A stretch of 64,000 bases of DNA from Solwaraspora sp. WMMD1047 (lineage in GTDB: Bacteria; Actinomycetota; Actinomycetes; Mycobacteriales; Micromonosporaceae). The stretch is taken from NCBI RefSeq assembly GCF_029626155.1, contig NZ_JARUBL010000001.1, positions 1,364,001 through 1,428,000 of the forward strand, given 5' to 3'. Under the pieces are notes generated by a model. The model ran no database searches and was not told the origin of the DNA. It saw nothing but the letters and a program-made list of their open reading frames with translations. Position numbers and translations under genes: made by a program. Shown piece by piece: positions 1-64,000 of the stretch. Within the stretch, counting starts at the first letter, position 1. Every line of letters starts with the position of its first letter.

Positions 1-1755
1 CAGGTCGGCGAAGACCACCTCGGGATGCTCGTAGCGCAGCCACATGACCTTCGCGGCGTCCATCACCGAACCGCCGCCGACGGCGACGATGGTGTCCGGG
101 CGGAAGGCGCGCATCTGCTCCGCGCCCGCGTCCACGGTCCGGATGCTCGGTTCCGGCTCGACATTGTCGATGATCTGCAGGGCGACCGGCTCGGCCCGCC
201 GGTGCAGCACGTCGAGCACCCGGTCGACGTGACCGAGCCGGGTCATCGTCGGGTCGGCGACCACGGTGACCCGGTGCAGGTCGGGCATGTCCGCCAGGTA
301 CCTGATCGCGTACGGCTCGAAGTAGATCTTCGGTGGCACCTTGAACCACTGCAGGTTGTTGGTCCGCCGGCCGATCCGCTTGATGTTGAGCAGGTTCACG
401 GCGGTGACGTTGTTGGAGACCGAGTTGTGGCCGTAGCTGCCGCAGCCGAGGGTGAGTGACGGCAGGAACGCGTTGTAGATGTCGCCGATGGCGCCCTGCG
501 AGGAGGGCGCGTTCCAGATCACCCGGACCGCCTTGACCCGGGCGCCGAACTCCTCGACCAGCCGGTCGTCCTCGGTGTGGATGACCGCGCTGTGGCCGAG
601 CCCGTCGAGTTCGACCATCCGCTCGGCGTGGCGCAGCCCGGCGGCCCGGTCCTGCGCGCGCAGCACCGCCAGCACCGGGCAGAGCTTCTCCCGGCTCAGC
701 GGCTCGGCCGGGCCGACCTCGTCGAGCTCGACCAGGAGGACCGAGGTGTCGGCCGGCACCTGGAAGCCGGCCCGCTCGGCGAGCCAGGCCGCCGACTGGC
801 CGACCACCTCGAGGTTGAGTCGGGCGCCGGCACAGCCGGCGGTGCCCGCCGGCACCCCGAAGATCAGCTCCTCCAGCCGGCGCTTCTCGTCGGCGCTGGC
901 GAGGTGGGCGTGCAACCGCTCGAACTCGGCCAACGCCGGGCGGTAGATCGCGTCGTCGATGATCACAGCCTGCTCCGACGCGCAGATCATGCCGTTGTCG
1001 AAGGACTTCGACAGCACCACGTCGTGCACGGCCCGGCTGAGCTTGGCGCTGCTCTCCACGTACGCGGGGACGTTACCGGCGCCGACGCCGAGCGCCGGCT
1101 TGCCGGCCGAGTACGCCGCCCGCACCATGGCGTTGCCCCCGGTCGCCAGGATCACCGAAACGCCGGGATGGTGCATCAACGCCCTGGTGGCGGCCAGCGA
1201 CGGCTGGTCGATCCACTGGACGCAGTGCTCCGGCGCGCCGGCCGCCACCGCCGCGTCGCGGACCACCCGGGCGGCCTCGGCGCTGCACGCCTGGGCGGCC
1301 GGGTGGAACGCGAAGACGATCGGGTTACGGGTCTTCAACGCGATCAGCGCCTTGAAGATGGTGGTCGAGGTGGGGTTGGTGACCGGCGTGACCCCGCAGA
1401 CCACGCCGACCGGTTCGGCGATCTCGACGATCCCGGCGGGCTCGTCGCGGCCGATCACGCCGACGGTCTTCAACCCGGCCATGCTGTGCGTGACGTGCTC
1501 GCAGGCGAAGATGTTCTTCGCCGCCTTGTCTTCGAAGACGCCGCGGCCGGTCTCGGTCACCGCGAGCCGGGCCAGATCGCTGTGCCGGCCCAGCGCGGCG
1601 ATCGACGCCTTGCCGACGATGGTGTCGACCTGCTCCTGGTTCAGCGCGGCGTAGTCGTCGAGTGCCTTGAGCGCGTTGGTGACCAGGGTGTCGATCGCGA
1701 CGTCCAGGTCGCTCGGGGTGGTTGTTGCGGCCCGGTCCGGCGCCGTTCGGGTCAT
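1..1755 (-). CDS. adhE: Bifunctional acetaldehyde-CoA/alcohol dehydrogenase, 3' end cut by window edge
   Basis: AdhE makes acetyl-CoA into acetaldehyde and then ethanol with NADH, a cytosolic fermentative route. The frame is open from the ATG at 1755 to base 1, 585 codons of a family usually near 870. The N-terminal aldehyde dehydrogenase part is complete: the active-site stretch reads SKSFDNGMICASEQ (Cys within MICAS), and a glycine-rich VGAGNVPAY precedes it. The linker and the start of the iron-type alcohol dehydrogenase follow (KVPPKIYFEP, then VAVGGGSVMDAAK in the nucleotide-binding region). The metal-ligand histidines lie off the window. GAGGTG sits 6 bases before the start. Family call is firm; nothing in the visible part looks broken. 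Confidence 0.93.
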   Translation of the reverse strand, partial: MTRTAPDRAATTTPSDLDVAIDTLVTNALKALDDYAALNQEQVDTIVGKASIAALGRHSDLARLAVTETGRGVFEDKAAKNIFACEHVTHSMAGLKTVGVIGRDEPAGIVEIAEPVGVVCGVTPVTNPTSTTIFKALIALKTRNPIVFAFHPAAQACSAEAARVVRDAAVAAGAPEHCVQWIDQPSLAATRALMHHPGVSVILATGGNAMVRAAYSAGKPALGVGAGNVPAYVESSAKLSRAVHDVVLSKSFDNGMICASEQAVIIDDAIYRPALAEFERLHAHLASADEKRRLEELIFGVPAGTAGCAGARLNLEVVGQSAAWLAERAGFQVPADTSVLLVELDEVGPAEPLSREKLCPVLAVLRAQDRAAGLRHAERMVELDGLGHSAVIHTEDDRLVEEFGARVKAVRVIWNAPSSQGAIGDIYNAFLPSLTLGCGSYGHNSVSNNVTAVNLLNIKRIGRRTNNLQWFKVPPKIYFEPYAIRYLADMPDLHRVTVVADPTMTRLGHVDRVLDVLHRRAEPVALQIIDNVEPEPSIRTVDAGAEQMRAFRPDTIVAVGGGSVMDAAKVMWLRYEHPEVVFADL

Positions 1756-1885
1756 GCGGATCACCTCGATCGTCGGCCCGTCGGCTGCTGCCGTCGGTGC
1801 TCACCCTGATCGTCGACCCTGGACCCGCTCCACCGCCGTTGCCGGAATACCCCGACCGCCGGGACCTTCGACCCGGCCGGGCCGA

Positions 1886-1948
1886 CCACGAGGTGAACAC
1901 CAGTTACCCTGAAACTGCGGCGTAGGGTATCTGGCGTTCACCTCGTGG
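1886..1948. repeat. 25-bp inverted repeat between deacetylase and adhE
   Basis: Arms 1886-1910 and 1924-1948 match at 23 of 25 positions around a 13-base loop. Outer arms read CCACGAGGTGAAC and GTTCACCTCGTGG. It lies just downstream of the deacetylase stop and about 130 bases before adhE, both read leftward. It may be a terminator without a U-tract, as is common in actinobacteria, or a regulatory site or leader hairpin for adhE. The sequence cannot decide. Confidence 0.7.
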
Positions 1949-1976
1949 CTTCAATGGCGGCCGAACCGGCCGGTGG

Positions 1977-3119
1977 TCAGGCGAGGGCGCAGGTGGCCCC
2001 GTTGAGGGTGAACGAGGACGGTCGTGCGGTGTTGCCGGTGTGGTTGGCCTGGAACCCGATGCCGACCGAGGCGCCCGGGTTGATGGTGCCGTTGTAGGAG
2101 GCGTTCCGGGCGGTCACCTGCCCGCTGGTCGGGGAGTAGCTGGCGTTCCAGCCGCCGACGATGGTCTGCCCGCTGGGCAGCGCGAAACTCAGCGACCAGC
2201 CGTTGATCGTGGAGTTGCCGGTGTTGGTGATCGTGATGTCCGCGGTCAGGCCGCTGTTCCACGCGTTCACCCCGTACGCCACCCGGCATCCGCCGGCGGC
2301 GGGCGGCGGAGTGGTGGGCGGTGGCGTGGTCGGCGGGGGCGTCGTGGGCGGGGGCGTCGTGGGCGGGGGTGTGGTGGGCGGTGGCGTGGTCGGCGGGGGA
2401 GTGGTGGGCGGCGGTGTCGTGCCGTCCGGCGCGACCGCCCGGCCGGTGGTCGGGGAGATCATGCCGGGGCAGAGGCCGCGGCTGCTGAGGTTGGCGACGA
2501 TCTGCGGGATGGCCTGGATGGTCGTCTGGTAGTTGTCGTGCATCAGGATCACGCCGCCGGCCTGGAGGCGGCCCGCGGCCTGCACGATCGCGGCGGTGCT
2601 GGCGCCGTTCCAGTCCTGGGAGTCGACGTCCCAGATCACCTCCGTGAGACCGTACTGGGCCTGGACCGCCCGCAGGGTGGCGTTCGTCGCGCCGTACGGC
2701 GGCCGGAACAGCCGGGGCGCGGTCCCGGTGAGCTGCTGGATGACCTGCTGGGTCCGGCTGATCTCGGAGGCCATCTGGGACTGGCTGAGCTGGGTCATGT
2801 TGGGGTGGCTCCAGCTGTGGTTCTCCACCCACATGCCGGCGTCGCGCTGGGCCCGGACCAGGGCGCCGTTGTTCTGGGCGTTCTGGCCGGTGTTGAACAT
2901 GGTGGCCCGGGCCCCGGCCGAGCGCAGCGCGTTGAGCAGGCTGTTCGTGGTCGCCGGGTTGGGGCCGTCGTCGAAGGTGAGCGCCACGTAGCCGTTGCAG
3001 GCCGCGGCCGAGGAAGGGGTGGGCGCGAGAGTGACCGCGGCGGCGCCGGCGGTGACGGTCATGGCCAATGCCGCAACCGCGATCAGGGTACGTCTTGCGA
3101 GGTGGGGTGGGCTGGCCAT
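1977..3119 (-). CDS. Secreted NodB-type polysaccharide deacetylase with CBM2 module
   Basis: A 380-residue exported carbohydrate esterase family 4 enzyme, expected to remove acetyl groups from xylan, chitin oligomers or peptidoglycan outside the cell. Order: signal peptide (about 1-40, ending in SSAAA), NodB domain (about 41-230), a threonine/proline linker of eight five-residue units, then a C-terminal CBM2 cellulose/xylan-binding module (about 275-380, with VNAWNSGLTADITITN). NodB motifs are visible: TFDDGP (catalytic and metal Asp), ENHSWSHPNM (HxxxH metal ligands), RPPYG and ILMHD. The ATG at 3119 is chosen over an upstream in-frame start because GGAGG lies 7 bases before it and it begins the signal peptide. 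The CBM suggests plant cell-wall polysaccharide, so acetylxylan esterase is the favoured activity. Confidence 0.92.
   Translation of the reverse strand: MASPPHLARRTLIAVAALAMTVTAGAAAVTLAPTPSSAAACNGYVALTFDDGPNPATTNSLLNALRSAGARATMFNTGQNAQNNGALVRAQRDAGMWVENHSWSHPNMTQLSQSQMASEISRTQQVIQQLTGTAPRLFRPPYGATNATLRAVQAQYGLTEVIWDVDSQDWNGASTAAIVQAAGRLQAGGVILMHDNYQTTIQAIPQIVANLSSRGLCPGMISPTTGRAVAPDGTTPPPTTPPPTTPPPTTPPPTTPPPTTPPPTTPPPTTPPPAAGGCRVAYGVNAWNSGLTADITITNTGNSTINGWSLSFALPSGQTIVGGWNASYSPTSGQVTARNASYNGTINPGASVGIGFQANHTGNTARPSSFTLNGATCALA
2295..2414 (-). repeat. Coding tandem repeat, PPPTT linker
   Basis: Eight 15-base units encode seven PPPTT and one PPPAA, forming the flexible linker between the deacetylase domain and CBM2. 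Such linkers are typical of secreted actinobacterial glycan enzymes; copy number is likely to vary between strains. Confidence 0.9.
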
Positions 3120-3183
3120 GCGCTGCCTCCGGTGGGGACGGTCGGGCGGGTGCCGAGAGCAGATCGATGATCTGCGATATAGA

Positions 3184-3215
3184 GAAACATTCCGAAGTAT
3201 GTATCGAGATGTTTC
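3184..3215. promoter_or_regulatory. Inverted repeat in deacetylase promoter region
   Basis: GAAACATTCCGA (3184-3195) and TCGAGATGTTTC (3204-3215) are inverted copies matching at 10 of 12 positions, 65 bases upstream of the deacetylase start. The surrounding 40 bases are unusually A+T-rich, as expected of a promoter. A sugar-responsive repressor site is a reasonable guess; the regulator is unknown. The MFS gene starts divergently about 80 bases to the right. Confidence 0.4.
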
Positions 3216-3297
3216 ATCCCGCAAGACCGGAGAGCCGCCCGCCCGCTACCCGGCGGGCGGGATCGGCCAGGATAACGGGCATGACGGGAACGCGGCC

Positions 3298-4773
3298 GTG
3301 AGCAGCGCGAGGGCGGTGGCCGCCAGGGCGTGGGGCGGCGGCCCGGTGCACCGGCTCTACAGCGTGGTCGTCTTCGTGGTGCTGGCCTCGCTCGACAACG
3401 TCGCGATCGGGCTGGTGCCGCCGCTGTACCGGCCGATCGGCGAGTCGCTGGACACCGCGCCGGCGGCGATCGGGTTCGTGACCGCCGCGAGCTACCTGAT
3501 CAGCGCGGTGGCCGCCGTCGGCTGGGCGTACTTCGGCGACCGCACCGACCGCAAGCCGCTGCTCATGATCGGCACCCTGCTCTGGGCCGCCGGCACCGCC
3601 GGCAGCGCGGTGGCCGGCCACTACCCGGTCTTCTTCGCCGCCCAGGTGCTGGCGGCGATCGGGCTCGGCGCCGTCGGCTCGGTGGGCTTCTCCGTGGTGA
3701 CCGACCTGATCTCCCCCCGGCGGCGCGGGCTGGTGATGAGCTTCTGGGGGCTCTCCCAGGGCATCGGCACCCTGGCCGGCACCCTGCTCGGCGGGCTGCT
3801 CGGCGCGCAGGACTGGCGCCGGCCGTTCCTGCTGCTCGCCGCCGCCGGCCTGGTGGCCACCGGCGCCTACCTGCTGACCTACGACGTCAGGCGCGGCCAG
3901 AGTGAGCCGGAACTGGCCGGCGCGCTGGCCACCGGCGGCGAGTACGACTACCGGATCAGCCGCGCCGACCTGCCCCGGATCGCCGCCCGCCGGACCAACG
4001 TCTGGCTGGTGCTGCAGGGGCTGACCGCCCAGTTCGCCTTCGGGTCGCTGGTCTGGCTGCCGGTGCTGTTCCAGGAGCGCGCCATCGACCAGGGCTACTC
4101 GGCGGCCACCGCGATCGTGATCGGCAGCGTCTTCGCCACCCTGTTCCAGCTCGGCGGGGCACTGTCCATCGTGGGCGGATTGATCGGCGACGCGGTGCAG
4201 CGGCGTACCCCCCGGGGGCGGGCGCTGGTCGCGGCGGTGGGCGTGCTCGCGGCCGTACCGTTCTATCTGGTCCTGTTCTTCATCCCGATCCAGATCGACG
4301 TGCCCGACGGCGCCGGCGGTGGGGCGGTGATCGCGGCCGTGCTCGGCAGCGTCCTGACCGAGCCGACGATCGGGTTCAGCCTGGCCACCGCCGTGCTGGC
4401 GCTGGCGCTCACCTCGGCCAACTCGCCGAACTGGTTCGCGCTGATCGCCGACGTCAACCCGCCCGAGCACCGGGGCACCGTCTACAGCCTGGGCAACCTG
4501 GTCAACGGCGTCGGCCGGGCGGCCGGCAACGGGCTGGTCGGGGTCGCCTTCCAGGGCCTGCGGACGGCCTTCCCGCCGCCGCTCAACTTCGCCGTCGGGC
4601 TGGCCGCGTTCCAGCTCTTCTTCGTCCCCACCGGCGTCATGTACTGGCTCGCCTCGCGCACCTCCCCACGCGACATCGCCGCCGTCCACCACCTCCTCGA
4701 CACCCGCGCCGACCACCTCCGCGCCGCCCCGGTACCACCACCTGCAGACTCAGATCGAGCGCCGGGCCGCTAA
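3298..4773 (+). CDS. MFS transporter
   Basis: A 491-residue inner-membrane major facilitator with about 12 hydrophobic segments. Loop 2-3 carries the family motif as GDRTDRKP (about residues 80-87), and a second-half LIGDAVQRRTPRGR loop corresponds to its repeat. The reading frame is open far upstream, but that stretch overlaps the divergent promoter and encodes no plausible protein, so the GTG at 3298 is preferred; its ribosome-binding site (ACGGGAA) is weak. The central region contains a soluble loop (VRRGQSEPELAG...). It resembles Spinster-like or sugar/drug permeases, but the substrate cannot be read from sequence. It is followed by a strong terminator. Confidence 0.85.
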   Translation: MSSARAVAARAWGGGPVHRLYSVVVFVVLASLDNVAIGLVPPLYRPIGESLDTAPAAIGFVTAASYLISAVAAVGWAYFGDRTDRKPLLMIGTLLWAAGTAGSAVAGHYPVFFAAQVLAAIGLGAVGSVGFSVVTDLISPRRRGLVMSFWGLSQGIGTLAGTLLGGLLGAQDWRRPFLLLAAAGLVATGAYLLTYDVRRGQSEPELAGALATGGEYDYRISRADLPRIAARRTNVWLVLQGLTAQFAFGSLVWLPVLFQERAIDQGYSAATAIVIGSVFATLFQLGGALSIVGGLIGDAVQRRTPRGRALVAAVGVLAAVPFYLVLFFIPIQIDVPDGAGGGAVIAAVLGSVLTEPTIGFSLATAVLALALTSANSPNWFALIADVNPPEHRGTVYSLGNLVNGVGRAAGNGLVGVAFQGLRTAFPPPLNFAVGLAAFQLFFVPTGVMYWLASRTSPRDIAAVHHLLDTRADHLRAAPVPPPADSDRAPGR

Positions 4774-4796
4774 CCGCCACTCGACCGAGTTGCGCG

Positions 4797-4832
4797 AAGG
4801 GTCCGGGTTGTTGAAGCAACCCGGACCCTTCA
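4797..4832. terminator. Bidirectional terminator, perfect 15-bp stem
   Basis: Arms 4797-4811 (GAAGGGTCCGGGTTG) and 4818-4832 pair perfectly around the loop TTGAAG. It separates the convergent MFS gene and the GH13 gene and probably ends both transcripts. Confidence 0.9.
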
Positions 4833-4841
4833 TGATCATGA

Positions 4842-6566
4842 TCAGCCGGCGGGGCGGTACCAGACGGTGGTGTCGGTGGGGACGGTGTTGTCGGGGGTCA
4901 GCGGGGCGCTGGTGTGCAGGGGGGCGGCGCCGGGCGGCAGCGGGGTGGGGGTGGGGCCGAAGTTGGTGAGCACGGCCACCTCGCCGTTGCGGAAGGCCAG
5001 CACGTCGTCCGGGCTCTCCAGCCAGAACAGCGCGCCGCCGCCGAGGTCGTGCTCGCGGCGCAGCCGCAGCGCGGTGCGGTACATCTCGTAGGTCGAGCCG
5101 GGCACCCCCCGCTGGCGGTCCAGCGCGTACTCCGCCCACGACGACGGCTGCGGCAGCCAGCTCGCGTCGGTCGGGCCGAAGCCGTACGAGGGCGCGTCGG
5201 CCTCCCACGGGATCGGCACCCGGCACCCGTCCCGGCCCCGCTCGGCGTGCCCGCTGCGGTGCCAGGCCGGGTCCTGCCGGGCCTCGTCGGGCAACGTGGT
5301 GTGCTCCGGCAGCCCCAGCTCCTCGCCCTGGTAGAGGTAGGCGGAGCCGGGCAGGGCCAGCATCAGCAGGGTGGCCGCCCGGGCCCGGCGCAGACCGAGC
5401 GCGGCGTCCGGCTGCGGGTCGCCGACGCCGATCCCCTTCGGCCGGGGCCGGCCGACCGGCAGGCCGAGCCGGGAGGCGTGCCGCAGCACGTCGTGGTTGG
5501 ACAGCACCCAGGTGGTGGGGGCGCCGACCGCGTCGGTGGCGGCCAGCGACCGGGTGATCACCGCGTACTGGGCCGGGGCGGTCCAGGCCGCCTCCAGGTA
5601 CTCGAAGTTGAACGCCTGGTGCATCTCGTCCGGGCGGACGTACGCCGCCAGCCGCTCGGCCGGCTGCACCCACGCCTCGGCCACCAGGATCCGCTCGCCG
5701 GGGTAGCCGTCCAGCACCGCCCGCCAGTCCCGGTAGATCTCGTGTACGCCGTCCTGGTCCCACATCGGCGGGCGGACGCCCTCGGTGCCCTCCCCGGAGA
5801 GCATCTCCTGCGGGTAGTGCCAGTCGGCCAGGTCGGCCTGCTTGACCAGGCCGTGCGCCACGTCCACCCGGAAGCCGTCGACCCCCCGGTCCAGCCAGAA
5901 CCGCAGGATGTCGAGAAACTCGGCGCGTACCTCCGGGTGGTCCCAGTTCAGGTCCGGCTGACCGGTGTCGAACAGGTGCAGGTACCACTGGCCGGGGCGG
6001 CCGTCCGGTTCGGTGACCCGGGTCCAGGCCGGCCCGCCGAAGACGCTCTGCCAGGTGTTCGGCGGCTCGGCGCCGTCCGGGCCGCGGCCGTCCCGGAAGA
6101 TGTAGCGCTGCCGGGCCGGGCCACCCGGCCCGTCGGCCAGGGCCGCCGCGAACCAGGCGTGCGCGGACGAGGTGTGGTTGGGCACCAGGTCGACGATCAC
6201 CCGCAGGCCGCGCGCCCTCGCCTCGGCGAGCAGCCGGTCGGCGTCGGCGAGCCGGCCGAAGAGCGGGTCGACGTCGCGGTAGTCGGCGACGTCGTAGCCG
6301 GCGTCGGCCTGCGGGGACGGGTAGAAGGGCGAGAGCCAGACGGCGTCCACCCCCAGCTCGACCAGGTGATCGAGGCGGGCGGTGATGCCGGGTAGGTCAC
6401 CCACCCCGTCGCCGTCGGAGTCGGCGAACGAGCGCGGGTAGACCTGGTAGATCACCGCCTCCTCCCACCAGGCCCGCCGGCCCGGCGGGTCGTCGGCGGT
6501 ACGCGGCTGGCCGGCGGTGGTCTCGTGGCTGTTCAGGGTGTGCTCCCCGGGCAGGTGGGTGGGCAT
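4842..6566 (-). CDS. GH13 alpha-glucosidase (oligo-1,6-glucosidase type)
   Basis: A 574-residue cytosolic glycoside hydrolase family 13 enzyme, expected to hydrolyse imported maltose-type or isomaltose-type oligosaccharides to glucose. The opening EEAVIYQVYPRSFADSDGDG is the hallmark of the oligo-1,6-glucosidase/alpha-glucosidase subfamily. The conserved regions are DLVPNH (126-131), GFRVDVAHG with nucleophile Asp235, VAEAW with acid/base Glu297, and SNHD with Asp359. It has no signal peptide. It is the last gene of the leftward sugar operon, 39 bases after the LacI gene, which fits intracellular breakdown of what the transporter brings in. The precise linkage preference is inferred. Confidence 0.92.
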   Translation of the reverse strand: MPTHLPGEHTLNSHETTAGQPRTADDPPGRRAWWEEAVIYQVYPRSFADSDGDGVGDLPGITARLDHLVELGVDAVWLSPFYPSPQADAGYDVADYRDVDPLFGRLADADRLLAEARARGLRVIVDLVPNHTSSAHAWFAAALADGPGGPARQRYIFRDGRGPDGAEPPNTWQSVFGGPAWTRVTEPDGRPGQWYLHLFDTGQPDLNWDHPEVRAEFLDILRFWLDRGVDGFRVDVAHGLVKQADLADWHYPQEMLSGEGTEGVRPPMWDQDGVHEIYRDWRAVLDGYPGERILVAEAWVQPAERLAAYVRPDEMHQAFNFEYLEAAWTAPAQYAVITRSLAATDAVGAPTTWVLSNHDVLRHASRLGLPVGRPRPKGIGVGDPQPDAALGLRRARAATLLMLALPGSAYLYQGEELGLPEHTTLPDEARQDPAWHRSGHAERGRDGCRVPIPWEADAPSYGFGPTDASWLPQPSSWAEYALDRQRGVPGSTYEMYRTALRLRREHDLGGGALFWLESPDDVLAFRNGEVAVLTNFGPTPTPLPPGAAPLHTSAPLTPDNTVPTDTTVWYRPAG

Positions 6567-6605
6567 GCGGTCACGTCCCGCCGGCGGGCGCCGACGGTAC
6601 CCGCC

Positions 6606-7631
6606 TCATTCTTCCCGAGGCGGGCCGGTTGATTCGCGTACGACGAGCCGGGTGGGCAGGATCACCGGCTCCGGCACCTCGACGGGTGGGGCGTTGCGGC
6701 AGAGCGGGTCGAGCAGCATCGTGGCCGCGAGCCGGCCCTGCTCGGCGGCGGGCTGGGCGACCGTGCTCAGGCCGACCACCCCGGACAGGTCGTGGTCGTC
6801 GATGCCGATCACGCTGACGTCCCCGGGCACCGACAGCCCGGCCTGCCGCAGGACGGCGATGGCGCCCATCGCCATCTCGTCGCAGGCCGCGAAGATCGCC
6901 GTGGGCGGCGCGCCCCGCTCCAGCAGCTCCTCGGTGGCCCGGCCGCCGCCGGCGACGGTGAACTGGGCGTCCACGTCCAGCCTCGGGTCGGGGGTGATGC
7001 CGGCGGCGGTAAGCGCGTCCAGGTAGCCGCGCCGGCGGTCCAGGTGGGTGGTGAAGGCGAGTTCGTCGGACGGATCGCCGGAGATGTGCGCGATCCGCCG
7101 GTGTCCCAGCGAGAGCAGGTGCTCGGTCGCGGTCCGGGCGGCGTGTACGTCGTCGATCCGGACGCCCGGCCAGCCGGGCACCACGGTGCCGGAGCTGACG
7201 GTGACGCCGGGCAGCGCGATCTCGTTGATGGTGCCGAAGTCGGCGGTCTGCATCGGGGTGGCGACGAGCATCACCGCGTCGACCCGCTTGCGCAGGTTCG
7301 CCGTGCGCAGCAGCCGCTGCCGGGTCTGCTCCCGGCCGCCGAGGTGGTAGAGGAGCATGTCGTAGCCGGCCTCGTGCAGCACCTCCTCGGCGCCCTCGAC
7401 GACGGTGCCGAAGAACCAGCGGGTGATCCGGGGGACGATCACCGCGACGGTGCCGGTCTTCCCACCGGCCAGCCGGGAGGCGCTCGGCGACACCGTGTAC
7501 CGCAGTTCCTCGGCCGCGGCCAGCACCCGCTGCCGGGTCGCCTCCGACACCGTCGGCAGCCCGCGGAGCGCCCGGGAGACGGTGGCGGTGGAGACCCCCG
7601 CCAACCGGGCGACGTCGTCGATCCTGGTCAC
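6606..7631 (-). CDS. LacI-family transcriptional regulator of the alpha-glucoside operon
   Basis: 341 residues. The N-terminus IDDVARLAGVSTATVSRALRG is a textbook LacI helix-turn-helix plus hinge helix (about 3-60), followed by a periplasmic-binding-protein-like effector domain ending in the usual VIGIDDHDLS and LPTRLVVRES. It lies inside the operon between the second permease and the glucosidase, so it is probably autoregulated. Its best candidate target is the perfect palindrome at 11182-11195 before the binding-protein gene. Family call is firm; the maltose/isomaltose-type effector is inferred from the neighbours. Confidence 0.93.
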   Translation of the reverse strand: MTRIDDVARLAGVSTATVSRALRGLPTVSEATRQRVLAAAEELRYTVSPSASRLAGGKTGTVAVIVPRITRWFFGTVVEGAEEVLHEAGYDMLLYHLGGREQTRQRLLRTANLRKRVDAVMLVATPMQTADFGTINEIALPGVTVSSGTVVPGWPGVRIDDVHAARTATEHLLSLGHRRIAHISGDPSDELAFTTHLDRRRGYLDALTAAGITPDPRLDVDAQFTVAGGGRATEELLERGAPPTAIFAACDEMAMGAIAVLRQAGLSVPGDVSVIGIDDHDLSGVVGLSTVAQPAAEQGRLAATMLLDPLCRNAPPVEVPEPVILPTRLVVRESTGPPREE

Positions 7632-7647
7632 GGCCGACGGATGGGGG

Positions 7648-8613
7648 TCAACCCTTGACGCTGCCGGCGAGGAGTCCCCGCACGAAGTAGCGCTGCAGGG
7701 AGAGGAAGACGATAAGCGGAACGATGATCGAGACGAACGCGCCCGAGGTCAGCCGCTGCCACTCGTTGCCCCGGCTGCCGGCCAGCTCGGCCAGCCGCAC
7801 CGTCAGCGGCGCGGTCTCGTCGCCACCGCCGGCGAAGATGAGCGCGACCAGCAGGTCGTTCCAGACCCAGAGGAACTGGAAGATCCCGTACGCGGCCAGC
7901 GCGGGCGTGATCAGCGGCAGCACGATGGTCCGGAAGATCTTCGGGTGGGTGGCGCCGTCCACCCGGGCCGCCTCCATCAGGTCCTTCGGCAGCTGCGAGA
8001 CGAAGTTGTGCAGCAGGAAGATGGCCAGCGGCAGCGCGAAGCAGGTGTGCGCGAACCAGACCTGCAGGAAGCGCTGCTCGTCGTCGAGGTTCCAGGCGGG
8101 CAGGATGGTGACCCCGAACAGGTGCACGCCGGTGGAGAAGAAGCTCAGCAGCGGCACCAGGGCCATCTGCAGCGGCACGATCTGCAGCGCGAAGATGCCG
8201 ATGTAGATCCAGTCCCGGCCCCGGAAGTTGATCCAGGCCAGCGCGTACGCGGCCATCGACGCGAAGGCCAGCGGGAAGAGCACCGACGGCAGGGTGATCA
8301 CGATCGAGTTGACGAAGTAGCTGGCGAGCTGCCCGGTGGACGCGGACCGGCCGAAGAGCACGTCCTGGTAGTTCTGCAGGGTGAACTCGGGGTTGGTGAA
8401 GAAGGTCCACCAGCCGGTGGTCTTGATCGCGTCCTCGGGGCGGAACGACGAGATGAACAGCCCGAAGGTGGGCACCGTCCAGACCACCGCGATGACGATC
8501 GAGACCAGCGTGGCGATCCGGGTGTTCAACCGCTTGCGGACCCGGCCGACGGCGGTGCGCGGCCGGTCGGGGTCGGTGGCGACGCCGGCGAGCGGGGGAG
8601 TGGTGGTTGTCAT
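7648..8613 (-). CDS. Sugar ABC transporter permease, MalG type
   Basis: 321 residues, six membrane spans after a roughly 35-residue cytosolic tail. The EAA loop that contacts the ATPase reads EAARVDGATHPKIFRTIVLPLITP-like at about 216-240. The C-terminus FVRGLLAGSVKG is typical of MalG homologues. It starts one base after the stop of the MalF-type gene, so the two are translationally linked and should form the membrane channel together. The operon encodes no ATPase; in actinomycetes a shared MsiK-type ATPase usually serves such importers. Confidence 0.93.
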   Translation of the reverse strand: MTTTTPPLAGVATDPDRPRTAVGRVRKRLNTRIATLVSIVIAVVWTVPTFGLFISSFRPEDAIKTTGWWTFFTNPEFTLQNYQDVLFGRSASTGQLASYFVNSIVITLPSVLFPLAFASMAAYALAWINFRGRDWIYIGIFALQIVPLQMALVPLLSFFSTGVHLFGVTILPAWNLDDEQRFLQVWFAHTCFALPLAIFLLHNFVSQLPKDLMEAARVDGATHPKIFRTIVLPLITPALAAYGIFQFLWVWNDLLVALIFAGGGDETAPLTVRLAELAGSRGNEWQRLTSGAFVSIIVPLIVFLSLQRYFVRGLLAGSVKG

Positions 8614-8614
8614 G

Positions 8615-9691
8615 TCAGACCTCCCGCTGCTGGCGCAGGTTGCGGATCTGGTAGATCACGATCGGGATCACCAGGACGAAGAGGAAGACCGCGAGGGCGG
8701 AGCCCTGGCCGGTCTGCCCGAACCGGAACGCCTGGTTGTACATCTCGTTGGCGATCACACCGGTCTCGAAGTTGCCGTTGGTCATGGTCCGGACGATGTC
8801 GAAGATCTTGAGGGTGCCGATCGAGATGGTGACCACCACGACGATCAGCGCCGGCTTGATGCTCGGCAGCGTCACCCGGGAGAACATCTGCCAGGCGTTG
8901 ACGCCGTCGAGCCGGGCCGCCTCGACGATGTCGGCCGGGATCGCCTTGATCGCGGCCGAGAGCACGACCATCGCGAAGCCGGCCTGGATCCAGATCATGA
9001 CGACGATCAGCAGCAGGGTGTTCAGCGGCGGGTCGAGCAGCCACTGCCGGGGCTGGCCACCGAAGAACACCCAGATCTGGTTGAGCAGGCCGATCTGGTC
9101 GGCGCCTTCCGGGCGGAAGGCGTAGACGAACTTCCAGATGATGCCGGCGCCGACGAAGGAGATCGCCATCGGCATGAAGATCAGCGATTTGGCCACCGCC
9201 TCGAACCGGGCCCGGTCCACCATCACCGCGTAGATCAGGCCGATCGAGGTGGCCACCAACGGCACCAGGAAGACCCAGATGAGGGTGTTCGTCAGGACCT
9301 GGAAGATCTCGTCCTGGGCGAACATCCAGCCGTAGTTGCGCAGCCCCACCCAGTTGTCGCTGCCGCCGTCCTTGAACGACAGGATGGTGGTCCGGATGGC
9401 CGGGACGACCAGCCCGATGCCGAGCAGGAGCAGCGCCGGGAGCAGGAAGAAGGCGCCGAAGAGCCCTTCGGCCCGGCCGGCCTTCATCCGCCGGCGGGGC
9501 GCCGGGGTCGCGGCGCCGGTGGCGGCCGCGGTCTCGGCGGCGGCCGCCAGCCGCGCCTCCCGCCGCCGGGCGAACCAGGTCGGTACGGCGTCGAGCAGCA
9601 GGAGCAGGCCGCCCACCACGACGACGAAGGCGACCACGCCGTACAGGAGCATGGCCAGCTTCGGGCCCTCGTCCGCGAATTCGAAGCTCAT
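8615..9691 (-). CDS. Sugar ABC transporter permease, MalF type
   Basis: 358 residues with an N-terminal extension containing one extra membrane span (about 10-35), a basic cytosolic stretch (RREARLAAAAE...RRRMKAG), then six spans. The EAA loop is EAARLDGVNAWQMFSRVTLP. The N-terminal extra helix is characteristic of MalF relative to MalG. It lies between the binding-protein gene, from which a strong hairpin separates it, and the MalG gene. The ATG at 9691 has a plausible ribosome-binding site (CCTGGAGGAACTG on the coding strand). Confidence 0.93.
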   Translation of the reverse strand: MSFEFADEGPKLAMLLYGVVAFVVVVGGLLLLLDAVPTWFARRREARLAAAAETAAATGAATPAPRRRMKAGRAEGLFGAFFLLPALLLLGIGLVVPAIRTTILSFKDGGSDNWVGLRNYGWMFAQDEIFQVLTNTLIWVFLVPLVATSIGLIYAVMVDRARFEAVAKSLIFMPMAISFVGAGIIWKFVYAFRPEGADQIGLLNQIWVFFGGQPRQWLLDPPLNTLLLIVVMIWIQAGFAMVVLSAAIKAIPADIVEAARLDGVNAWQMFSRVTLPSIKPALIVVVVTISIGTLKIFDIVRTMTNGNFETGVIANEMYNQAFRFGQTGQGSALAVFLFVLVIPIVIYQIRNLRQQREV

Positions 9692-9721
9692 CAGTTCCTC
9701 CAGGGGGGTGCAGGCCGCCGA

Positions 9722-9758
9722 CGACGGTCCGGCCCGGGCGACCCGGGCCGGACCGTCG
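9722..9758 (-). terminator. Intercistronic 17-bp hairpin after the binding-protein gene
   Basis: Arms 9722-9738 and 9742-9758 pair perfectly around the three-base loop CGA, seven bases after the binding-protein stop and 31 bases before the permease start. No U-tract follows. As in classical malE-malF operons, such a structure can protect the upstream message or partly stop transcription, giving more binding protein than permease. Confidence 0.8.
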
Positions 9759-9764
9759 ATCGGG

Positions 9765-11111
9765 TCAGTTCGGCCAGGAGTTCTCGATGAAATCGAGGGT
9801 GCTCGCGGTGTCCTTACCGTTGATCCAGTCGATCATGCCCTTCCAGAACGTGCCGGCGCCGACCTCGCCCGGCATCAGGTCCGAGCCGTCGAACCGGAAA
9901 ACGGTCTCCTGGTCCTGCAGGATCTCGACCGACAGCTTGTCGATCGGGTTGCTGACGTTGTTGATGTCCAGCTTGTTGTTCGCCGACACCCAGTTGCCGA
10001 GCTTGCCCCGGCTGTTGGCGTGCTCGCCCGAGGCCAGGTACGTCTGGACGGCCTGGACCTCCGGCCGGTCGGCGAAGGCGACGGTGAACTCGCCGCCACC
10101 CAGCACCGGCTTGCCCGCGTTCGGGTCCACCGCCGGGAAGTAGAAGGCGAACACGTCGCCGTCCTCGGCGACGGTGGTGTTCTCCGGCCACTGGTTGGCG
10201 TAGAACGACGCCTGCCGGTGCAGGGTGCACTCACCGTCCAGGATCGGCAGGCCGGCCTCCTGGAACGAGGTGGTGGAGATGCTCCGGACCTCGCCGTAAC
10301 CGCCGTTGACGTACTTCGGGTCCTTCAGGATCGTGCCGGCCAGGTTGACCGCCTCGGCGACCCGCGGGTCGTTGAAGGGGATGCCGTGCGTGGTCCACTG
10401 GTCGTACACCTCCGGAGTCTGGGTCCGGAGCATGAAGTCCTCGATCCAGTCGGTGGCCGGCCAGCCGGTGGCGTCACCGGACTCGATCCCGACGCACCAC
10501 GGCTTCTGGCCCTCGGCGGCGATCTGGTCGCTCAGCGCGATCAGCTGATCCCAGGTCTCCGGGATCTGGTAGCCCTTCTCGGTGAAGGTCTTCGGCGAGT
10601 ACCACACGAACGACTTCACGTTCGAGCCGAACGGGGCTCCGTAGAACTGGCCACCGACGGTGCTGTACTTCAGCCAGTCGGCCGGGTAGTTCTCCTCGGC
10701 CATCGCCTTGGTCTCGGCCGAGGCCGGCTTCAGCGCGCCGGACTCGGCGAACCGGGCCAGCAGACCGGGCTGCGGGATGAACGCGATGTCGGGGGCGTTG
10801 CCGCCGTCGACCCGGACCTGCAGTTGGGCCTCGAACTCGCCGCTGCCCTCGTACTCGATGTCGATGCCGGTGCAGTCGACGAACTGCGCCCACGACTCTT
10901 CAAGCAGGTCCGCCTCGGTGTCGCGGATCGAGGAGTAAATGGAGACCGACTCACCGTCGTGGCCCTGGTAATCGGCGTAGGGGGCGCACTCCGCGGAGTC
11001 CGGATCAGAACTGCTGCTGCTGTCGTCGCTGCTGCAGGCCGCGGCGCTGAGCGCCAGACCGAGTGCGGTCGCGATGACGAGGGCTTGGCGTGGCCTGGGG
11101 TGGACCGCCAT
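9765..11111 (-). CDS. Alpha-glucoside ABC transporter substrate-binding lipoprotein
   Basis: 448 residues, family 1 extracellular solute-binding protein. The signal peptide ends in the lipobox LSAAACSS, so it is a membrane-anchored lipoprotein; a serine/aspartate-rich tether (SSDDSSSSSDPDS) follows. The mature part contains the usual ASP-type motifs (WTTHGIPFNDPRVAEAV, TTSFQEAGLPILDGECTLHRQASF). The ATG at 11111 is chosen over one at 11210 because GGAGG lies 7 bases upstream and the signal peptide begins there. It is the first gene of the sugar operon. Similarity in style is to AglE-type proteins; the actual ligand is inferred. Confidence 0.92.
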   Translation of the reverse strand: MAVHPRPRQALVIATALGLALSAAACSSDDSSSSSDPDSAECAPYADYQGHDGESVSIYSSIRDTEADLLEESWAQFVDCTGIDIEYEGSGEFEAQLQVRVDGGNAPDIAFIPQPGLLARFAESGALKPASAETKAMAEENYPADWLKYSTVGGQFYGAPFGSNVKSFVWYSPKTFTEKGYQIPETWDQLIALSDQIAAEGQKPWCVGIESGDATGWPATDWIEDFMLRTQTPEVYDQWTTHGIPFNDPRVAEAVNLAGTILKDPKYVNGGYGEVRSISTTSFQEAGLPILDGECTLHRQASFYANQWPENTTVAEDGDVFAFYFPAVDPNAGKPVLGGGEFTVAFADRPEVQAVQTYLASGEHANSRGKLGNWVSANNKLDINNVSNPIDKLSVEILQDQETVFRFDGSDLMPGEVGAGTFWKGMIDWINGKDTASTLDFIENSWPN

Positions 11112-11181
11112 GCCGTCCTCCTTCCTTGCCGGCGCGCCGAAGCCTGCGGCTCCGTGCCGGCCCCAATGGGACGTCCTCACA

Positions 11182-11195
11182 TGCAAGCGCTTGCA
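11182..11195. promoter_or_regulatory. LacI-family operator, perfect 14-bp palindrome
   Basis: TGCAAGCGCTTGCA, centred on CG, is the classic shape of a LacI/GalR operator. It sits about 70 bases before the binding-protein ATG and is the likely control point of the whole leftward operon. Confidence 0.85.
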
Positions 11196-11330
11196 CGATC
11201 CGTCGTCCATACCTTGGTGGGCACGAGGACGTAACGATTCGGAAACCTGGCGAGGTGGCCGTGACGTGCGCCGATGTCTCCGGCGCCGAGCGGCTGACGG
11301 GCTGCCGGATCACCCCGCCGAGCGGCCGGA

Positions 11331-11825
11331 TCAGCTGTTCAGCTGCCAGATGGCGAGGTTGAGCGCCGCCGCGTAGCTGACCCAGGCCCAGTAGGGCAGC
11401 AGCAGGGCGGCGGCCAGCCGGGAGATCCGCCAGAACAGCAGCACAGTGACGCCGATCAGCACCCAGAGCGCGACGATGTCCGCGAAGGCGAGGCCGTATC
11501 GACCAGCGCCGAAGAAGAGCGGAGTCCAGATCGCGTTGAGCACGAGTTGGGCGGCGTACCAGAAGAGTGCCGGACCGACGCCGACCCGGCGCCAGACCAG
11601 CCAGCCGGCGACCGCGATCATCGCGTAGAGAACGGTCCACACCGGACCGAAGAGGGCCGACGGCGGCGCCCAGGACGGCTGGCGCAGCGACCGGTACTCC
11701 TCGGCGGTGCCCGCGACGCCGAGCCCGCCGATGGCGGCCACCACGGTCACCGCCACCGCGAATCCGGCGAGCGCCAGCCATTGCCGGGCCCCACTGGTGC
11801 GGGCAGCGGTCGTGGTCATCGCCAT
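11331..11825 (-). CDS. TspO/MBR family membrane protein
   Basis: 164 residues with five membrane spans. The signature PSWAPPSALFGPVWTVLYAMI matches the TspO family motif, with a WTPLFF segment later. TspO proteins bind tetrapyrroles or cholesterol-like ligands and are linked to stress and light responses; the bacterial role is unsettled. A second ATG two codons downstream is an equally possible start. It stands alone between the sugar operon promoter and a small-membrane-protein gene. Confidence 0.9.
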   Translation of the reverse strand: MAMTTTAARTSGARQWLALAGFAVAVTVVAAIGGLGVAGTAEEYRSLRQPSWAPPSALFGPVWTVLYAMIAVAGWLVWRRVGVGPALFWYAAQLVLNAIWTPLFFGAGRYGLAFADIVALWVLIGVTVLLFWRISRLAAALLLPYWAWVSYAAALNLAIWQLNS

Positions 11826-11981
11826 GCCGTCCTGTTCCCGCTCCTACCGGCGGCAAACCAGGGCCGGCCCGGGCCGGCCCGCAAACAGAAAGGCGCCGGG
11901 GTCGTCACGTCAGGACTCCAGTCGGGAGGACGGAGATCCGGACACGACGACCCCGGCGGGCTGAGGGGACGGGGAAAGCGG

Positions 11982-12125
11982 CTAACTGAAGAGGCTGACG
12001 CCGCCCGGGCCCACGAGCAGCCCGACGATGATGAGGACGATGCCCCACAGGATCTGCCGCCGGAAGAGGGCGAGCACCCCGGCGACGACCAGTACAACTG
12101 CGAGAATCCAGAGAATCAGGTCCAT
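11982..12125 (-). CDS. Small GPGG-motif membrane protein
   Basis: 47 residues: two hydrophobic segments (about 2-20 and 25-38) joined by FRRQI, ending in GPGGVSLFS. The C-terminal GPGG is conserved in a small actinobacterial membrane-protein family of unknown function. The ATG begins two bases after the stop of the phosphoesterase gene (TAGccATG), so it is translated by coupling. Confidence 0.75.
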   Translation of the reverse strand: MDLILWILAVVLVVAGVLALFRRQILWGIVLIIVGLLVGPGGVSLFS

Positions 12126-12127
12126 GG

Positions 12128-12892
12128 CTAGCGGATACCCGTGGCACCCCCGGCGGAAACCTTGATTCCGCCGGACCGCTCGTGCAGCTGATAGACGCTG
12201 TACGCCTGCTTGAGCACCGGATGCGCCACGTTGCGGACCCGGACCCCGCCCGGGGTCACCCCGCGCTCGGTGCCGAAGTGCGCGTGCCCGTGGATCGCCA
12301 GGTCGGCGCCGGCCGCGTCGATGGCCTGCCCGAGTAGGTACGACCCGAGGAACGGGTAGATCTCCAGCGGCTCGCCGGCGAGCGTGTCGGGCACCGGCGC
12401 GTAGTGCGTCAGCGCAACCCGGAAGTCGCTGTCCAACTCGTTCAGCGCGACCCCGAGCGCGTCGGCGATCCCGGTGGTGGTCTGGATGAACGCCTTCATC
12501 TCCGGCTCGCCGAACGCGCTCGCGCACCGGCCGGCGAAACCGCCGCCGAAGCCCTTCACCCCGGCCACCCCGAGCCGCCCGCCGGGCGTCTCCAGCACCA
12601 CGCCGGCGCCCTCCAGCACCGTGATGCCGGCGTCCTCCAGCACCCGGATCACCTGCGGCACCTCGTCGCAGTGGTAGTCGTGGTTGCCGAGCACGGCCAG
12701 CACCGGCACGCCCAGGCCGCCGAACTCGGTGGCCACGCAGCGGGCCTCCGCCTCGGTGCCGTGCCGGGTCAGGTCGCCGGCGAGCAGCAGGACGTCGGCC
12801 TGCTCCGGCAGTCGCTCCAGCGCCGGCCGGAACCGCCCCAGTACGTCCTGGTCCAGGTGCACGTCGCCGACGGCCGCGATCCGGATCGTCAT
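12128..12892 (-). CDS. Calcineurin-like metallophosphoesterase
   Basis: 254 residues, cytosolic. All the binuclear-metal motifs are present in order: GDVH (9-12), GDLTRHG (about 39-45), GNHD (about 67-70), an isolated His in LTHYAPV, and GHAHFG near 200. The substrate cannot be predicted from these. It is coupled to the 47-residue membrane protein downstream and starts ten bases after the BON-like gene, within a four-gene leftward operon that begins with the nucleotidyltransferase. Confidence 0.9.
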   Translation of the reverse strand: MTIRIAAVGDVHLDQDVLGRFRPALERLPEQADVLLLAGDLTRHGTEAEARCVATEFGGLGVPVLAVLGNHDYHCDEVPQVIRVLEDAGITVLEGAGVVLETPGGRLGVAGVKGFGGGFAGRCASAFGEPEMKAFIQTTTGIADALGVALNELDSDFRVALTHYAPVPDTLAGEPLEIYPFLGSYLLGQAIDAAGADLAIHGHAHFGTERGVTPGGVRVRNVAHPVLKQAYSVYQLHERSGGIKVSAGGATGIR

Positions 12893-12902
12893 GTCGCCCC
12901 CC

Positions 12903-13178
12903 TCATCGCAGGTCCTCCACCTCGGTCGGTGCCTGGGTCCGGACCAGCCCCACGTCCATCTGGATGGGCACGTCCGGGAAGCGGGTCATCACCAGCCGCA
13001 GGATCTCCTCCCGCCGCTGGGTGCTCTCCACCTCGCCGCACAGCACCAGGGCATGGCCCCGCAGGTTCGCCGTGATGCCCTGCTCGGCGACCTCCGGGTG
13101 CTCGGTCAGCAGCCGCTGCACCTCGGCCTGCAGATACTCGTCCGGCGGCGCGCCGCCGGTTGTCGTCTGGTCGGTCAT
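12903..13178 (-). CDS. BON-like domain protein
   Basis: 91 residues, soluble. The pattern EYLQAEVQRLLTEHPEVAEQGITANLRGHALVLCGEVESTQRREEI resembles a BON domain (a short helix-strand-helix-strand fold seen in proteins binding membranes or DNA), though it is short and the similarity is by eye. Its start codon overlaps the stop of the preceding nucleotidyltransferase gene as TGATG, so the two are translated together. Confidence 0.6.
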   Translation of the reverse strand: MTDQTTTGGAPPDEYLQAEVQRLLTEHPEVAEQGITANLRGHALVLCGEVESTQRREEILRLVMTRFPDVPIQMDVGLVRTQAPTEVEDLR

Positions 13179-13765
13179 CAGGCCGCGACCTCCTTCTCCT
13201 TGCCGGCACCCGGGCTGGGCACCACGTCGAGCCGGTCCAGCAGGACGAGGAACGCTTCCGCGTACGGGGAGTGCGCGGTCTCCTTGCGTACCCGGTCCCA
13301 GTCGATCTGCTCCCGCAGCGAGCGGGCCAGCGGCAGCCCGCGGGCGAAGTCGCAGTAGTGCTGGGAGAAGGAGAGCAGCTTGTGCACCATCAGCTGGCTG
13401 GCCGAGAGCACCGGCATGTGAATGGCGTCGACCGGGCGGATGACGGTGTCCTGGAAGGTCTCGTCGGTGACCGGGGTCTCGATCGGACGGTGGATCAGGT
13501 CGACCAGCCGACCGTCCTCATAGACCTTGACCAGCCAGTCCTCCGGCGGCCGTTCGGCGACGAAGCCGACCGCGACGAGGGCTTCCAGGGCGCGCTCGGC
13601 ATCCTCCTCGCGGATCAGGAAATCCACGTCGTGGTCGCTGGAGTGCCCGCCGTGGGCGTACACCGCGAAACTGCCACCGAGGGCGAAGGGGATTTCGGAC
13701 TGTTTGAGGACGGCCGCGACCCGCTTGAGGGTGCCAAGCAGGCTCTCGTCCTCGCGGTTAGCCAT
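13178..13765 (-). CDS. Nucleotidyltransferase-fold protein
   Basis: 195 residues, cytosolic. GGSFAVYAHGGHSSDHDVDFLI carries the polymerase-beta-like signature GGS followed by DxD (about 30-51), the usual nucleotide and metal site. The rest is helical, like antibiotic-type or MNT-type transferases, but no partner HEPN gene lies beside it. The ATG at 13765 is preferred over a longer open frame because the protein aligns with the family from there. First gene of a leftward operon with BON-like, phosphoesterase and small membrane proteins; the modified target is unknown. Confidence 0.8.
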   Translation of the reverse strand: MANREDESLLGTLKRVAAVLKQSEIPFALGGSFAVYAHGGHSSDHDVDFLIREEDAERALEALVAVGFVAERPPEDWLVKVYEDGRLVDLIHRPIETPVTDETFQDTVIRPVDAIHMPVLSASQLMVHKLLSFSQHYCDFARGLPLARSLREQIDWDRVRKETAHSPYAEAFLVLLDRLDVVPSPGAGKEKEVAA

Positions 13766-13913
13766 TCTGCGGACTCCCGATGATTGTCGAGGCGGACATC
13801 TGGGTCGGTTGTGGTCGAGAACCGCCACGACGGCTGCGGCGGATATCCAGCACCGGTACCCGGCCGCCCGCGCGTTCACACCTGGCGCCGGTCCGGGTGG
13901 TGCGGGGGCGCGC

Positions 13914-13919
13914 TACCGT
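13914..13919 (+). promoter_or_regulatory. -10 element TACCGT, probable leaderless start
   Basis: A TAnnnT hexamer eight bases before the kinase GTG, with no ribosome-binding site between: the layout of a leaderless actinobacterial transcript. Confidence 0.45.
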
Positions 13920-13927
13920 TGCCAGGC

Positions 13928-14752
13928 GTGGTCCCCTCCCAGCAGTACCGCCGTGGCGCTCCGACCGGCGGGTGGCCGCGCAGGATCGCCCTGGTGGGCA
14001 TCGACGGCTCGGGCAAGACGACCCAGGCGCACCGGTTGGCCGCGGCGCTGACCAGGGCTGGAGTGCCGGCCACCTACTGGCAGAACGCCGGCGGCCGGCG
14101 CTGGCTGGGGCGGTTGGCGCGCCGGCTCGGGCGGCCCGACGGCCGCCGGCTGCTGACCCGGCCGGGACTGCTGCTGACCGAGTCTGTCCTGCGCTGGCTG
14201 GCCATCGCCCGGGCCCTGGTCCGGTCGGCGCCGCGCCGCCGGGTGGCGGTGATGGACCGGTACGCCGTCTGCCAGTACGCCAGCATCCGGGTGCAGGGCG
14301 GCGGGTGGTCCGAGCGGCTGGCGCGGCTGGCGTACCGGGTCTTTCCCCGCCCCGACGTGACGTTCCTGTTGGCGGTCAGCCCGGCGGAGGCGTACCGGCG
14401 GATCGAGCTGCGGGGTACCGACCACGAGAGCATCGACTACCTGTCCGCCGCCGACCGGGCGTACCGGTCGTTACCGGAGGCCGCGGAGTTCGTCCTGATC
14501 GACGCGGACCGGCCGCCGGACGAGGTGAGCCGCCAGATCTTGGCCTGGCTCTCCCAACGGTCCACTCCCCAGCCACCCGAACCCCACCCGCAGCCCGCTC
14601 CGGCGCCCGACCGGGCGCCCACTGCGGCGCCCGCTCCGGTGCCTGACCCGCGGCCCGCTGCGGAGCCCGGCCCGCGGCTCTCCCTGGAGTCCGGCCTGGA
14701 CCGGCCGGTCACCCGGGACCGGCCCGGGGAGCCGGTTCAGGCCCGGCCGTAG
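13928..14752 (+). CDS. Thymidylate-kinase-like P-loop kinase with proline-rich tail
   Basis: 274 residues. IALVGIDGSGKTTQAHRLAAAL is a Walker A loop of the dTMP-kinase class (about 20-40); VAVMDRYAVCQYAS supplies the DR-Y motif, and RIELRGTDHESIDYL is the lid region. The nucleotide target is uncertain, since such proteins also include non-dTMP kinases. The last 65 residues are a proline/alanine-rich low-complexity tail absent from canonical enzymes. The GTG at 13928 is preferred over an earlier in-frame start because a -10-like hexamer precedes it directly. Its last 16 bases overlap the end of the convergent SDR gene. Confidence 0.8.
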   Translation: MVPSQQYRRGAPTGGWPRRIALVGIDGSGKTTQAHRLAAALTRAGVPATYWQNAGGRRWLGRLARRLGRPDGRRLLTRPGLLLTESVLRWLAIARALVRSAPRRRVAVMDRYAVCQYASIRVQGGGWSERLARLAYRVFPRPDVTFLLAVSPAEAYRRIELRGTDHESIDYLSAADRAYRSLPEAAEFVLIDADRPPDEVSRQILAWLSQRSTPQPPEPHPQPAPAPDRAPTAAPAPVPDPRPAAEPGPRLSLESGLDRPVTRDRPGEPVQARP

Positions 14753-15429
14753 ACCGGCACCACCGCACCGGAGGTGGGCGCCGACTCGTCGCCGGCCAGG
14801 AACCGGATGACCGGCGCGATCTCGGCCGGCTTCACCCAGCGGGCCGGGTCCGCGCCCGGCTGTCCGGCCCGGTTCGCCGGGGTGTCGATGACGCTCGGCA
14901 CGACGGTGTTGCACCGCACCCCGGACGAGCGGTACTCCACGGCGACCGCGGCGGCGAACGCCAGCACGGCGGCCTTCGCCGTCACGTACCCGGCGGCGCC
15001 CGGAAACGGCGCCAGCGCGGCCCGGGAGGCGACGCAGACCACCGCGCCACCGCCGGCCTCGATCAGGTACGGCAGCGCGGCACTGGTGACCAGGTAGGTG
15101 GGGCGCAGGTTGAGGCTGATCATCCGCTCGAACTCCGCGACCGGGGTCTCGTGGACCAGCCCGCCCGAGGCGTACCCGCCGACCAGGTTGACCACGGCCC
15201 GCAACGGCGCCCCGACCTCGCCCGCCGCGGTGCGCACCGCCTCGGTCGTCTGGTCTGAGTCGGTGAGGTCCGCGACCACCCGGACCACGCCGCCGGCCGC
15301 CGGCCCCGCGTCCGGCGAGCCGTCCCGAACGGGTACGACCACCCGCCAGCCCGCCTCGACGAACGCGGCCGTCACGGCGCCGCCCAGTCCGCCGGCCCCG
15401 CCGGTCACCAGCACGCTGCGATCAACCAT
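14737..15429 (-). CDS. Short-chain dehydrogenase/reductase
   Basis: 230 residues, cytosolic NAD(P)-dependent oxidoreductase. The Rossmann motif is VLVTGGAGGLGGAV (about 6-19), then NLVGGYASGG (NNAG equivalent), the catalytic Ser in VCVASRAAL and YVTAK (Tyr-xxx-Lys). The frame stays open far beyond 15429 through a tandem repeat, but the ATG at 15429 begins the Rossmann strand and has a TACCGT -10 six bases upstream, consistent with a leaderless message. Substrate unknown. The gene overlaps the convergent kinase by 16 bases. Confidence 0.88.
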   Translation of the reverse strand: MVDRSVLVTGGAGGLGGAVTAAFVEAGWRVVVPVRDGSPDAGPAAGGVVRVVADLTDSDQTTEAVRTAAGEVGAPLRAVVNLVGGYASGGLVHETPVAEFERMISLNLRPTYLVTSAALPYLIEAGGGAVVCVASRAALAPFPGAAGYVTAKAAVLAFAAAVAVEYRSSGVRCNTVVPSVIDTPANRAGQPGADPARWVKPAEIAPVIRFLAGDESAPTSGAVVPVYGRA

Positions 15430-15435
15430 GGGGAC

Positions 15436-15441
15436 ACGGTA
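15436..15441 (-). promoter_or_regulatory. -10 element TACCGT for the SDR gene
   Basis: Read on the minus strand, TACCGT ends six bases before the SDR ATG with no ribosome-binding site, suggesting a leaderless transcript. Confidence 0.5.
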
Positions 15442-15455
15442 ACCCCGCCACCTCC

Positions 15456-15611
15456 GCGCCCGGGCGGACCACGGCGCTTCCGCGTCCGGGTGGACCATGG
15501 CGCTTGCGCGTCCGGGTGGACCATGGCGCTTGCGCGTCCGGGTGGACCATGGCGCTTGCGCGCCCGGGTGGACCATGGCGCTTCCGCGCCGGGGCGGACC
15601 GGTGGGGCTTC
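15456..15611. repeat. Six tandem copies of a 26-bp unit
   Basis: Units start at 15456, 15482, 15508, 15534, 15560 and 15586. Copies 2-4 are identical (core GTCCGGGTGGACCATGGCGC); copies 1, 5 and 6 differ at a few positions. The array fills most of the 255-base gap between the divergent SDR and epimerase genes. It encodes no believable protein on either strand. Confidence 0.9.
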
Positions 15612-15672
15612 GCCCAGGGCAGAATTGTTGTGCTCGCCGCGAACCGGCCTGCGCCGGGGCGGCGGGTCGGTG

Positions 15673-15678
15673 GATAGT
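15673..15678 (+). promoter_or_regulatory. -10 element GATAGT, probable leaderless start
   Basis: GATAGT ends exactly six bases before the epimerase ATG with no ribosome-binding site in between. Confidence 0.5.
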
Positions 15679-15684
15679 GCCGGC

Positions 15685-16695
15685 ATGCGGATTCTGGTTC
15701 TCGGCGGCACCGTCTTTCTCGGCCGGGCGGTCGCCCGGCTCGCCCGGGCCGCCGGCCACGACGTCACCTGCGCGGCGCGCGGCGTCTCCGGCCGGCCGGT
15801 CGACGGGGTGCGCCTGGTGGTGGTCGATCGGGACGACCCGGCCGGACTGTCCAGCCTGGACGGCGAGCGGTTCGACGCGGTGGTCGACGTGACCCGGCGG
15901 CCCAGCCACGCCCGGCACGCGGTCGACGCGCTGGCCGACCGGGTCGGGCACTGGACGTACGTCTCCACCATCTCGGTCTACGCGGACCAGGCCACCCCGG
16001 GCGGCACCCCGGCCAGCACACCGCTGCTGGCGCCCGCGCCGCCCGAGGTGGACGATCCGAGCGGACCGAACGGCCACTGGTACGGGGCCTGCAAGGTCGC
16101 CTGCGAACTGGCCGTGCGGGACCGGATCGCGGCGGACCGGCTCTTCATCTGCCGGGCCGGTCTGCTCATCGGGCCCGAGGATCCCAGCGACCGGTTCCCG
16201 TACTGGGTGGCCCGGCTGGCCGCTGGCGGCGAGGTGCTGGCCCCCGGCGCCCCCGACGAGCCGGTCCAACTCGTCCACGTGGCCGACCTGGCCGGCTGGT
16301 TGCTGCACGCCGCCGGCACCGGGCTGGCCGGCTGCTTCGACGGGATCGGACCGGTGACGACCCGGGCCGAGGTGCTGGCCGCGATCGCGGCCGGGGTCGG
16401 TCAGCCGCAGCCCCGGCTCACCTGGGTGGACGGGGATTTCCTGCGCGAGCACGACGTGCGGCCCTGGTCGGGGGAGCGCGCCCTGCCGCTCTGGCTCGAA
16501 CCCGGATACGAGGGCATGCTGGCCCGGGACGTCGGCGCGGCGCTCGCCGCCGGCCTGACCCCCCGGCCGGTCGCCGAGGCGGCGGCCGACACCCGGCGCT
16601 GGATGCTTGCCGAGCCGGCCGCCGTCGCCCGAGGTGGGCTGGACCGGGCCTCCGAGGCGCGGGTGCTGCGGGACTGGCACCACCGCGGGCGTTGA
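15685..16695 (+). CDS. NAD-dependent epimerase/dehydratase-like protein
   Basis: 336 residues, extended short-chain dehydrogenase fold. ILVLGGTVFLGRAVARLA is the Rossmann GxxxxLG motif (3-20); TYVSTISVYAD supplies the conserved serine region, and WYGACKVACE the YxxxK equivalent. The frame continues upstream through the tandem repeat, but the ATG at 15685 starts the Rossmann strand and has GATAGT directly before it. Such proteins in actinomycetes are often annotated as SDR reductases without known substrate. An RpiR regulator follows 32 bases later. Confidence 0.85.
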   Translation: MRILVLGGTVFLGRAVARLARAAGHDVTCAARGVSGRPVDGVRLVVVDRDDPAGLSSLDGERFDAVVDVTRRPSHARHAVDALADRVGHWTYVSTISVYADQATPGGTPASTPLLAPAPPEVDDPSGPNGHWYGACKVACELAVRDRIAADRLFICRAGLLIGPEDPSDRFPYWVARLAAGGEVLAPGAPDEPVQLVHVADLAGWLLHAAGTGLAGCFDGIGPVTTRAEVLAAIAAGVGQPQPRLTWVDGDFLREHDVRPWSGERALPLWLEPGYEGMLARDVGAALAAGLTPRPVAEAAADTRRWMLAEPAAVARGGLDRASEARVLRDWHHRGR

Positions 16696-16715
16696 CGCAT
16701 CGGCCGCGATGAAAG

Positions 16716-16721
16716 TAGGTT
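16716..16721 (+). promoter_or_regulatory. -10 element TAGGTT, probable leaderless start
   Basis: TAGGTT ends six bases before the GTG of the RpiR gene, again without a ribosome-binding site. Confidence 0.5.
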
Positions 16722-16727
16722 CCGGCC

Positions 16728-17615
16728 GTGCCGAGGGCAGCGAAGGTTCCCGCGGGCGCGCCGCCGGCCGGCCTGATCGCGTACCTGGGCGGGCTGCTGC
16801 CGTCGCTGCCGCCCGCGCAGCGGCGGGTCGCCCGGCTGGTGGTGACCGATCCGGCGGCCGCCGCCGGGCGGACCATCACCGACCTGGCCACCGCGGCCGA
16901 GACCTCGGAGGCCACCGTGGTCCGGTTCTGCCGGTCGGTCGGCCTGCCCGGCTATCCGGAGCTGCGCATCCGGCTCGCCGCCGAGGCCGCTCGCCGGATG
17001 CCTCGGCGCGATCCCGCCGCCGCCGTCGACGGCGAGTTGCCACCGGGCGCCGATCTGGCCCGGATCATCGCCACCATCGCGTACGGCGAGGCGCGGTCGG
17101 TGGAGGAGACCGCCGAGCAGCTGGACCCGGTGGTCTGCGATCAGGTGGTGACCGCCATCACCGGCGCCGGCCGGATCGGGATCCACGGCGTCGGGGCGAG
17201 CGGGCTGGTCGCCGCCGAACTCCAGCGGAAGCTGCACCGGATCGGGTACGCCGCGTTCCACTTCCCCGACCCGGACACCGCGCTCGTCTCGGCCGCCCTG
17301 CTCGGCCAGGGCGATGTCGCGGTGGGGATCTCGCAGAGCGGCAACACCGCGTCGGTGATCGAGGCGTTGACGCGGGCCCGATCGCGGGGCGCCGGCACGG
17401 TCGCCCTGACCAACCATCCGCGGTCACCGATCGCCACGGTGGCCGATCTGCTGCTGACCACCGTCACCCGGGAGACCACCTACCGAACCGGCGGGACGGC
17501 CAGCCGGCTCGCTCAACTGATGGTCGTCGACTGCCTCTTCGCCGGGGTCGCGGCCCGCGATCCGGTCCGCGCCCGGCGCGCCCTGCCGGCCACCGCGCGG
17601 CCCGCGACGGATTGA
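16728..17615 (+). CDS. MurR/RpiR family transcriptional regulator
   Basis: 295 residues. The N-terminal HTH_6 domain has AAAGRTITDLATAAETSEATVVRFCRSVGLPGYPELR (about 40-80), diagnostic for RpiR proteins. The C-terminal SIS sugar-phosphate-binding domain begins near 130 with IGIHGVGASGLVA and carries GISQSGNTASVIEAL. Members sense phosphosugars such as N-acetylmuramate-6-phosphate. No obvious sugar gene is adjacent, so the regulon is unknown. Confidence 0.92.
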   Translation: MPRAAKVPAGAPPAGLIAYLGGLLPSLPPAQRRVARLVVTDPAAAAGRTITDLATAAETSEATVVRFCRSVGLPGYPELRIRLAAEAARRMPRRDPAAAVDGELPPGADLARIIATIAYGEARSVEETAEQLDPVVCDQVVTAITGAGRIGIHGVGASGLVAAELQRKLHRIGYAAFHFPDPDTALVSAALLGQGDVAVGISQSGNTASVIEALTRARSRGAGTVALTNHPRSPIATVADLLLTTVTRETTYRTGGTASRLAQLMVVDCLFAGVAARDPVRARRALPATARPATD

Positions 17616-17888
17616 CGCCCGGGCGGTGGGGTACTCCTTACGGCGGTGAACCGTCGGCACTGCCCGTGCGTACTGCTGGGGTGACGAGGATCGCAGCGGA
17701 GGTGGTGACGCGGATCGCTGTGTGTCGCTGGGTTCCGTGGTGTGATGTGGTGGCGATGAGTCCGCCGCGAGGTTCTCGCCGGCCACGGATTGTCCGGACG
17801 AATCGCCCGACCAGCGGGCCTGACAGCAAACTTCGATCGGGCTTTCAGCGAATACTCAGGCATTCGTGACACTTTCGACTCACGACGC
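17616..17888. other. Non-coding gap upstream of the sigma-factor promoter
   Basis: No convincing gene on either strand. The stretch has a more even base composition than its neighbours. The only recognisable element is the promoter immediately to the right. Confidence 0.6.
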
Positions 17889-17914
17889 GGAATCCCGAAC
17901 GCGTCCCATCTGTT
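17889..17914 (+). promoter_or_regulatory. SigR/SigH-type (ECF) promoter for the sigma-factor gene
   Basis: GGAAT (17889-17893) and GTT (17912-17914) are separated by exactly 18 bases, the consensus spacing for disulfide-stress sigma factors SigR (Streptomyces) and SigH (Mycobacterium, Corynebacterium). It lies 50 bases before the sigma ATG. Housekeeping and sigB-like genes are known targets of this class in other actinobacteria. Confidence 0.65.
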
Positions 17915-17964
17915 GTGTAGGTGTCAGCACCACAGGGCACAGCGGAAGTTACGGGGGAGGGCTG

Positions 17965-18966
17965 ATGAACGTGGGGATGGCAAGGAACCGGGCGACCGGA
18001 GCGAACGAGGGGACAGTGGGCAAGGTGGAGAAGAAGATCGTGATGCGGACCGACGAGGTCGCCGAGGAGCGCGACCTGGTTGGCGTGTACCTGCACGAGA
18101 TCTCCCGTACGCCGCTGCTCGACGCGGCCGCGGAGGTCGACCTCTCCAAGTCGATCGAGGCAGGTCTCTACGCCGAGCACCTGCTGGAGACCGAGCGCCT
18201 CCCCAACGGTGTGGGTCGCGAGGAGCTGGAGCGGCTCGTCGTCGAGGGCGAGCGGGCCAAGGACCTGTTCATCCGCGCCAATCTGCGGCTGGTGGTCTCG
18301 ATCGCGCGCCGCTACGTCCGGTCCGGGATGCCGATGCTGGACCTGATCCAGGAGGGCAACACCGGTCTGGTGCGGGCCGTCGAGAAGTTCGACTACGAAC
18401 GCGGCTACAAGTTCTCCACGTACGCCACCTGGTGGATCCGGCAGGCGATCAGCCGGGCGATCGCCCAGCAGGAGCGGACCGTGCGGCTGCCGGTGCACCT
18501 GGTCGAGGACGTGAACCGGATGCGCAACGTGGCCCGCCAGTTGACCCGCGAACTGGGCATGGACCCCGAGCCCGAGCAGATCGCGGCCTCCCTGGGGGTG
18601 ACCGTCGAGCGGGTGCACGAGCTGGTGCGCTGGTCGCAGGACACCGTGTCGCTGGACACCCCGGTCGGCGACGACGGCGACACCAACCTCGGCGACCTGG
18701 TCGCCGACAGCGACGCGCCCTCGCCGGAGGAGATCGTGCTGACCGCCCTGGAGCGGCAGCGAATCGAGGGCCTGCTCAACCATCTGGACGACCGGTCCGC
18801 CGGCATCATGCGGGCCCGCTACGGACTGGAGGACGGTCGGGAGCACTCGCTCACCGAGGTCGCCTCCCGGTTCTCGCTCTCCCGGGAGCGGATCCGTCAG
18901 CTGGAGATCCAGGCGCTCGGCCGGCTGCGCGAGCTGGCCCGGGCCGAGGGCCTGCAGGCCGCCTGA
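17965..18966 (+). CDS. Group 2 (primary-like) RNA polymerase sigma-70 factor
   Basis: 333 residues. Region 1.2 has DLVGVYLHEISRTPLL, region 2 has LRLVVSIARRYVRSGMPMLDLIQEGNTGLVRAVEKFDYERGYKFSTYATWWIRQAI, region 3 is RLPVHLVEDVNRM, and region 4 ends with LTEVASRFSLSRERIRQLE. No long region 1.1 is present, so it is a SigB/HrdD-like secondary factor, not the essential HrdB. The ATG at 17965 follows GGGGGAGGG at a good distance; an in-frame ATG at 17866 lies upstream of the promoter elements and is rejected. Probably induced by thiol-oxidative stress through the ECF-type promoter. Confidence 0.93.
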   Translation: MNVGMARNRATGANEGTVGKVEKKIVMRTDEVAEERDLVGVYLHEISRTPLLDAAAEVDLSKSIEAGLYAEHLLETERLPNGVGREELERLVVEGERAKDLFIRANLRLVVSIARRYVRSGMPMLDLIQEGNTGLVRAVEKFDYERGYKFSTYATWWIRQAISRAIAQQERTVRLPVHLVEDVNRMRNVARQLTRELGMDPEPEQIAASLGVTVERVHELVRWSQDTVSLDTPVGDDGDTNLGDLVADSDAPSPEEIVLTALERQRIEGLLNHLDDRSAGIMRARYGLEDGREHSLTEVASRFSLSRERIRQLEIQALGRLRELARAEGLQAA

Positions 18967-18978
18967 CCTGGTAGAAAC

Positions 18979-19027
18979 AACGGCGTACGGCCGGCATCCG
19001 ATAGGGGGATGCCGGCCGTACGCCGTT
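18979..19027. terminator. Bidirectional terminator, perfect 21-bp stem
   Basis: Arms 18979-18999 and 19007-19027 pair perfectly with a 7-base loop; each arm includes CGGCGTACGGCCGGCATCC. It lies between the convergent sigma-factor and membrane-protein genes. Confidence 0.92.
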
Positions 19028-19040
19028 CGCGGTGGCTGGG

Positions 19041-19772
19041 TCAGTCGTCGAACCTGGCCAGTACGTCGCCGAGCCGCTGGTCGGGCTGGCTCTCGCAGAG
19101 CTGGTCCACCGCCGACATCACCAGCGGGTGGTCGGTCCCCGACACCCCCTTGGCGAGCCCGATCTGGCGGATCGCGGCCACCCGGTCCTCGGCCGGCGCC
19201 CGGCGGTACTGGGCGCAGGTCGAGTCAGACGTCAGGCCGCCGGCGTCGTTCAGGTCGTCGAGCATGGCGCGGCCGACCAGGCAACCCACCAGCACGACGC
19301 ACACCGCGATCCCGACGCCGATCAGGATGCCCCGCCGGCCGGGCCGCCGACCCGCGACGACCGCTGCGCTCGCCACGGAAGGTCGGCCGTCCGGCGCCGG
19401 CGGCCCGTCGGTCTGGGTCGATCCGTCGGTCCGGGCGGTGTCCCCGGGGTTGGCGGTGTCCTTCGCGGGGGCGGCGGGAAGCGCGGCCAGGGCGGCGGTC
19501 AGCTTGGCCGCGTACCCGGGATCCTCGGTGGCGGCGGTGGCCAGCAGGCGGCGGGCGAGTGAGTTGTTGTGGGGTTCGCGGGCCAACTCGGCGAGCGTCT
19601 GCTGCTCGCCCAGCGCCCGCAGCCGCTCGGCGACCTGGTGGTAGAGGTCGGCCGTGGCCGGCTCGGTGGGCTCCCCGGCGGCGAGGGCGGGCAGGTGGGG
19701 GGCGAGCCGTTCGAGTACGGCGGCGGCCAGCCGGTCGGGCTCCGACCGGCTGGCCGCCGAGGGTGTCGTCAC
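19041..19772 (-). CDS. Single-span membrane protein of unknown function
   Basis: 243 residues. The cytosolic half (about 1-145) is helical then rich in Ala, Pro, Asp and Thr; one membrane helix at about 150-172 (ILIGVGIAVCVVLVGCLVG); a short C-terminal external domain with two cysteines (STCAQYRR, QLCESQP) that could form a disulfide. Not recognised as a named family. It starts seven bases after the NlpC/P60 stop and is presumably cotranscribed with that cell-wall hydrolase. Confidence 0.75.
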   Translation of the reverse strand: MTTPSAASRSEPDRLAAAVLERLAPHLPALAAGEPTEPATADLYHQVAERLRALGEQQTLAELAREPHNNSLARRLLATAATEDPGYAAKLTAALAALPAAPAKDTANPGDTARTDGSTQTDGPPAPDGRPSVASAAVVAGRRPGRRGILIGVGIAVCVVLVGCLVGRAMLDDLNDAGGLTSDSTCAQYRRAPAEDRVAAIRQIGLAKGVSGTDHPLVMSAVDQLCESQPDQRLGDVLARFDD

Positions 19773-19779
19773 GGTCGGG

Positions 19780-20742
19780 TCAGCGGACCCGGCCGTAGCC
19801 GTACGGAGTCATGATGTCGACGCTCACCAGCTTGACGCTGTCACCCGCGCTCGGCGCGTGGATGATCTTGCCGTCGCCGACGAAGAGACCGACGTGCCCA
19901 AGGCCGCTGTAGAAGACCAGGTCACCGGGTTTGAGCGCGCTGCGGCTGATCCGGGCGGTCGCGTCCCACTGCATCGCCGCGTTGTGGGGCAGCGACTTGC
20001 CGCCGGCTTTCCAGGCGGCCAGGGTAAGGCCGGAGCAGTCGTAGCCGTTCGGGCCTTCGCCGGCCCAGACGTACGGCTTGCCGATCGCGCCGTAGGCGTA
20101 CCGCACGGCGGCGCCGGCCTGCCCGGAGACGGCCGGGACCTTACCCGTGTAGGAGCTGCCGGCGGTGGTCGGCGACCCGTACGCCTCCCGGCGCAGGTCG
20201 TAGAGCTTCGCCAGGTCTGCCTCGATCTTCTTCTTGCCGTTGGCGAGCTCCTTGGCCTGCGCGGTCTGCTTCGCCAGCGTGCTGTCCAGCACGGCCTTCT
20301 GCTCGGCGAGTTCGCGCTGGGCCTCGTCGAAGCCGGAGATCTGCCGTTCCCGATCGCGGATCAGGTGGTCGACGGTGCCGAGCCGGGCGACCAGGCTGTC
20401 GGCGCCGCCGGGGTGCAGCAGCGCGTCAGCGGCACTCAGGCCGCCGGTCTTGTACGCCTCGGCGGCCAGCACGCCGATCTCGGCCCGGCGCTGCTCGAGC
20501 TGTTCCTCCAGCGGGCCCAGCTTGACGCTGAGGTCGGCAACCGCCGCCTTGGTGTCCTTGATCTCCTCGTTGAGCCGGTTGTACGACTCGACGACCTTCT
20601 CCAGCTCGGTCGAGGACTTGGTGATTCGCTCGGTGAGTTCGCTCTCCGACGGTTGGGCCGAAGCCGCGGCGGCCGGGGCGACGAGGGCGGCCGTGAGGCC
20701 GCCCACCACGAGGGCGCGGAGTAGTTTGCGGGCGGACGACAA
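19780..20742 (-). CDS. Secreted NlpC/P60 peptidoglycan endopeptidase with coiled coil
   Basis: 320 residues, exported. Order: signal peptide (about 1-29, ending AAASA), long coiled coil (about 35-185), NlpC/P60 domain (about 208-320). The catalytic triad is visible as Cys236 (YDCSG), His283 (GHVGLFVG) and His295 (IIHAPS), numbered from the chosen start. These RipA-like enzymes cut D-glutamyl-diaminopimelate bonds during growth and division. A longer frame from 20805 adds a polar stretch before the signal peptide; TTG at 20742, preceded by AAGAAGG, fits better. Start confidence is moderate, family firm. Confidence 0.9.
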   Translation of the reverse strand: MSSARKLLRALVVGGLTAALVAPAAAASAQPSESELTERITKSSTELEKVVESYNRLNEEIKDTKAAVADLSVKLGPLEEQLEQRRAEIGVLAAEAYKTGGLSAADALLHPGGADSLVARLGTVDHLIRDRERQISGFDEAQRELAEQKAVLDSTLAKQTAQAKELANGKKKIEADLAKLYDLRREAYGSPTTAGSSYTGKVPAVSGQAGAAVRYAYGAIGKPYVWAGEGPNGYDCSGLTLAAWKAGGKSLPHNAAMQWDATARISRSALKPGDLVFYSGLGHVGLFVGDGKIIHAPSAGDSVKLVSVDIMTPYGYGRVR

Positions 20743-21157
20743 CGTCTGGTGCCTTCTTTCGCTGCCCACCGAACCGGCGCGGAGCGACCGGTGGTTCGGT
20801 GACACCGGCCGGCGCCACCCAGGGGGATGACTGACGACCGGACCAGCCGCACCAACCTAGCCCGGTGGCGCGGTCCCCGACAGCGCAGTAGGGGCGTTCC
20901 GAGTTATTGGCGGAATATATGAGCAATGTCTAGATGACCCAATGTGAATCACCGGGGACCGGTGGGTCATCATGGCCGTTGATCGCGCTGCTCGTCGGGT
21001 GGCCGAGGTGGCTGGCGTCCCATTAGTCGCTCTTCGCAATCTATGCCCCGCGAAATAGCGCCACAAATAAGTATCAGAGTGGACATAACGGCGGGTCAGC
21101 TCGGGTTGCCGCCTGGAAATCTGCCAGGTGGCTGTCTGCGGCCCTTCGAATTTCTGG
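20743..21157. other. A+T-richer non-coding gap with a compound hairpin
   Basis: No gene found. Around 20890-21080 the sequence is clearly more A+T-rich than the rest of the window (ATTGGCGGAATATATGAG and similar). GATGACCC (20933-20940) pairs with GGGTCATC (20964-20971), enclosing CACCGG-GGA-CCGGTG, a bulged hairpin. It should hold the promoters of the divergent NlpC/P60 and DUF6232 genes. Confidence 0.5.
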
Positions 21158-21245
21158 CGAGGGCTTCGCACAATGATTCATAGGATCGCCCTCGAAGCCG
21201 GTAGGGGGAGGCGATCGGCACCTGGTGGCAGCCAGGTGCCGATCG
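21158..21245 (+). promoter_or_regulatory. Structured leader upstream of the DUF6232 gene
   Basis: CGAGGGC (21158-21164) can pair with GCCCTCG (21188-21194), and the overlapping GGCTTCG (21162-21168) with CGAAGCC (21193-21199), so the two are mutually exclusive. A separate perfect 14-bp hairpin follows (21212-21225 with 21232-21245, loop TGGCAG), ending 48 bases before the start codon. This could be a cis-acting regulator or a terminator of upstream transcription. Confidence 0.45.
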
Positions 21246-21293
21246 GAAGGAACCATCCACACCAGCCCGCCTCAGGAGCCGTTGGAGGCATTC

Positions 21294-21839
21294 ATGGATC
21301 CTACTCGCACCTCAACGCACCTACCAGGTATACCGTCGGTGACGCCAGAAGGTGCATACCGGCCGGCACCGATCGAGCTCTACCGGGGACCGGGTGTCCA
21401 CGTCACAAGCGAGATGTTCACGGTCGCGGGCCGCCGCTTCCCGGTCAGTGAGCTCACCGACCTGCAGACCGCCCGTGGCCCGCACGACCGACTCACCGTC
21501 CGCGCGGTGATCGTCACGGCGACCGGGCTGGCCGTCATCGGTGCCGCCCTCGGCTACGCCGGCGGGTTGTACCGGCTGTCGGCCCAGGCGTACCTGATGC
21601 TCGGGGTCGCCGCCTTCGTGCCGCTGCTGCTGGCCGTGATCGGCAACCGGCTCCGGCCGCCCGCGTACGAACTGTGGGGTCGCTACGACGGCACGGCCCA
21701 GCTGCTGTTCAGCTCGGATCACGAGCGCCAGTTCGGGCAGGTCACCCGAGCCCTGCTGCGGGCCCGGGAGGCCGGCCGGCTGGGTCAGTTCGGCGATCCG
21801 TTGGCCTCCGCGGGCTGGGATCGGGGAGAACCGAGCTGA
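21294..21839 (+). CDS. DUF6232-family membrane protein
   Basis: 181 residues. The N-terminal PH-like part has IELYRGPGVHVTSEMFTVAGRRFPVSELTDL, followed by two membrane spans (about 77-98 and 106-124) and an ALWGRYDGTAQLLFSSDHERQFGQVTRAL-like tail. These features match DUF6232 proteins, common in actinomycetes and of unknown function. The ATG at 21294 follows TTGGAGG by five bases, which decides the start against an earlier ATG. It meets the convergent XRE gene four bases after its stop. Confidence 0.8.
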   Translation: MDPTRTSTHLPGIPSVTPEGAYRPAPIELYRGPGVHVTSEMFTVAGRRFPVSELTDLQTARGPHDRLTVRAVIVTATGLAVIGAALGYAGGLYRLSAQAYLMLGVAAFVPLLLAVIGNRLRPPAYELWGRYDGTAQLLFSSDHERQFGQVTRALLRAREAGRLGQFGDPLASAGWDRGEPS

Positions 21840-21843
21840 CCGG

Positions 21844-22707
21844 TCAGTCGAGCCCGGCGGAGATCGAGGCGATCCTGGCCAGCGACTCCGCCGGGCTCAG
21901 GGCCGCCTGCTGGAGCGCCGCGAACGTCCTGAGGTGGGCGGTCACCGCCTCCGGGTGATCGAGCACGTCCTCCACCCCGGTGCTCTCCAGATAGACCACG
22001 TCGGAGTCGCCGGACTCGGCGAACCGGACGATGACGAACTGCCCCAGCGGGGTGTACGTGGTCGAGGTGAACGGCAGCACCTGAATTGTGGTCCGACCGG
22101 CCTCGGCCAACGTGACCAAATGGCGCAACTGTTCCCTGATCACCTCGCGACCACCGGTCTGCCGGTGCAGCGTGGCCTCGTCCAGAACCACCTCGATGAC
22201 CGGCGGATCGGCGCGGGCGAAAACCTCCCGTTGGCGACGCATCCGCAGTTCCACGGAGGCTCGCGCCTCCGCCTCGTCATCGAAATCCGGGAAGGCGGTC
22301 CGCACCACCGATTGGGCGTATGCCTCGGTCTGCAGCAGGCCGGGCATGCCGACCGACTGGTAGAAGTAGAGTGCCGATGCCTCGGCCTCGAGCCCGATGT
22401 ACGAGTAGTAGGCGGCGGGCAGGCTGTCGCGATATTGGGACCACCAGGTCCGCTGCCGGGACACCCGCGCCAACTGCACCAATTCCGCGACCTCGCCCGG
22501 GTCACTCACCTGATAGTGACTCAGTAGTGCCTTCACGTCATTCGTCGAAATGGAGACGTAGCCGGACTCGATCCGGATCAGCTTGGACAGCGACCAGTCC
22601 ATCGCCTGGGCGACCTGTTCCTGGGTCAGCCCGGCCGCCTCCCGGGCCCGGCGGATGGCCCAGCGCAGCTTGCGGCGCCCCACGGTCGGGCCGTACGCGG
22701 TGGACAT
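21844..22707 (-). CDS. XRE-family regulator with DUF5753 domain
   Basis: 287 residues. LRWAIRRAREAAGLTQEQVAQAMDWSLSKLIRIESG is the helix-turn-helix (about 12-50); the rest (from about 90) is the DUF5753 ligand-binding-like domain, with YIGLEAEASALYFYQSVGMPGLLQTEAYA and VLDEATLHRQTGG. This architecture is widespread in Streptomyces and relatives (WhiJ-like development and antibiotic regulators), usually paired with a DUF397 gene, as here on the other strand 260 bases away. GAGAGGG precedes the ATG at 22707. Confidence 0.92.
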   Translation of the reverse strand: MSTAYGPTVGRRKLRWAIRRAREAAGLTQEQVAQAMDWSLSKLIRIESGYVSISTNDVKALLSHYQVSDPGEVAELVQLARVSRQRTWWSQYRDSLPAAYYSYIGLEAEASALYFYQSVGMPGLLQTEAYAQSVVRTAFPDFDDEAEARASVELRMRRQREVFARADPPVIEVVLDEATLHRQTGGREVIREQLRHLVTLAEAGRTTIQVLPFTSTTYTPLGQFVIVRFAESGDSDVVYLESTGVEDVLDHPEAVTAHLRTFAALQQAALSPAESLARIASISAGLD

Positions 22708-22967
22708 CGGTAGACCCTCTCGGGGTGCGGGCCAGGCCGGAGCGGAGCCCGGGCCGGGAGATCGGGGTGGGGCCACCTGGCAACCCGCTACCTACCAGAC
22801 TGCCAGGCTTCCGTGCAGGCTACCCCCGTGTCGGGAACGACACCAGGCGTGGTCGCCATTCGGGCTATCCGGTTCGGGTCCGGCCGGGTAATGTCTGGTC
22901 GTCCCGGCGCCCGGCGCCGAAGTCAATACGACGCCGACCGCAGGGTAATGGTGTCAGGGGAGGGTGC

Positions 22968-23168
22968 ATGTCGCCGACGGATTCCACCGCGATCACCTGG
23001 CGCAGGAGCGGTCGCTGCGAATCGCAGCACTGCGTCGAGGTGGCCCGGGTCGACGACGACGTCGCCATTCGGGACTCGACCGACCCCGCTCATCACCTTC
23101 GCTTCGACCGGGCGGGATGGCGGGCCTTTGTCGCTACTCTCCGCGCCGACCTGCCCGAGGTTCGGTAA
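22968..23168 (+). CDS. DUF397 small protein
   Basis: 66 residues: ITWRRSGRCESQHCVEVARVDDDVAIRDSTDPAHHLRFDRAGWRAFVATLR is a complete DUF397 domain. Members act with XRE-DUF5753 regulators, probably as modulators or antitoxin-like partners. The reading frame runs far upstream without stops, but GGGGAGGG lies directly before the ATG at 22968 and the domain starts there. Confidence 0.9.
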   Translation: MSPTDSTAITWRRSGRCESQHCVEVARVDDDVAIRDSTDPAHHLRFDRAGWRAFVATLRADLPEVR

Positions 23169-23192
23169 CCGATAGCAGATCGGTGTGCGAAT

Positions 23193-23224
23193 GGCCGCGG
23201 ACAATCACCGAATTGTCCGCGGCC
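23193..23224. terminator. Bidirectional terminator, perfect 13-bp stem
   Basis: GGCCGCGGACAAT (23193-23205) pairs with 23212-23224 around CACCGA, between convergent DUF397 and DUF3817 genes. Confidence 0.9.
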
Positions 23225-23259
23225 CAGGTAATCCGTAATGCTGACCGGCGCGGCGAAGG

Positions 23260-23583
23260 TCAGCCGGCCACCGGCGCCGGTTCGGCCTGCTCCGCGCGTA
23301 CCTGACGGACGACGACCCGCTCGGCCCAGAACGAGACGAACGGGACCGTCCCGGCCAACATCACCAGCAGCATCCGCCGGATCGGCCAGTTGGCCCGCCG
23401 GCCGAGGTCGAAGCTGGCCAACAGGTAGAGCATGTAGAGGAAGCCGTGCCCCGGGCCGATGGTCTCCACCACGATCGGGTCGTGCCAGAGGTACTTGAGC
23501 GGCATGCCGACCACCATCAGCAGGATGAGCACCACGCCCACCACGTAGGCGATCACGCGGTAGCGGGTCAGGGCTGCGCCCAC
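23260..23583 (-). CDS. DUF3817 integral membrane protein
   Basis: 107 residues with three membrane spans: YRVIAYVVGVVLILLMVVGMPLKYLW, an IGPGHGFLYMLYLLASFDLG segment containing the conserved GxxHG-like motif, and MLLVMLAGTVPFVSFWAERVV. These mark the DUF3817/YdzA-like family, function unknown. The frame is longer, but GTG at 23583, ten bases after GAAGGG, begins the conserved region. It is 35 bases downstream of another membrane-protein gene and likely in the same operon. Confidence 0.82.
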   Translation of the reverse strand: MGAALTRYRVIAYVVGVVLILLMVVGMPLKYLWHDPIVVETIGPGHGFLYMLYLLASFDLGRRANWPIRRMLLVMLAGTVPFVSFWAERVVVRQVRAEQAEPAPVAG

Positions 23584-23618
23584 GTCGTCGGGTCCCTTCT
23601 CTCGGTTCACCAGGCGGG

Positions 23619-24053
23619 TCAGCCGGGATAGTCGGCCGGCCGCGCGTCCGGGTTCGCGTTCAACCAGGCCAGATAGTCGTTGTACGCGGCCAGTTCCGGG
23701 TCGTCCTCCGGGCGTACCGGCGTCGCCCGCCGGGCCGTGCGCACCGGGCGTCGGGCGGTCGGTGTCGGCCGGCCCGCGGCGGCGTGCTCCGGCTCGGGCC
23801 GCCGGGCCTCGTCGGCGACCGGTCGCTCCCCGCCCGGTGTCGGCCCGCCCCGCACCGTGTTTCTGGCCTCGCGGAACCAGAGGAAGACCACGAAGAGGGC
23901 GAAGACCGGCCATTCGACGGCGTACGCCCAACTGAGGGTGTTGCCCGCGGCGGCCCGGCTGATCTGCCACCAGCCCAGGGCCAGGAAGCCCGCCACCAGC
24001 AGTGCCGCGACCAGATGGCGCACGATCCACGCCGGGGTCCACAGCCGGTTCAT
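23619..24053 (-). CDS. Two-span membrane protein with disordered tail
   Basis: 144 residues: spans at about 10-27 ([18 protein letters not shown]) and 44-60 ([11 protein letters not shown]), then a charged Pro/Arg-rich stretch and a C-terminal [21 protein letters not shown] motif typical of a conserved actinobacterial family without assigned function. The ATG at 24053 has TACGCT seven bases upstream, so the message may be leaderless; the long upstream frame overlaps the divergent gene and is rejected. Confidence 0.8.
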
Positions 24054-24060
24054 GGGCAGA

Positions 24061-24066
24061 AGCGTA
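24061..24066 (-). promoter_or_regulatory. -10 element TACGCT, probable leaderless start
   Basis: On the minus strand TACGCT ends seven bases before the ATG at 24053, without a ribosome-binding site. Confidence 0.45.
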
Positions 24067-24153
24067 CCTGCGGCGATCGCCGCCGATGGTTTGGCGCTGC
24101 CCGCTTTGGGCAACCGTCTAGTCGCCAGCCCAAACGAGAACCGGGGGGCGACC

Positions 24154-24501
24154 ATGAATGATTCGGTACGAAACGGGGAGTTCCCGGGTTCCGGGGTGCC
24201 GGTGGACGACAGCCCCGAGCAGCGGCTGGGTGAGTGGGACGGTGACCACCTGGCCGACCCGACCGCCCCGCCCGACCTGGCGGACCAGTCCGAGCTGCTC
24301 GGCATCGACCCGGCCGAGCTCTCCGACGAGGACCTGTTCCGGGAGATGCACAGCCTGCACCGCACCCGGCTGGACACGCTGCGGCACGCCGCCGACACCG
24401 CGCTCGCCAACCACCTGCGGCGGACCGCCGAACTGGAGACCGAGTACCTGGCCCGGCACCCGGGCCGGGAGGTCGACCCGCACCGGCTGAGAGGCGACTG
24501 A
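24154..24501 (+). CDS. DUF6158-type small acidic protein
   Basis: 115 residues, acidic and soluble. The core [55 protein letters not shown] is a conserved helical actinobacterial family (DUF6158 by recollection), function unknown. The ATG at 24154 has GGGGGG upstream. One base separates its stop from the GTG of the next gene. Confidence 0.75.
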
Positions 24502-24502
24502 C

Positions 24503-24868
24503 GTGGAGGTACGCGCGGAACGAGGCATGTCGGCACCGCCCGAGGTGGTGTTCAACACCGCGACCGACCCGGACCGGGTCTCCGCCTGGCTGCCGGCCGC
24601 TCTGCGCCGCACCGGGGAACCGCAGCTCGACCCGGCCGAGCTGCGGGCCAGCTGGAACGCCGACGGCGCCGGCTGGTCGGTCCGGCTGGAGGTCCGCCCG
24701 CTCGGCGCCGGCGGCTCCACCACCCGGATGGAGCTCACCACACCCGACCCGGTGGCCGACCCGGACGACGGCGCGGACCGCACGGACAACCAGCGACTCG
24801 CCGAGATCGTCGACCGGTCGCTGGCCGACCTCGCCGACGAGGTGGCGGAGAACCTGACCGCCGGCTGA
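24503..24868 (+). CDS. SRPBCC/START-like small protein
   Basis: 121 residues. The layout [29 protein letters not shown], then strands alternating to a long C-terminal helix ([17 protein letters not shown]), fits a SRPBCC hydrophobic-ligand-binding fold, as in polyketide cyclase-like proteins. It starts at GTG one base after the previous stop. Ligand and role unknown. Confidence 0.72.
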
Positions 24869-24897
24869 TCCTGCCAACTGCCCAGGAAAGGGGCCGA

Positions 24898-25500
24898 ATG
24901 CCTACCAGTAGCGAAGCCCGCCCGATGACCGGCGAGGGGTCGCTGCGGGGCCGGATCGCCCGGCTGCGGGCCGCGTACGCGCCACACGAGCATCGCCCGC
25001 TCGACGGCTATCTGGTGGCACTCGGCGGCTACGCCGCGGTGACCGGAACGCTGGCCGGGCTGGTCCGGATGACCGGGCGCACCGTGCCGGACCGGCCGTC
25101 CGCCAGCGACGTGGTGCTGTTGTCGATCGCCACCCACAAGCTCAGCCGGCTGCTCTCCAAGGACGCGGTGACCAGCCCGTTGCGGGCCCCGTTCACCAGC
25201 TACGACAAGCCGATCGGCAGCGGCGAGGTGATGGAGCAGGTCCGTGACCAGGGCAGTGCCACCAGGCACGCGATCGGCGAGCTGCTGAGCTGTCCGTTCT
25301 GCCTGGCGGTCTGGATCGCCACCGGGCTGACCGGCGGGCTGGTGCTGGCGCCCCGGCTCACCCGGCTGGTCGCCACCGCGCTGACCGCGGTCGCCGCCTC
25401 GGACTTCCTGCAGATGGGGTACGCGGTGGCGCAGCGGGCGGCCGAAGGCCACCCGCCACCGGGGCTGGCCGGCCGCCCCGACGGACAGCCGGCCAGCTGA
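24898..25500 (+). CDS. DUF1360 membrane protein
   Basis: 200 residues. The DUF1360 core contains SIATHKLSRLLSKDAVTSPLRAPFT and GELLSCPFCLAVWIATGL with the conserved CPFC motif (about 131-134), plus three or four membrane spans. In Bacillus such proteins are sporulation-associated (YngL-like); in actinomycetes the role is unknown. The ATG follows GGAAAGGGG. Third gene of a short rightward operon; a convergent gene ends 14 bases beyond. Confidence 0.85.
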   Translation: MPTSSEARPMTGEGSLRGRIARLRAAYAPHEHRPLDGYLVALGGYAAVTGTLAGLVRMTGRTVPDRPSASDVVLLSIATHKLSRLLSKDAVTSPLRAPFTSYDKPIGSGEVMEQVRDQGSATRHAIGELLSCPFCLAVWIATGLTGGLVLAPRLTRLVATALTAVAASDFLQMGYAVAQRAAEGHPPPGLAGRPDGQPAS

Positions 25501-25514
25501 CCGGAGAGGACCAC

Positions 25515-25724
25515 CTACAACAGCGGGCCGCGGTCGCGTTCGAGACCGGCCCAGCCCCGTGGGGACTCCGGTTCGTTCTCCTCGTCACCGGTGATGACGT
25601 CGGAGGAGACGGCGGTCTCCTCGTGCTCGTTGGCGAAGTCCGGGTCGCCGTCCGGATCTGGGTCGGTCGGCGGCTGCCCGATGGCGGGCAGCCGCCGGTC
25701 GGCGGGAATGTTGGCCTCGGTCAT
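25515..25724 (-). CDS. Small acidic hypothetical protein
   Basis: 69 residues, strongly acidic and probably disordered (PPTDPDPDGDPDFANEHEETAVSS). No domain is recognised. GAGGGAG before the ATG at 25724 supports the start; longer frames overlap the next gene. Cotranscription with the gene at 25748 is likely. Confidence 0.6.
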   Translation of the reverse strand: MTEANIPADRRLPAIGQPPTDPDPDGDPDFANEHEETAVSSDVITGDEENEPESPRGWAGLERDRGPLL

Positions 25725-25747
25725 CTCTGCTCCCTCAGCTGGCCGCG

Positions 25748-25954
25748 TCAGCGGGCCGTCTCGCCCAACAGGTCCGCGGCCTCGTCCATGGCGTACTCGC
25801 CCTCGGGCATCGCGGTGATCCGGGTGAGCAGATCGGCGGGCAGCTCGGCCTCGACCGCCCGACGGTGGATCTCGGTCTGGGTCAGCCGCTGCTGGCCCAG
25901 GTAGATGTCGTCGAGCAGGTCGTCGATCTCGATGATGGTTCCGTCGTCGGTCAC
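25748..25954 (-). CDS. Small conserved hypothetical protein
   Basis: 68 residues starting at GTG. IIEIDDLLDDIYLGQQRLTQTEIHRRAVEAELPADLLTRI followed by MPEGEYAMDEAADLL is helical and resembles a family found beside stress or sporulation genes in actinomycetes; function unknown. No Shine-Dalgarno sequence precedes the GTG; GGGTAGCTG lies just upstream, so the start may be leaderless. Confidence 0.68.
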   Translation of the reverse strand: MTDDGTIIEIDDLLDDIYLGQQRLTQTEIHRRAVEAELPADLLTRITAMPEGEYAMDEAADLLGETAR

Positions 25955-26150
25955 GGCGGTCAGCTACCCGGGGCGGCCGGCGCCAAACCGGCGGGGTACG
26001 GGTGAACCGGTCGATCATGCCGTCATCTCCCCGAACCCCCCGGTGACCTGGGTTACAGCCGGGTTCGGAACATCGCGCGCCGGAGGGTGGTTGAATCGGT
26101 ATGTCGGTGTGACCAGTGTCCCCGGGCCTCACCATATTGCCCTCGCGGAA
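25955..26150. other. Non-coding gap upstream of the candidate small RNA
   Basis: No convincing gene. It carries the promoter of the 68-residue protein to the left and the possible promoter of the candidate RNA to the right. Confidence 0.5.
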
Positions 26151-26247
26151 TACCGTTCGGCTGGAGCCGCGTCGTGCCACTCGCCGAGAGGCGACCTGCA
26201 CACCGACACCTGGCGCCGCCCACGGCTCGACCGTGGGCGGCGCTTTT
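26151..26247 (+). ncRNA. Candidate small RNA with orphan intrinsic terminator
   Basis: TACCGT (26151-26156) resembles a -10 box. Downstream come GGC-TGGA-GCC (26159-26168), then a two-part stem: GTGC (26174-26177) with GCAC (26198-26201) and TCGCC (26181-26185) with GGCGA (26190-26194), closed by a GAGA GNRA tetraloop. A perfect 13-bp hairpin (26213-26225 with 26231-26243, loop CTCGA) followed by TTTT ends it. No coding gene on this strand precedes the terminator for 700 bases. The hairpin could instead end the leftward penicillin-binding-protein transcript, although the T-run is on this strand only. Confidence 0.5.
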
Positions 26248-26300
26248 GCCGTCAACTCCGGGCCGCCGTCAGCCGGCTCCCCTGATCGACCGGACCGGCC

Positions 26301-28640
26301 CTAGCCGCCGGCCGGTTCGGGCTCGCGGCCGGGACCGTCCGGCCCGCCGGGCGTCCAACCCGGCCCGCCCTGGTCCGCACCCGGCCCCTGGTTCTGGCCC
26401 GGGTCCAGGCCGCTGTCGGGGGCCGACGGCTCCACCCGGGTGGCGAGCGATTCCGGTGGCGCCGGGAAGTCCTGCTCCGGCTCGCCCTTCATCGCGTCGG
26501 CGAGCGTCTCGTACACCGCCGGGTTGACGACGTCGTGGCTCATGTCGGTGGTGGTCGCGGGCCAGTCCGGGTCGGCGAGAATGCCGGCGACCGAGAGCGA
26601 GCGGGTGGTGACCACGAGGGAGGCGGTCCGGTGGCTGTCGGTGGTGCCGGTCTTGCCGGCCACCGGGTGGCCGACCGCCGTCCGGGCCGAACTCTCCGTC
26701 GCGCCCTGGCACCGCCCGAACGCCGACTGGTCGCCGACCGGGCAGCGGGCGGCGTCGATCGCCGCCCGGGCCACCTCCGGGCTGACCGCCTGGTCACAGC
26801 GGGGACCGGCCACCTCCAGTTCGGTGCCGTCCTGCTCGCGGATCGCAAGCACCGGGGTCGGCTCGCAGTGCTTGCCGTCGGCGGCCAGCGTCGCGTAGGC
26901 GTTGGCCAGGTCGAGCGGGGTGGTCGCGGAGACGCCGAGGGGGAACGACCCCCAGCCGTCGCCCTGGGCCGGGTCGTCGGCCATCGCGGCCTCCCCGGCC
27001 GCCCGGAACTCGATCCCGAGCCGCTTCGCCACGTCGATCGCCTTGGCGGCGCCCACCTCCTCCAGCAGCGGGATGAAGTAGGTGTTCACCGACCGGCCGA
27101 ACGCGGTCCACATGTTGTGCCGGCCGGCCATCGACGGGTTGTCGTTGCCAGGGCAGTACTTCGTCGTGCCCTCGCAGGCCACCGGGCTGCCCGCGTCGGC
27201 GACGTACTTCGACTCGTACCGCTGCTTGGCGTCGATGCTGTGGCTGAGCGGGATGCCCTGCTCCAGGGCCGCCACGATCGGGAAGATCTTGAAGGTCGAC
27301 CCGGCCTGGTAGCCGTTGACCCCGCCCCCGCCGGTCAGCAGCGGGTTCGTGGTCCGCGGGTAGCTGCCCCGGACCCCGTTCGCGGCCTTCGCCGGATCGC
27401 TGGAGATCTTGTTCTTCGGGTTGCCCGGGTTGTCCAGGGCGAAGGTCCGGTTGGTGGCCAGCGCCCGGACCGCCCCGGTGCCGGGCTGGATGGCGGCCAC
27501 CATCAACGCGTCCCGCTTCCCGGTCGCCAGGTACTGCTCGACGTTGCGGTGCGCGGCCTCCTGGGTGGCCAGGTCGAGGGTGGTCACGATCCGGTAGCCG
27601 CCGCTCTTGAGCCGCCGCTCCCGGTCGTACGTGGTCGCCCCGAAGGCGTCCTGATCCAGCCACCAGCGGTAGAAGTAGTCGCAGAAGAAGCCCCAGTGGT
27701 TCTTGCCCTGGGTGGCGCAGCCGTTGCCGACCGCCTTGCCCTTCACCGTCAGCTCCACCGCCTGCTCGGCGGCCCGCTGCTCCGCCGTGATGGCGCCGGT
27801 CTGCACCATCTGCCCGAGCACCCAGTTGCGCCGGTTCAGGGTGTCCTGGACCCCGGTGCCCTCGGTGTCCAGCGGATCGAAGTCGCTCGGCGCCTTCACC
27901 AGGCCGGCGATCATCGCGGCCTCGTGCACCGCCAGGTCGCGGGGATGCTTGCCGAAGTAGAACTGGCTGGCGGCGGCGACCCCGTAGGTGCCGTGTCCGA
28001 ACGGCGCCAGGTTGAGGTAACGCTCCAGGATCTCGTCCTTGGTCAGCTCCCGCTCCAGCGCCGCGGCCATCCGCATCTCGCGGACCTTCCGGGCGTTGGT
28101 GTCCTCGGTCGCCGCGACCACGTCGTTCGGGTCCGTCGCGGAGTAGGTGATCGCCATCCGGACCAGCTGCATGGTCAGGGTCGAGGCGCCCTGCTGGGAT
28201 CCGCCGGAACTGTTCGCCACCAGCGCGCGCAGGAAGCCCCGGAAGTCGACCCCGCTGTGCTCGTAGAACTTCTGGTCCTCGGCGGCGATCATCGCGTTCC
28301 GCATCGCCGGCGCGATGTCGGCGAGGCGTACGTCCCGCCGGTTCTCGTCGAAGAAGACCGCCAGGGTGGTCTTCCCGTCCGCCGCCAGCACCTGGCTGGC
28401 CTGCGGGGCCTGCGGGACCGTCAGCTCGGCCGGCAGCTTCTCGAAGGTCTCGGCGCCGGCCTTGGCCACCAGCCCGGAGACTGCCACCGCCGGGAACGCG
28501 GCCGCGGCCACCATCAGCCCGGCCAGCAGCGCACAGACCAGCAGGAAGCCGACGCTCACCAGCGGGCCGCGGCGGCGGCCGGGCTCCGACGGGCCGGCGG
28601 GGACGAGGGAACGGTCGAGCAGGGGCTCGCGTTCGGGCAT
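26301..28640 (-). CDS. Class A penicillin-binding protein (glycosyltransferase-transpeptidase)
   Basis: 779 residues, anchored by one membrane helix (about 28-56). It polymerises glycan strands and cross-links peptidoglycan outside the membrane. GT51 domain: AAEDQKFYEHSGVD with catalytic Glu121, then GGSQQGASTLTMQLVR and the second catalytic region with RYLN. Transpeptidase: nucleophile Ser448 in AGSTFK, SVN (517-519), KTG (663-665). The C-terminal 70 residues are a Pro/Gly-rich tail. The ATG at 28640 follows AAGGTGAT and gives the expected short cytosolic tail; an upstream start is rejected. Confidence 0.94.
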   Translation of the reverse strand: MPEREPLLDRSLVPAGPSEPGRRRGPLVSVGFLLVCALLAGLMVAAAAFPAVAVSGLVAKAGAETFEKLPAELTVPQAPQASQVLAADGKTTLAVFFDENRRDVRLADIAPAMRNAMIAAEDQKFYEHSGVDFRGFLRALVANSSGGSQQGASTLTMQLVRMAITYSATDPNDVVAATEDTNARKVREMRMAAALERELTKDEILERYLNLAPFGHGTYGVAAASQFYFGKHPRDLAVHEAAMIAGLVKAPSDFDPLDTEGTGVQDTLNRRNWVLGQMVQTGAITAEQRAAEQAVELTVKGKAVGNGCATQGKNHWGFFCDYFYRWWLDQDAFGATTYDRERRLKSGGYRIVTTLDLATQEAAHRNVEQYLATGKRDALMVAAIQPGTGAVRALATNRTFALDNPGNPKNKISSDPAKAANGVRGSYPRTTNPLLTGGGGVNGYQAGSTFKIFPIVAALEQGIPLSHSIDAKQRYESKYVADAGSPVACEGTTKYCPGNDNPSMAGRHNMWTAFGRSVNTYFIPLLEEVGAAKAIDVAKRLGIEFRAAGEAAMADDPAQGDGWGSFPLGVSATTPLDLANAYATLAADGKHCEPTPVLAIREQDGTELEVAGPRCDQAVSPEVARAAIDAARCPVGDQSAFGRCQGATESSARTAVGHPVAGKTGTTDSHRTASLVVTTRSLSVAGILADPDWPATTTDMSHDVVNPAVYETLADAMKGEPEQDFPAPPESLATRVEPSAPDSGLDPGQNQGPGADQGGPGWTPGGPDGPGREPEPAGG

Positions 28641-28739
28641 TCCGGGATCACCTTCGGCGACAGACGACGGGTGGACCGGGGCGGCCGACGGCCGGCGGTG
28701 CGCCCGTGCTGCGTACACCCCGTACCGAATCTAGACGCA

Positions 28740-28771
28740 CCGGACGGGCGGACGGTTGCCCGCCCGTCCGG
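28740..28771 (-). terminator. Terminator of the DAHP synthase gene
   Basis: CCGGACGGGCGG (28740-28751) pairs perfectly with 28760-28771 around an 8-base loop, directly after the DAHP synthase stop. The penicillin-binding-protein promoter must lie between it and 28640. Confidence 0.85.
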
Positions 28772-28777
28772 CGCGGC

Positions 28778-29869
28778 TCAGCCGGTGGGCTGGGCCGGGA
28801 CCACCGCGCGGCGGGCCCGGACGGCGGCCGCGAGGTCGGTGAGCACCTGCGCGGTCTCCGGCCAACCGAGGCAGGCGTCCGTCACGGACTGGCCGTGCAC
28901 CAGCTCACGGGTCGGATCGAGGTCCTGGCGGCCGGGCACCAGGAACGACTCCAGCATCACCCCGACGATGCCGCGCTGGCCGGCGGCGAGCTGCGCCGCG
29001 ACGTCGGCGGCGACCACCGGCTGCCGGCGGTGATCCTTGCCACTGTTGTCGTGGCTGGCGTCGATCACCAGCCGTTCCGGCAGGCCGGCGGCCCGCAGCA
29101 ACGACAGGGCGCCGGCCACCGACGCGGCGTCGTAGTTGGGCTCGCCCCGGGCGCCGCGCAGCACCAGGTGCCCGTCGGCGTTGCCCCGGGTGTGCAGGAT
29201 GGCCGGCGTCCCGGAGACGTCGATGCCGGGGAAGACATGCGGTACGCCGGCCGCCCGGATCGCGTCCACGGCGGTGCCGATGCTGCCGTCCGGCCGGTTC
29301 TTCATCCCGATCGGCATCGACAGCCCGGAGGCGAGCTGGCGGTGCACCTGGCTCTCGACCGTCCGGGCGCCGATCGCGCCCCAGGCCACGGTGTCGGCGA
29401 TGTACTGCGGGGTGATCGGGTCGAGGAACTCGCAGCCGACCGGCAGCCCGAGCCGCAGCACCTCCAGCAGCAGCGCCCGGGCGGTGCGCAGCCCGGTGTT
29501 GACGTCGCCCGAGCCGTCCAGCCCGGGATCGTTGATCAGGCCCTTCCAGCCGACCGTGGAGCGGGGCTTCTCGAAGTAGACCCGCATCACCACGAGCAGG
29601 TCGTCGGCGAGCCGGCCGGCGACCTCGCGCAGCCCGTGCGCGTACTCCAGGGCGGCGGCCGGGTCGTGGACCGAGCACGGGCCGACGACGACCAGCAGCC
29701 GGTCGTCCTGGCGGTCCAGCACCCGGCCGACGGATCGTCGGCCGGCGAGCACGGTGTCGGCGAGTGCCGCGTCCAGCGGCAGTTCGTGGTGCAGCAGGGC
29801 CGGGGTGGTCAGCGGCACGACCTTGTCGATGCGCTGGTCGATGACCCGGCTGGTGTCGGTGGTGGTCAT
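28778..29869 (-). CDS. aroG: 3-deoxy-7-phosphoheptulonate synthase, class I (AroFGH type)
   Basis: 363 residues, cytosolic. It condenses phosphoenolpyruvate and erythrose-4-phosphate, the first step of aromatic amino acid synthesis. Family landmarks: VVVGPCSVHDP with metal Cys65, MRVYFEKPRSTVGWKGLINDP, GCEFLDPITPQY, and DASHDNSGK near 275. This is the class I alpha form; most actinomycetes rely on the class II enzyme, so it is probably an additional copy, perhaps tied to secondary metabolism. No other shikimate gene is adjacent. The symbol reflects the family, not a tested isozyme. Confidence 0.92.
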   Translation of the reverse strand: MTTTDTSRVIDQRIDKVVPLTTPALLHHELPLDAALADTVLAGRRSVGRVLDRQDDRLLVVVGPCSVHDPAAALEYAHGLREVAGRLADDLLVVMRVYFEKPRSTVGWKGLINDPGLDGSGDVNTGLRTARALLLEVLRLGLPVGCEFLDPITPQYIADTVAWGAIGARTVESQVHRQLASGLSMPIGMKNRPDGSIGTAVDAIRAAGVPHVFPGIDVSGTPAILHTRGNADGHLVLRGARGEPNYDAASVAGALSLLRAAGLPERLVIDASHDNSGKDHRRQPVVAADVAAQLAAGQRGIVGVMLESFLVPGRQDLDPTRELVHGQSVTDACLGWPETAQVLTDLAAAVRARRAVVPAQPTG

Positions 29870-29943
29870 GATCGGTGTCGGTTCCCTCCGCCGACCACCC
29901 CCGGTGCCGGTGCCCGGGTCGAGCCGGCTGCTCGCATGAAGAA

Positions 29944-29966
29944 GGGCAGGAACGGCGTCCCTGCCC
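29944..29966 (-). promoter_or_regulatory. Hairpin in the DAHP synthase leader
   Basis: On the coding strand, GGGCAGG, a nine-base loop and CCTGCCC are followed by TTCTTCAT, about 75 bases before the start codon. It resembles an attenuator stem. I found no in-frame leader peptide with aromatic codons, so the mechanism is open. Confidence 0.4.
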
Positions 29967-30158
29967 GGCCGGCTCTGAAGATGGTGGCGACGTCAGCTCA
30001 TGATCGGGCCACCGGCCCCAGGGCCGGCTGACTAAACCATCGATACGAGCGGGTCACGACGCTGAGCATACCCGACGACCGCGCCCGTCGGGTTCAGGAC
30101 CGATCTCGTCCGACCGCCGGTCCGCTTAGCGGCGGCCCCGGCGGGGTAACAACCGATC

Positions 30159-30428
30159 ATGAGCAACGAGCAGCAGGGACCGACCGGGTCGGACCGACCG
30201 GAGGAGTGGGGCGGCGCGGCAGTCGCCGAGCAGGGCCGGGTGGAGTCGCGGGCCGAGCATCTGCTCCCGGAGGAGCGGTCGGCCGGCAGCGACGACCCCC
30301 GGGCGCAGGCGGCGGCGATCCTCGCCGAGTCGGACACCCGCGAGGACGACCCGCAGGCCGCCCCCGACACGGTGCTGGAGCACCGCACCTCCGAGGAGGC
30401 GGCCCAGCCGATCGAGCCCCCCGGCTGA
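30159..30428 (+). CDS. Small acidic disordered protein
   Basis: 89 residues, rich in Glu, Ala, Gly and Asp, with no hydrophobic core, membrane span or recognised domain. Codon use fits the genome. GGTAACAACCGATC precedes the ATG without a clear ribosome-binding site. Function unknown; it stands alone between DAHP synthase and the M16 peptidases. Confidence 0.6.
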   Translation: MSNEQQGPTGSDRPEEWGGAAVAEQGRVESRAEHLLPEERSAGSDDPRAQAAAILAESDTREDDPQAAPDTVLEHRTSEEAAQPIEPPG

Positions 30429-30528
30429 CCCCTGGCGCTTCTCCTCGGAGGCGGCACCGTCGGTTGGGTCAGCGGTCACCCACGGCACGTAGCCGGGGTG
30501 GCTGATCCCCGGCGGGCCGGTGATCCGA

Positions 30529-30534
30529 TAGCGT
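30529..30534 (+). promoter_or_regulatory. -10 element TAGCGT, probable leaderless start
   Basis: TAGCGT ends six bases before the ATG of the first M16 peptidase; no ribosome-binding site intervenes. Confidence 0.5.
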
Positions 30535-30540
30535 CGTCCC

Positions 30541-31833
30541 ATGCCCGAGACCGGTTACCCCTGGCCGATCGAGACCACCCGCCTGGACAACGGCCTGCGG
30601 GTGGTCGTGAGCGAGGACAGCACCGCCCCCGTGGTGGCGGTGAACCTCTGGTACGACGTGGGTTCCCGGCACGAGCCCGAGGGGCAGACCGGCTTCGCGC
30701 ACCTCTTCGAGCACCTCATGTTCGAGGGTTCGGTGAACGTCGCGAAGACCGAGCACATGAAGCTGATCCAGGGCTCCGGCGGGTCGCTGAACGCGACCAC
30801 GAATCCGGATCGGACCAACTACTTCGAGACCGTGCCGGTCGAGCATCTGGAGCTGGTGCTCTGGCTGGAGGCCGACCGGATGGGCGGGCTGGTTCCGGCG
30901 CTGACCCAGGAGACGCTCGACAACCAGCGCGAGGTGGTCAAGAACGAGCGCCGGCAGCGGTACGAGAACGTGCCGTACGGCGACTCCTGGCTGCGGCTGC
31001 TGCCGCTGCTCTACCCGCCCAAGCATCCGTACCACCACCCGACGATCGGGTCGATGGCCGACCTGAACGCCGCCGACCTGGCCACCTTCCAGGCCTTCCA
31101 CAGCACCTACTACGCGCCGAACAACGCGGTGCTCACGGTGGTCGGCGACGTCCCGGCCAGCGAGGTCTTCGCGCTGGCCGACAAGTACTTCGGCGCCCTG
31201 CCGGCCCGCCCCGACATCCCGCCGGCACCGGACGGCCGGACCGTGCCGGCCACCGGTGTCCCGGTGCGGGAGACGGTCCGGTCCGAGGTGCCGGCCCCGC
31301 GCACCTACCTGGCGCACCGCACGCATCCCTTCGGCAGTCCCGGCTACGACGCGGTGACGCTGCTCTCGGTGATCCTCGGCGGTGGCCGGGGTAGCCGGCT
31401 CTACCAGCGGCTCGCCGACGGCGCCCGGATCGCGCAACCGGAGAGCGTCGGCGCGTACGGGGTGGACCTGGCACACGCGCCGGCACCGCTGATCGTCACG
31501 GCCACCGCCCGGCCCGGAGTGGCCGCCGAGCGGCTGGAGCAGGGGCTCGTCGACGTGCTCGACGAGCTGGCCACCGGGGGCGTGTCCGAGGAGGAGATGG
31601 ACCGGGCCCGGGCGATGCTCACCACCTCGTGGTGGCGCCAGGTGTCCACCGTGGATGGCAGGGCCGATCTGCTCAGCCGGTACGCCACCCAGTTCGGCGA
31701 TCCGGCGGTGGCCGCCGAGCGACTGCCCGCCTGGCTCGCGGTCTCCGCCGCCGGGGTCGCCGAGGTGGCGGCCGGGACGTTGCGGGCCGAGGACCGGGTG
31801 ACCCTGACCTACCTGCCGGAGGAGAGCGCGTGA
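30541..31833 (+). CDS. M16 zinc metallopeptidase, catalytic subunit
   Basis: 430 residues. The inverted zinc motif is intact as HLFEH (54-58), and the distant ligand is Glu136 in NQREVVKNERRQR. The remainder is the usual pair of M16 alpha/beta domains. Such peptidases degrade or process short peptides in the cytosol or at the envelope. The stop overlaps the GTG of a second M16 gene by four bases (GTGA), so the pair is made as a heterodimer. No signal peptide. Confidence 0.92.
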   Translation: MPETGYPWPIETTRLDNGLRVVVSEDSTAPVVAVNLWYDVGSRHEPEGQTGFAHLFEHLMFEGSVNVAKTEHMKLIQGSGGSLNATTNPDRTNYFETVPVEHLELVLWLEADRMGGLVPALTQETLDNQREVVKNERRQRYENVPYGDSWLRLLPLLYPPKHPYHHPTIGSMADLNAADLATFQAFHSTYYAPNNAVLTVVGDVPASEVFALADKYFGALPARPDIPPAPDGRTVPATGVPVRETVRSEVPAPRTYLAHRTHPFGSPGYDAVTLLSVILGGGRGSRLYQRLADGARIAQPESVGAYGVDLAHAPAPLIVTATARPGVAAERLEQGLVDVLDELATGGVSEEEMDRARAMLTTSWWRQVSTVDGRADLLSRYATQFGDPAVAAERLPAWLAVSAAGVAEVAAGTLRAEDRVTLTYLPEESA

Positions 31834-33176
31834 GTCTGATCGTGGAGCGGCCGGGCCCCGGCTCGGCCCGCCCGTACCGGTTCCCGCCGGTCACCCGTAC
31901 CTCGCTCGCCGGCGGCGACGTGGTCGCCGCGCACCTGCCGGGGCAGCGGCTGGCGGTCGCCGCCCTGCTGCTCGACGGCACCGCCAGCCGGGAGCCGGCC
32001 GGCCGGGAAGGGCTGGCCGCCGTCCTGGCGAAGTCGCTGGAGGAGGGGACCACCACCCGGGACGCCACCGGCTTCGCGCTGGCCATGGAGGGACTGGGCG
32101 CGGAGCTCTCCTTCGGGGTGGACTGGGACGGCTTCCAGGCGACCGTGCAGGTGCCGGTCGACCGGCTGCTGCCGGCGGTCGAGTTGCTGGCCGAGGCGGT
32201 GCGGGCGCCGCGGCTGGACCCGGCCGACGTGACCCGGGTCCGCGACGACGAGGTGACCTCGCTGCGGATGTACTGGGCGAACCCGGGGCCGCGGGCGGAC
32301 GCGGCGCTGCGGGCCGACATCTTCGGCGTCGAGCAGCGGCACGGCCGCCCGATGGACGGCGATCCGGTCTCGGCGGCGGCGGTGAGCGTGACCGACGTGA
32401 CCGCCTTCCACGCCGACTGGCTGACCCGGCCCGGCACCCTGCTGGTCGCCGGCGACCTGGACCGGGTCGACCTGCCCGCGCTGGCCGCCGCGGCGTTCGC
32501 CGGCAGCGCCGAGATCCCGGCCGACGGCGGTGCTCCGTTCCCGGTCCGGGTCCGGGACGACCGGCGGATCATCCTGGTCGACCGGCCGGGCTCGGTCCAG
32601 TCGACGCTGCGGCTGGGGCACGCCGCCCCGCACCGGGCGCACCCGGACTACGTGCCGATGACGCTGGTCAGCACCGTGCTGGGCGGTGCCTTCACCTCCC
32701 GGCTCAACCACCTGCTGCGGGAGGTGCGCGGCTACACCTACGGGATCCGGGCGGACTTCGGGTTGTCCCGCCGGTTCGGCCGGCTGGTGGTCAGCTCCGG
32801 GGTGCAGACGGCGGTGACCGCACCGGCCCTGGTGGACGCGGTGGGCGAGATCAGCCGGACCCGGGCCGAGGGGGTGACCGAGGCGGAGGTGGCGGTGGCC
32901 CGCGCCTGGCGGGCCGGGCAGCTCTCGGTCGAGTTGCAGAGTCCGCGCGCGATCGTCGAGGCGTTGGCCACGCTCGTCATCCACGGACTGCCGGACGACT
33001 ACCACGCGACGCTGCGGGAGCGGTTGCTGTCGGCCTCCGAGGCGGAGGTGTCGGCGGCGGCCGCGACGCACCTGCATCCGGACGGGTTGACGCTGGTCGT
33101 GGAGGGCGACGCGGCGGTGATCCGGGACGAGTTGACCGCCTCCGGCCTCGGCGAGCTGATCGACTTCACCGGCTGA
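31830..33176 (+). CDS. M16 peptidase-like, non-catalytic partner
   Basis: 448 residues with the same two-domain fold, but where HxxEH should stand it reads GLAAVLAKSLEEGT, so no zinc is bound. The C-terminal half keeps the RY motif region (LLREVRGYTYGI). It is the expected inactive half of an M16 heterodimer (compare the alpha subunits of mitochondrial processing peptidase). The GTG at 31830 overlaps the previous stop; a longer frame is rejected. Confidence 0.9.
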   Translation: MSLIVERPGPGSARPYRFPPVTRTSLAGGDVVAAHLPGQRLAVAALLLDGTASREPAGREGLAAVLAKSLEEGTTTRDATGFALAMEGLGAELSFGVDWDGFQATVQVPVDRLLPAVELLAEAVRAPRLDPADVTRVRDDEVTSLRMYWANPGPRADAALRADIFGVEQRHGRPMDGDPVSAAAVSVTDVTAFHADWLTRPGTLLVAGDLDRVDLPALAAAAFAGSAEIPADGGAPFPVRVRDDRRIILVDRPGSVQSTLRLGHAAPHRAHPDYVPMTLVSTVLGGAFTSRLNHLLREVRGYTYGIRADFGLSRRFGRLVVSSGVQTAVTAPALVDAVGEISRTRAEGVTEAEVAVARAWRAGQLSVELQSPRAIVEALATLVIHGLPDDYHATLRERLLSASEAEVSAAAATHLHPDGLTLVVEGDAAVIRDELTASGLGELIDFTG

Positions 33177-33271
33177 CCCAGCCCGGGGCAGCGGCCGGGC
33201 TCACCCGGGCCGGACCACTACCCGGCTCGGGTAGCTACCGGGGACGGGTCGCCAGCCGGGTCGGGTGGGTG

Positions 33272-34510
33272 CTACCGGCCGGCCGGGTGGGCGCTGTGCC
33301 TGGCCGGGCCGCTGTGGGTGGCCGCGGTGAGGACGTGGTCGCTCACCATCCGGGTGGCGCCGATCAGGCCCGCCTGATCCCCCAGCTCGGACAGGACGAT
33401 CGGCAGGTGGCCGGTGGCCAGCGGCAGCGAGGACCGGTAGACCACGCTGCGGATCTCGGCGAGCAGGGAGTGGCCCAGGCCGGCCAGGCCGCCGCCGATG
33501 ACGATCATTCCCGGGTTGAAGAAGCTGACCAGTCGGGCCAGGACCTGCCCCACCCGGCGGCCGCCGTCGCGGACCATGCCGATCGCCGCCTGGTCGCCGG
33601 CCGCCGCGGCGTCGCGCACGTCGACGCCGGTCAGGGCGCCGGCCACCGAGAGCACCTCGGCGAGCTGGTCGGAGCGGCCGGTGCGGGCCGCCGAGACGGC
33701 GTCGCGGGTGAGCGCGGCCCCACCGAAGTACGCCTCCAGACAGCCGACGTTACCGCAGACGCAGACCGGCCCGCTGTCGTCGACGGCGGTGTGGCCGATG
33801 TCGCCGGCGCAGCCGTTCGCCCCGCGGTAGACGTCGCCGCCGACCACGATCCCGGCGCCGATCCCGGCCCCGATCTTGACGAAGAGGAAGTCGTCGAAGG
33901 CCTTGGCGATCCCGGCGTGCTTCTCGCCCAGCGCCATGATGTTGACGTCGTTGTCGACCAGCACCGGGCAGCCCAGTTCGGTGCTGAACATCTCCCGCAC
34001 CGGGAAGAGGTGCCAGCCGGGCATGAACGGCGGTGAGACCGGTACGCCGTCGCGGAAGCTGACCGGACCGGGAATCCCCACCCCGGCGCCGGTGAACCGG
34101 GTGCTGCCCGACTCCGCGCGGAGCTTCGTGATCAGGTCGAGGGCCTGGCCGATGACGGCGTTGGGACCCTGCCGCAGCTCGGTGTGCTCGGTGACCCGGC
34201 CGAGCAGTCGAAGCTCACCGTCGGTGACGGCGACGTCGATCGTGCTGGCGCCGATGTCGATGCTGAGAAACCGGGTGTCGGCCGCGATCCGGACGATCGA
34301 CGAGGGCCGGCCGCCCCGGGAGACCGCCGGACCGACGGTCTCGATCAGCCCTCGCTCGGTGAGCCGATCCAGTTCGGTGGCCACTTTGGAGCGGGAGAGC
34401 CCGACCGCGTCACCGAGTTCGGCCCGGGATCTGGGTCCGTCGTTGCGGAGCAGTCTGAGCACCAGCGCCTGGTGCGGGTTCTCCGGCCAGACTCCTAGCA
34501 CGATGGTCAT
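33272..34510 (-). CDS. ROK-family transcriptional regulator
   Basis: 412 residues. An N-terminal winged helix (RNDGPRSRAELGDAVGLSRSKVATELDRLTERGLI, about 22-58) is followed by the ROK sugar-kinase-like domain with FLSIDIGASTIDVAV (about 82-97), the zinc cluster VCVCGNVGCLEAY (three Cys) and FNPGMIVIGGGL. Such proteins repress or activate sugar operons. It is divergent from a TIM-barrel isomerase-like gene and a sugar transporter. The ATG at 34510 lies very close to AGGGGA; a GTG three codons later is possible. Confidence 0.92.
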   Translation of the reverse strand: MTIVLGVWPENPHQALVLRLLRNDGPRSRAELGDAVGLSRSKVATELDRLTERGLIETVGPAVSRGGRPSSIVRIAADTRFLSIDIGASTIDVAVTDGELRLLGRVTEHTELRQGPNAVIGQALDLITKLRAESGSTRFTGAGVGIPGPVSFRDGVPVSPPFMPGWHLFPVREMFSTELGCPVLVDNDVNIMALGEKHAGIAKAFDDFLFVKIGAGIGAGIVVGGDVYRGANGCAGDIGHTAVDDSGPVCVCGNVGCLEAYFGGAALTRDAVSAARTGRSDQLAEVLSVAGALTGVDVRDAAAAGDQAAIGMVRDGGRRVGQVLARLVSFFNPGMIVIGGGLAGLGHSLLAEIRSVVYRSSLPLATGHLPIVLSELGDQAGLIGATRMVSDHVLTAATHSGPARHSAHPAGR

Positions 34511-34663
34511 CGTCCCCTGACTGAAGCCGGCGCGAGTTCGTCCGACGGGTGGGCCGTGGGCACCCGGGCGGGGGCCGGCGGTGGTGAGGCCGCGGGCACC
34601 GGTCGGGGAACGGCCCGAGGGAGCCGGAGCCACGCGTTGACGCAGAGTAAGCGCCGTGTCAGC

Positions 34664-34733
34664 AAACTTAGTGCATCAGTTCAGTAACTTCAAGAATGAT
34701 CGACAGAAGTTCGCCTGATCCGTACTAAAGTCC
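34664..34733. promoter_or_regulatory. Candidate ROK operator: two 28-base inverted half-sites
   Basis: 34664-34691 (minus strand GAAGTT...TGATGCACTAAGTTT) and 34706-34733 (plus strand GAAGTT...TGATCCGTACTAAAGT) are related elements in opposite orientation with a 14-base spacer. ACTAAGTT/AACTTAGT cores resemble known ROK sites. They lie 155-225 bases upstream of the ROK start. Confidence 0.5.
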
Positions 34734-35211
34734 TCATAGGTGCCCCGGTGCGTCGGCGTTCCTGCCGCCCGGTGGCCGGCTGGTCCGGCCGGAGCGTAGT
34801 CGCGAAGGATATCTGGGTGATACTTCTGGCTGGCACAAGACAAAGCCATCGCCAGTTCACCTCGAAGTTTTGATCATCTGGCTCTTTCTTTCCCTGGCCA
34901 CGGGGGTTACTGTCGCCCCAGACGTAACACCAGTGACACAGCGCCGTAAACGTTGGGTCGCCTGCACCGGCCCTGTCAAGGGGCCCGGGCTGCACCGCCG
35001 GGGGCGTGGCGGAGGCAGCCGCGGTGTCGAGCCGCCACCGGCCCAGCGGGTCCGGCGGCCGGACCCGCCAACCCCCAACCACGCCTCCGGTGCCACCGCG
35101 TATCGGCGGCGCGTGGCCCCGACTTCCCGGACCTTCCCAACTCGTCATCCGGCGGCCGTTGAGCCGTCTCGCAATGGCGGCCGACAGGCCGTCCCAGAAA
35201 GGTGGACAAGA
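34734..35211. other. Long leader/promoter gap before the isomerase-like gene
   Basis: No believable gene: the open frame here encodes an Arg/Pro-rich out-of-character stretch. One further GAAGTTTTGATC motif lies at 34864-34875. The gap probably carries the rightward promoter and a leader. Confidence 0.5.
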
Positions 35212-36321
35212 ATGGACGAGGTGCAACGCCGTACCGGTCAGCCCCAGCCCAGCGCGGCACTGACCCGGCGCCGGATTCTCGCGGCCTCCGCCGGCGCGGC
35301 GGCCGTCCTCGGCGCGGCCGGCCTGCCGGTCCTGCAGACCAACCGGCCGGCCAAGGCCGACGGCACCTGGCAGGTCAACCCGCTGATCCCGGCCCAGAAC
35401 CGCGGCATCATCCTCTACAGCGTCCGGGACCGGATCAGCGCCGCGCCCGACGACAGCGGCGTTCCGTACGGCTTCGAGCGGGTGCTCGCCCGGCTCGCCG
35501 AGCTCGGCTACAAGGAGATCGAGTTCGCCGGCTACAACCAGCACACCTCGATCCTGGGCCGGCAGATCACCCCCGCCGAGATCCGCAAGATCCTCGACGA
35601 CAACGGTCTGGTCGCCAACGGCACCCACACCCAGATCCGGGCGGACACGTTCCAGCAGCAGCTCGACATCGCCGAGGAACTCGGCATGAAGAACATCGGC
35701 ACCGGCAGCGACCCGACCAACAGCGCATACCAGCCCGACTGGGACGCCGCCGCCGACCTCTGGAACGAGCTCGGCCGGCAGGCCCGGGAACGCAAGATGC
35801 GGCTCTACACCCACAACCACGACGCCGCCTACAACTTCCTGCTCGACTCGGGGCCGCTGGACGCCAACGGCCGGCCGACCCGGTCGTCGGGCGTGCGCAA
35901 GCTCGAGTACTTCATGGCCAAGACCGAGGCGAACCACGTCTACTTCGAGATGGACATCTACTGGGGCTACGTGGCCCGGCACAAGCACCACACCTACGTC
36001 AACTCGGCGGGCCGGGAGCGGACCAAGCTGTTCGACCCGATCCTGACCGTGGCCCGCCGGACCAAGCGGTTCCCGCTGTTCCACGCCAAGGACGGCAACC
36101 GCAACTCCGCGCTGACCAACGGGTACGAGATGACGCCGCTGGGCGAGGGCGACATCAACTTCCAGCAGTTCTTCCAGACCATCGGCGAGCCCGACTTCCA
36201 CCACGCCAACTGGGAGATGGACACCGCGCCCGGCGGCGCGGCCAACCCCGGCCAGTCGCTGGAGTTCGCGGGCCTGAGCTACCAGAACATGGCCGACCTG
36301 ACCATCTACACCAACGGCTGA
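35212..36321 (+). CDS. Tat-exported sugar phosphate isomerase/epimerase-like TIM-barrel protein
   Basis: 369 residues. The N-terminus TRRRILAASAGAAAVLGAAGLPVL is a twin-arginine signal. The body is an AP-endonuclease-2/xylose-isomerase-like TIM barrel with ILYSVRDRI, GYKEIEFAGYN, YTHNHDAAY, YFEMDIYWGYV, PLFHAKDGN and a final HANWEMD; these Glu, His and Asp positions are the usual metal ligands. Tat export implies folding with a metal before secretion. Start ATG 35212 follows AAAGGTGG. First gene of the sugar cluster; the substrate is unknown, probably an extracellular keto-sugar or cyclitol. Confidence 0.88.
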   Translation: MDEVQRRTGQPQPSAALTRRRILAASAGAAAVLGAAGLPVLQTNRPAKADGTWQVNPLIPAQNRGIILYSVRDRISAAPDDSGVPYGFERVLARLAELGYKEIEFAGYNQHTSILGRQITPAEIRKILDDNGLVANGTHTQIRADTFQQQLDIAEELGMKNIGTGSDPTNSAYQPDWDAAADLWNELGRQARERKMRLYTHNHDAAYNFLLDSGPLDANGRPTRSSGVRKLEYFMAKTEANHVYFEMDIYWGYVARHKHHTYVNSAGRERTKLFDPILTVARRTKRFPLFHAKDGNRNSALTNGYEMTPLGEGDINFQQFFQTIGEPDFHHANWEMDTAPGGAANPGQSLEFAGLSYQNMADLTIYTNG

Positions 36322-36338
36322 CAATTCCGTTCATGCAG

Positions 36339-36372
36339 GTCACCGCGGCGGCCGACCGGCCGTCGCGGTGAC
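36339..36372 (+). terminator. Terminator of the isomerase-like gene
   Basis: A 15-base stem (36339-36353 with 36358-36372) with a single G-U-type mismatch and GACC loop, 18 bases after the stop. Confidence 0.85.
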
Positions 36373-36464
36373 CCGTCCTGCCCCCCGTACCTGTTGTGTG
36401 AACGCTAACAGTCGATATAGGCTACCGACGGCCGTCGATGTGATGCGGCCATTCGTGCTGCCCT

Positions 36465-36517
36465 GATCAAACTTCTGTCACGATCAGAAAAAGTTCCGCT
36501 ATCCAAGACCAAAGCTC
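36465..36517. promoter_or_regulatory. Candidate ROK sites before the sugar transporter operon
   Basis: GATCAAACTTC (36465-36475, minus-strand GAAGTTTGATC) and AAAGTTCCGC...ACCAAAG (36490-36514) resemble the elements upstream of the ROK gene. They lie 90-145 bases before the ABC ATPase start in an A+T-richer stretch. Confidence 0.35.
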
Positions 36518-36608
36518 TGGACACGGCGGCTAGAAGGCTCCTACTGTTTCGGGCACAACACGCCGATGCTGCGTCGGTGTAACCCCCCACTCCCGGAGGT
36601 GGACCCCC

Positions 36609-38267
36609 ATGGGCACTGCGGAACCCGCCGTCGGCGGTGTCGAGCCGGTCGCGTCCGACCGGTCGGCCGAGCCCGGTGAGGTGGTCCTGCGGCTGACCGA
36701 CGTGGTCAAGACCTTCCCCGGGGTACGGGCCCTCGACGGCGTGCAACTCGAGGTGCGGGCCGGCGAGGTGCACTGCCTGCTCGGCCAGAACGGCGCCGGG
36801 AAGTCGACCCTGATCAAGGTGCTGTCGGGGGTGCACCGCCCCGACTCCGGCCTGGTGGAGTGGCTCGGCTCGCCGGTGACGTTCGGCAATCCGCAGGCGG
36901 CCATGAGAGCCGGGATCGCCACCATCTACCAGGAGCTGGATCTGGTGGACGAGCTGTCGGTGGCCGAGAACGCCTTCCTCGGCCACGAGCAGCGCCGGCT
37001 CGGATTCGTCCGCCGCGGCCTGATGCGCCGGCGGACCGCCGAGATCCTGGCCCGGCTGGGGCACGGCGAGATCGCCGCCAGCCGGCTGGTGCGGACCCTG
37101 CCCGCCGCCGGCAAGCAGGTGGTGAGCATGGCCCGGGCGCTCTCCCACGACGCCCGCCTGATCATCATGGACGAGCCGTCCGCCGTGCTGGCCCACGACG
37201 AGGTGGACAACCTCTTCCGGATCGTCCGCGCGCTTACCGACCGGGGCATCGCGGTCATCTACATCTCGCACCGGCTGGAGGAGATCCGCGAGATCGGCGA
37301 CCGGGTGACGGTCCTCAAGGACGGCCGCACCACGGCGGCGAACCTGCCGGCCCGCGACACCCCCACCAAGGACCTGGTCTCCCGGATGACCGGCCGGTCG
37401 ATCGAGTACGTCTTCCCGAACCGGCCCGGCCCGGCTGACGCGACCGCCGCCGACCAGGCCACCGCCGATACGGCCGCCGCCACCGCGACCGCCGCCGGCC
37501 CGGCCACCGCCGGTGGCGAGGCACCGCTGTTGCAGGTGACCGGCCTGGCCCGCGACGGCGAGTTCACCGACGTGTCGCTCTCCGTGCGCGCGGGGGAGAT
37601 CGTCGGGATCGCCGGGCTGGTCGGTTCCGGCCGCTCGGAACTGTTGGAAACGATCTTCGGGGCCCGGCGGGCAACGGCGGGCACGGTGAGGGTCAACGGG
37701 CGACCGCTGCGACCCGGCAGCGTCGGGGCCGCGGTCCGCGCGGGACTGGGCATGGCGCCGGAGGAGCGGAAGAGCCAGGCCCTGCTGCTCGGTGAGCCGG
37801 TCTACCGCAACGTCACGTTGGCGACCTTCGGCCGGTTCGCCCGCTTCGGCTTCACCGACGTCGGCCGGGAACGCGACGAGGCGAGTCGGGTCGGCGCGAC
37901 CCTGGAGCTGCGGCCGCGCGACGTACGCCGGCCGGTGCGGACGCTCTCCGGTGGTAACCAGCAGAAGGTCGTGGTGGGGCGTTGGCTGCTGGGCGGCATC
38001 AAGCTGCTGCTGCTCGACGAGCCGACCCGGGGCGTCGACGTCGGCGCCCGGGCCGAGCTGTACCAGGTGGTCCGGGATCTGGCCGACAGCGGTGTCGGCG
38101 TCCTGCTGGTCTCCAGCGAGGTTCCCGAGGTCCTCGGGCTGGCCGACCGGGTGCTGGTGATGCGGGAGGGCCGCGTCATCCACGAGGCACCGGCCGGGCA
38201 GTTGGCCGAGGACACGGTGCTGGACCTGGTGATGGCCGGATCGCTCATGGAAGGGGCGTCGGCGTGA
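36609..38267 (+). CDS. Sugar ABC transporter ATP-binding protein, RbsA type (two NBDs)
   Basis: 552 residues, two fused ATPase domains. NBD1: Walker A GQNGAGKST (59-67), Walker B LIIMDEPSAV; its signature LPAAGKQVVSMARALS is degenerate. NBD2 (from about 300): Walker A degenerate as GLVGSGRSE, signature LSGGNQQKVVVGRWL, Walker B LLLLDEPTRGVD. This asymmetric pattern is usual in ribose/xylose/inositol importers (CUT2). An Ala/Thr-rich spacer (about 275-300) joins the domains. GGAGG lies 8 bases before the ATG. Confidence 0.94.
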   Translation: MGTAEPAVGGVEPVASDRSAEPGEVVLRLTDVVKTFPGVRALDGVQLEVRAGEVHCLLGQNGAGKSTLIKVLSGVHRPDSGLVEWLGSPVTFGNPQAAMRAGIATIYQELDLVDELSVAENAFLGHEQRRLGFVRRGLMRRRTAEILARLGHGEIAASRLVRTLPAAGKQVVSMARALSHDARLIIMDEPSAVLAHDEVDNLFRIVRALTDRGIAVIYISHRLEEIREIGDRVTVLKDGRTTAANLPARDTPTKDLVSRMTGRSIEYVFPNRPGPADATAADQATADTAAATATAAGPATAGGEAPLLQVTGLARDGEFTDVSLSVRAGEIVGIAGLVGSGRSELLETIFGARRATAGTVRVNGRPLRPGSVGAAVRAGLGMAPEERKSQALLLGEPVYRNVTLATFGRFARFGFTDVGRERDEASRVGATLELRPRDVRRPVRTLSGGNQQKVVVGRWLLGGIKLLLLDEPTRGVDVGARAELYQVVRDLADSGVGVLLVSSEVPEVLGLADRVLVMREGRVIHEAPAGQLAEDTVLDLVMAGSLMEGASA

Positions 38268-39484
38268 GCGGCACCGACCGGACCAGACGCGATGCGGGCG
38301 GCCCCGCGGGCCGGGTTGACGAGGGATCTAGCCGAGGGAGTGCGACGACTGTGACCACTGATGAGGCCCGCGCGAAGACGGACCCCGGGTCCGCCACCGC
38401 GGTCGGGACCGAACCGGGCGGGACCGCTGCCGCCGGGACCGCCGAACCGGCGGGGATCGACGTGCCGCCGCCGCGGATCAGCTGGTGGCGAGGCGTGGGC
38501 GGGGACGCGGTGGGCCGCAACCTCGGCCTGGTGGGGGTACTGGCGGTACTGATCATCATCGGGGTGGTGACCCGCCCGGACCTCTACTCGGATCCGAGCT
38601 GGGTCCGCTCCAACGTCTTCTCCATCCTCACCCTGGCCTCGGTGGTCGGCGTGGTGACGGTCGGCATGACGTTCGTGATCATCGGCGGCGGGATCGACCT
38701 GTCGGTCGGCGCGATAGTGGCGCTGGCCGGAGTCTGGTCGACAACACTTGCCACCCAGTCCTACGGCGCCGGCGGCATGGTCTTCACCGCGATAGTGGTG
38801 GGCATCTGCGTCGGCCTCGTCAACGGAGTGCTGATCTCGTACGGCCGGTTGGTGCCCTTCATCGCGACCCTGGCGATGCTGGTGGCCGCCCGCGGCCTGG
38901 CGGCGGAGATCTCCGGCAAGCGCACCCAGGTCTCGTCGAACACGACGATCAACTCGATCGCCAGTGAGCGGTGGCTCGGCGTACCGGTGCTGGTCTTCAT
39001 CCTGGCCGCGGTGGCGGTGCTGGGCTGGGTGCTGCTGAACCGGACGACGTTCGGGCGGCGCACGGTCGCGGTCGGCGGCAACCCGGAGGCGGCGCGGCTG
39101 GCGGGCATCGACGTGCGGCTGCACACCGTGTTGCTGTACGGGCTCTCGGGGCTCTGCTGCGGGATCGCGGCGATCATGCTGACCGCGCAGGCGACCTCGG
39201 CCCAGGCCGCGATGGCGAACCTCTACGAGCTGGACGCGATCGCGGCGGCCATCATCGGCGGGACGCTGCTCAGCGGCGGCCGGGGCACGATCGTCGGTTC
39301 GATCCTCGGCGTGATCATCTTCGCGACGATCACGAACCTGTTCGCGATCAACGGGCTGTCGACCGAGGCGCAGAACATGGTCAAGGGCGGCATCATCGTC
39401 GCCGCCGTCCTGGTCCAGCAGTTCCGGTTCAAGACCTTCACCCGGTTCCTGGCCCGCAACCGCGGGGTCACCGCCCCAAGCTGA
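38264..39484 (+). CDS. Sugar ABC transporter permease, RbsC type
   Basis: 406 residues. A Gly/Ala/Thr-rich cytosolic extension of about 80 residues precedes eight to ten membrane spans. CUT2 motifs are present: VGMTFVIIGGGIDLSVGAIVAL and LYELDAIAAAIIGGTLLSGGRGTIVGSILG. The GTG at 38264 overlaps the ATPase stop (GTGA). Together with the ATPase and the lipoprotein at 39609 it makes a complete importer. Confidence 0.94.
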   Translation: MSGTDRTRRDAGGPAGRVDEGSSRGSATTVTTDEARAKTDPGSATAVGTEPGGTAAAGTAEPAGIDVPPPRISWWRGVGGDAVGRNLGLVGVLAVLIIIGVVTRPDLYSDPSWVRSNVFSILTLASVVGVVTVGMTFVIIGGGIDLSVGAIVALAGVWSTTLATQSYGAGGMVFTAIVVGICVGLVNGVLISYGRLVPFIATLAMLVAARGLAAEISGKRTQVSSNTTINSIASERWLGVPVLVFILAAVAVLGWVLLNRTTFGRRTVAVGGNPEAARLAGIDVRLHTVLLYGLSGLCCGIAAIMLTAQATSAQAAMANLYELDAIAAAIIGGTLLSGGRGTIVGSILGVIIFATITNLFAINGLSTEAQNMVKGGIIVAAVLVQQFRFKTFTRFLARNRGVTAPS

Positions 39485-39608
39485 CCCGCCGCACCCGGTC
39501 GGCCGTCGGCGATGGACGACCGCACGTCCCCTACCCCTGCTAGCGACCTTTTTCTGATCGGTTCACCGCTCCACTGTCCCGTTCTTTCTCCTCGTGCTGG
39601 AGGTTGTC

Positions 39609-40694
39609 GTGTCTCGTTTCCGTAAGTTCTCCTCGTCCGCGTCATCGGTGGGCGTGGACGTGTCGCGTCGTGGATTGCTGTTCGGCGGTGCCGCGGTGGG
39701 CGCCGGGGTGTTGTTGGCGGGGTGCACGTCGAACGAGGCGGAGCCGCAGACGGCGCAGACCGTCGGCGGTGGCCAGGGGGAGGGCAACAACGCCCCCGGC
39801 GAGCGGGTCACGATCGGCTTCTCCGCGCCGGCCGCCGACCACGGCTGGATCGCCGCGATCACCAACAACGCCCAGGCCCAGGCGAACGCCTACTCCGACG
39901 TGGAGTTCAAGATGGTCGAGGCGGGCGCCGACGCCGCGGCCCAGCGGGCCACCCTCTCCACCCTGCTGGCGGAGAAGCCGGACGTGATCGTCCTGCTGCC
40001 GCACGACGGCAAGGAGCTCAACGCGTTCGGCCTGGAGGCGATGGCCGCCGGTATCCCGGTGGTCAACCTGGACCGGGCCTTCCCGGACGCGCTGGCGTAC
40101 CGGCTGCAGATCAAGGGCGACAACTACGGCATGGGGGTGTCGGCCGGCCGGTGGATCGGTGAGCAGATGCGGGCCAAGGGCATCACCAACCCGGTGATCG
40201 GCGAGATCGCCGGCATCGACGAGCTGGAGCTGACCCAGGAGCGGTCGGAGGGGTTCAAGGCGGAGCTGGCCACCTTCGGGTTCTCGGTGACCAACCGGCG
40301 GGCGGCCCGCTTCACCGCCGACAGCGGCCAGACCGAGGCGGCGCAGCTGCTGCAGGCCCTGCCGAAGATGGACGCCCTGTGGAACCACGACGACGACCAG
40401 GGCATCGGCGTGCTGGCCGCGATCAGCCAGGCCGGCCGGTCGGAGTTCGTGATGGTCGGCGGCGCCGGCTCCAAGGCGGCGATGGAGGCCATCGCCGCGG
40501 ACAACACCGTGCTGAAGGCCACCGTCACCTACAGCCCGTCGATGGCCTCCTCGGCGATCTCCCTGGCCCGGCTCATCGCCCAGGGCAAGGGCATGTCCGA
40601 CCTGGTCGAGCTCCAGGTCCCGAAGGAGATCACGCTGGCCTCGGAGACCATCACCAAGGAGAACGCCGCCGAGTACCTCCCCCTCGGCTTCTGA
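39609..40694 (+). CDS. Sugar-binding lipoprotein, RbsB type
   Basis: 361 residues. The leader SRRGLLFGGAAVGAGVLLAGC combines a twin-arginine start with a lipobox, so it is a Tat-exported lipoprotein. The mature protein is a periplasmic-binding-protein-1-like domain (about 55-355): VTIGFSAPAADHGWIAAITNNAQ, then PVVNLDR and ALWNHDDDQGIGVLAAI. GTG 39609, five bases after GGAGG, is chosen. It follows the permease after 124 bases, perhaps with its own promoter. CUT2 family; ligand possibly a pentose or cyclitol. Confidence 0.93.
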   Translation: MSRFRKFSSSASSVGVDVSRRGLLFGGAAVGAGVLLAGCTSNEAEPQTAQTVGGGQGEGNNAPGERVTIGFSAPAADHGWIAAITNNAQAQANAYSDVEFKMVEAGADAAAQRATLSTLLAEKPDVIVLLPHDGKELNAFGLEAMAAGIPVVNLDRAFPDALAYRLQIKGDNYGMGVSAGRWIGEQMRAKGITNPVIGEIAGIDELELTQERSEGFKAELATFGFSVTNRRAARFTADSGQTEAAQLLQALPKMDALWNHDDDQGIGVLAAISQAGRSEFVMVGGAGSKAAMEAIAADNTVLKATVTYSPSMASSAISLARLIAQGKGMSDLVELQVPKEITLASETITKENAAEYLPLGF

Positions 40695-40716
40695 TCCACC
40701 AACCACCTGGCTCAAT

Positions 40717-40744
40717 CCCGGCGGGCGGTCGCCCGCCCGCCGGG
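40717..40744 (+). terminator. Terminator of the binding-protein gene
   Basis: CCCGGCGGGCGG (40717-40728) pairs perfectly with 40733-40744 over TCGC, 22 bases after the stop. The next gene follows 60 bases later. Confidence 0.85.
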
Positions 40745-40804
40745 GCGCCATAGTCCGTTGACGAACGTTCCACCGGTGTCGGTGGTCGAGAGGGAGTAAC
40801 AGCT

Positions 40805-42001
40805 GTGTCTGGTGCCGGCGAGTTGCGGGTCGCGATGATCGGGTACGCCTTCATGGGGGCCGCGCATTCCCAGGCGTGGCGCACCGTGAACCACGCCTAC
40901 GATCTTCCCCTCAAGGCCCGTATGCGGGTCGTGTGCGGTCGTGACGGTGGCGCGGTCGCCGCCGCCGCGGACCAGCTCGGCTGGGAGGAGCACGCCACCG
41001 ACTGGCGGCAGGTCATCGCCCGCGACGACATCGACCTGGTCGACGTCTGCACCCCCGGTGACTCGCACGCCGAGATCACCCTCGCCGCGCTGGCCGCCGG
41101 CAAGCACGTGCTGTGCGAGAAGCCGCTGGCGAACACCGTCGACGAGGCCCGGACCATGACCGAGGCCGCGCTGGCCGCCCAGGCCCAGGGCATCCGCAGC
41201 ATGTGCGGCTTCAACTACCGCCGGGTCCCGGCGGTCGCCCTGATGCGCCAGCTCATCGCGGCCGGCAAGATCGGCACGATCCGGCAGGTCCGGGCGGCCT
41301 ACCTCCAGGACTGGATCATCGATCCGGACTTCCCCCTGGTCTGGCGACTGCAGAAGGAACGGGCCGGGTCCGGGGCGCTGGGCGACATCGGCGCGCACAT
41401 CATCGACCTGGCCCAACACCTCACCGACCAGCGGATCTCCACGGTCACCGCGCTCACCGAGACCTTCATCCCGCAGCGTCCACTGCCGACCAGCGCGCCC
41501 ACCGGGCTCGGCGGCGGCGCCGGTCCGGCCGGCGAGGGCCGGGAGATGGGCGAGGTCACCGTCGACGACGCCGCCCTCTTCCTCGCCCGCCTCGACGGCG
41601 GCGCGATCGCCACCTTCGAGGCCACCCGGTTCGCCGCCGGCCGCAAGAACGCCATCACCATCGAGATCAACGGGTCGACCGGCAGCCTCGCCTTCGACTT
41701 CGAGCGGATGAACGAGCTGCAGTACCACTCGACCGCGGCGCCCATCGCCGAGCAGGGCTTCACCCGCATCCTCGTCACCGAGCCCGAGCACCCGTACCTG
41801 GCGCCCTGGTGGCCGCCGGGCCACACCATCGGGTACGAGCACACCTTCACCCACCAGGCTCATGACCTGATCCAGGCGATCCACAGCGACACCGACCCCA
41901 GCCCCTCGTTCACCGAGGCGCTCCAGATCCAGCAGGTCCTGCACGCCGTCGGGGAGTCGGCCGGCAACGGCCGGTGGACCTCGGTGGAGAAGGCGGCCTG
42001 A
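40805..42001 (+). CDS. Gfo/Idh/MocA-family oxidoreductase
   Basis: 398 residues. N-terminal Rossmann start (LRVAMIGYAFMGAAHSQAWR, about 6-25), then GKHVLCEKPLANTVDEA with the conserved EKP lysine, MCGFNYRRVPAVAL and the catalytic GDIGAHIIDLAQHL region. Members oxidise inositols, myo-inositol-like rings, or sugars with NAD(P). The start GTG has GAGGGAG ten bases upstream. Its position after a CUT2 importer suggests it acts on the imported sugar or cyclitol. Confidence 0.92.
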   Translation: MSGAGELRVAMIGYAFMGAAHSQAWRTVNHAYDLPLKARMRVVCGRDGGAVAAAADQLGWEEHATDWRQVIARDDIDLVDVCTPGDSHAEITLAALAAGKHVLCEKPLANTVDEARTMTEAALAAQAQGIRSMCGFNYRRVPAVALMRQLIAAGKIGTIRQVRAAYLQDWIIDPDFPLVWRLQKERAGSGALGDIGAHIIDLAQHLTDQRISTVTALTETFIPQRPLPTSAPTGLGGGAGPAGEGREMGEVTVDDAALFLARLDGGAIATFEATRFAAGRKNAITIEINGSTGSLAFDFERMNELQYHSTAAPIAEQGFTRILVTEPEHPYLAPWWPPGHTIGYEHTFTHQAHDLIQAIHSDTDPSPSFTEALQIQQVLHAVGESAGNGRWTSVEKAA

Positions 42002-42003
42002 CG

Positions 42004-42028
42004 GGTCGGGCCCGGAACGGGCCCGACC
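42004..42028 (+). terminator. Terminator of the oxidoreductase gene
   Basis: GGTCGGGCCCG (42004-42014) pairs perfectly with 42018-42028 over GAA, immediately after the stop. The remaining 265 bases up to the next gene hold no recognisable feature beyond its ribosome-binding site. Confidence 0.85.
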
Positions 42029-42293
42029 GGCACCACCCAGACTCCTCGGCCCGTGGGCGAGGGTCGATGGCACGGTTGCGCCCCGTGCCGCCGATTCACG
42101 GGACCGAGGTCGGTCGTCCGGCGCGGCCGGACCGGGATTTCCCGGCCGCGCCGGGCGACCAGTAGGCGTGTAGTACCTGGCGGACGTGGCACCGCGCCAG
42201 GGGTGTGGCACCAACCGAAGCTGTCCGTCCAAAGGCCGGATCAGTGCCGACGGTGAGGCTTCACGCCTCCCCGAACCCCCGGAGGAACGACAA

Positions 42294-45200
42294 ATGAAAA
42301 GAACCCAACGACGATGGCTTGCCGTCGTCGCGGGCGCCGCACTCGCCGCTCCCATGATCGCCACGGCCCCGGCCGGGGCCCACGAAGGCCACGAACACGA
42401 AGACGGCTACCAGGTCCTCGTCTTCACCGGCACCGCCGGTGCCGCGCACCCGTCGACCGCCAAGGGCGTGAACGCGATCCGCACCCTCGGCAACAGTAAC
42501 GGGTTCACTGTGGACGTTTCCCGCAACGGTACCGCATTCTCCGACGAGAATCTCGCCAACTACTCAGCGGTCGTCTTCCTCAACAACTCCGGCGACGTCC
42601 TCAACGACCTCCAGCAGGAGGCGTTCGAACGGTACGTCCAGGCCGGACACGGCTACGTCGGACTGCACGGCGCCGCCGGTGCCGAACCCGACTGGGCCTT
42701 CTACCGCGACCTGGTCGGGACCTCGCTGGCCGGCAGCGCGGCCACCGGCACCGGCGTGATCGATGTGCCCGACCGGTACCACCCGTCGACCGAGCCGATC
42801 TCCCGCGAGCTCACCCTCACCGAGTCGTACCCGAACTTCACCAGCAACGTCCGGGGCACCGCGCACGTGCTGGCCACCGTGGACACCCAGTCGGTGACCG
42901 GCTCCACGATGGGCTTCGACCACCCGGTCTCCTGGTGCCGTGACTACCAGGGCGGCCGGTCCTGGTACACCGGCCTGGGGGCCACCCCGGACACCTTCAC
43001 CGTCGGGGCGATCCGCAAGCACCTGCTCGGCGGCATCCAGTGGGCCGCCGGTGTCGCCGAGGGCGACTGCGGCGCGACCGTGCTCGGCAACTACGAGAAG
43101 GTCGTCCTCAACGACCAGCCCGGCGAGCCGATGTCGCTGGCCGTCATGCCCGACGGCCGGGTGCTGCACAACACCCGGGCCGGCGAGATCCGGATGTACG
43201 ACCCGGCCACCGGCGCCAGCCCGGTGATCACCACGGTGCCGGTGTACCAGCACGACGAGGACGGCCTGCAGTCGGTCACCCTCGCCCCGGACTTCGCCGA
43301 GAGCAAGTGGGTCTACCTCTACTACGCGCCGCCGCTGGACACCCCGGTCGACAACCCGGCCACCCCCGGCGTGAACGAGGGCGACGCCCCGCAGAACAGC
43401 GACGACCCAGCGGTCTGGGACGCCTTCAAGGGCTACAACCAGCTCTCCCGGGTCAAGTTCGTCGAGGAGCCGACGCCGCACCTGGACCTCTCCACCGAGC
43501 AGCAGATCCTGCGGGTCGACGTGGACCGGGGCGCCTGCTGCCACGTAGCCGGTGAGGTCAAGTTCGACGGCAAGGGCCTGCTCTACCTGGTCACCGGCGA
43601 CGACACCAACGCCAGCGGCTCGGACAACTTCACCCCGATCAACGAGTCGCCCACCCGGGGTCCGGCGTACGACGCGCAGCGCTCCTCGGGCAACACCAAC
43701 GACCTGCGCGGCAAGGTGCTGCGGATCAAGGTCAAGGAGAACGGCGGCTACAGCATCCCGGCCGGCAACCTCTTCCCCGAGTCGGCCGACCGGGACGACA
43801 AAACCCGCCCGGAGATCTTCCTGATGGGCCTGCGCAACCCGTTCCGGTTCGACGTGGACTCGCGCGGCTGGGTCTACATCGGCGACTACTCGCCGGACTC
43901 GCGGGTGCCGAACCCGGCCCGCGGCCCGGAGGGCACCGGCCGGTGGATCGCCACCAACAAGGCCGGCAACTGGGGCTGGCCGTACTGCTACTCGCCGACC
44001 CTGCCCTACATCGACTGGAACTACGCGACCCAGACCGGCAACGGCCCGTTCAACTGCGCGGCACCGGTCAACGACTCGCCGCGCAACACCGGACTGACGG
44101 TGCTCCCGCCGGTCCAGGACCCGCAGTTCCGCTACACCTACAACGCCACCACCCCGTGCGCGGCGGCCTACCTGGCCACCCCACCCGGAACCTGCAGCTT
44201 CCAGTGGCCGGTCATCGGCACCGGCGGCGTCGGCCCGCACGGCGGTCCGATCTACAAATATGACGAGTCGCTGGAGTCGGAGACCAAGTTCCCCGCCTAC
44301 TACAACGACGCGGTCGTGCTGGGTGAGTTCACCCGGGACAAGATCTTCATGATGCGGACCAACGGCAGCGGCAAGCTGCTCGGGGTCGAGCAGCTGCTGC
44401 CGGGCTTCGTCTTCGACAACCCGATGGACATGGAGTTCGGCCCGGACGGCAGCCTCTACCTGCTGGAGTACGGCGACGGCTTCTTCCGGGCCAACCCGGA
44501 CGCCGCCCTGTCGGTGATCCGGTACGTCAAGGGCACCCGTGGCCCGGTGGCGAACCTGGACGCCACGCCCACCAACGGCACGGCCCCGCTGACCGTGCAG
44601 TTCTCCAGCGAGGGATCCAACTCGCCCGAGCCGGGTGAGACGATCTCGATCGCCTGGGACTTCGACGGTGACGGGACCACCGACTCCACGGAGCCGAACC
44701 CGTCGCACACCTACACCACGAACGGCGTCTACTTCGCCCAGCTCACCGTGACGGACTCCAGTGGCAAGACGGCGACCCTGAGCCGGGCCATCACGGTCGG
44801 CAACACGGCACCGACGGTCGAGGTCACCACCCCGATCTCCGGCTCGTTCTTCAACTGGGGCGACTCGGTGCCGTACACGGTGAATGTGACCGACCCGGAG
44901 GACGGCACCATCGACTGCAGCCGGGTCACCGTCACGTTCGTGCTCGGCCATGACGAGCACGGCCACCCGCAAACCTCCACCACCGGCTGCACCGGCACCC
45001 TGCCGACGCCGCCGGACGGCGCCGACCACGCCGGTGGATACCTGTTCGGTGGGATCAGCGCCAGCTACACCGACCTCGGGGCCAACGGTCAGCCGGCGCT
45101 GACCACGGTCGGCCAGGCGACCATCCAGGTCCCCCGGCAGCAGGCCGAGTTCGCGCAGATCAGGCCGAACGTGACGCTGTCCAACACCGGCGACACCGGC

Positions 45201-45551
45201 GGTGGCCAGCACGTCTCCGGAATCGACAACAACGAGTTCATCGCGTTCGACCCGATCAACCTGGGCGACGCCGACACGGTCACCCTGCGCTACGCCGGCG
45301 GTTCCGCGGCGACCGTGGGCCAGCCGAGGGCGGTCGTCGAGCTGCGGGTCGACGCGCCGGATGGTCCACTGGTGACGGCCAGCTCGGTACCCGCCACGGC
45401 GGGCACCAACGCCTGGGCGAACCACCAGATCGCGGTCGACCACCCGGCCGGTGCGCACCAGCTGTACCTGGTGTTCCGGTCGGTCGACGGCGGTCCGACC
45501 AGCAACCTGTTCAACCTCAACTGGGTCGAGTTCGGCAGCTCGGCCGGCTGA
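42294..45551 (+). CDS. Secreted ThuA-PQQ sugar dehydrogenase-PKD multidomain protein
   Basis: 1085 residues, secreted (signal peptide about 1-27, ending in AGA). Order: ThuA domain (about 35-260, YQVLVFTG...GYVGLHGAAG), a glucose/sorbosone dehydrogenase-like beta-propeller (about 270-750, with GEPMSLAVMPDG, LDTPVDNP, GDDTN, FLMGLRNPFRFDVD), a PKD domain (about 765-845, WDFDGDGTTDSTEPNPSHTY), and a C-terminal carbohydrate-binding-like module (about 940-1085). The enzyme probably oxidises sugars at the cell surface with PQQ; whether PQQ is made here is unknown. The ATG at 42294 is preceded by GGAGG eight bases away. Common in actinomycetes, usually near similar sugar genes. Confidence 0.9.
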   Translation: MKRTQRRWLAVVAGAALAAPMIATAPAGAHEGHEHEDGYQVLVFTGTAGAAHPSTAKGVNAIRTLGNSNGFTVDVSRNGTAFSDENLANYSAVVFLNNSGDVLNDLQQEAFERYVQAGHGYVGLHGAAGAEPDWAFYRDLVGTSLAGSAATGTGVIDVPDRYHPSTEPISRELTLTESYPNFTSNVRGTAHVLATVDTQSVTGSTMGFDHPVSWCRDYQGGRSWYTGLGATPDTFTVGAIRKHLLGGIQWAAGVAEGDCGATVLGNYEKVVLNDQPGEPMSLAVMPDGRVLHNTRAGEIRMYDPATGASPVITTVPVYQHDEDGLQSVTLAPDFAESKWVYLYYAPPLDTPVDNPATPGVNEGDAPQNSDDPAVWDAFKGYNQLSRVKFVEEPTPHLDLSTEQQILRVDVDRGACCHVAGEVKFDGKGLLYLVTGDDTNASGSDNFTPINESPTRGPAYDAQRSSGNTNDLRGKVLRIKVKENGGYSIPAGNLFPESADRDDKTRPEIFLMGLRNPFRFDVDSRGWVYIGDYSPDSRVPNPARGPEGTGRWIATNKAGNWGWPYCYSPTLPYIDWNYATQTGNGPFNCAAPVNDSPRNTGLTVLPPVQDPQFRYTYNATTPCAAAYLATPPGTCSFQWPVIGTGGVGPHGGPIYKYDESLESETKFPAYYNDAVVLGEFTRDKIFMMRTNGSGKLLGVEQLLPGFVFDNPMDMEFGPDGSLYLLEYGDGFFRANPDAALSVIRYVKGTRGPVANLDATPTNGTAPLTVQFSSEGSNSPEPGETISIAWDFDGDGTTDSTEPNPSHTYTTNGVYFAQLTVTDSSGKTATLSRAITVGNTAPTVEVTTPISGSFFNWGDSVPYTVNVTDPEDGTIDCSRVTVTFVLGHDEHGHPQTSTTGCTGTLPTPPDGADHAGGYLFGGISASYTDLGANGQPALTTVGQATIQVPRQQAEFAQIRPNVTLSNTGDTGGGQHVSGIDNNEFIAFDPINLGDADTVTLRYAGGSAATVGQPRAVVELRVDAPDGPLVTASSVPATAGTNAWANHQIAVDHPAGAHQLYLVFRSVDGGPTSNLFNLNWVEFGSSAG

Positions 45552-45560
45552 TGTCGGGTT

Positions 45561-45590
45561 CGTGCCGGCGGCCCGCGGGCCGCCGGCACG
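45561..45590. terminator. Perfect 30-bp palindrome after the ThuA gene
   Basis: 45561-45590 is a perfect palindrome (arm GTGCCGGCGGCCCG), which folds to a strong stem ten bases after the stop. The rest of the 307-base gap to the next gene has no gene; a weak inverted repeat near 45637 is the only other structure. Confidence 0.85.
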
Positions 45591-45858
45591 GGCCGGGCAC
45601 GGCGTACCACCAGCACCACCGGCAACATTCGGGGGAGGCAGGGCCGCAACGCCGAGCGTCCCTGTCTGCCGTTGCCCCGTCCGCCGGGTCGGGTCGGGCC
45701 GGACGACGGCGCGGTCGGCGCCGACGACGGCACCGTCGACCGGGTGCCACCCTGGCCCGGCTGGGCGGACGGGGCCCATCAACTGCAGAGGAACACCACC
45801 GACCGAACGGACCCACGGACACCCCGCCGGGCCCGTCCCGAACCACCGGAGGCACACC

Positions 45859-47031
45859 ATGGGTACCGGAGTCTGGCTGATCGGCGCGCGCGGCTCGGTC
45901 GCCGTTACCAGCATCGTCGGGGCACTGGCGGTGCGTTCCGGGCTGGCCCCGCCGACCGGGTGCGTCACCGAACTGCCGCCGTTCCGGGTGCCCGCCGTGC
46001 CGTCGCTGGCCGGACTCGTCTTCGGCGGGCACGACATCGCCCTCACCCCGCTGGCCAAGAAGGCCGACGAACTCGCCGCCGCCGGGGTCCTGCCGGCCCG
46101 GCTGGCCGATGCCCTCCGCACCGAGTTGGCCGCGGTGGAAGCCGAGGTCAGGCAGCTGCCCGAGGGCCCGACCCAGGCCGCCGTCGCGGCCCAGATCGCC
46201 GCCGACCTGACCGCGTTCCGGGACCGGCACGGGCTGGACCGGGTGGTGGTGATCAACGTATCCACCACCGAGCCGGCGCCCGACCCGGACCCGGCACACC
46301 GGGACCTGGCCGCGTTGACCGCCGCGCTCGGCCGGCCCGGCACGGTGCTGCCGCCCAGCGCGCTGGTCGCCTACGCGGCCCTGGACAGCGGCTGCGCGTA
46401 CGTCGACTTCACGCCGTCGACCGGGGCGCGGCTGCCGGCGCTGGCCGAGCTGGCCCGGCTGCGCGCGACGCCCTACGCCGGCCACGACGGCAAGACCGGC
46501 GAGACCCTGGTCAAGGCGGTGCTGGCCCCGATGTTCGCGCAGCGCAACCTGGCGGTGCGGACCTGGTCGGGCACCAACCTGCTCGGCGGCGGCGACGGCG
46601 CCAACCTGGCCGAGCCGGCCGCGAACGCGGCGAAGACCGCCAGTAAGCAGCGGGTCCTCGCCGAGATCCTCGGCTACCAGCCGCAGGGCACCACCCGGAT
46701 CGAGTACGTCGACGACATCGGCGACTTCAAGACCGCCTGGGACCTGATCACCTTCACCGGCTTCCTCGGCACCGGCATGCGGATGGAGTTCACCTGGCAC
46801 GGCTGCGACTCCGCCCTGGCCGCCCCGCTGGTGCTGGACCTGGCCCGGCTGACCGCCGCCGCGCACGCCGCCGGCCGGCACGGCCCCCTGCCCGAGCTGG
46901 CCTTCTTCTTCAAGGACCCGCTCGGTGACGGGCCACACGCCCTGACCGACCAGTGGCACCTGCTCCTCGACTTCGTCCGCAACCTGCCGTCCACCCCGGA
47001 CTCCGCGTCGACCTCGGACGGGAAGTCGTGA
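45859..47031 (+). CDS. Inositol-3-phosphate synthase-like protein, first gene of variant Ebo operon
   Basis: 390 residues, cytosolic. The family normally cyclises glucose-6-phosphate to inositol-3-phosphate with NAD. It begins with the Rossmann stretch GVWLIGARGSVAVTSIVGALA (about 4-24) and contains VINVSTTEP, PYAGHDGKTGETLVKAVLAPMF (catalytic lysine region), WSGTNLLGGGDGANL, and FTWHGCDSALAAPLVLDL. GGAGG precedes ATG 45859. The stop overlaps the next start as TGATG. It may make a cyclitol other than inositol; the neighbours suggest a prenylated or lipid-linked product. Confidence 0.87.
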   Translation: MGTGVWLIGARGSVAVTSIVGALAVRSGLAPPTGCVTELPPFRVPAVPSLAGLVFGGHDIALTPLAKKADELAAAGVLPARLADALRTELAAVEAEVRQLPEGPTQAAVAAQIAADLTAFRDRHGLDRVVVINVSTTEPAPDPDPAHRDLAALTAALGRPGTVLPPSALVAYAALDSGCAYVDFTPSTGARLPALAELARLRATPYAGHDGKTGETLVKAVLAPMFAQRNLAVRTWSGTNLLGGGDGANLAEPAANAAKTASKQRVLAEILGYQPQGTTRIEYVDDIGDFKTAWDLITFTGFLGTGMRMEFTWHGCDSALAAPLVLDLARLTAAAHAAGRHGPLPELAFFFKDPLGDGPHALTDQWHLLLDFVRNLPSTPDSASTSDGKS

Positions 47032-47651
47032 TGGACCCCGGCGCCGACCCGGCCGGCACCGCCGAGCTGCGGGCCGCGCTGGCGCGCGTACCCGATGGGG
47101 GTTGGCTGGCGGGGGCGGTGCGGCGCGTCGCGGCCGACCCGGCCGCGGTGGCGCGCTGCTTTCCGGCCGCCGGCCGGCGCTGCGGGCGGGACCCGCTGCC
47201 CGGCCTGCCGGACTGGTCGGCCGACCAGGGGGCGCGGGCGCTGCTGCTGGCCGCCCTGCCGGCCGACGGCCTGGCCGACCGGGTGGCCGAGGTCTACCGG
47301 TGGGGAGACGCGGCCGAGAAACTGGCGGTGTTGAAGGCGCTGCCGATCCTGCCGCTCGGCGCGGCCGGGGTCGGGCTGCTCGCCGACGCCATCCGCAGCA
47401 ACGATCCGCGGCTGGTGGCGGCGGCACTCGGGCCGTACGCCCGCCACCTCGATCAGGCGATGTGGCGGCAGGCCGTGCTCAAGTGCGTATTCATGGGCGT
47501 ACCACTCGCGGCCGTCGATGGGCTGGACGATCGGGCCGACGCCGAACTGGGCAGGATGTTGGCGGGCCTGGCGGCGGAACGGACCGCGGCCGGGCGGGAC
47601 ATGCCGGCGGACGCGACCGCGCTGCTGAGCCGGCTGGAAGGGGAGGCGTGA
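47031..47651 (+). CDS. EboA-domain protein
   Basis: 206 residues, cytosolic, helical and HEAT-like. The part YRWGDAAEKLAVLKALPILPLGAAGVGLLADAIRSNDPRLVAAALGPYARHLDQAMWRQAVLKCVFMGVPL matches the core of EboA proteins, found in the ebo metabolite-export operon of cyanobacteria and other bacteria. No catalytic motif is apparent. It overlaps both neighbours by one base (TGATG). Confidence 0.75.
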   Translation: MDPGADPAGTAELRAALARVPDGGWLAGAVRRVAADPAAVARCFPAAGRRCGRDPLPGLPDWSADQGARALLLAALPADGLADRVAEVYRWGDAAEKLAVLKALPILPLGAAGVGLLADAIRSNDPRLVAAALGPYARHLDQAMWRQAVLKCVFMGVPLAAVDGLDDRADAELGRMLAGLAAERTAAGRDMPADATALLSRLEGEA

Positions 47652-48529
47652 TGCGGATCTTCGACCCGCACATCCACATGTCGTCGCGGACCACCGACGA
47701 CTACGAGCGGATGGTGGCCGCCGGGGTACGGGCGGTGGTGGAGCCGGCGTTCTGGCTCGGCCAGCCCCGGACCTCGGTCGGCTCGTTCGTGGACTACTTC
47801 GACTCGCTGGTGGGGTGGGAGCCGTTCCGGGCCTCCCAGTTCGGGGTCCGGCACTTCGCGACGGTGGCCCTCAACCCGAAGGAGGCCAACGACCCGCGCT
47901 GCCGCGAGGTGGTCGGCGACGTGGTGCCGCGCTTCCTCGACAAGGACAGCGTGGTGGCGGTCGGCGAGGTCGGCTACGACTCGATGACCCCGGCCGAGGA
48001 CGAGGTCTTCGCCGAACAGCTGGCACTGGCGGTGGAGTACGAGCTGCCGGCGCTGGTGCACACCCCGCACCGGGACAAGGTACGCGGGGTGCAGCGGAGC
48101 CTGGCGGTGGTGGCCGAGTCCGGCCTGCCGCCCGGTCGGGTGGTGGTCGACCACCTGAACGAGGTGACCGTCGGGCTGGTCCGCGACACCGGCTGCTGGC
48201 TCGGGTTCTCGATCTACCCGGAGACCAAGATGTCACCGGCCCGGATGGTCGAGATCCTGCGGTCGTCCGGGGTGGAGCGGGTGCTGGTGAACTCGGCGGC
48301 GGACTGGGGGCGCTCCGATCCGCTGCTGACCCGCGCCACCGGCGAGGCGATGCTCGCGGCGGGCTTCAGCACCGACCAGGTGGACCAGGTGCTCTGGCGC
48401 AACCCGGTCGAGTTCTACGCCCAGTCCGGCCGGTTCGACCCGGCCGACCTCGACGCCCCCGCCGACCCGGCCGGCGAGCCGCCGGACAGCACGTACGCCG
48501 GCAGTTCGATCGCCCGCGGGGGTGCGTGA
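47651..48529 (+). CDS. TatD-like metal-dependent hydrolase (EboB-like)
   Basis: 292 residues, cytosolic amidohydrolase fold. Metal ligands: HIH (7-9), Glu in AVGEVGYD, His in LVHTPH, His in VVDHLNE, Asp in NSAADWG. TatD proteins are nucleases or phosphodiesterases; EboB relatives act on unknown metabolites. It is joined to both neighbours by TGATG overlaps, so it must be made in fixed proportion with EboA and the phosphodiesterase. Confidence 0.88.
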   Translation: MRIFDPHIHMSSRTTDDYERMVAAGVRAVVEPAFWLGQPRTSVGSFVDYFDSLVGWEPFRASQFGVRHFATVALNPKEANDPRCREVVGDVVPRFLDKDSVVAVGEVGYDSMTPAEDEVFAEQLALAVEYELPALVHTPHRDKVRGVQRSLAVVAESGLPPGRVVVDHLNEVTVGLVRDTGCWLGFSIYPETKMSPARMVEILRSSGVERVLVNSAADWGRSDPLLTRATGEAMLAAGFSTDQVDQVLWRNPVEFYAQSGRFDPADLDAPADPAGEPPDSTYAGSSIARGGA

Positions 48530-49923
48530 TGGCGCCGCTGCTGGTGCTGGACGTGGTCGGGCTGACCCCCCGGCTACTGGCCCACATGCCCCGGCTGCGG
48601 GCGGTCGCCGAGACCGGTTTCCAGGCCGAGCTGGGCACCGTGCTGCCCGCCGTGACCTGCTCGGCGCAGTCCACCTTCCTCACCGGCGAGCCGCCGGCCG
48701 GGCACGGCATCGTCGGCAACGGCTGGTACTTCCGCGAGCTCGGTGAGGTCTTCCTCTGGCGGCAGCACAACGCCCTGGTGGGCGGGGAGAAGCTGTGGCA
48801 GGCGGCCCGCCGGGTCCGCCCCGACTACACCGTCGCCAACGTCTGCTGGTGGTACGCCATGGGCGCCGACGTGAACTGGACCGTCACGCCGCGCCCGATC
48901 TACTTCGCCGACGGTCGCAAGGAACCGGACTGCTACACCGACCCGCCCGAGCTGCGTGACGAGCTGACCGCGAAGCTCGGCACCTTCCCGCTCTTCACCT
49001 ACTGGGGGCCGGGCGCCGGGCTGCCCTCGTCGGCCTGGATCTGCCGGGCCACCACCGAGATCATGACCAGCCACCGGCCGGACCTCACCCTGTCCTACCT
49101 GCCGCACCTCGACTACGACCTGCAGCGCTTCGGGCCGTCGTCGCCGCAGGCCGCCGCCGCTGCCGCCGACCTCGACGGGGTGCTCGGGCCGCTGCTGGAC
49201 GCCGCCGCGGCCCAGGACACCACCGTGGTCGCGCTCTCCGAGTACGGCATCACCGACGCCTCCCGGCCGGTGGACATCAACCGGCTGCTGCGCTCGGAGG
49301 GCCTGCTGCGGGTCTACACCCAGGCCGGCATGGAATACCTCGACCCGTGGACGTCGCGGGCGTTCGCGGTCGCCGACCACCAGGTCGCGCACGTCTACGT
49401 CCGCGACCCGGCCGACGTGCCGGCGGTGGCCCGGCTCTGCGCCGGCCTGCCCGGGGTGGCCGAGGTGCTCGACGAGGCCGGCAAGGCCGCCGCCGGGCTG
49501 GACCACCCGCGCTCCGGCGAGCTGGTGCTGGTCGCCGAGCCGGACGCCTGGTTCACCTACTACTACTGGCTCGACGACGCGGCGGCCCCGGACTTCGCCC
49601 GGCTGGTGGAGATCCACCGCAAGCCCGGCTACGACCCGGCCGAGCTCTTCTTCGACCCGGCCAACCCGGGCGCGGCGAAGCGGCGGGCGGCGGTGGCGCT
49701 GGCCCGCAAGAAGACCGGGATGCGCTACCTGATGAGCGTGGTCGGGCTGGACGCCGGCGCGCGGGCGGTCCGCGGCTCGCACGGCCGGCTGCCGGCCGAC
49801 CCGGCCGACGGGCCGGTGCTGCTCTGCTCCCGGCCGGCCGCCGCCCGGGACCGGCTCGCCGCCACCGAGGTGAAGGGGCTGCTGCTGGAGCTCGCCGGCC
49901 TCACCGCGGCGGCACCGTCATGA
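48529..49923 (+). CDS. Alkaline-phosphatase-superfamily phosphodiesterase (EboF-like)
   Basis: 464 residues. The NPP-like pattern is PLLVLDVVGL (metal Asp8), PAVTCSAQSTFLTG (nucleophile Thr43), YLPHLDYDLQRFG (Asp/His ligands) and LSEYGIT, where typical NPPs have SDHGM. The Asp-to-Glu, His-to-Tyr change at that site suggests altered metal binding; the family call remains good. Nucleotide-pyrophosphatase-like proteins occur as EboF. It has no signal peptide. Start overlaps the TatD stop (TGATG), and its own stop overlaps the prenyl synthase start (ATGA). Confidence 0.85.
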   Translation: MAPLLVLDVVGLTPRLLAHMPRLRAVAETGFQAELGTVLPAVTCSAQSTFLTGEPPAGHGIVGNGWYFRELGEVFLWRQHNALVGGEKLWQAARRVRPDYTVANVCWWYAMGADVNWTVTPRPIYFADGRKEPDCYTDPPELRDELTAKLGTFPLFTYWGPGAGLPSSAWICRATTEIMTSHRPDLTLSYLPHLDYDLQRFGPSSPQAAAAAADLDGVLGPLLDAAAAQDTTVVALSEYGITDASRPVDINRLLRSEGLLRVYTQAGMEYLDPWTSRAFAVADHQVAHVYVRDPADVPAVARLCAGLPGVAEVLDEAGKAAAGLDHPRSGELVLVAEPDAWFTYYYWLDDAAAPDFARLVEIHRKPGYDPAELFFDPANPGAAKRRAAVALARKKTGMRYLMSVVGLDAGARAVRGSHGRLPADPADGPVLLCSRPAAARDRLAATEVKGLLLELAGLTAAAPS

Positions 49924-50996
49924 CGCTGGCCGCCGCCCGGCCGGACGCCGCCGGCACCGGCTCGCTGCGGGAGCGCTGCGACGCCGAACTGGCCGCCTTC
50001 CTCGACCGGCAGGATCCGCACTGGCCGGACGGCGCGCCGCGCGGCGTCTTCGACCGGCTGCGCCGGTTCGTGCTGGCCGGTGGGAAGCGGTTGCGGCCGA
50101 CGTTCTGTTACTGGGGTTGGCGGGGGGCCGGTGGTCCGGACTGTCGGGAGATCGTGGCCGCGGCGGCGGCGTTGGAGATTTTCCACGCGTTCGCGTTGAT
50201 TCACGACGACATCATGGACGGTAGTGATCAGCGGCGGGGCGAGCCGTCGGTGCACCGGTTCTTCACGGATCTGCATGCCCGGTCGGCGTGGCGGGGGGAC
50301 GCGGGTCGGTACGGGCACAACGCGGCGTTGCTCTGCGGTGACCTCTGCGCCGCCTGGGCCGACCAGATGTTCCACGAGTCGGGGCTGCCCGCCGAGCAGA
50401 TCCGCCGCGGCTACGCCGTGTTCGCGGCGATGCGCACCGAAGTCATCGCCGGCCAGTACCTGGATCTGGTCTCCGGGGTAGGTGACGGTTCGGTTGCCAG
50501 TGCGTTGACGGTGATCCGGATGAAGGCCGCCCGGTATACGGTGACCCGGCCGCTGCAGATCGGGGCGGCGTTGGTGGGGGCGGGCGAGGAGGTCCGGGCG
50601 GGATATGCCGCGTTCGGTGATCCGTTGGGGGACGCGTTCCAGCTGCGCGACGACGTGCTCGGCGTGTTCGGGGACCCGGCCGTGACCGGCAAGTCGGTCC
50701 TGGACGATCTGCGGGAAGGCAAGTCGACGGTGATGATGGCGCTCGCCCGCGACCAGGCCGACCGGGAACAGGCCCGCCGGCTGCGGGAGCTGGTCGGTGA
50801 CCCCGAGGTCGACCTGGCGGGCGCCGAGGAGCTGCGCTCCATCATCGTCGCCACCGGTGCCCTCGACGCGATCGAACAGATGATTCGGCTGCGTACCCAG
50901 GCGGCGGTGGCGGCCCTGGCCGACGCGCCGCTCACCGACGAGGCCCGGCGGGAGCTGACCACGCTCGCCGAATCCGTGGCCGAGCGGCAGAGCTGA
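49920..50996 (+). CDS. Polyprenyl diphosphate synthase
   Basis: 358 residues, cytosolic. It joins isopentenyl diphosphate to allylic diphosphates. First Asp-rich motif DDIMD (96-100), second DDVLGVFGD (244-252), GGKRLRP (54-60) and LIHDDIMDGSDQRRGEP. An aromatic Phe lies five residues before the first motif, which often favours short C15-C20 products, but chain length needs testing. Codon use in 50040-50330 and 50480-50640 is richer in third-position T and TTG than the rest of the gene, a mosaic pattern. It may supply the prenyl chain for a cyclitol-linked lipid. Confidence 0.9.
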   Translation: MTLAAARPDAAGTGSLRERCDAELAAFLDRQDPHWPDGAPRGVFDRLRRFVLAGGKRLRPTFCYWGWRGAGGPDCREIVAAAAALEIFHAFALIHDDIMDGSDQRRGEPSVHRFFTDLHARSAWRGDAGRYGHNAALLCGDLCAAWADQMFHESGLPAEQIRRGYAVFAAMRTEVIAGQYLDLVSGVGDGSVASALTVIRMKAARYTVTRPLQIGAALVGAGEEVRAGYAAFGDPLGDAFQLRDDVLGVFGDPAVTGKSVLDDLREGKSTVMMALARDQADREQARRLRELVGDPEVDLAGAEELRSIIVATGALDAIEQMIRLRTQAAVAALADAPLTDEARRELTTLAESVAERQS

Positions 50997-51019
50997 CCAG
51001 CGGGTTGCAAGGAGGCAAG

Positions 51020-52258
51020 GTGGCTATCCGAGACCTGGGCACGCCGGACACCGGTGCCCCGACCAGCGCCGGCCGCGCCCCCGCCCCGGCCGGGGTCGGC
51101 GGGCGACCGCTGCGGATCGCGATGATCGGGCAGAAGGGCATGCCCGCGACGTACGGCGGGATCGAGCGGCACGTCGAGGAGCTGGCCAGCCGGTTGGCCG
51201 GCCGCGGCCACGAGGTGACCGTCTACTGCCGGGAAAGCTACGGTTCGGTCCCGCTGGACGCCTACCGGGGGGTGCGACTGCGCCAGGTGCGCACCATCGC
51301 CAGCAAGCACCTCGACGCGATCGTGCACTCCAGCACCTCGACGCTCGCCGCGCTGCGGGACCGGCCGGACATCGTGCACTACCACGGACTCGGGCCGGGT
51401 CTGGTCGCCCCGCTGCCCCGCTACCTGGCCAGATCGAAGGTGGTGCTGACCGTGCACGGGCTGGACCACCAGCGGGCCAAGTGGGGCCGGGCGGCGCGGG
51501 CCGTGCTGGAGACCGCGCACTGGTTCAGCGGCCACGTCCCGGACGCCCGGGTCGCGGTCTCCCGGGCACTGGCCGCGCACTACCAGACCCGGTTCGGCAC
51601 CGAGGCCCGCTACATCCCGAACGGGGTCGCCGCGCCCCGGCAGCTGCCGGCCCGGCAGATCCGCTCCCGGTTCGGCCTGGCCCCCGGCGGCTACCTGCTG
51701 ATGGTCGGCCGGTTGGTGCCGGAGAAGTCGGCGGACCTGATGATCCGGGCGTTCCGCCGGGTGCGGACCGGGCTGCGGCTGGTGATCGTGGGCGGGTCGT
51801 CGTTCAGCGACGACTTCGTGGCCCGGGTCCGCGCCGAGGCCGCCGACGACCCGCGGGTCGTGCTCACCGGCTTCGCGTACGGGGACCTGCTGGCCGAGCT
51901 GTACTCCAACGCGGCCGGCTTCGTGCAGCCGTCCCGGCTGGAAGGGTTGCCGCTGACCCTGCTGGAGGCGGCCTCGTACGGGCTGCCGGTGGTGGCCAGC
52001 GACATCTCCCCGCACCTGGAGGTGCTGGTGGCCGACGCGCCCGGCCGGCGGCTGTTCCGCGACGGCGACGCCGACGACCTGGTCCGGGCGGTGACCCGGC
52101 TGGTCGCCGACCCGGCGGGGGAGCGGACCGGCGCCGCCGTGCTGCGCGACCGGGTCGCCGACGAGTACACCTGGGAGGTGGCCACCGGCGAGCTGGAGCG
52201 GCTCTACCGGGACCTGCTGCGCCCCCGCCGGTGGGGCCGGACGCGACCGGTCGGGTGA
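51020..52258 (+). CDS. GT4 glycosyltransferase of the exopolysaccharide cluster
   Basis: 412 residues, GT-B fold retaining transferase. LRIAMIGQKGMPATYGGIERHVEELASRLAGRGHEV is the N-terminal donor-side start; VGRLVPEKSADLMIRAF and PSRLEGLPLTLLEAASYGLPVVASD carry the EX7E-type C-terminal motif (Glu in RLEGLP and LLEA). GTG 51020 is chosen because AAGGAGG lies just before; a TTG 15 bases earlier is less likely. It begins 24 bases after the prenyl synthase, so it may be cotranscribed. Confidence 0.9.
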   Translation: MAIRDLGTPDTGAPTSAGRAPAPAGVGGRPLRIAMIGQKGMPATYGGIERHVEELASRLAGRGHEVTVYCRESYGSVPLDAYRGVRLRQVRTIASKHLDAIVHSSTSTLAALRDRPDIVHYHGLGPGLVAPLPRYLARSKVVLTVHGLDHQRAKWGRAARAVLETAHWFSGHVPDARVAVSRALAAHYQTRFGTEARYIPNGVAAPRQLPARQIRSRFGLAPGGYLLMVGRLVPEKSADLMIRAFRRVRTGLRLVIVGGSSFSDDFVARVRAEAADDPRVVLTGFAYGDLLAELYSNAAGFVQPSRLEGLPLTLLEAASYGLPVVASDISPHLEVLVADAPGRRLFRDGDADDLVRAVTRLVADPAGERTGAAVLRDRVADEYTWEVATGELERLYRDLLRPRRWGRTRPVG

Positions 52259-52352
52259 TGGCGCGGCCCGCCGGTTTGCCCCATACTTCCCGCGTCAAGG
52301 CCGGGTACGCAGCGCCGGCGGGCGGGCGAACAGGACGGCGGGTCGGCGTTCG

Positions 52353-53786
52353 GTGACAACAGTGGTACGGCACGTCCGCAACGCGGGCGGGACGCGGGGC
52401 GGTGCGCTGTTGACCGCCCTGGCCGCGCTGGCCGCGGCCGGGGTCGCCGTACTGGCCGGGCTGTCGCTGGCCGCCGGTGACCGCCGGGGTGTGGTGCTGC
52501 CGCTGGCGGCGGCGGCCGGGCTGGCGGTGGCGGCGCTGGCGGTCACCCGGTTCGCCGGGTACGTGCTGCTGATCCTCGCGATCCGCCCGCTCGTCGACCT
52601 GGTCAAGCTCAGCGGCCCGACGGCCGGCCGGACCGGGGTCGACCCGGCGGCCCGGTTCACCGACCCGTCCACCCTGCTCGCGGTGCTCTTCCTGCTCACC
52701 GCCGGGCTCTGGCTGGCCGCCCAGGTCAGCCGGCACGGCCGGCTGCGCGGCTCCCCGCTGGGCTGGGCGATGCTGCTGGTCGGCGCGACCGGCCTGATCA
52801 GCGCGCTCGGCGCCGACCGGCCGACGCCGAGCCTGCTGGAGGCGCTGCGGATCCTCACCGTGGTGGTGATGTTCGTGGTGCTGGAGCAGCTGCTGCCGGA
52901 CCGGGCCGCGCTGCGCCGGGTGCTGCTGGCCTGCTACGCGTCGCTGGCGCTGGCGCTGGGCTACACCGTGCTGGCGTCCGTGGCCGGGGCGGTCCCGTCC
53001 GAGGTGAAAGGGGAGTTCGTCCGGATCAGCGGGCCGTTCACCCAGTCCACCACCTTCGGCCGCTACCTGATGTTCATGGTGATCTTCGGGTTCGGCATCT
53101 ACCGGTTCCTCGGGCCGCGCTGGAGGGTGGCGTTGGCGGTCCTGCTCGCCGGATCGCTGGGCTTCCTGCTGACCACCAACACCCGGTCGGCGATCCTCGG
53201 CGCCGCGATCGGGCTGGTCGTGGTGGCGCTGCTGCACCGCAGCGGCCGGCTGCTCGCCGTGCTGCTGGTGGTCGCGGTGGCCGGGGTGGCGCTGCTGCCG
53301 GCGGTCGGCGACCGGTTCGCCCAGCTCGCCGACTCCCGGCCGGTCGGCGGCGGCCCGACCGGCAACACGCTGGCCTGGCGGGTCGGCTACTGGACCGAGA
53401 TCGTCGGGTTGGCCAACCGGAACCCGGTCACCGGGATCGGCCCGAACATGACCCAGCACCAGACCGCCGAGGCGAAGAAGCCGCACAACGACGTGCTCCG
53501 GGCGTACGTGGAGACCGGTGTGGTCGGGCTGCTGGCGTACCTGGTGATGGTTTTTCTGCTGTTGCACACCGCGCGGCTGGCGCTGCGCCGGGCGCCGCCG
53601 GGCAGCCTGGAGCGGGGGATCGCGGTGGGTTTCGCCGGCTGCGCGGTGGCGTTCGTCGCGGTCAGCCTCGCCTCGAACGTGATCTCGAACGTGGTCACCC
53701 TCTGGTACTTCGTCGCGTTCGCGGCGGCCGCCGGCGCCGTCGCGCGGCGCCCCGTGCACACTGACCAGGTCGTTGAGAAGGTATGA
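52353..53786 (+). CDS. O-antigen-ligase/polymerase-like membrane protein
   Basis: 477 residues with about 12 membrane spans and a large outer loop. The Wzy_C motif region reads NRNPVTGIGPNMTQHQ...AEAKKPHNDVLRAYVETGVVGLLAYL (about 350-390), with the conserved His-Asn. Such proteins polymerise repeat units or ligate them to a lipid carrier outside the membrane. Starts at GTG; its stop overlaps the next ATG as ATGA. Confidence 0.88.
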   Translation: MTTVVRHVRNAGGTRGGALLTALAALAAAGVAVLAGLSLAAGDRRGVVLPLAAAAGLAVAALAVTRFAGYVLLILAIRPLVDLVKLSGPTAGRTGVDPAARFTDPSTLLAVLFLLTAGLWLAAQVSRHGRLRGSPLGWAMLLVGATGLISALGADRPTPSLLEALRILTVVVMFVVLEQLLPDRAALRRVLLACYASLALALGYTVLASVAGAVPSEVKGEFVRISGPFTQSTTFGRYLMFMVIFGFGIYRFLGPRWRVALAVLLAGSLGFLLTTNTRSAILGAAIGLVVVALLHRSGRLLAVLLVVAVAGVALLPAVGDRFAQLADSRPVGGGPTGNTLAWRVGYWTEIVGLANRNPVTGIGPNMTQHQTAEAKKPHNDVLRAYVETGVVGLLAYLVMVFLLLHTARLALRRAPPGSLERGIAVGFAGCAVAFVAVSLASNVISNVVTLWYFVAFAAAAGAVARRPVHTDQVVEKV

Positions 53787-54988
53787 GTAGGAGCCCGAGC
53801 GTGGAGATCGTCGACTACCTGCGGATCGCCCGCCGCCGGCTGTGGATCCTGCTGGGGGTGCCGGTGCTGGCCGCCGGTGCCGCGGCCGGGGTGGTGCTGC
53901 TCGCCCCGCAGCAGTACACCGGCACCGCGTACGTGGCGGCGCCGGCCCTGGTCGGCGGGGCCGCCGCCCAGCAGTACACCGGCACCCAGGCCGCCGCCCA
54001 GTTCGTGGCCGCGTTCGGCGCGGCGGCCACCTCGCCCCGGGTGCTGGACGAGGTGGCCGCCGACACCGGCGTGCGGGTGTCCCGGCTGCGCGACGGGCTG
54101 GCGGTGCGCCAGGTCGGCGCGAGCAGCCAGCTGGAGCTGAGCTACACGGCGTCGGCGCGCGGCACGGTGCGCCCGGTGCTGGAGGCGACCAGCGGCCGGG
54201 CGCTGGCGTTCCTCTTCTCGTCCCAGGTGGACATCGCCACCGAGCAGGTGAGCGCCGCCAGCGACGACGTGACGGCGGCGACCGCGGCGATCACCGCCTG
54301 GGAGAAGGAGAACAAGGTCTCCCAGCCGGACAAGCTCTACCAGGCCACCCTCAACGAGTTGGCAAGTCTGCGCCAGCAGCGGCTGTCGATGCAGGCGGTC
54401 GGCAACAGCCGGGGCGCGAACGCCGCCGCGGAGGCGATCGAGGCCGGTCAGCGGCAGCTCGACACGATCGGCCCGAAGCTGCCGGACTACCAGGCGCTGC
54501 TCGCCCAGCGGGACGCCGCCACCGCCGCGATGTCGCAGGCCCGGCAGGAGCTGCAGGCGGCCCGCGCGCAGACCCGGGCGGCCGATCCGGCGTCGGTGAC
54601 GAGCGTCGGCCAGGTGACCGCGGTGTCCCGGCTCCGGGAGCTGGTCGCCACCGCGCTGCCGGTGGCCGGCGCCGGACTGCTGCTCGCCGTCGCGCTGGTG
54701 GCGATCCTGGAACTGCTGGCCCGCGGCCGGGCCCGCGAGCCGGTCGCCCGGCCCGGCCCGTCCGGCGACCCGCGCCCCGAACCGACCGAAACCATCGGGT
54801 ACGCCCACCGCGACGCGACCGCCCAACACGGCGCGGGAGGTGAGCGCGGTTCGGGGGAGCGCAGTTCGGTTGGTCAGCACAATTCGGTTGGTCAGCACAG
54901 CGCGGTCCAGCACGAGGCGGTCGGGCCGAACGGTGGGTCAGGCCGGCGCTCGGATCTGGCGGGCCTGCCCGGCCGGTCGGTGACGTGA
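53783..54988 (+). CDS. Wzz-like chain-length determinant/polysaccharide co-polymerase
   Basis: 401 residues. Two membrane helices (about 20-40 and 290-310) flank a large coiled-coil external domain (about 45-285), the Wzz topology. No Walker kinase follows: the C-terminal 90 residues are a polar low-complexity tail (QHNSVGQHSAVQHEA). It thus resembles Wzz or CapA-type regulators without the tyrosine-kinase part. Coupled to ligase and flippase by four-base overlaps. Confidence 0.85.
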   Translation: MSRSPSVEIVDYLRIARRRLWILLGVPVLAAGAAAGVVLLAPQQYTGTAYVAAPALVGGAAAQQYTGTQAAAQFVAAFGAAATSPRVLDEVAADTGVRVSRLRDGLAVRQVGASSQLELSYTASARGTVRPVLEATSGRALAFLFSSQVDIATEQVSAASDDVTAATAAITAWEKENKVSQPDKLYQATLNELASLRQQRLSMQAVGNSRGANAAAEAIEAGQRQLDTIGPKLPDYQALLAQRDAATAAMSQARQELQAARAQTRAADPASVTSVGQVTAVSRLRELVATALPVAGAGLLLAVALVAILELLARGRAREPVARPGPSGDPRPEPTETIGYAHRDATAQHGAGGERGSGERSSVGQHNSVGQHSAVQHEAVGPNGGSGRRSDLAGLPGRSVT

Positions 54989-56988
54989 CGGCGGAGTCCA
55001 CCCGTCCCGACCCGGCTGCCGTCGGCCCGGCTGCTGTCGGCCCGCCCGCCGTCGACCCGGCCGGCGCTGGTTCGGAGTCCGACGGCGCGGACCGCAGTGT
55101 TCGGGGGATGGCCCGGGGTGGAGGGCTCAACCTGGTCGGGGCGATCCTCAACCAGGCCGCCGTCTTCGTCATCATGCTGCTGCTGGCCCGGGTGCTCGGC
55201 ATCACCGAGGTCGGCCGGTACGCCCAGTGCTACGCCGTGCTGGCCCTGCTCGGCCTGCTGTCGCTCTCCGGCTTCCGGGCCGGGCTGACCCGGTTCGTGG
55301 CGACCGGCCTGGCCGACGACGACCCGGCCGCGGTCCGCGGCACGGTCCGGCTCGGGCTGGCCATCTCGGCCGCCTCGGCCAGCGCCGTCGCGGTCGTGCT
55401 GGCGCTTGCCGCACCGGCGCTGGCCGGCCTGCTCAACGACCCGGAACTCGTCACCGGGCTGCGGCTGGTCGCGCTCACCCTGCCCGCGTTGACGGTCTGC
55501 GAGGCGGCGTTGGCGGCCACCCGGGGCTGGCGCACCCAGCGGCCGTTCACCCTGATCGGCCAGCTATACGAGCCGGGCGCCCGACTGGCGCTCACCGCGC
55601 TGGCGCTGGTGGCCGGCGCCGGCCTGACCGGCACCTTCTGGGCGCTGGTCGGCGCGGCCTGGACGGCGGCGCTGCTCGCGCTCGGGGCGCTGGCCCGGCT
55701 GCTGCGCCGGGTGCCGGCGGACCGGGTGGTCTACCGGCCCCGGGAACTGTTCAGCTTCTCCACGGTGAGCTGGTTCTCCTCGCTGGCGTCGACCGGGCTG
55801 ATCTGGGTGGACACCCTGATGCTCGGCGCCTTCGGCAACCCCGACATCGGCCTCTACAACGTGGCCACCCGGCTGGTCACCGTGGCCATCTTCGTGCTGG
55901 CGCCGATCAACGCGGCGTTCGGCCCGTACCTCGCGCACCTGCACCACCAGGGCCGCGCCGACGAGGTACGCCGCATCTACGGCGCCGCCACCGGCTGGGT
56001 GGTCCGGCTGTCCCTGCCGGCCTTCGTGGCGCTGCTGGTTTTCCCCGAGGCGCTGCTGCGGCTCTTCGGCGGAGCGTTCGCCGCCGGCGCGGCGGTGACG
56101 GTGATCCTGGCGCTCGGGCAGTTGGTGAACGCGGCCACCGGCCCGTGTGGCACGGTGCTGAACATGTCCGGCCGGGTCGGGCTGAACATGGCCGACAACA
56201 TCGCGGCGCTGCTGCTGAACGTGCTGCTGAACCTCTGGCTGATTCCGGCGTACGGCATCATCGGCGCGGCGGTGGCCTGGGCGGTGTCGCTGGCCGTGGT
56301 GAACGTGGCCCGGGTGCTGCAGGTCCGGGCGGTGACCGGCGCGCTGCCGGTGACCGCCGGGATGCTCAAGGGGCTGCTGGCCGGGCTGGTCGCGCTGCTG
56401 GCCGGCGTGGTGGTGCGGCTGCTGGTGCCCGGCTGGCCGGCGCAGCTGGCGGTCGGCCTGCCGGTGGTGGCGGCCGGCTACCTGACGGCGGTGCTCGCCC
56501 TCGGGCTGAGCCGGGAGGACACCATGGTGCTGCGCACCCTGGCCCGCCGCGGCCGAACCACACCCAGTCCCGCCGACCCGGCCGCGGCCGGCGCCGACGC
56601 GGCCGGCGGGGCTGGCGCGGCGCGCAGAGCTGGCGCGGCCGGCGGAGTTGGTGCCGCCGGCGCGGCTGGCCGTGGTGGCGTGGTCGAGGCCTCTGGCGGC
56701 GACGCGGCTGGCGCGGCCGGCGGAGTTGGTGCCGCCGGCGCGGCTGGCCGTGGTGGCGTGGTCGAGGCCTCTGGCGGCGACGCGGCTGGCGCGGCCGGCG
56801 GAGTTGGTGCCGCCGGCGCGGCTGGCCGTGGTGGCGTGGTCGAGGCCTCTGGCGGCGACGCGGCTGGTGCGGCGGGCGGGGCAGCCGCCGATGCGGGGGC
56901 CGGGGTCGGTGGTGGCGTGGTCGAGGGCGCGGGCGGCGATGCGGTTGGCGGGGCGGGTCGGCGGGCGGCTGAGGGGGCGGCGCGGTGA
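54985..56988 (+). CDS. Polysaccharide flippase (Wzx/MATE-like) with repeat tail
   Basis: 667 residues. The N-terminal 35 residues are Pro/Ala-rich, then about 12-14 membrane spans (about 40-515; GGGLNLVGAILNQAAVFVIMLLLARVLG, TGLIWVDTLMLGAFGNPDIGLYNVATRLV). It should flip lipid-linked sugars outward. From about residue 535 the tail consists of Ala/Gly-rich 26-residue repeats of unknown role. GTG start overlaps the Wzz stop. Confidence 0.87.
   Translation: MTAESTRPDPAAVGPAAVGPPAVDPAGAGSESDGADRSVRGMARGGGLNLVGAILNQAAVFVIMLLLARVLGITEVGRYAQCYAVLALLGLLSLSGFRAGLTRFVATGLADDDPAAVRGTVRLGLAISAASASAVAVVLALAAPALAGLLNDPELVTGLRLVALTLPALTVCEAALAATRGWRTQRPFTLIGQLYEPGARLALTALALVAGAGLTGTFWALVGAAWTAALLALGALARLLRRVPADRVVYRPRELFSFSTVSWFSSLASTGLIWVDTLMLGAFGNPDIGLYNVATRLVTVAIFVLAPINAAFGPYLAHLHHQGRADEVRRIYGAATGWVVRLSLPAFVALLVFPEALLRLFGGAFAAGAAVTVILALGQLVNAATGPCGTVLNMSGRVGLNMADNIAALLLNVLLNLWLIPAYGIIGAAVAWAVSLAVVNVARVLQVRAVTGALPVTAGMLKGLLAGLVALLAGVVVRLLVPGWPAQLAVGLPVVAAGYLTAVLALGLSREDTMVLRTLARRGRTTPSPADPAAAGADAAGGAGAARRAGAAGGVGAAGAAGRGGVVEASGGDAAGAAGGVGAAGAAGRGGVVEASGGDAAGAAGGVGAAGAAGRGGVVEASGGDAAGAAGGAAADAGAGVGGGVVEGAGGDAVGGAGRRAAEGAAR
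56641..56874 (+). repeat. Three perfect-register 78-bp coding repeats
   Basis: Copies start at 56641, 56719 and 56797 and encode a 26-residue unit opening GGVGAAGAAGRGGVVEASGG. A degenerate fourth copy follows from 56875. They lie in the C-terminal tail of the flippase and should be prone to copy-number change. Confidence 0.9.
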
Positions 56989-57833
56989 CGGCGGGTGGGC
57001 GGCGTACCACAGTGGACCGGGTCCGACGTACCGTGCGGGGGGTGCGGGCCTGGACCCGCGCGGCGCTGCCGGGGCCGGTCGGCGCGTTGCCGGACTTCCT
57101 CATCATCGGCGGCCAGCGCTGCGGGACCACCTCGCTGCACCACTACCTGGCGGCTCATCCGGCGGTCCGGCCGGCCACCGGCAAGGAGCTGCAGTACTTC
57201 TCGATCCATCATGGACGTGGTGAGCGCTGGTACCGGGCGCACTTCCCGGCGCCCTCGGTCGGCAGGCTCTCCTTCGAGGCGAGCCCGTACTACCTGTTCC
57301 ACCCGAGCGTGCCGGCCCGGGTGGCGGCGACGCTGCCGGCCGGCCGCTTCATCGCGCTGCTGCGTGACCCGGTCGAGCGGGCGTACTCGCACTACCTGCA
57401 CACCCGCTCGTACGGGGCTGAACCGTTGCCGTTCGCGGACGCGGTCGCGGCGGAGGAGGGTCGGCTGGCGGTGGCGCTGCGCGACGGCCCGGACACCCCG
57501 GCCGCCCACGCCGCGCTGCGTATCCACTCCTACCTGGCCCGGGGCCGCTACGCCGAGCAGCTCGACCGGTGGTACGCGCAGCTGCCCGCCGATCGGATCC
57601 TGGTGCTACGCAGCGAGGACCTCTACGCCGACCCGGCCGCCACCTACGCCCGGGTGCTGCGCTTCCTCGACCTGGACCCGTTCACCCCGGCGGCCTTCGA
57701 ACGACACACCCGCCGGGTCGATCCCGCCGACAGCGCGCTCACCGACTCGCTCCGCACCGACCTGGCCGGCTACTTCGCCCCGCACAACGCCCGCCTCGCC
57801 GACCTCCTCAACTGGCCGACCACCTGGCCCTGA
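56985..57833 (+). CDS. PAPS-dependent sulfotransferase
   Basis: 282 residues, cytosolic or membrane-peripheral. The 5'-phosphosulfate loop is FLIIGGQRCGTTSLHHYL (about 38-55) and the 3'-phosphate site ALLRDPVERAYSHYLHT (about 124-140). As the last gene of the polysaccharide cluster it probably sulfates a sugar residue of the polymer or its precursor. The GTG at 56985 overlaps the flippase stop. A strong hairpin ends the operon. Confidence 0.9.
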   Translation: MTAGGRRTTVDRVRRTVRGVRAWTRAALPGPVGALPDFLIIGGQRCGTTSLHHYLAAHPAVRPATGKELQYFSIHHGRGERWYRAHFPAPSVGRLSFEASPYYLFHPSVPARVAATLPAGRFIALLRDPVERAYSHYLHTRSYGAEPLPFADAVAAEEGRLAVALRDGPDTPAAHAALRIHSYLARGRYAEQLDRWYAQLPADRILVLRSEDLYADPAATYARVLRFLDLDPFTPAAFERHTRRVDPADSALTDSLRTDLAGYFAPHNARLADLLNWPTTWP

Positions 57834-57848
57834 CCGGGCCGCCGCCCA

Positions 57849-57917
57849 CCTTGATCAAATGATGAAAACGGTCGCTGTCGAGGGCTCTCAGCGACCGTTT
57901 TCATCATTTGATCAAGG
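57849..57917. terminator. Bidirectional terminator, perfect 29-bp stem
   Basis: Arms 57849-57877 and 57889-57917 pair perfectly around 11 bases (arm CCTTGATCAAATGATGAAAA and on). The right arm contains the stop codon of the leftward TPR gene. Confidence 0.93.
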
Positions 57918-58718
57918 GGCGCTGTTGTCCGCGCGGCCGGTCCAGTCGCGTAGGGCCTGGTGGGCGGCGCGGGTGTCGGGGTGGTTGGTGCCGAGGAGGT
58001 GTTGGCAGGTGGCGGCCACCGTTCGCATCTCCGCGATCGCCTCGGCGGTGCGGCCGGCCGCCCGGTACCCGTACGCGAGGTCGGACCGGGTGCGCAACGA
58101 CTGCGGGTGTTGCGGTCCGAGCCGGAGCTCCGCGTCAGCCGCCATCCGCCGCAGCACGTCGACGGTGCCGGCGGAGTGACCCGGCGAGCCGGCCGAGAGT
58201 GCCAGCCGGGCGCGCTCGGCCGGGGTGCCCGGGCTCGACGCAGCAGCCCCGGAATCCCCCACCGGGCCGTCGGCCGGCGGCCGCACCGGGACGCTGGCCG
58301 ACGGGCCGGTGGGGGACGGCGGGCCGGCGGGGTCGCCGGGCGGGGCGGTGGCGGTGGCGGTGGTCAGGTGGCGGACCGGGTCGTCGATCGGGTCGGCGGG
58401 GCCGGCGGTGACCGGCAGCGCCGCGGTCAGGTCGTAGTGACCGGCTGCGGTTCCGGCGGGGTCGGTCCGGGCCAGAACCGCGTGGGCGGCGTCAGCCAAC
58501 TGCCGCCGGTCGGCGGCGGGCAGCCCGTCGAGCCGGGACCGCAGCTCGTCCGGCTCAGCCGTGCCGGAGCCGATCCTCCGGTAGCCGACCGTCCCGGGGG
58601 CGGCGTCCAGCAGCCCGGCCACTGTGTCGTGTAGAGAGTTCAGTTCCGGGTCCCCGTCCGTACCCGGGTCCCGGTGCGCCGCCGCCAGGGCGGCGGCCAC
58701 CAGGTGCGCCAGGTCCAT
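57912..58718 (-). CDS. TPR-containing protein
   Basis: 268 residues, soluble. The C-terminal region LGPQHPQSLRTRSDLAYGYRAAGRTAEAIAEMRTVAATCQHLLGTNHPDTRAAHQALRDW is a tetratricopeptide pair of the NB-ARC/Fis1-like type. The N-terminal half is helical, followed by a Pro/Gly-rich linker. GGAGG seven bases upstream fixes the ATG at 58718. Likely a protein-binding role in signalling; no partner gene is evident beside it. Confidence 0.82.
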   Translation of the reverse strand: MDLAHLVAAALAAAHRDPGTDGDPELNSLHDTVAGLLDAAPGTVGYRRIGSGTAEPDELRSRLDGLPAADRRQLADAAHAVLARTDPAGTAAGHYDLTAALPVTAGPADPIDDPVRHLTTATATAPPGDPAGPPSPTGPSASVPVRPPADGPVGDSGAAASSPGTPAERARLALSAGSPGHSAGTVDVLRRMAADAELRLGPQHPQSLRTRSDLAYGYRAAGRTAEAIAEMRTVAATCQHLLGTNHPDTRAAHQALRDWTGRADNSAP

Positions 58719-58833
58719 CGCAGCGCCTCCATTCGATTTTTGCCAGCCGGGTGGATCTCGCAATTTTAGTCGACCTTTCTCCATCGGCGGCCGACCAATC
58801 CGAATCGAGGCGATGATTATCGGGGCAGCTTGA

Positions 58834-58863
58834 CGGGTCGGCCGAGATATCTCGACCGACCCG
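58834..58863 (-). terminator. Near-perfect 30-bp palindrome after the secreted-protein gene
   Basis: One mispair (58842 with 58855) in an otherwise complete palindrome centred on GAGATATCTC, about 50 bases beyond the secreted-protein stop. It could be a terminator or an operator for the TPR gene. Confidence 0.75.
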
Positions 58864-58911
58864 CCGGCCCGTCAGTTCGGCGTGCTCCGGAAGCCCGCGA
58901 TTCCAGCTCGG

Positions 58912-59547
58912 CTAGTTTGTTGGCGAAACGACCGCCACGTCGGTCACCGTCGAGCACTGGATCCACTCGTATGGCGCGGTTCCGAGACCGATGCAGCCGG
59001 CCGGCGCGGACGGCCAGACATATCCCGGGGGAGCCTTCAGTGCGTGAATGTTGCCGGCCCAGTAGCCGCCGGCGCAGGTTACCCCGCCGCAGGCGTAGTA
59101 GCCCCGGGAAATGGGAGTGACAACGCAGTTGACGCAGTTGACGCTCGGGCCCTCACCAAGGTGGGTGCCGTCCCGCCACATTGACGCGGTGACCACCATT
59201 CCGGCCATGTACTGGTCCGGCCCGGTCACGGTGCAGATCGCCTGCGCCTCATAGTCCAACGTCACCGACGTCAGGGCCCCGTTGGTGTAGGAGGCGATGC
59301 CGTTGAAGCCGACCGGGTACCGGCAGCCGCCCCCGGGCGGCGCCACAGCCGCCAGCGAGGCGGTCTCACCGGTCTTGAGGTTCTTCAGCTTGAACTGCCC
59401 GTACGTCTCGAGTGACTTCGCGGTCATCTCGGACTTGATCTGCACGTGCTCGACGGTGGGGGTGGTGTCGGCGGCCAGCGCCGGCGCGGCCGGGACCAGC
59501 GCCAGGGCCAGTCCACCGGCCAGGGCGAGCAGGGTCTTTCTCACCAC
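58912..59547 (-). CDS. Secreted eight-cysteine protein of unknown function
   Basis: 211 residues. Signal peptide (about 1-26, VVRKTLLALAGGLALALVPAAPALAA), then a beta-rich mature domain with eight Cys, including the clustered CVNC and CGGVTCAGG. The even number suggests disulfides. No family is recognised. GTG 59547 is chosen since GGAGGT lies nine bases upstream; an earlier ATG adds a non-signal extension. Its neighbours are an S26 peptidase and two redox proteins, so it may be a client of them, though it is transcribed in the same direction only as the S26 gene. Confidence 0.78.
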   Translation of the reverse strand: MVRKTLLALAGGLALALVPAAPALAADTTPTVEHVQIKSEMTAKSLETYGQFKLKNLKTGETASLAAVAPPGGGCRYPVGFNGIASYTNGALTSVTLDYEAQAICTVTGPDQYMAGMVVTASMWRDGTHLGEGPSVNCVNCVVTPISRGYYACGGVTCAGGYWAGNIHALKAPPGYVWPSAPAGCIGLGTAPYEWIQCSTVTDVAVVSPTN

Positions 59548-60063
59548 GGTTCTGATACCTCCTTCGCTCAGGTGAGCGAGAGTCGGGAAACGAGGTTTGA
59601 GACTTGCGGAGACAGGTGGAAGGCGCCGCCGTGAGGGGCCAGAAATATCCGCACGGCGACCATGAGAAATGGCGGGCTTCTGGCTGCCATTTGATGAGCG
59701 GGCAGGGTTCACCGGCCGATCGCCGAACGAATTTCAGGACATGCGAAATCCAGGCTGGACCGGATCATTGCTGCGAGTCATGGTGAATCTTGAGGGTGCC
59801 TTGACGTCACCCTGTTCGCAAAGCGAACTCCAAATACATTTGTGCCTCCCCGTGCGTCCCCGTGTACGGCCCGTGATTGTCGTGGCATTCGATCGGGCCG
59901 TTCTCAATGCGGCTGAGCCTAACAGGATGAATGTCCTGGATCAAGCAATCCGCATCGATCCGCGAAGTGGTCCAGGACGGCCGCTGCCGGTCCCGGACGA
60001 TCCGCTCCGCTTCGGCGGATCCATGGTCGCCGGATGACAAATGTCGATGTCAGCGCGCGGTGG
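59548..60063. other. Gene-poor 516-base gap, lower G+C
   Basis: No open frame here has convincing codon use or homology-like features. Base composition is more even than the neighbours. TTCGC-AAA-GCGAA (near 59815) and GATCCGC/GCGGATC are small inverted repeats. It could hold a promoter, a decayed gene or imported DNA. Confidence 0.5.
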
Positions 60064-60570
60064 TCACCCCCGGCCGCCGGCCCCGTCCGACATCGGTCGA
60101 CCAGTCGTCAGGCGGGTGACCACCACCCCGGCGATGTCGTCCAGCGGGACGAATCCCCAGCTGCGGGAGTCCGCGCTCGACGGAGCCTCGCCCAACAGGA
60201 CGGCTGACCCGGCGGGCACGGAACCGCCGCCGCCGACGGCCGACCGGACCGACGGCGGTACGGGGTGTCCGGGCAGCGCCGCCAGCCGCTTGACGAGCCA
60301 GGCGGTGGCCAGTGGCTCCTTGCCGGCGTCCCGACGACCGCCCTCCTGGTGGTGCGCGAGCACCACGTCGCCGACCCGGAACCGCCGCGTGTGGCGCACC
60401 AGCAGCCGGTCGCCGGCCCGGTAGGTGGGTGCCATGCTGTCACCCACCACCTCGATGACGACCAAACGTCGCCGGGCGGCGGCGAGAGCGGCCGCCAGCG
60501 CGGTCAGCCCGACAAGTCCGATGACGGTGATTCGGAAGCGGCGTGTCCGCCGATGTCCTTCAATGTTCAT
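60064..60570 (-). CDS. S26 signal-peptidase-like protein
   Basis: 168 residues. One membrane helix (about 14-32) precedes the catalytic Ser45 in EVVGDSMAPTYRAGDRLLV; the general base Lys94 is in LVKRLAALPG. GSAVLLGEAPSSADSRSWGFVP completes the fold. Small S26 proteins of this kind often accompany peptide-natural-product clusters and may remove a leader. GGGGAG precedes ATG 60570. It is divergent from MauE, 127 bases apart. Confidence 0.88.
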   Translation of the reverse strand: MNIEGHRRTRRFRITVIGLVGLTALAAALAAARRRLVVIEVVGDSMAPTYRAGDRLLVRHTRRFRVGDVVLAHHQEGGRRDAGKEPLATAWLVKRLAALPGHPVPPSVRSAVGGGGSVPAGSAVLLGEAPSSADSRSWGFVPLDDIAGVVVTRLTTGRPMSDGAGGRG

Positions 60571-60697
60571 GAATGCTCCCCGTCGGTTGGTGAGCCAAGC
60601 CAACCGGTTGACGCCATTCGATGGCAAGTCGTAGGTTCGGAGGGAGGGTCGAGATGCCTTGATCGGCTCAAGCGGAAGCATCGCCTACGGGGGGCTC

Positions 60698-61243
60698 ATG
60701 CGGGTTGTCGTCACCACGGTCATTTTTCTGATCATCGGCGTTCTCGCCGTGTCGCTGTTTACCAAAATCCGCGGCCCGGGGAGTTTTCGCGGGTTCGTCG
60801 GTGCCGTCGCCGGGTTGCGCGTGATCCCGGCTGGGTGGGCCGGCCCGGTGGCGGTGGTCGCCGTCAGCGCCGAGGCCGTCGTGGTCGGGCTGCTCGCCTG
60901 GCCGGCGGCGCTCGCCCCCGGGCTCGCGGCGGCGACGCTCCTGTTCGGCGGCTTCACCGCCACGCTGCTCGCGGCGATCCGCCGAGGAGCCCAGGTGGGC
61001 TGCCACTGCTTCGGTGCGAGCGCAGCGCCGGTGGCGGTCCGGCACGCGGTCCGCAGCGGGTTTCTCGCCATCGCGGCGGCGGCCGCGTTCTGTTGCGTGC
61101 CCCTGCTGCCCGCCGATCCGCGGACCGGCCTGGGCGCGTCGGAGCTGCTGGCCGCGCTCGCCACCGCCGGGGTGGCCGTGGCTGTGCTGGTCCGGCTCGA
61201 TGACCTGGTATGGCTGTTCCGGGGTCCTACCCCAGCCCGCTGA
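60698..61243 (+). CDS. MauE-family redox membrane protein
   Basis: 181 residues with four or five membrane spans. The GCHCFG motif (Cys102, Cys104) and CC at 132-133 are typical of MauE/DoxX-like proteins that assist disulfide formation. GGGGGGCTC lies before ATG 60698. It is followed after 122 bases by a thioredoxin-like gene, a frequent pairing for oxidation of secreted peptides or methylamine dehydrogenase maturation. Confidence 0.85.
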   Translation: MRVVVTTVIFLIIGVLAVSLFTKIRGPGSFRGFVGAVAGLRVIPAGWAGPVAVVAVSAEAVVVGLLAWPAALAPGLAAATLLFGGFTATLLAAIRRGAQVGCHCFGASAAPVAVRHAVRSGFLAIAAAAAFCCVPLLPADPRTGLGASELLAALATAGVAVAVLVRLDDLVWLFRGPTPAR

Positions 61244-61331
61244 GTCCGCCTCACTGCGTTTCATCGCCCGAAATCTGCTCTTCGCGGGGTAGCCCTCCGT
61301 AGCGAATTACCGGCTTTTGACTACGCATTGA

Positions 61332-61345
61332 TGTTAGCGCTAACA
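61332..61345. promoter_or_regulatory. LacI-type palindromic operator
   Basis: TGTTAGCGCTAACA is a perfect 14-base palindrome with the CG centre of LacI/GalR sites, 21 bases before the thioredoxin-like GTG. It would place these redox/export genes under a sugar-type repressor not encoded nearby. Confidence 0.7.
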
Positions 61346-61365
61346 CACTTGATCAAGGAGATGTC

Positions 61366-61890
61366 GTGGCCCTCTTGTCTGTAGCCGTCATCGTGCTGAC
61401 GGTACTCGTCCTCATCGACCTGGTACTCAGTGCCGCGATCATTCGCAGGTTGCGGGAGACCGAAGCGAAGATCACCGAGATGAACACGCCGCCCGAGTCC
61501 GGAATCATGCTCGGGGAGCCAATGCCGGAGTTCGAGACGGACGGCGGCGAACTGACCCACGCCGACCTGGCCGGCGGGCCGGCGCTGGTCGGATTCTTCT
61601 CCGCCGGTTGCCGGCACTGCCCCACTCAGGCCGAGCGGTTGGCCGACCGGGCGCCGGAGATCACGGGCACCGGCGTGCGGGTGGTAAGCGTTCTCACCTC
61701 GGGCGACGGGGCGACCGAAGACCTCGCCCCGACGCTGCGCAAAGCGGGCACCGTCATCGTGGAGCCGGACTCCGCGGCGATGATGGCGACCTTCCGGGAG
61801 GGGGCGACCCCCACCTTCCTGATGTTCGGCGGCGACGGGCGGCTGCTTGCCAGAGGGCACGACCTCGGCGCGGTGCTGGACGGGAAATGA
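61366..61890 (+). CDS. Membrane-anchored thioredoxin-like (TlpA/MauD-type) protein
   Basis: 174 residues: one N-terminal membrane helix (about 3-27) then a thioredoxin fold with CRHC (Cys82, Cys85). GATPTFLMFGGDGRLLARG holds the cis-proline. It faces the outside and should reduce or oxidise disulfides, in the role of MauD beside MauE. GTG 61366 follows AAGGAG. Its stop overlaps the ABC gene start (ATGA). Confidence 0.88.
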   Translation: MALLSVAVIVLTVLVLIDLVLSAAIIRRLRETEAKITEMNTPPESGIMLGEPMPEFETDGGELTHADLAGGPALVGFFSAGCRHCPTQAERLADRAPEITGTGVRVVSVLTSGDGATEDLAPTLRKAGTVIVEPDSAAMMATFREGATPTFLMFGGDGRLLARGHDLGAVLDGK

Positions 61891-63731
61891 GCCCTCGCCC
61901 CCTGTCGGTGGTGCGCCGACCGGCCTCGCTCGTCCGCCGCGCGCTCGGGATCTACCTCGGCGCCGCGCCCTGGGCCGCCGGGGTCAGCGTCGTCGTCATG
62001 GTGATCGGCGGACTCGCCCCGGTCGCCGTCGCCTGGTTCACCCGAGCGATCATCGACGGCCTTTCGGCGTCCGACCCGGCCCAACTCTGGTTCGGGGTGG
62101 TCGGGTTCGGAACGCTGGCAGTCGTCTCACCCGTCGTGTCGCACGTCGCCCAGTACGTCGCGCGAGAGGCGGAACGACGGGTGCGGGTCCGCACCCAACT
62201 GGAACTGTTCACCGCCGTCTCCGCCCATCCCGGCCTGGCCGAACTGGAGGACAGCACCTACCACGACCGGCTGCGGCTGGCCCGGGAGGCGAGCCAGTTC
62301 GCGCCGGCCCAGCTCAGCACGTCGTTCCTCGGGATCGGCCAGGAACTGATCACGATCGTCGCGTTCGGCGGCACGCTGCTGCACTGGTCCCCGCTGGTCG
62401 GTGCACTGGTCTTCCTCTCCGCCGCACCGACCCTCGTCGCCCAGCTTCGGCTGGCCAGGATGCGCGGTGCGATGCTGCAACGCACCGCCCCGCTCTTCCG
62501 CCGGCAGGCGTTCTACGCGGCGCTCCTGCTCGACGTGCGGGCCGCGAAGGAGATCCGACTGTTCGACCTCGGCGGGTTCCTGCGTACCCGGATGCTGCGT
62601 GAGCTGCGGGCGGCCCAGTCGCAGGAGCGGCGCCAGGACCGGTTGGCGCTCGCGGTGGACAGCGCGCTCGCCGCACTGACGGGTGTCGTCGCGCTGGCCG
62701 CGCTGGCCGTCTTCGTCACGCAGGCCGCCGCCGGACGGGGCACGATCGGCGACCTCGTGGTGGTCATCGCGGCACTGGGCGCCCTGCAGATGTCGGTGTC
62801 CGGTCTGGTCCAGCAGATCGCCACCCTGGGGGAGACGTTGATCATGTTCGGCCATTACGTCGACATCACGGCGGTCATCCGCCCGGCGGTGCGGGGCGCA
62901 CCGCGGCCGGCCGCACCGCCGCTGGCCCACCAGCTCGAGTTCGACGACGTCTGGTTCCGGTACGCACCGGACCACGACTGGGTCCTGCGTGGCCTGACCC
63001 TGCGGATTCCCCGCGGGACGTCGATCGCGCTCGTGGGCGACAACGGCGCCGGCAAGTCGACCCTGGTGAAGCTGCTCTGCGGCTTCTACCCGCCGACCCG
63101 GGGCACCATCCGCTGGGACGGGGTCGACATCACCAGCTACGACCCGGCGTCGCTGCGGGCCCGCATCGGCGCCACCTTCCAGGACTTCATGACCTACGAA
63201 CTCTCCGCCCACGACAACATCGCCGTCGGCGACCTGGCCGCGGCGAAGGACCCGGCCCGGGTCGCCGCGGCGGCCGGCACCGCCGGCATCCACGCCGCCC
63301 TGCGCGCCCTCCCGAGGGGGTACGACACGATGCTGACCAGGGCCTTCAGCGACGGTGCCGCGGAGGCCGGCGACACCGGCGTGGTGCTGTCCGGCGGGCA
63401 GTGGCAGCGGATGGCCCTGGCCCGCGCCGCCCTGCGCGTCGGCACCGACCTGCTGATCCTCGACGAACCGTCCGCCGGTCTCGACGTGACCGCCGAACAC
63501 GAGATCCACCACCGCCTGACGTCGCTGCGTCGGCATCACACCAGCCTGCTCATCTCCCACCGGCTCAACACCGTCCGCGACGCCGACCTCATCGCGGTGC
63601 TGTGCGACGGCGTCATCGCCGAACAGGGCAACCACCCCGAGCTGATGGCGGCGGGCGGCCGGTACGCCGAACTGTTCCGGCTCCAGGCATCCGGCTACGA
63701 CGACGTTCGGGCCACCCGGGTGGCCCGATGA
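61887..63731 (+). CDS. ABC exporter, fused membrane and ATPase domains
   Basis: 614 residues. Six membrane spans (about 20-330) precede the ATPase: Walker A GDNGAGKST (about 384-392), signature LSGGQWQRMALARA, Walker B LLILDEPSAGLD, and H-loop SHRL. A half-transporter, working as a dimer, expected to export a peptide or small molecule. It lies between redox genes and a SARP regulator, all coupled by four-base overlaps. Confidence 0.92.
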   Translation: MSPRPLSVVRRPASLVRRALGIYLGAAPWAAGVSVVVMVIGGLAPVAVAWFTRAIIDGLSASDPAQLWFGVVGFGTLAVVSPVVSHVAQYVAREAERRVRVRTQLELFTAVSAHPGLAELEDSTYHDRLRLAREASQFAPAQLSTSFLGIGQELITIVAFGGTLLHWSPLVGALVFLSAAPTLVAQLRLARMRGAMLQRTAPLFRRQAFYAALLLDVRAAKEIRLFDLGGFLRTRMLRELRAAQSQERRQDRLALAVDSALAALTGVVALAALAVFVTQAAAGRGTIGDLVVVIAALGALQMSVSGLVQQIATLGETLIMFGHYVDITAVIRPAVRGAPRPAAPPLAHQLEFDDVWFRYAPDHDWVLRGLTLRIPRGTSIALVGDNGAGKSTLVKLLCGFYPPTRGTIRWDGVDITSYDPASLRARIGATFQDFMTYELSAHDNIAVGDLAAAKDPARVAAAAGTAGIHAALRALPRGYDTMLTRAFSDGAAEAGDTGVVLSGGQWQRMALARAALRVGTDLLILDEPSAGLDVTAEHEIHHRLTSLRRHHTSLLISHRLNTVRDADLIAVLCDGVIAEQGNHPELMAAGGRYAELFRLQASGYDDVRATRVAR

Positions 63732-64000
63732 CCCCCCGGGTGTCGATGCGGGTCGGCCTGCTCGGGCCGCTGGAGGTGACCGTCGCCGGGCAGGAGATGG
63801 CGGTCGGCGGGCCGGGCCGGCGGGCGTTGCTCGCGGCGCTGGCTCTCAACGTCGGCACCCCGGTCGGCGTCCCACAACTGGTCGAGGCGATCTGGGACGA
63901 CCGGCCACCGGCGACGGCGACAACCAAGCTGCAGGGGCACGTCTCCGCGCTGCGGCAGGGCCTGCTGCGGCTGGGCGGCGCCGACGCCGCCCACCTGCTG
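63728..64000 (+). CDS. AfsR/SARP-family regulator, N-terminal part only
   Basis: 91 codons before the window ends. MRVGLLGPLEVTVAGQEMAVGGPGRRALLAALALNVGTPV then LVEAIWDDRPPATATTKLQGHVSALRQ is the OmpR-like DNA-binding domain of SARP activators (helix-turn-helix about 30-85). SARPs drive antibiotic and peptide clusters. ATG 63728 overlaps the ABC stop (ATGA). Whether a BTAD or ATPase domain follows cannot be seen. Confidence 0.85.
   Translation, partial: MTPRVSMRVGLLGPLEVTVAGQEMAVGGPGRRALLAALALNVGTPVGVPQLVEAIWDDRPPATATTKLQGHVSALRQGLLRLGGADAAHLL

Follow-up and report, generated by a model that had tools for sequence, protein, structure and literature searches.

The ebo operon (eboABCDEF) has been described in Bacteroidetes, Cyanobacteria and eustigmatophyte plastids, and an isoprenoid-cyclitol product has been proposed for it (PMC5133447). 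In Nostoc, the ebo cluster is required for the export of a scytonemin precursor; it was suggested to contribute a lipid carrier connected to capsule export, with EboA as a protein that holds partners together (PMC6282210). Ubi-297/EboC, the UbiA prenyltransferase of the ebo cluster of Maribacter, farnesylates quinoline-type aromatics in vitro (PMC9235831), and both physically separated single ebo genes (in Arenibacter and Adhaeribacter) and EboA-TIM hybrids (in Actinobacteria) have been mentioned (PMC5133447). A further point of comparison is the SCO3242/SCO3243 pair in the CDA cluster region of S. coelicolor, of which SCO3243 is annotated as a myo-inositol phosphate synthase (PMC3610822). In open-access papers, we found no description of an ebo operon with an Ino1-type cyclase, nor of one split into complementary halves: "inositol" is absent from the main text of both main ebo papers (PMC5133447, PMC6282210), and a search for the SCO3242 family or an Ino1-type ebo operon returned transcript tables only.

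The window (the whole 64,000-nucleotide stretch analyzed here, from Solwaraspora sp. WMMD1047) contains five overlapping genes at positions 45859 to 50996, and the coordinates and protein families assigned to them in the original prediction were borne out by profile matches (Table 1). Single-base overlaps (TGATG) form the INO/EboA, EboA/EboB and EboB/EboF junctions, and a 4-base overlap (ATGA) joins EboF to PPS1. Taken over the whole genome, the system has much in common with the described ebo operon: an EboA domain, a TatD-like EboB, EboE, a PF01663-type EboF, a UbiA enzyme, a sugar-phosphate cyclase function and coupled genes. It differs in that the cyclase belongs to the Ino1 family rather than being EboD, in that the UbiA enzyme is an SCO3242-family protein that falls short of the EboC cut-off (127.7 bits against 250), in the presence of an extra TIM barrel (TIM1) and a polyprenyl diphosphate synthase (PPS), and in the distribution of its genes over two loci, whereas the SCO3242/SCO3243 pair, whose first member gave its name to the NCBIfam family that includes the UbiA enzyme found here, occupies a single locus in S. 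coelicolor. Like Ubi-297/EboC of Maribacter, this enzyme is an ebo-cluster UbiA prenyltransferase, but it is of the SCO3242 family.

Table 1. Features of the two ebo loci and their flanks. Plain positions are those of the window; L098 is the region around the second locus, numbered in reverse complement coordinates.
Feature	Location	Strand	Remarks
Type I upstream flank: ThuA/glucose-sorbosone dehydrogenase/PKD/CBM6 protein	42186..45551	+	PF06283, PF07995, PF18911, PF03422; start codon uncertain
INO: Ino1-like (myo-inositol-1-phosphate synthase family) synthase, 390 aa	45859..47031	+	PF07994/PF01658
TGATG junction INO/EboA	47029..47033	+	site of UbiA and TIM barrel 1 in relatives
EboA-domain protein, 206 aa	47031..47651	+	NF035938
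EboB: TatD-like metal-dependent hydrolase, 292 aa	47651..48529	+	PF01026
TGATG junction EboB/EboF	48527..48531	+	site of eboE in relatives
EboF: alkaline-phosphatase-superfamily phosphodiesterase, 464 aa	48529..49923	+	PF01663
PPS1: short-chain polyprenyl diphosphate synthase, 358 aa	49920..50996	+	PF00348; DDIMD and DDVLG motifs
Gene-conversion tract in PPS1, 305 bp	50059..50363	+	one mismatch to PPS2
Type I downstream flank: GT4 glycosyltransferase	51020..52258	+	
Type I downstream flank: Wzy_C O-antigen-ligase-like protein	52353..53786	+	starts Wzy/Wzz/flippase exopolysaccharide cluster
ROK	L098 5835-7013		
UbiA	L098 7235-8119		NCBIfam SCO3242 family, 379 bits (cut-off, 260)
TIM1	L098 8116-8997		PF01261; weak similarity to epimerases and IolE
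EboE	L098 9074-10276; profile match at C1:5565667-5566827		NF035939, 405.6 bits (cut-off, 250)
PPS2	L098 10279-11343		
ThuAII: ThuA/3-keto-disaccharide-hydrolase protein	L098 11349-12683		

The identity of the 206-residue protein as EboA, on which the original prediction hinged, is supported by a match of 164.1 bits to the EboA-domain model NF035938 (cut-off, 50 bits); the full-length EboA family model NF035937 yielded 82 bits against a cut-off of 320. EboA occurs once in the genome, and its AlphaFold2 model (pLDDT of 90.7) predicts an all-helical, repeat-like fold, which, when compared with the folds in the PDB, had no significant match and resembled helical-repeat proteins only. EboB scored 45.1 bits with PF01026 (cut-off, 27), an assignment to fold class only, and an EboB-specific model did not match this TatD-like protein, while the 212.9 bits of EboF with PF01663 (cut-off, 23) do not separate it from other lineages of that family. 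As predicted, a prenyl synthase is encoded locally, by the last gene of the operon: PPS1 matches PF00348 at 160 bits and carries both aspartate-rich motifs, and its best match, which stays below the cut-off, is a mycobacterial farnesyl/geranyl diphosphate synthase.

Among 396 genomes sampled from the phylum, 18 carry EboA. Within the family, EboA was found in 208 of the 301 genomes searched and in 23 of 44 genera. In stretches of up to 20 kb fetched around 63 other actinobacterial EboA loci, the order INO-UbiA-TIM1-EboA-EboB-EboE-EboF, often followed by a PPS gene, was present at 57; at the remaining six, EboA stood by itself, the contig ended or one or two of the genes went undetected. EboD was not among the genes of these 57 loci, in which an Ino1-type enzyme takes its position, in line with the suggestion that the inositol synthase would fill the cyclase role; the one strong dehydroquinate-synthase-type (PF01761) gene of the present genome lies 1.5 Mb from the window and is presumably aroB. 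Since the full INO-containing order is so common, the replacement of EboD by Ino1 is the normal actinobacterial form, and what sets this genome apart is therefore not its cyclase but the lack of UbiA, TIM1 and EboE from the operon. The five-gene arrangement proposed as a shared variant was seen at no other locus read, the relatives having seven or eight genes. Junctions in six intact operons were mostly stop/start overlaps or spacings of a few bases, so that whole genes could probably be lost cleanly, leaving the coupling unbroken.

That EboC and EboE would be lacking, as originally predicted, is true of the window but not of the genome. A UbiA enzyme, a second TIM barrel and a full-length EboE, which are exactly the genes absent from the window operon, are found together with a second PPS gene at 5564 to 5569 kb of the same 8.14-Mb contig (G000:C1), 4.15 Mb from the window locus. 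The ebo-type INO and EboE are each present in single copy, and all seven core genes are kept once in the genome, in complementary blocks at the two loci, an arrangement that we saw in this genome only among the loci read. Both blocks are well preserved: of the columns conserved across 97% or more of the relatives, the window proteins retain 83/83 (INO), 22/22 (EboA), 112/115 (EboB), 148/148 (EboF) and 93/95 (PPS1), and those of the second locus retain 49/49 (UbiA), 60/60 (TIM1), 80/80 (EboE) and 93/93 (PPS2).

On the basis of gene content, synteny, trees, a conversion tract and residue conservation, we propose, with a probability of roughly 0.7, that two complete operons underwent reciprocal gene loss and that two transcription units now serve one pathway. 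The ancestors of this strain would have held two paralogous operons, a native type I operon beside an exopolysaccharide cluster and a type II operon, with a ROK gene upstream and a ThuA protein gene downstream, which was probably acquired or is an old duplicate. Locus I would have lost UbiA, TIM1 and EboE, and locus II would have lost INO, EboA, EboB and EboF, with PPS kept at both, such that the remnants INO-EboA-EboB-EboF-PPS1 and UbiA-TIM1-EboE-PPS2 would add up to one complete pathway, with the two half-operons acting jointly in one genome and gene conversion still linking PPS1 and PPS2. The retention of duplicate genes by complementary loss is known as subfunctionalization; complementary retention after duplication is common to both situations, but the units here are whole genes of one operon, divided between two operons. 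We lean, with somewhat less assurance, toward the fuller statement that an operon was duplicated and shared out gene by gene, leaving one pathway on two coupled operons that lie across the chromosome from each other, with their synteny still intact, and that conversion has kept alike in part, and that it represents an undescribed, Ino1-based form of ebo.

It could be argued that the five-gene operon is instead a self-sufficient variant pathway, with the distant UbiA-TIM1-EboE cluster devoted to a different product. Indeed, both loci are intact, coupled operons, each with its own PPS, and subsets of the genes can persist: in genus g2, four loci at the type II site (L151, L152, L153 and L154, in genomes G645, G677, G665 and G509) keep only EboA-EboB-PPS, and in these genomes a close INO and an SCO3242-family UbiA are absent and a strong EboE was not found, which suggests that EboA and EboB may do something alone. 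However, in this genome the seven core genes are held exactly once in complementary blocks, whereas relatives hold all of them in one operon, and these four were the only EboA carriers found without a strong EboE among the 208 in the 301 family genomes. Additionally, TIM1 and EboA, whose genes lie on different sides of the split, are fused in one continuous frame at 8 of 60 loci (L072, L086, L096, L101, L102, L110, L113 and L114), which argues that both halves belong to one process. We therefore regard two independent pathways as unlikely.

Reciprocal loss presupposes two distinct operon lineages, and these can be recognized by their flanks. Six loci (L078, L082, L088, L094, L106 and L117), designated type I, share with the window a ThuA/glucose-sorbosone dehydrogenase protein upstream and a GT4 glycosyltransferase and Wzy-like ligase downstream. 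At type II loci (L024, L025, L066, L077 and others), ROK lies a few kilobases upstream (scored where the fetched stretch extends far enough) and ThuAII downstream, as at L098; compared with complete type II loci, the ROK and ThuAII flanks of the second locus are 87 to 97% and 73 to 82% identical, respectively. In trees, INO, EboF and PPS1 of the window group with type I (EboF as sister to the type I clade), and EboE of L098 falls within type II (support of 95), with UbiA and TIM1 placed among type II sequences at weaker support; PPS2, stripped of its converted tract, forms a long, unplaced branch. By rpoB, the closest sister of the genome is genus g269, the carrier of type I; as the rpoB trees mixed strands, with wrong-strand rows forming an artificial half of their own and a spurious 5-unit branch, only the neighborhood of the query within one strand was used. 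Window EboA and EboB were not placed with type I and may thus be type II in origin or fast evolving; type I placement was not rejected (AU test, P values of 0.32 and 0.40), and a mosaic operon with EboA and EboB clearly of type II was hence discarded as unsupported.

The same evidence bears on the idea that there was one operon only, from which a rearrangement carried off UbiA, TIM1 and EboE, and for which the separated single ebo genes of Arenibacter and Adhaeribacter (PMC5133447) provide a precedent. In the intact operon, however, these genes are not contiguous, with UbiA-TIM1 and EboE flanking EboA-EboB, so that at least two moves to one place, in the right order, would be needed; moreover, the second locus sits in type II synteny, with type II sequences and a PPS gene of its own. 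A possible trace of EboB is also found where a former complete operon would be expected to have left it. A 25-codon frame between TIM1 and EboE at L098, MRIPHRRPTFEVTTIEPDTTPQGDA, resembles both ends of EboB (MRIFDPH... and ...PTFEGNSI). In an end-anchored test, 42 of 2,000 shuffles at the protein level and 1 of 1,000 at the DNA level scored as well, and a local alignment to the joined EboB ends was weak (235 of 5,000 shuffles as good), such that the frame is suggestive, at most, of an EboB relic. Upstream of UbiA at this locus, no INO relic was seen. Altogether, we consider rearrangement quite improbable.

Reciprocal loss would have left the two loci with one gene in common, PPS, and it is here that they still appear to communicate. 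PPS1 and PPS2 differ by one mismatch within a 305-bp tract and are only about 78% identical on either side of it, which shows recent gene conversion between the loci. Such a near-identical stretch also raises the question of whether a collapsed or chimeric assembly of two similar operons, with the assembler crossing over in this tract, could have created the split. We judge this to be very improbable: both loci lie deep within one 8.14-Mb contig, their flanks match the synteny of types I and II, the gene joins are exact gene-boundary overlaps outside the shared sequence, and, PPS aside, DNA similarity between the loci was found only in flanking genes, at 68 to 75%. A ROK-family regulator gene on the minus strand of the window (33272 to 34633) resembles the ROK gene of the second locus, with about 75% DNA identity across 720 bases.

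INO itself is a convincing member of the Ino1 family, with 158 bits for PF07994 and 107 bits for PF01658, and the five-membered-cyclitol-phosphate synthase of PDB entry 6k96 illustrates that cyclitol synthases of this family also occur outside inositol metabolism. The solved structure nearest to INO, the myo-inositol-phosphate synthase of A. fulgidus (1u1i; E value of 3.5e-70), aligns over the length of INO. Lysines K274, K278, K306 and K367 of 1u1i, which we take to be the catalytic ones, are all aligned to lysines in INO; this numbering follows the printed alignment, and the deposited chain 3qvx has an alanine at K367. A role in primary metabolism, with INO supplying the inositol phosphate needed to make mycothiol or phosphatidylinositol, the remaining genes being incidental, draws on these lysines but was rejected as scarcely credible, since INO shares its operon with ebo genes at 57 of the 57 full-order loci and a separate Ino1-like gene exists, and since INO reaches only 25.5 of the 638 bits required by the mycothiol-type Ino1 model. 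This second gene, at G000:C1:7993079-7993672 (7.99 Mb), is weakly related to INO and may serve ordinary inositol or mycothiol metabolism.

Given one pathway encoded by two half-operons, its chemistry can be sketched from the protein families, each step being conditional on them. The Ino1-like enzyme would form a cyclitol phosphate by cyclizing a sugar phosphate, EboF may remove or transfer a phosphate, and TIM1 and EboE would isomerize or dehydrate the ring; the fold class of these xylose-isomerase-like barrels includes inosose dehydratase. The UbiA enzyme would then prenylate the ring with a short chain provided by PPS, assisted by EboB and by the putatively helical-repeat EboA, which may hold partners together as proposed for EboA of Nostoc (PMC6282210). 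The product may be a prenylated cyclitol or else an aromatic derived from one; because Ubi-297, itself an ebo UbiA, farnesylates aromatics (PMC9235831), a dehydrated and aromatized ring is an equally open acceptor. That the product is a lipid is conjecture, but the position of the type I operon, abutting a GT4/Wzy/Wzz/flippase cluster, fits the proposal of a lipid carrier for capsule export. If correct, the Ino1-based form, with EboA present in 208 of 301 family genomes, would provide another entry enzyme, and one open to assay, for the widespread ebo genes. The split found in nature would moreover yield two genetically separable modules, such that single deletions at two unlinked loci could test for a common product, and it would represent a case of reciprocal gene loss at the level of operons, accompanied by a recent conversion tract.

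Several smaller observations were made along the way. Alignment of the regions preceding the two half-operons was of low quality and did not establish a common promoter motif. Two extra EboA genes (L103 and L104), with no other ebo gene within 20 kb, were found in genome G455, which also has a complete operon. Immediately following the type I operon, the exopolysaccharide cluster (GT4, Wzy-like ligase, Wzz and flippase) spans window positions 51020 to 56988. Finally, many ebo loci, several distant loci among them, have as neighbors ThuA-family proteins that carry dehydrogenase, keto-disaccharide-hydrolase or carbohydrate-binding domains and may be functional partners.
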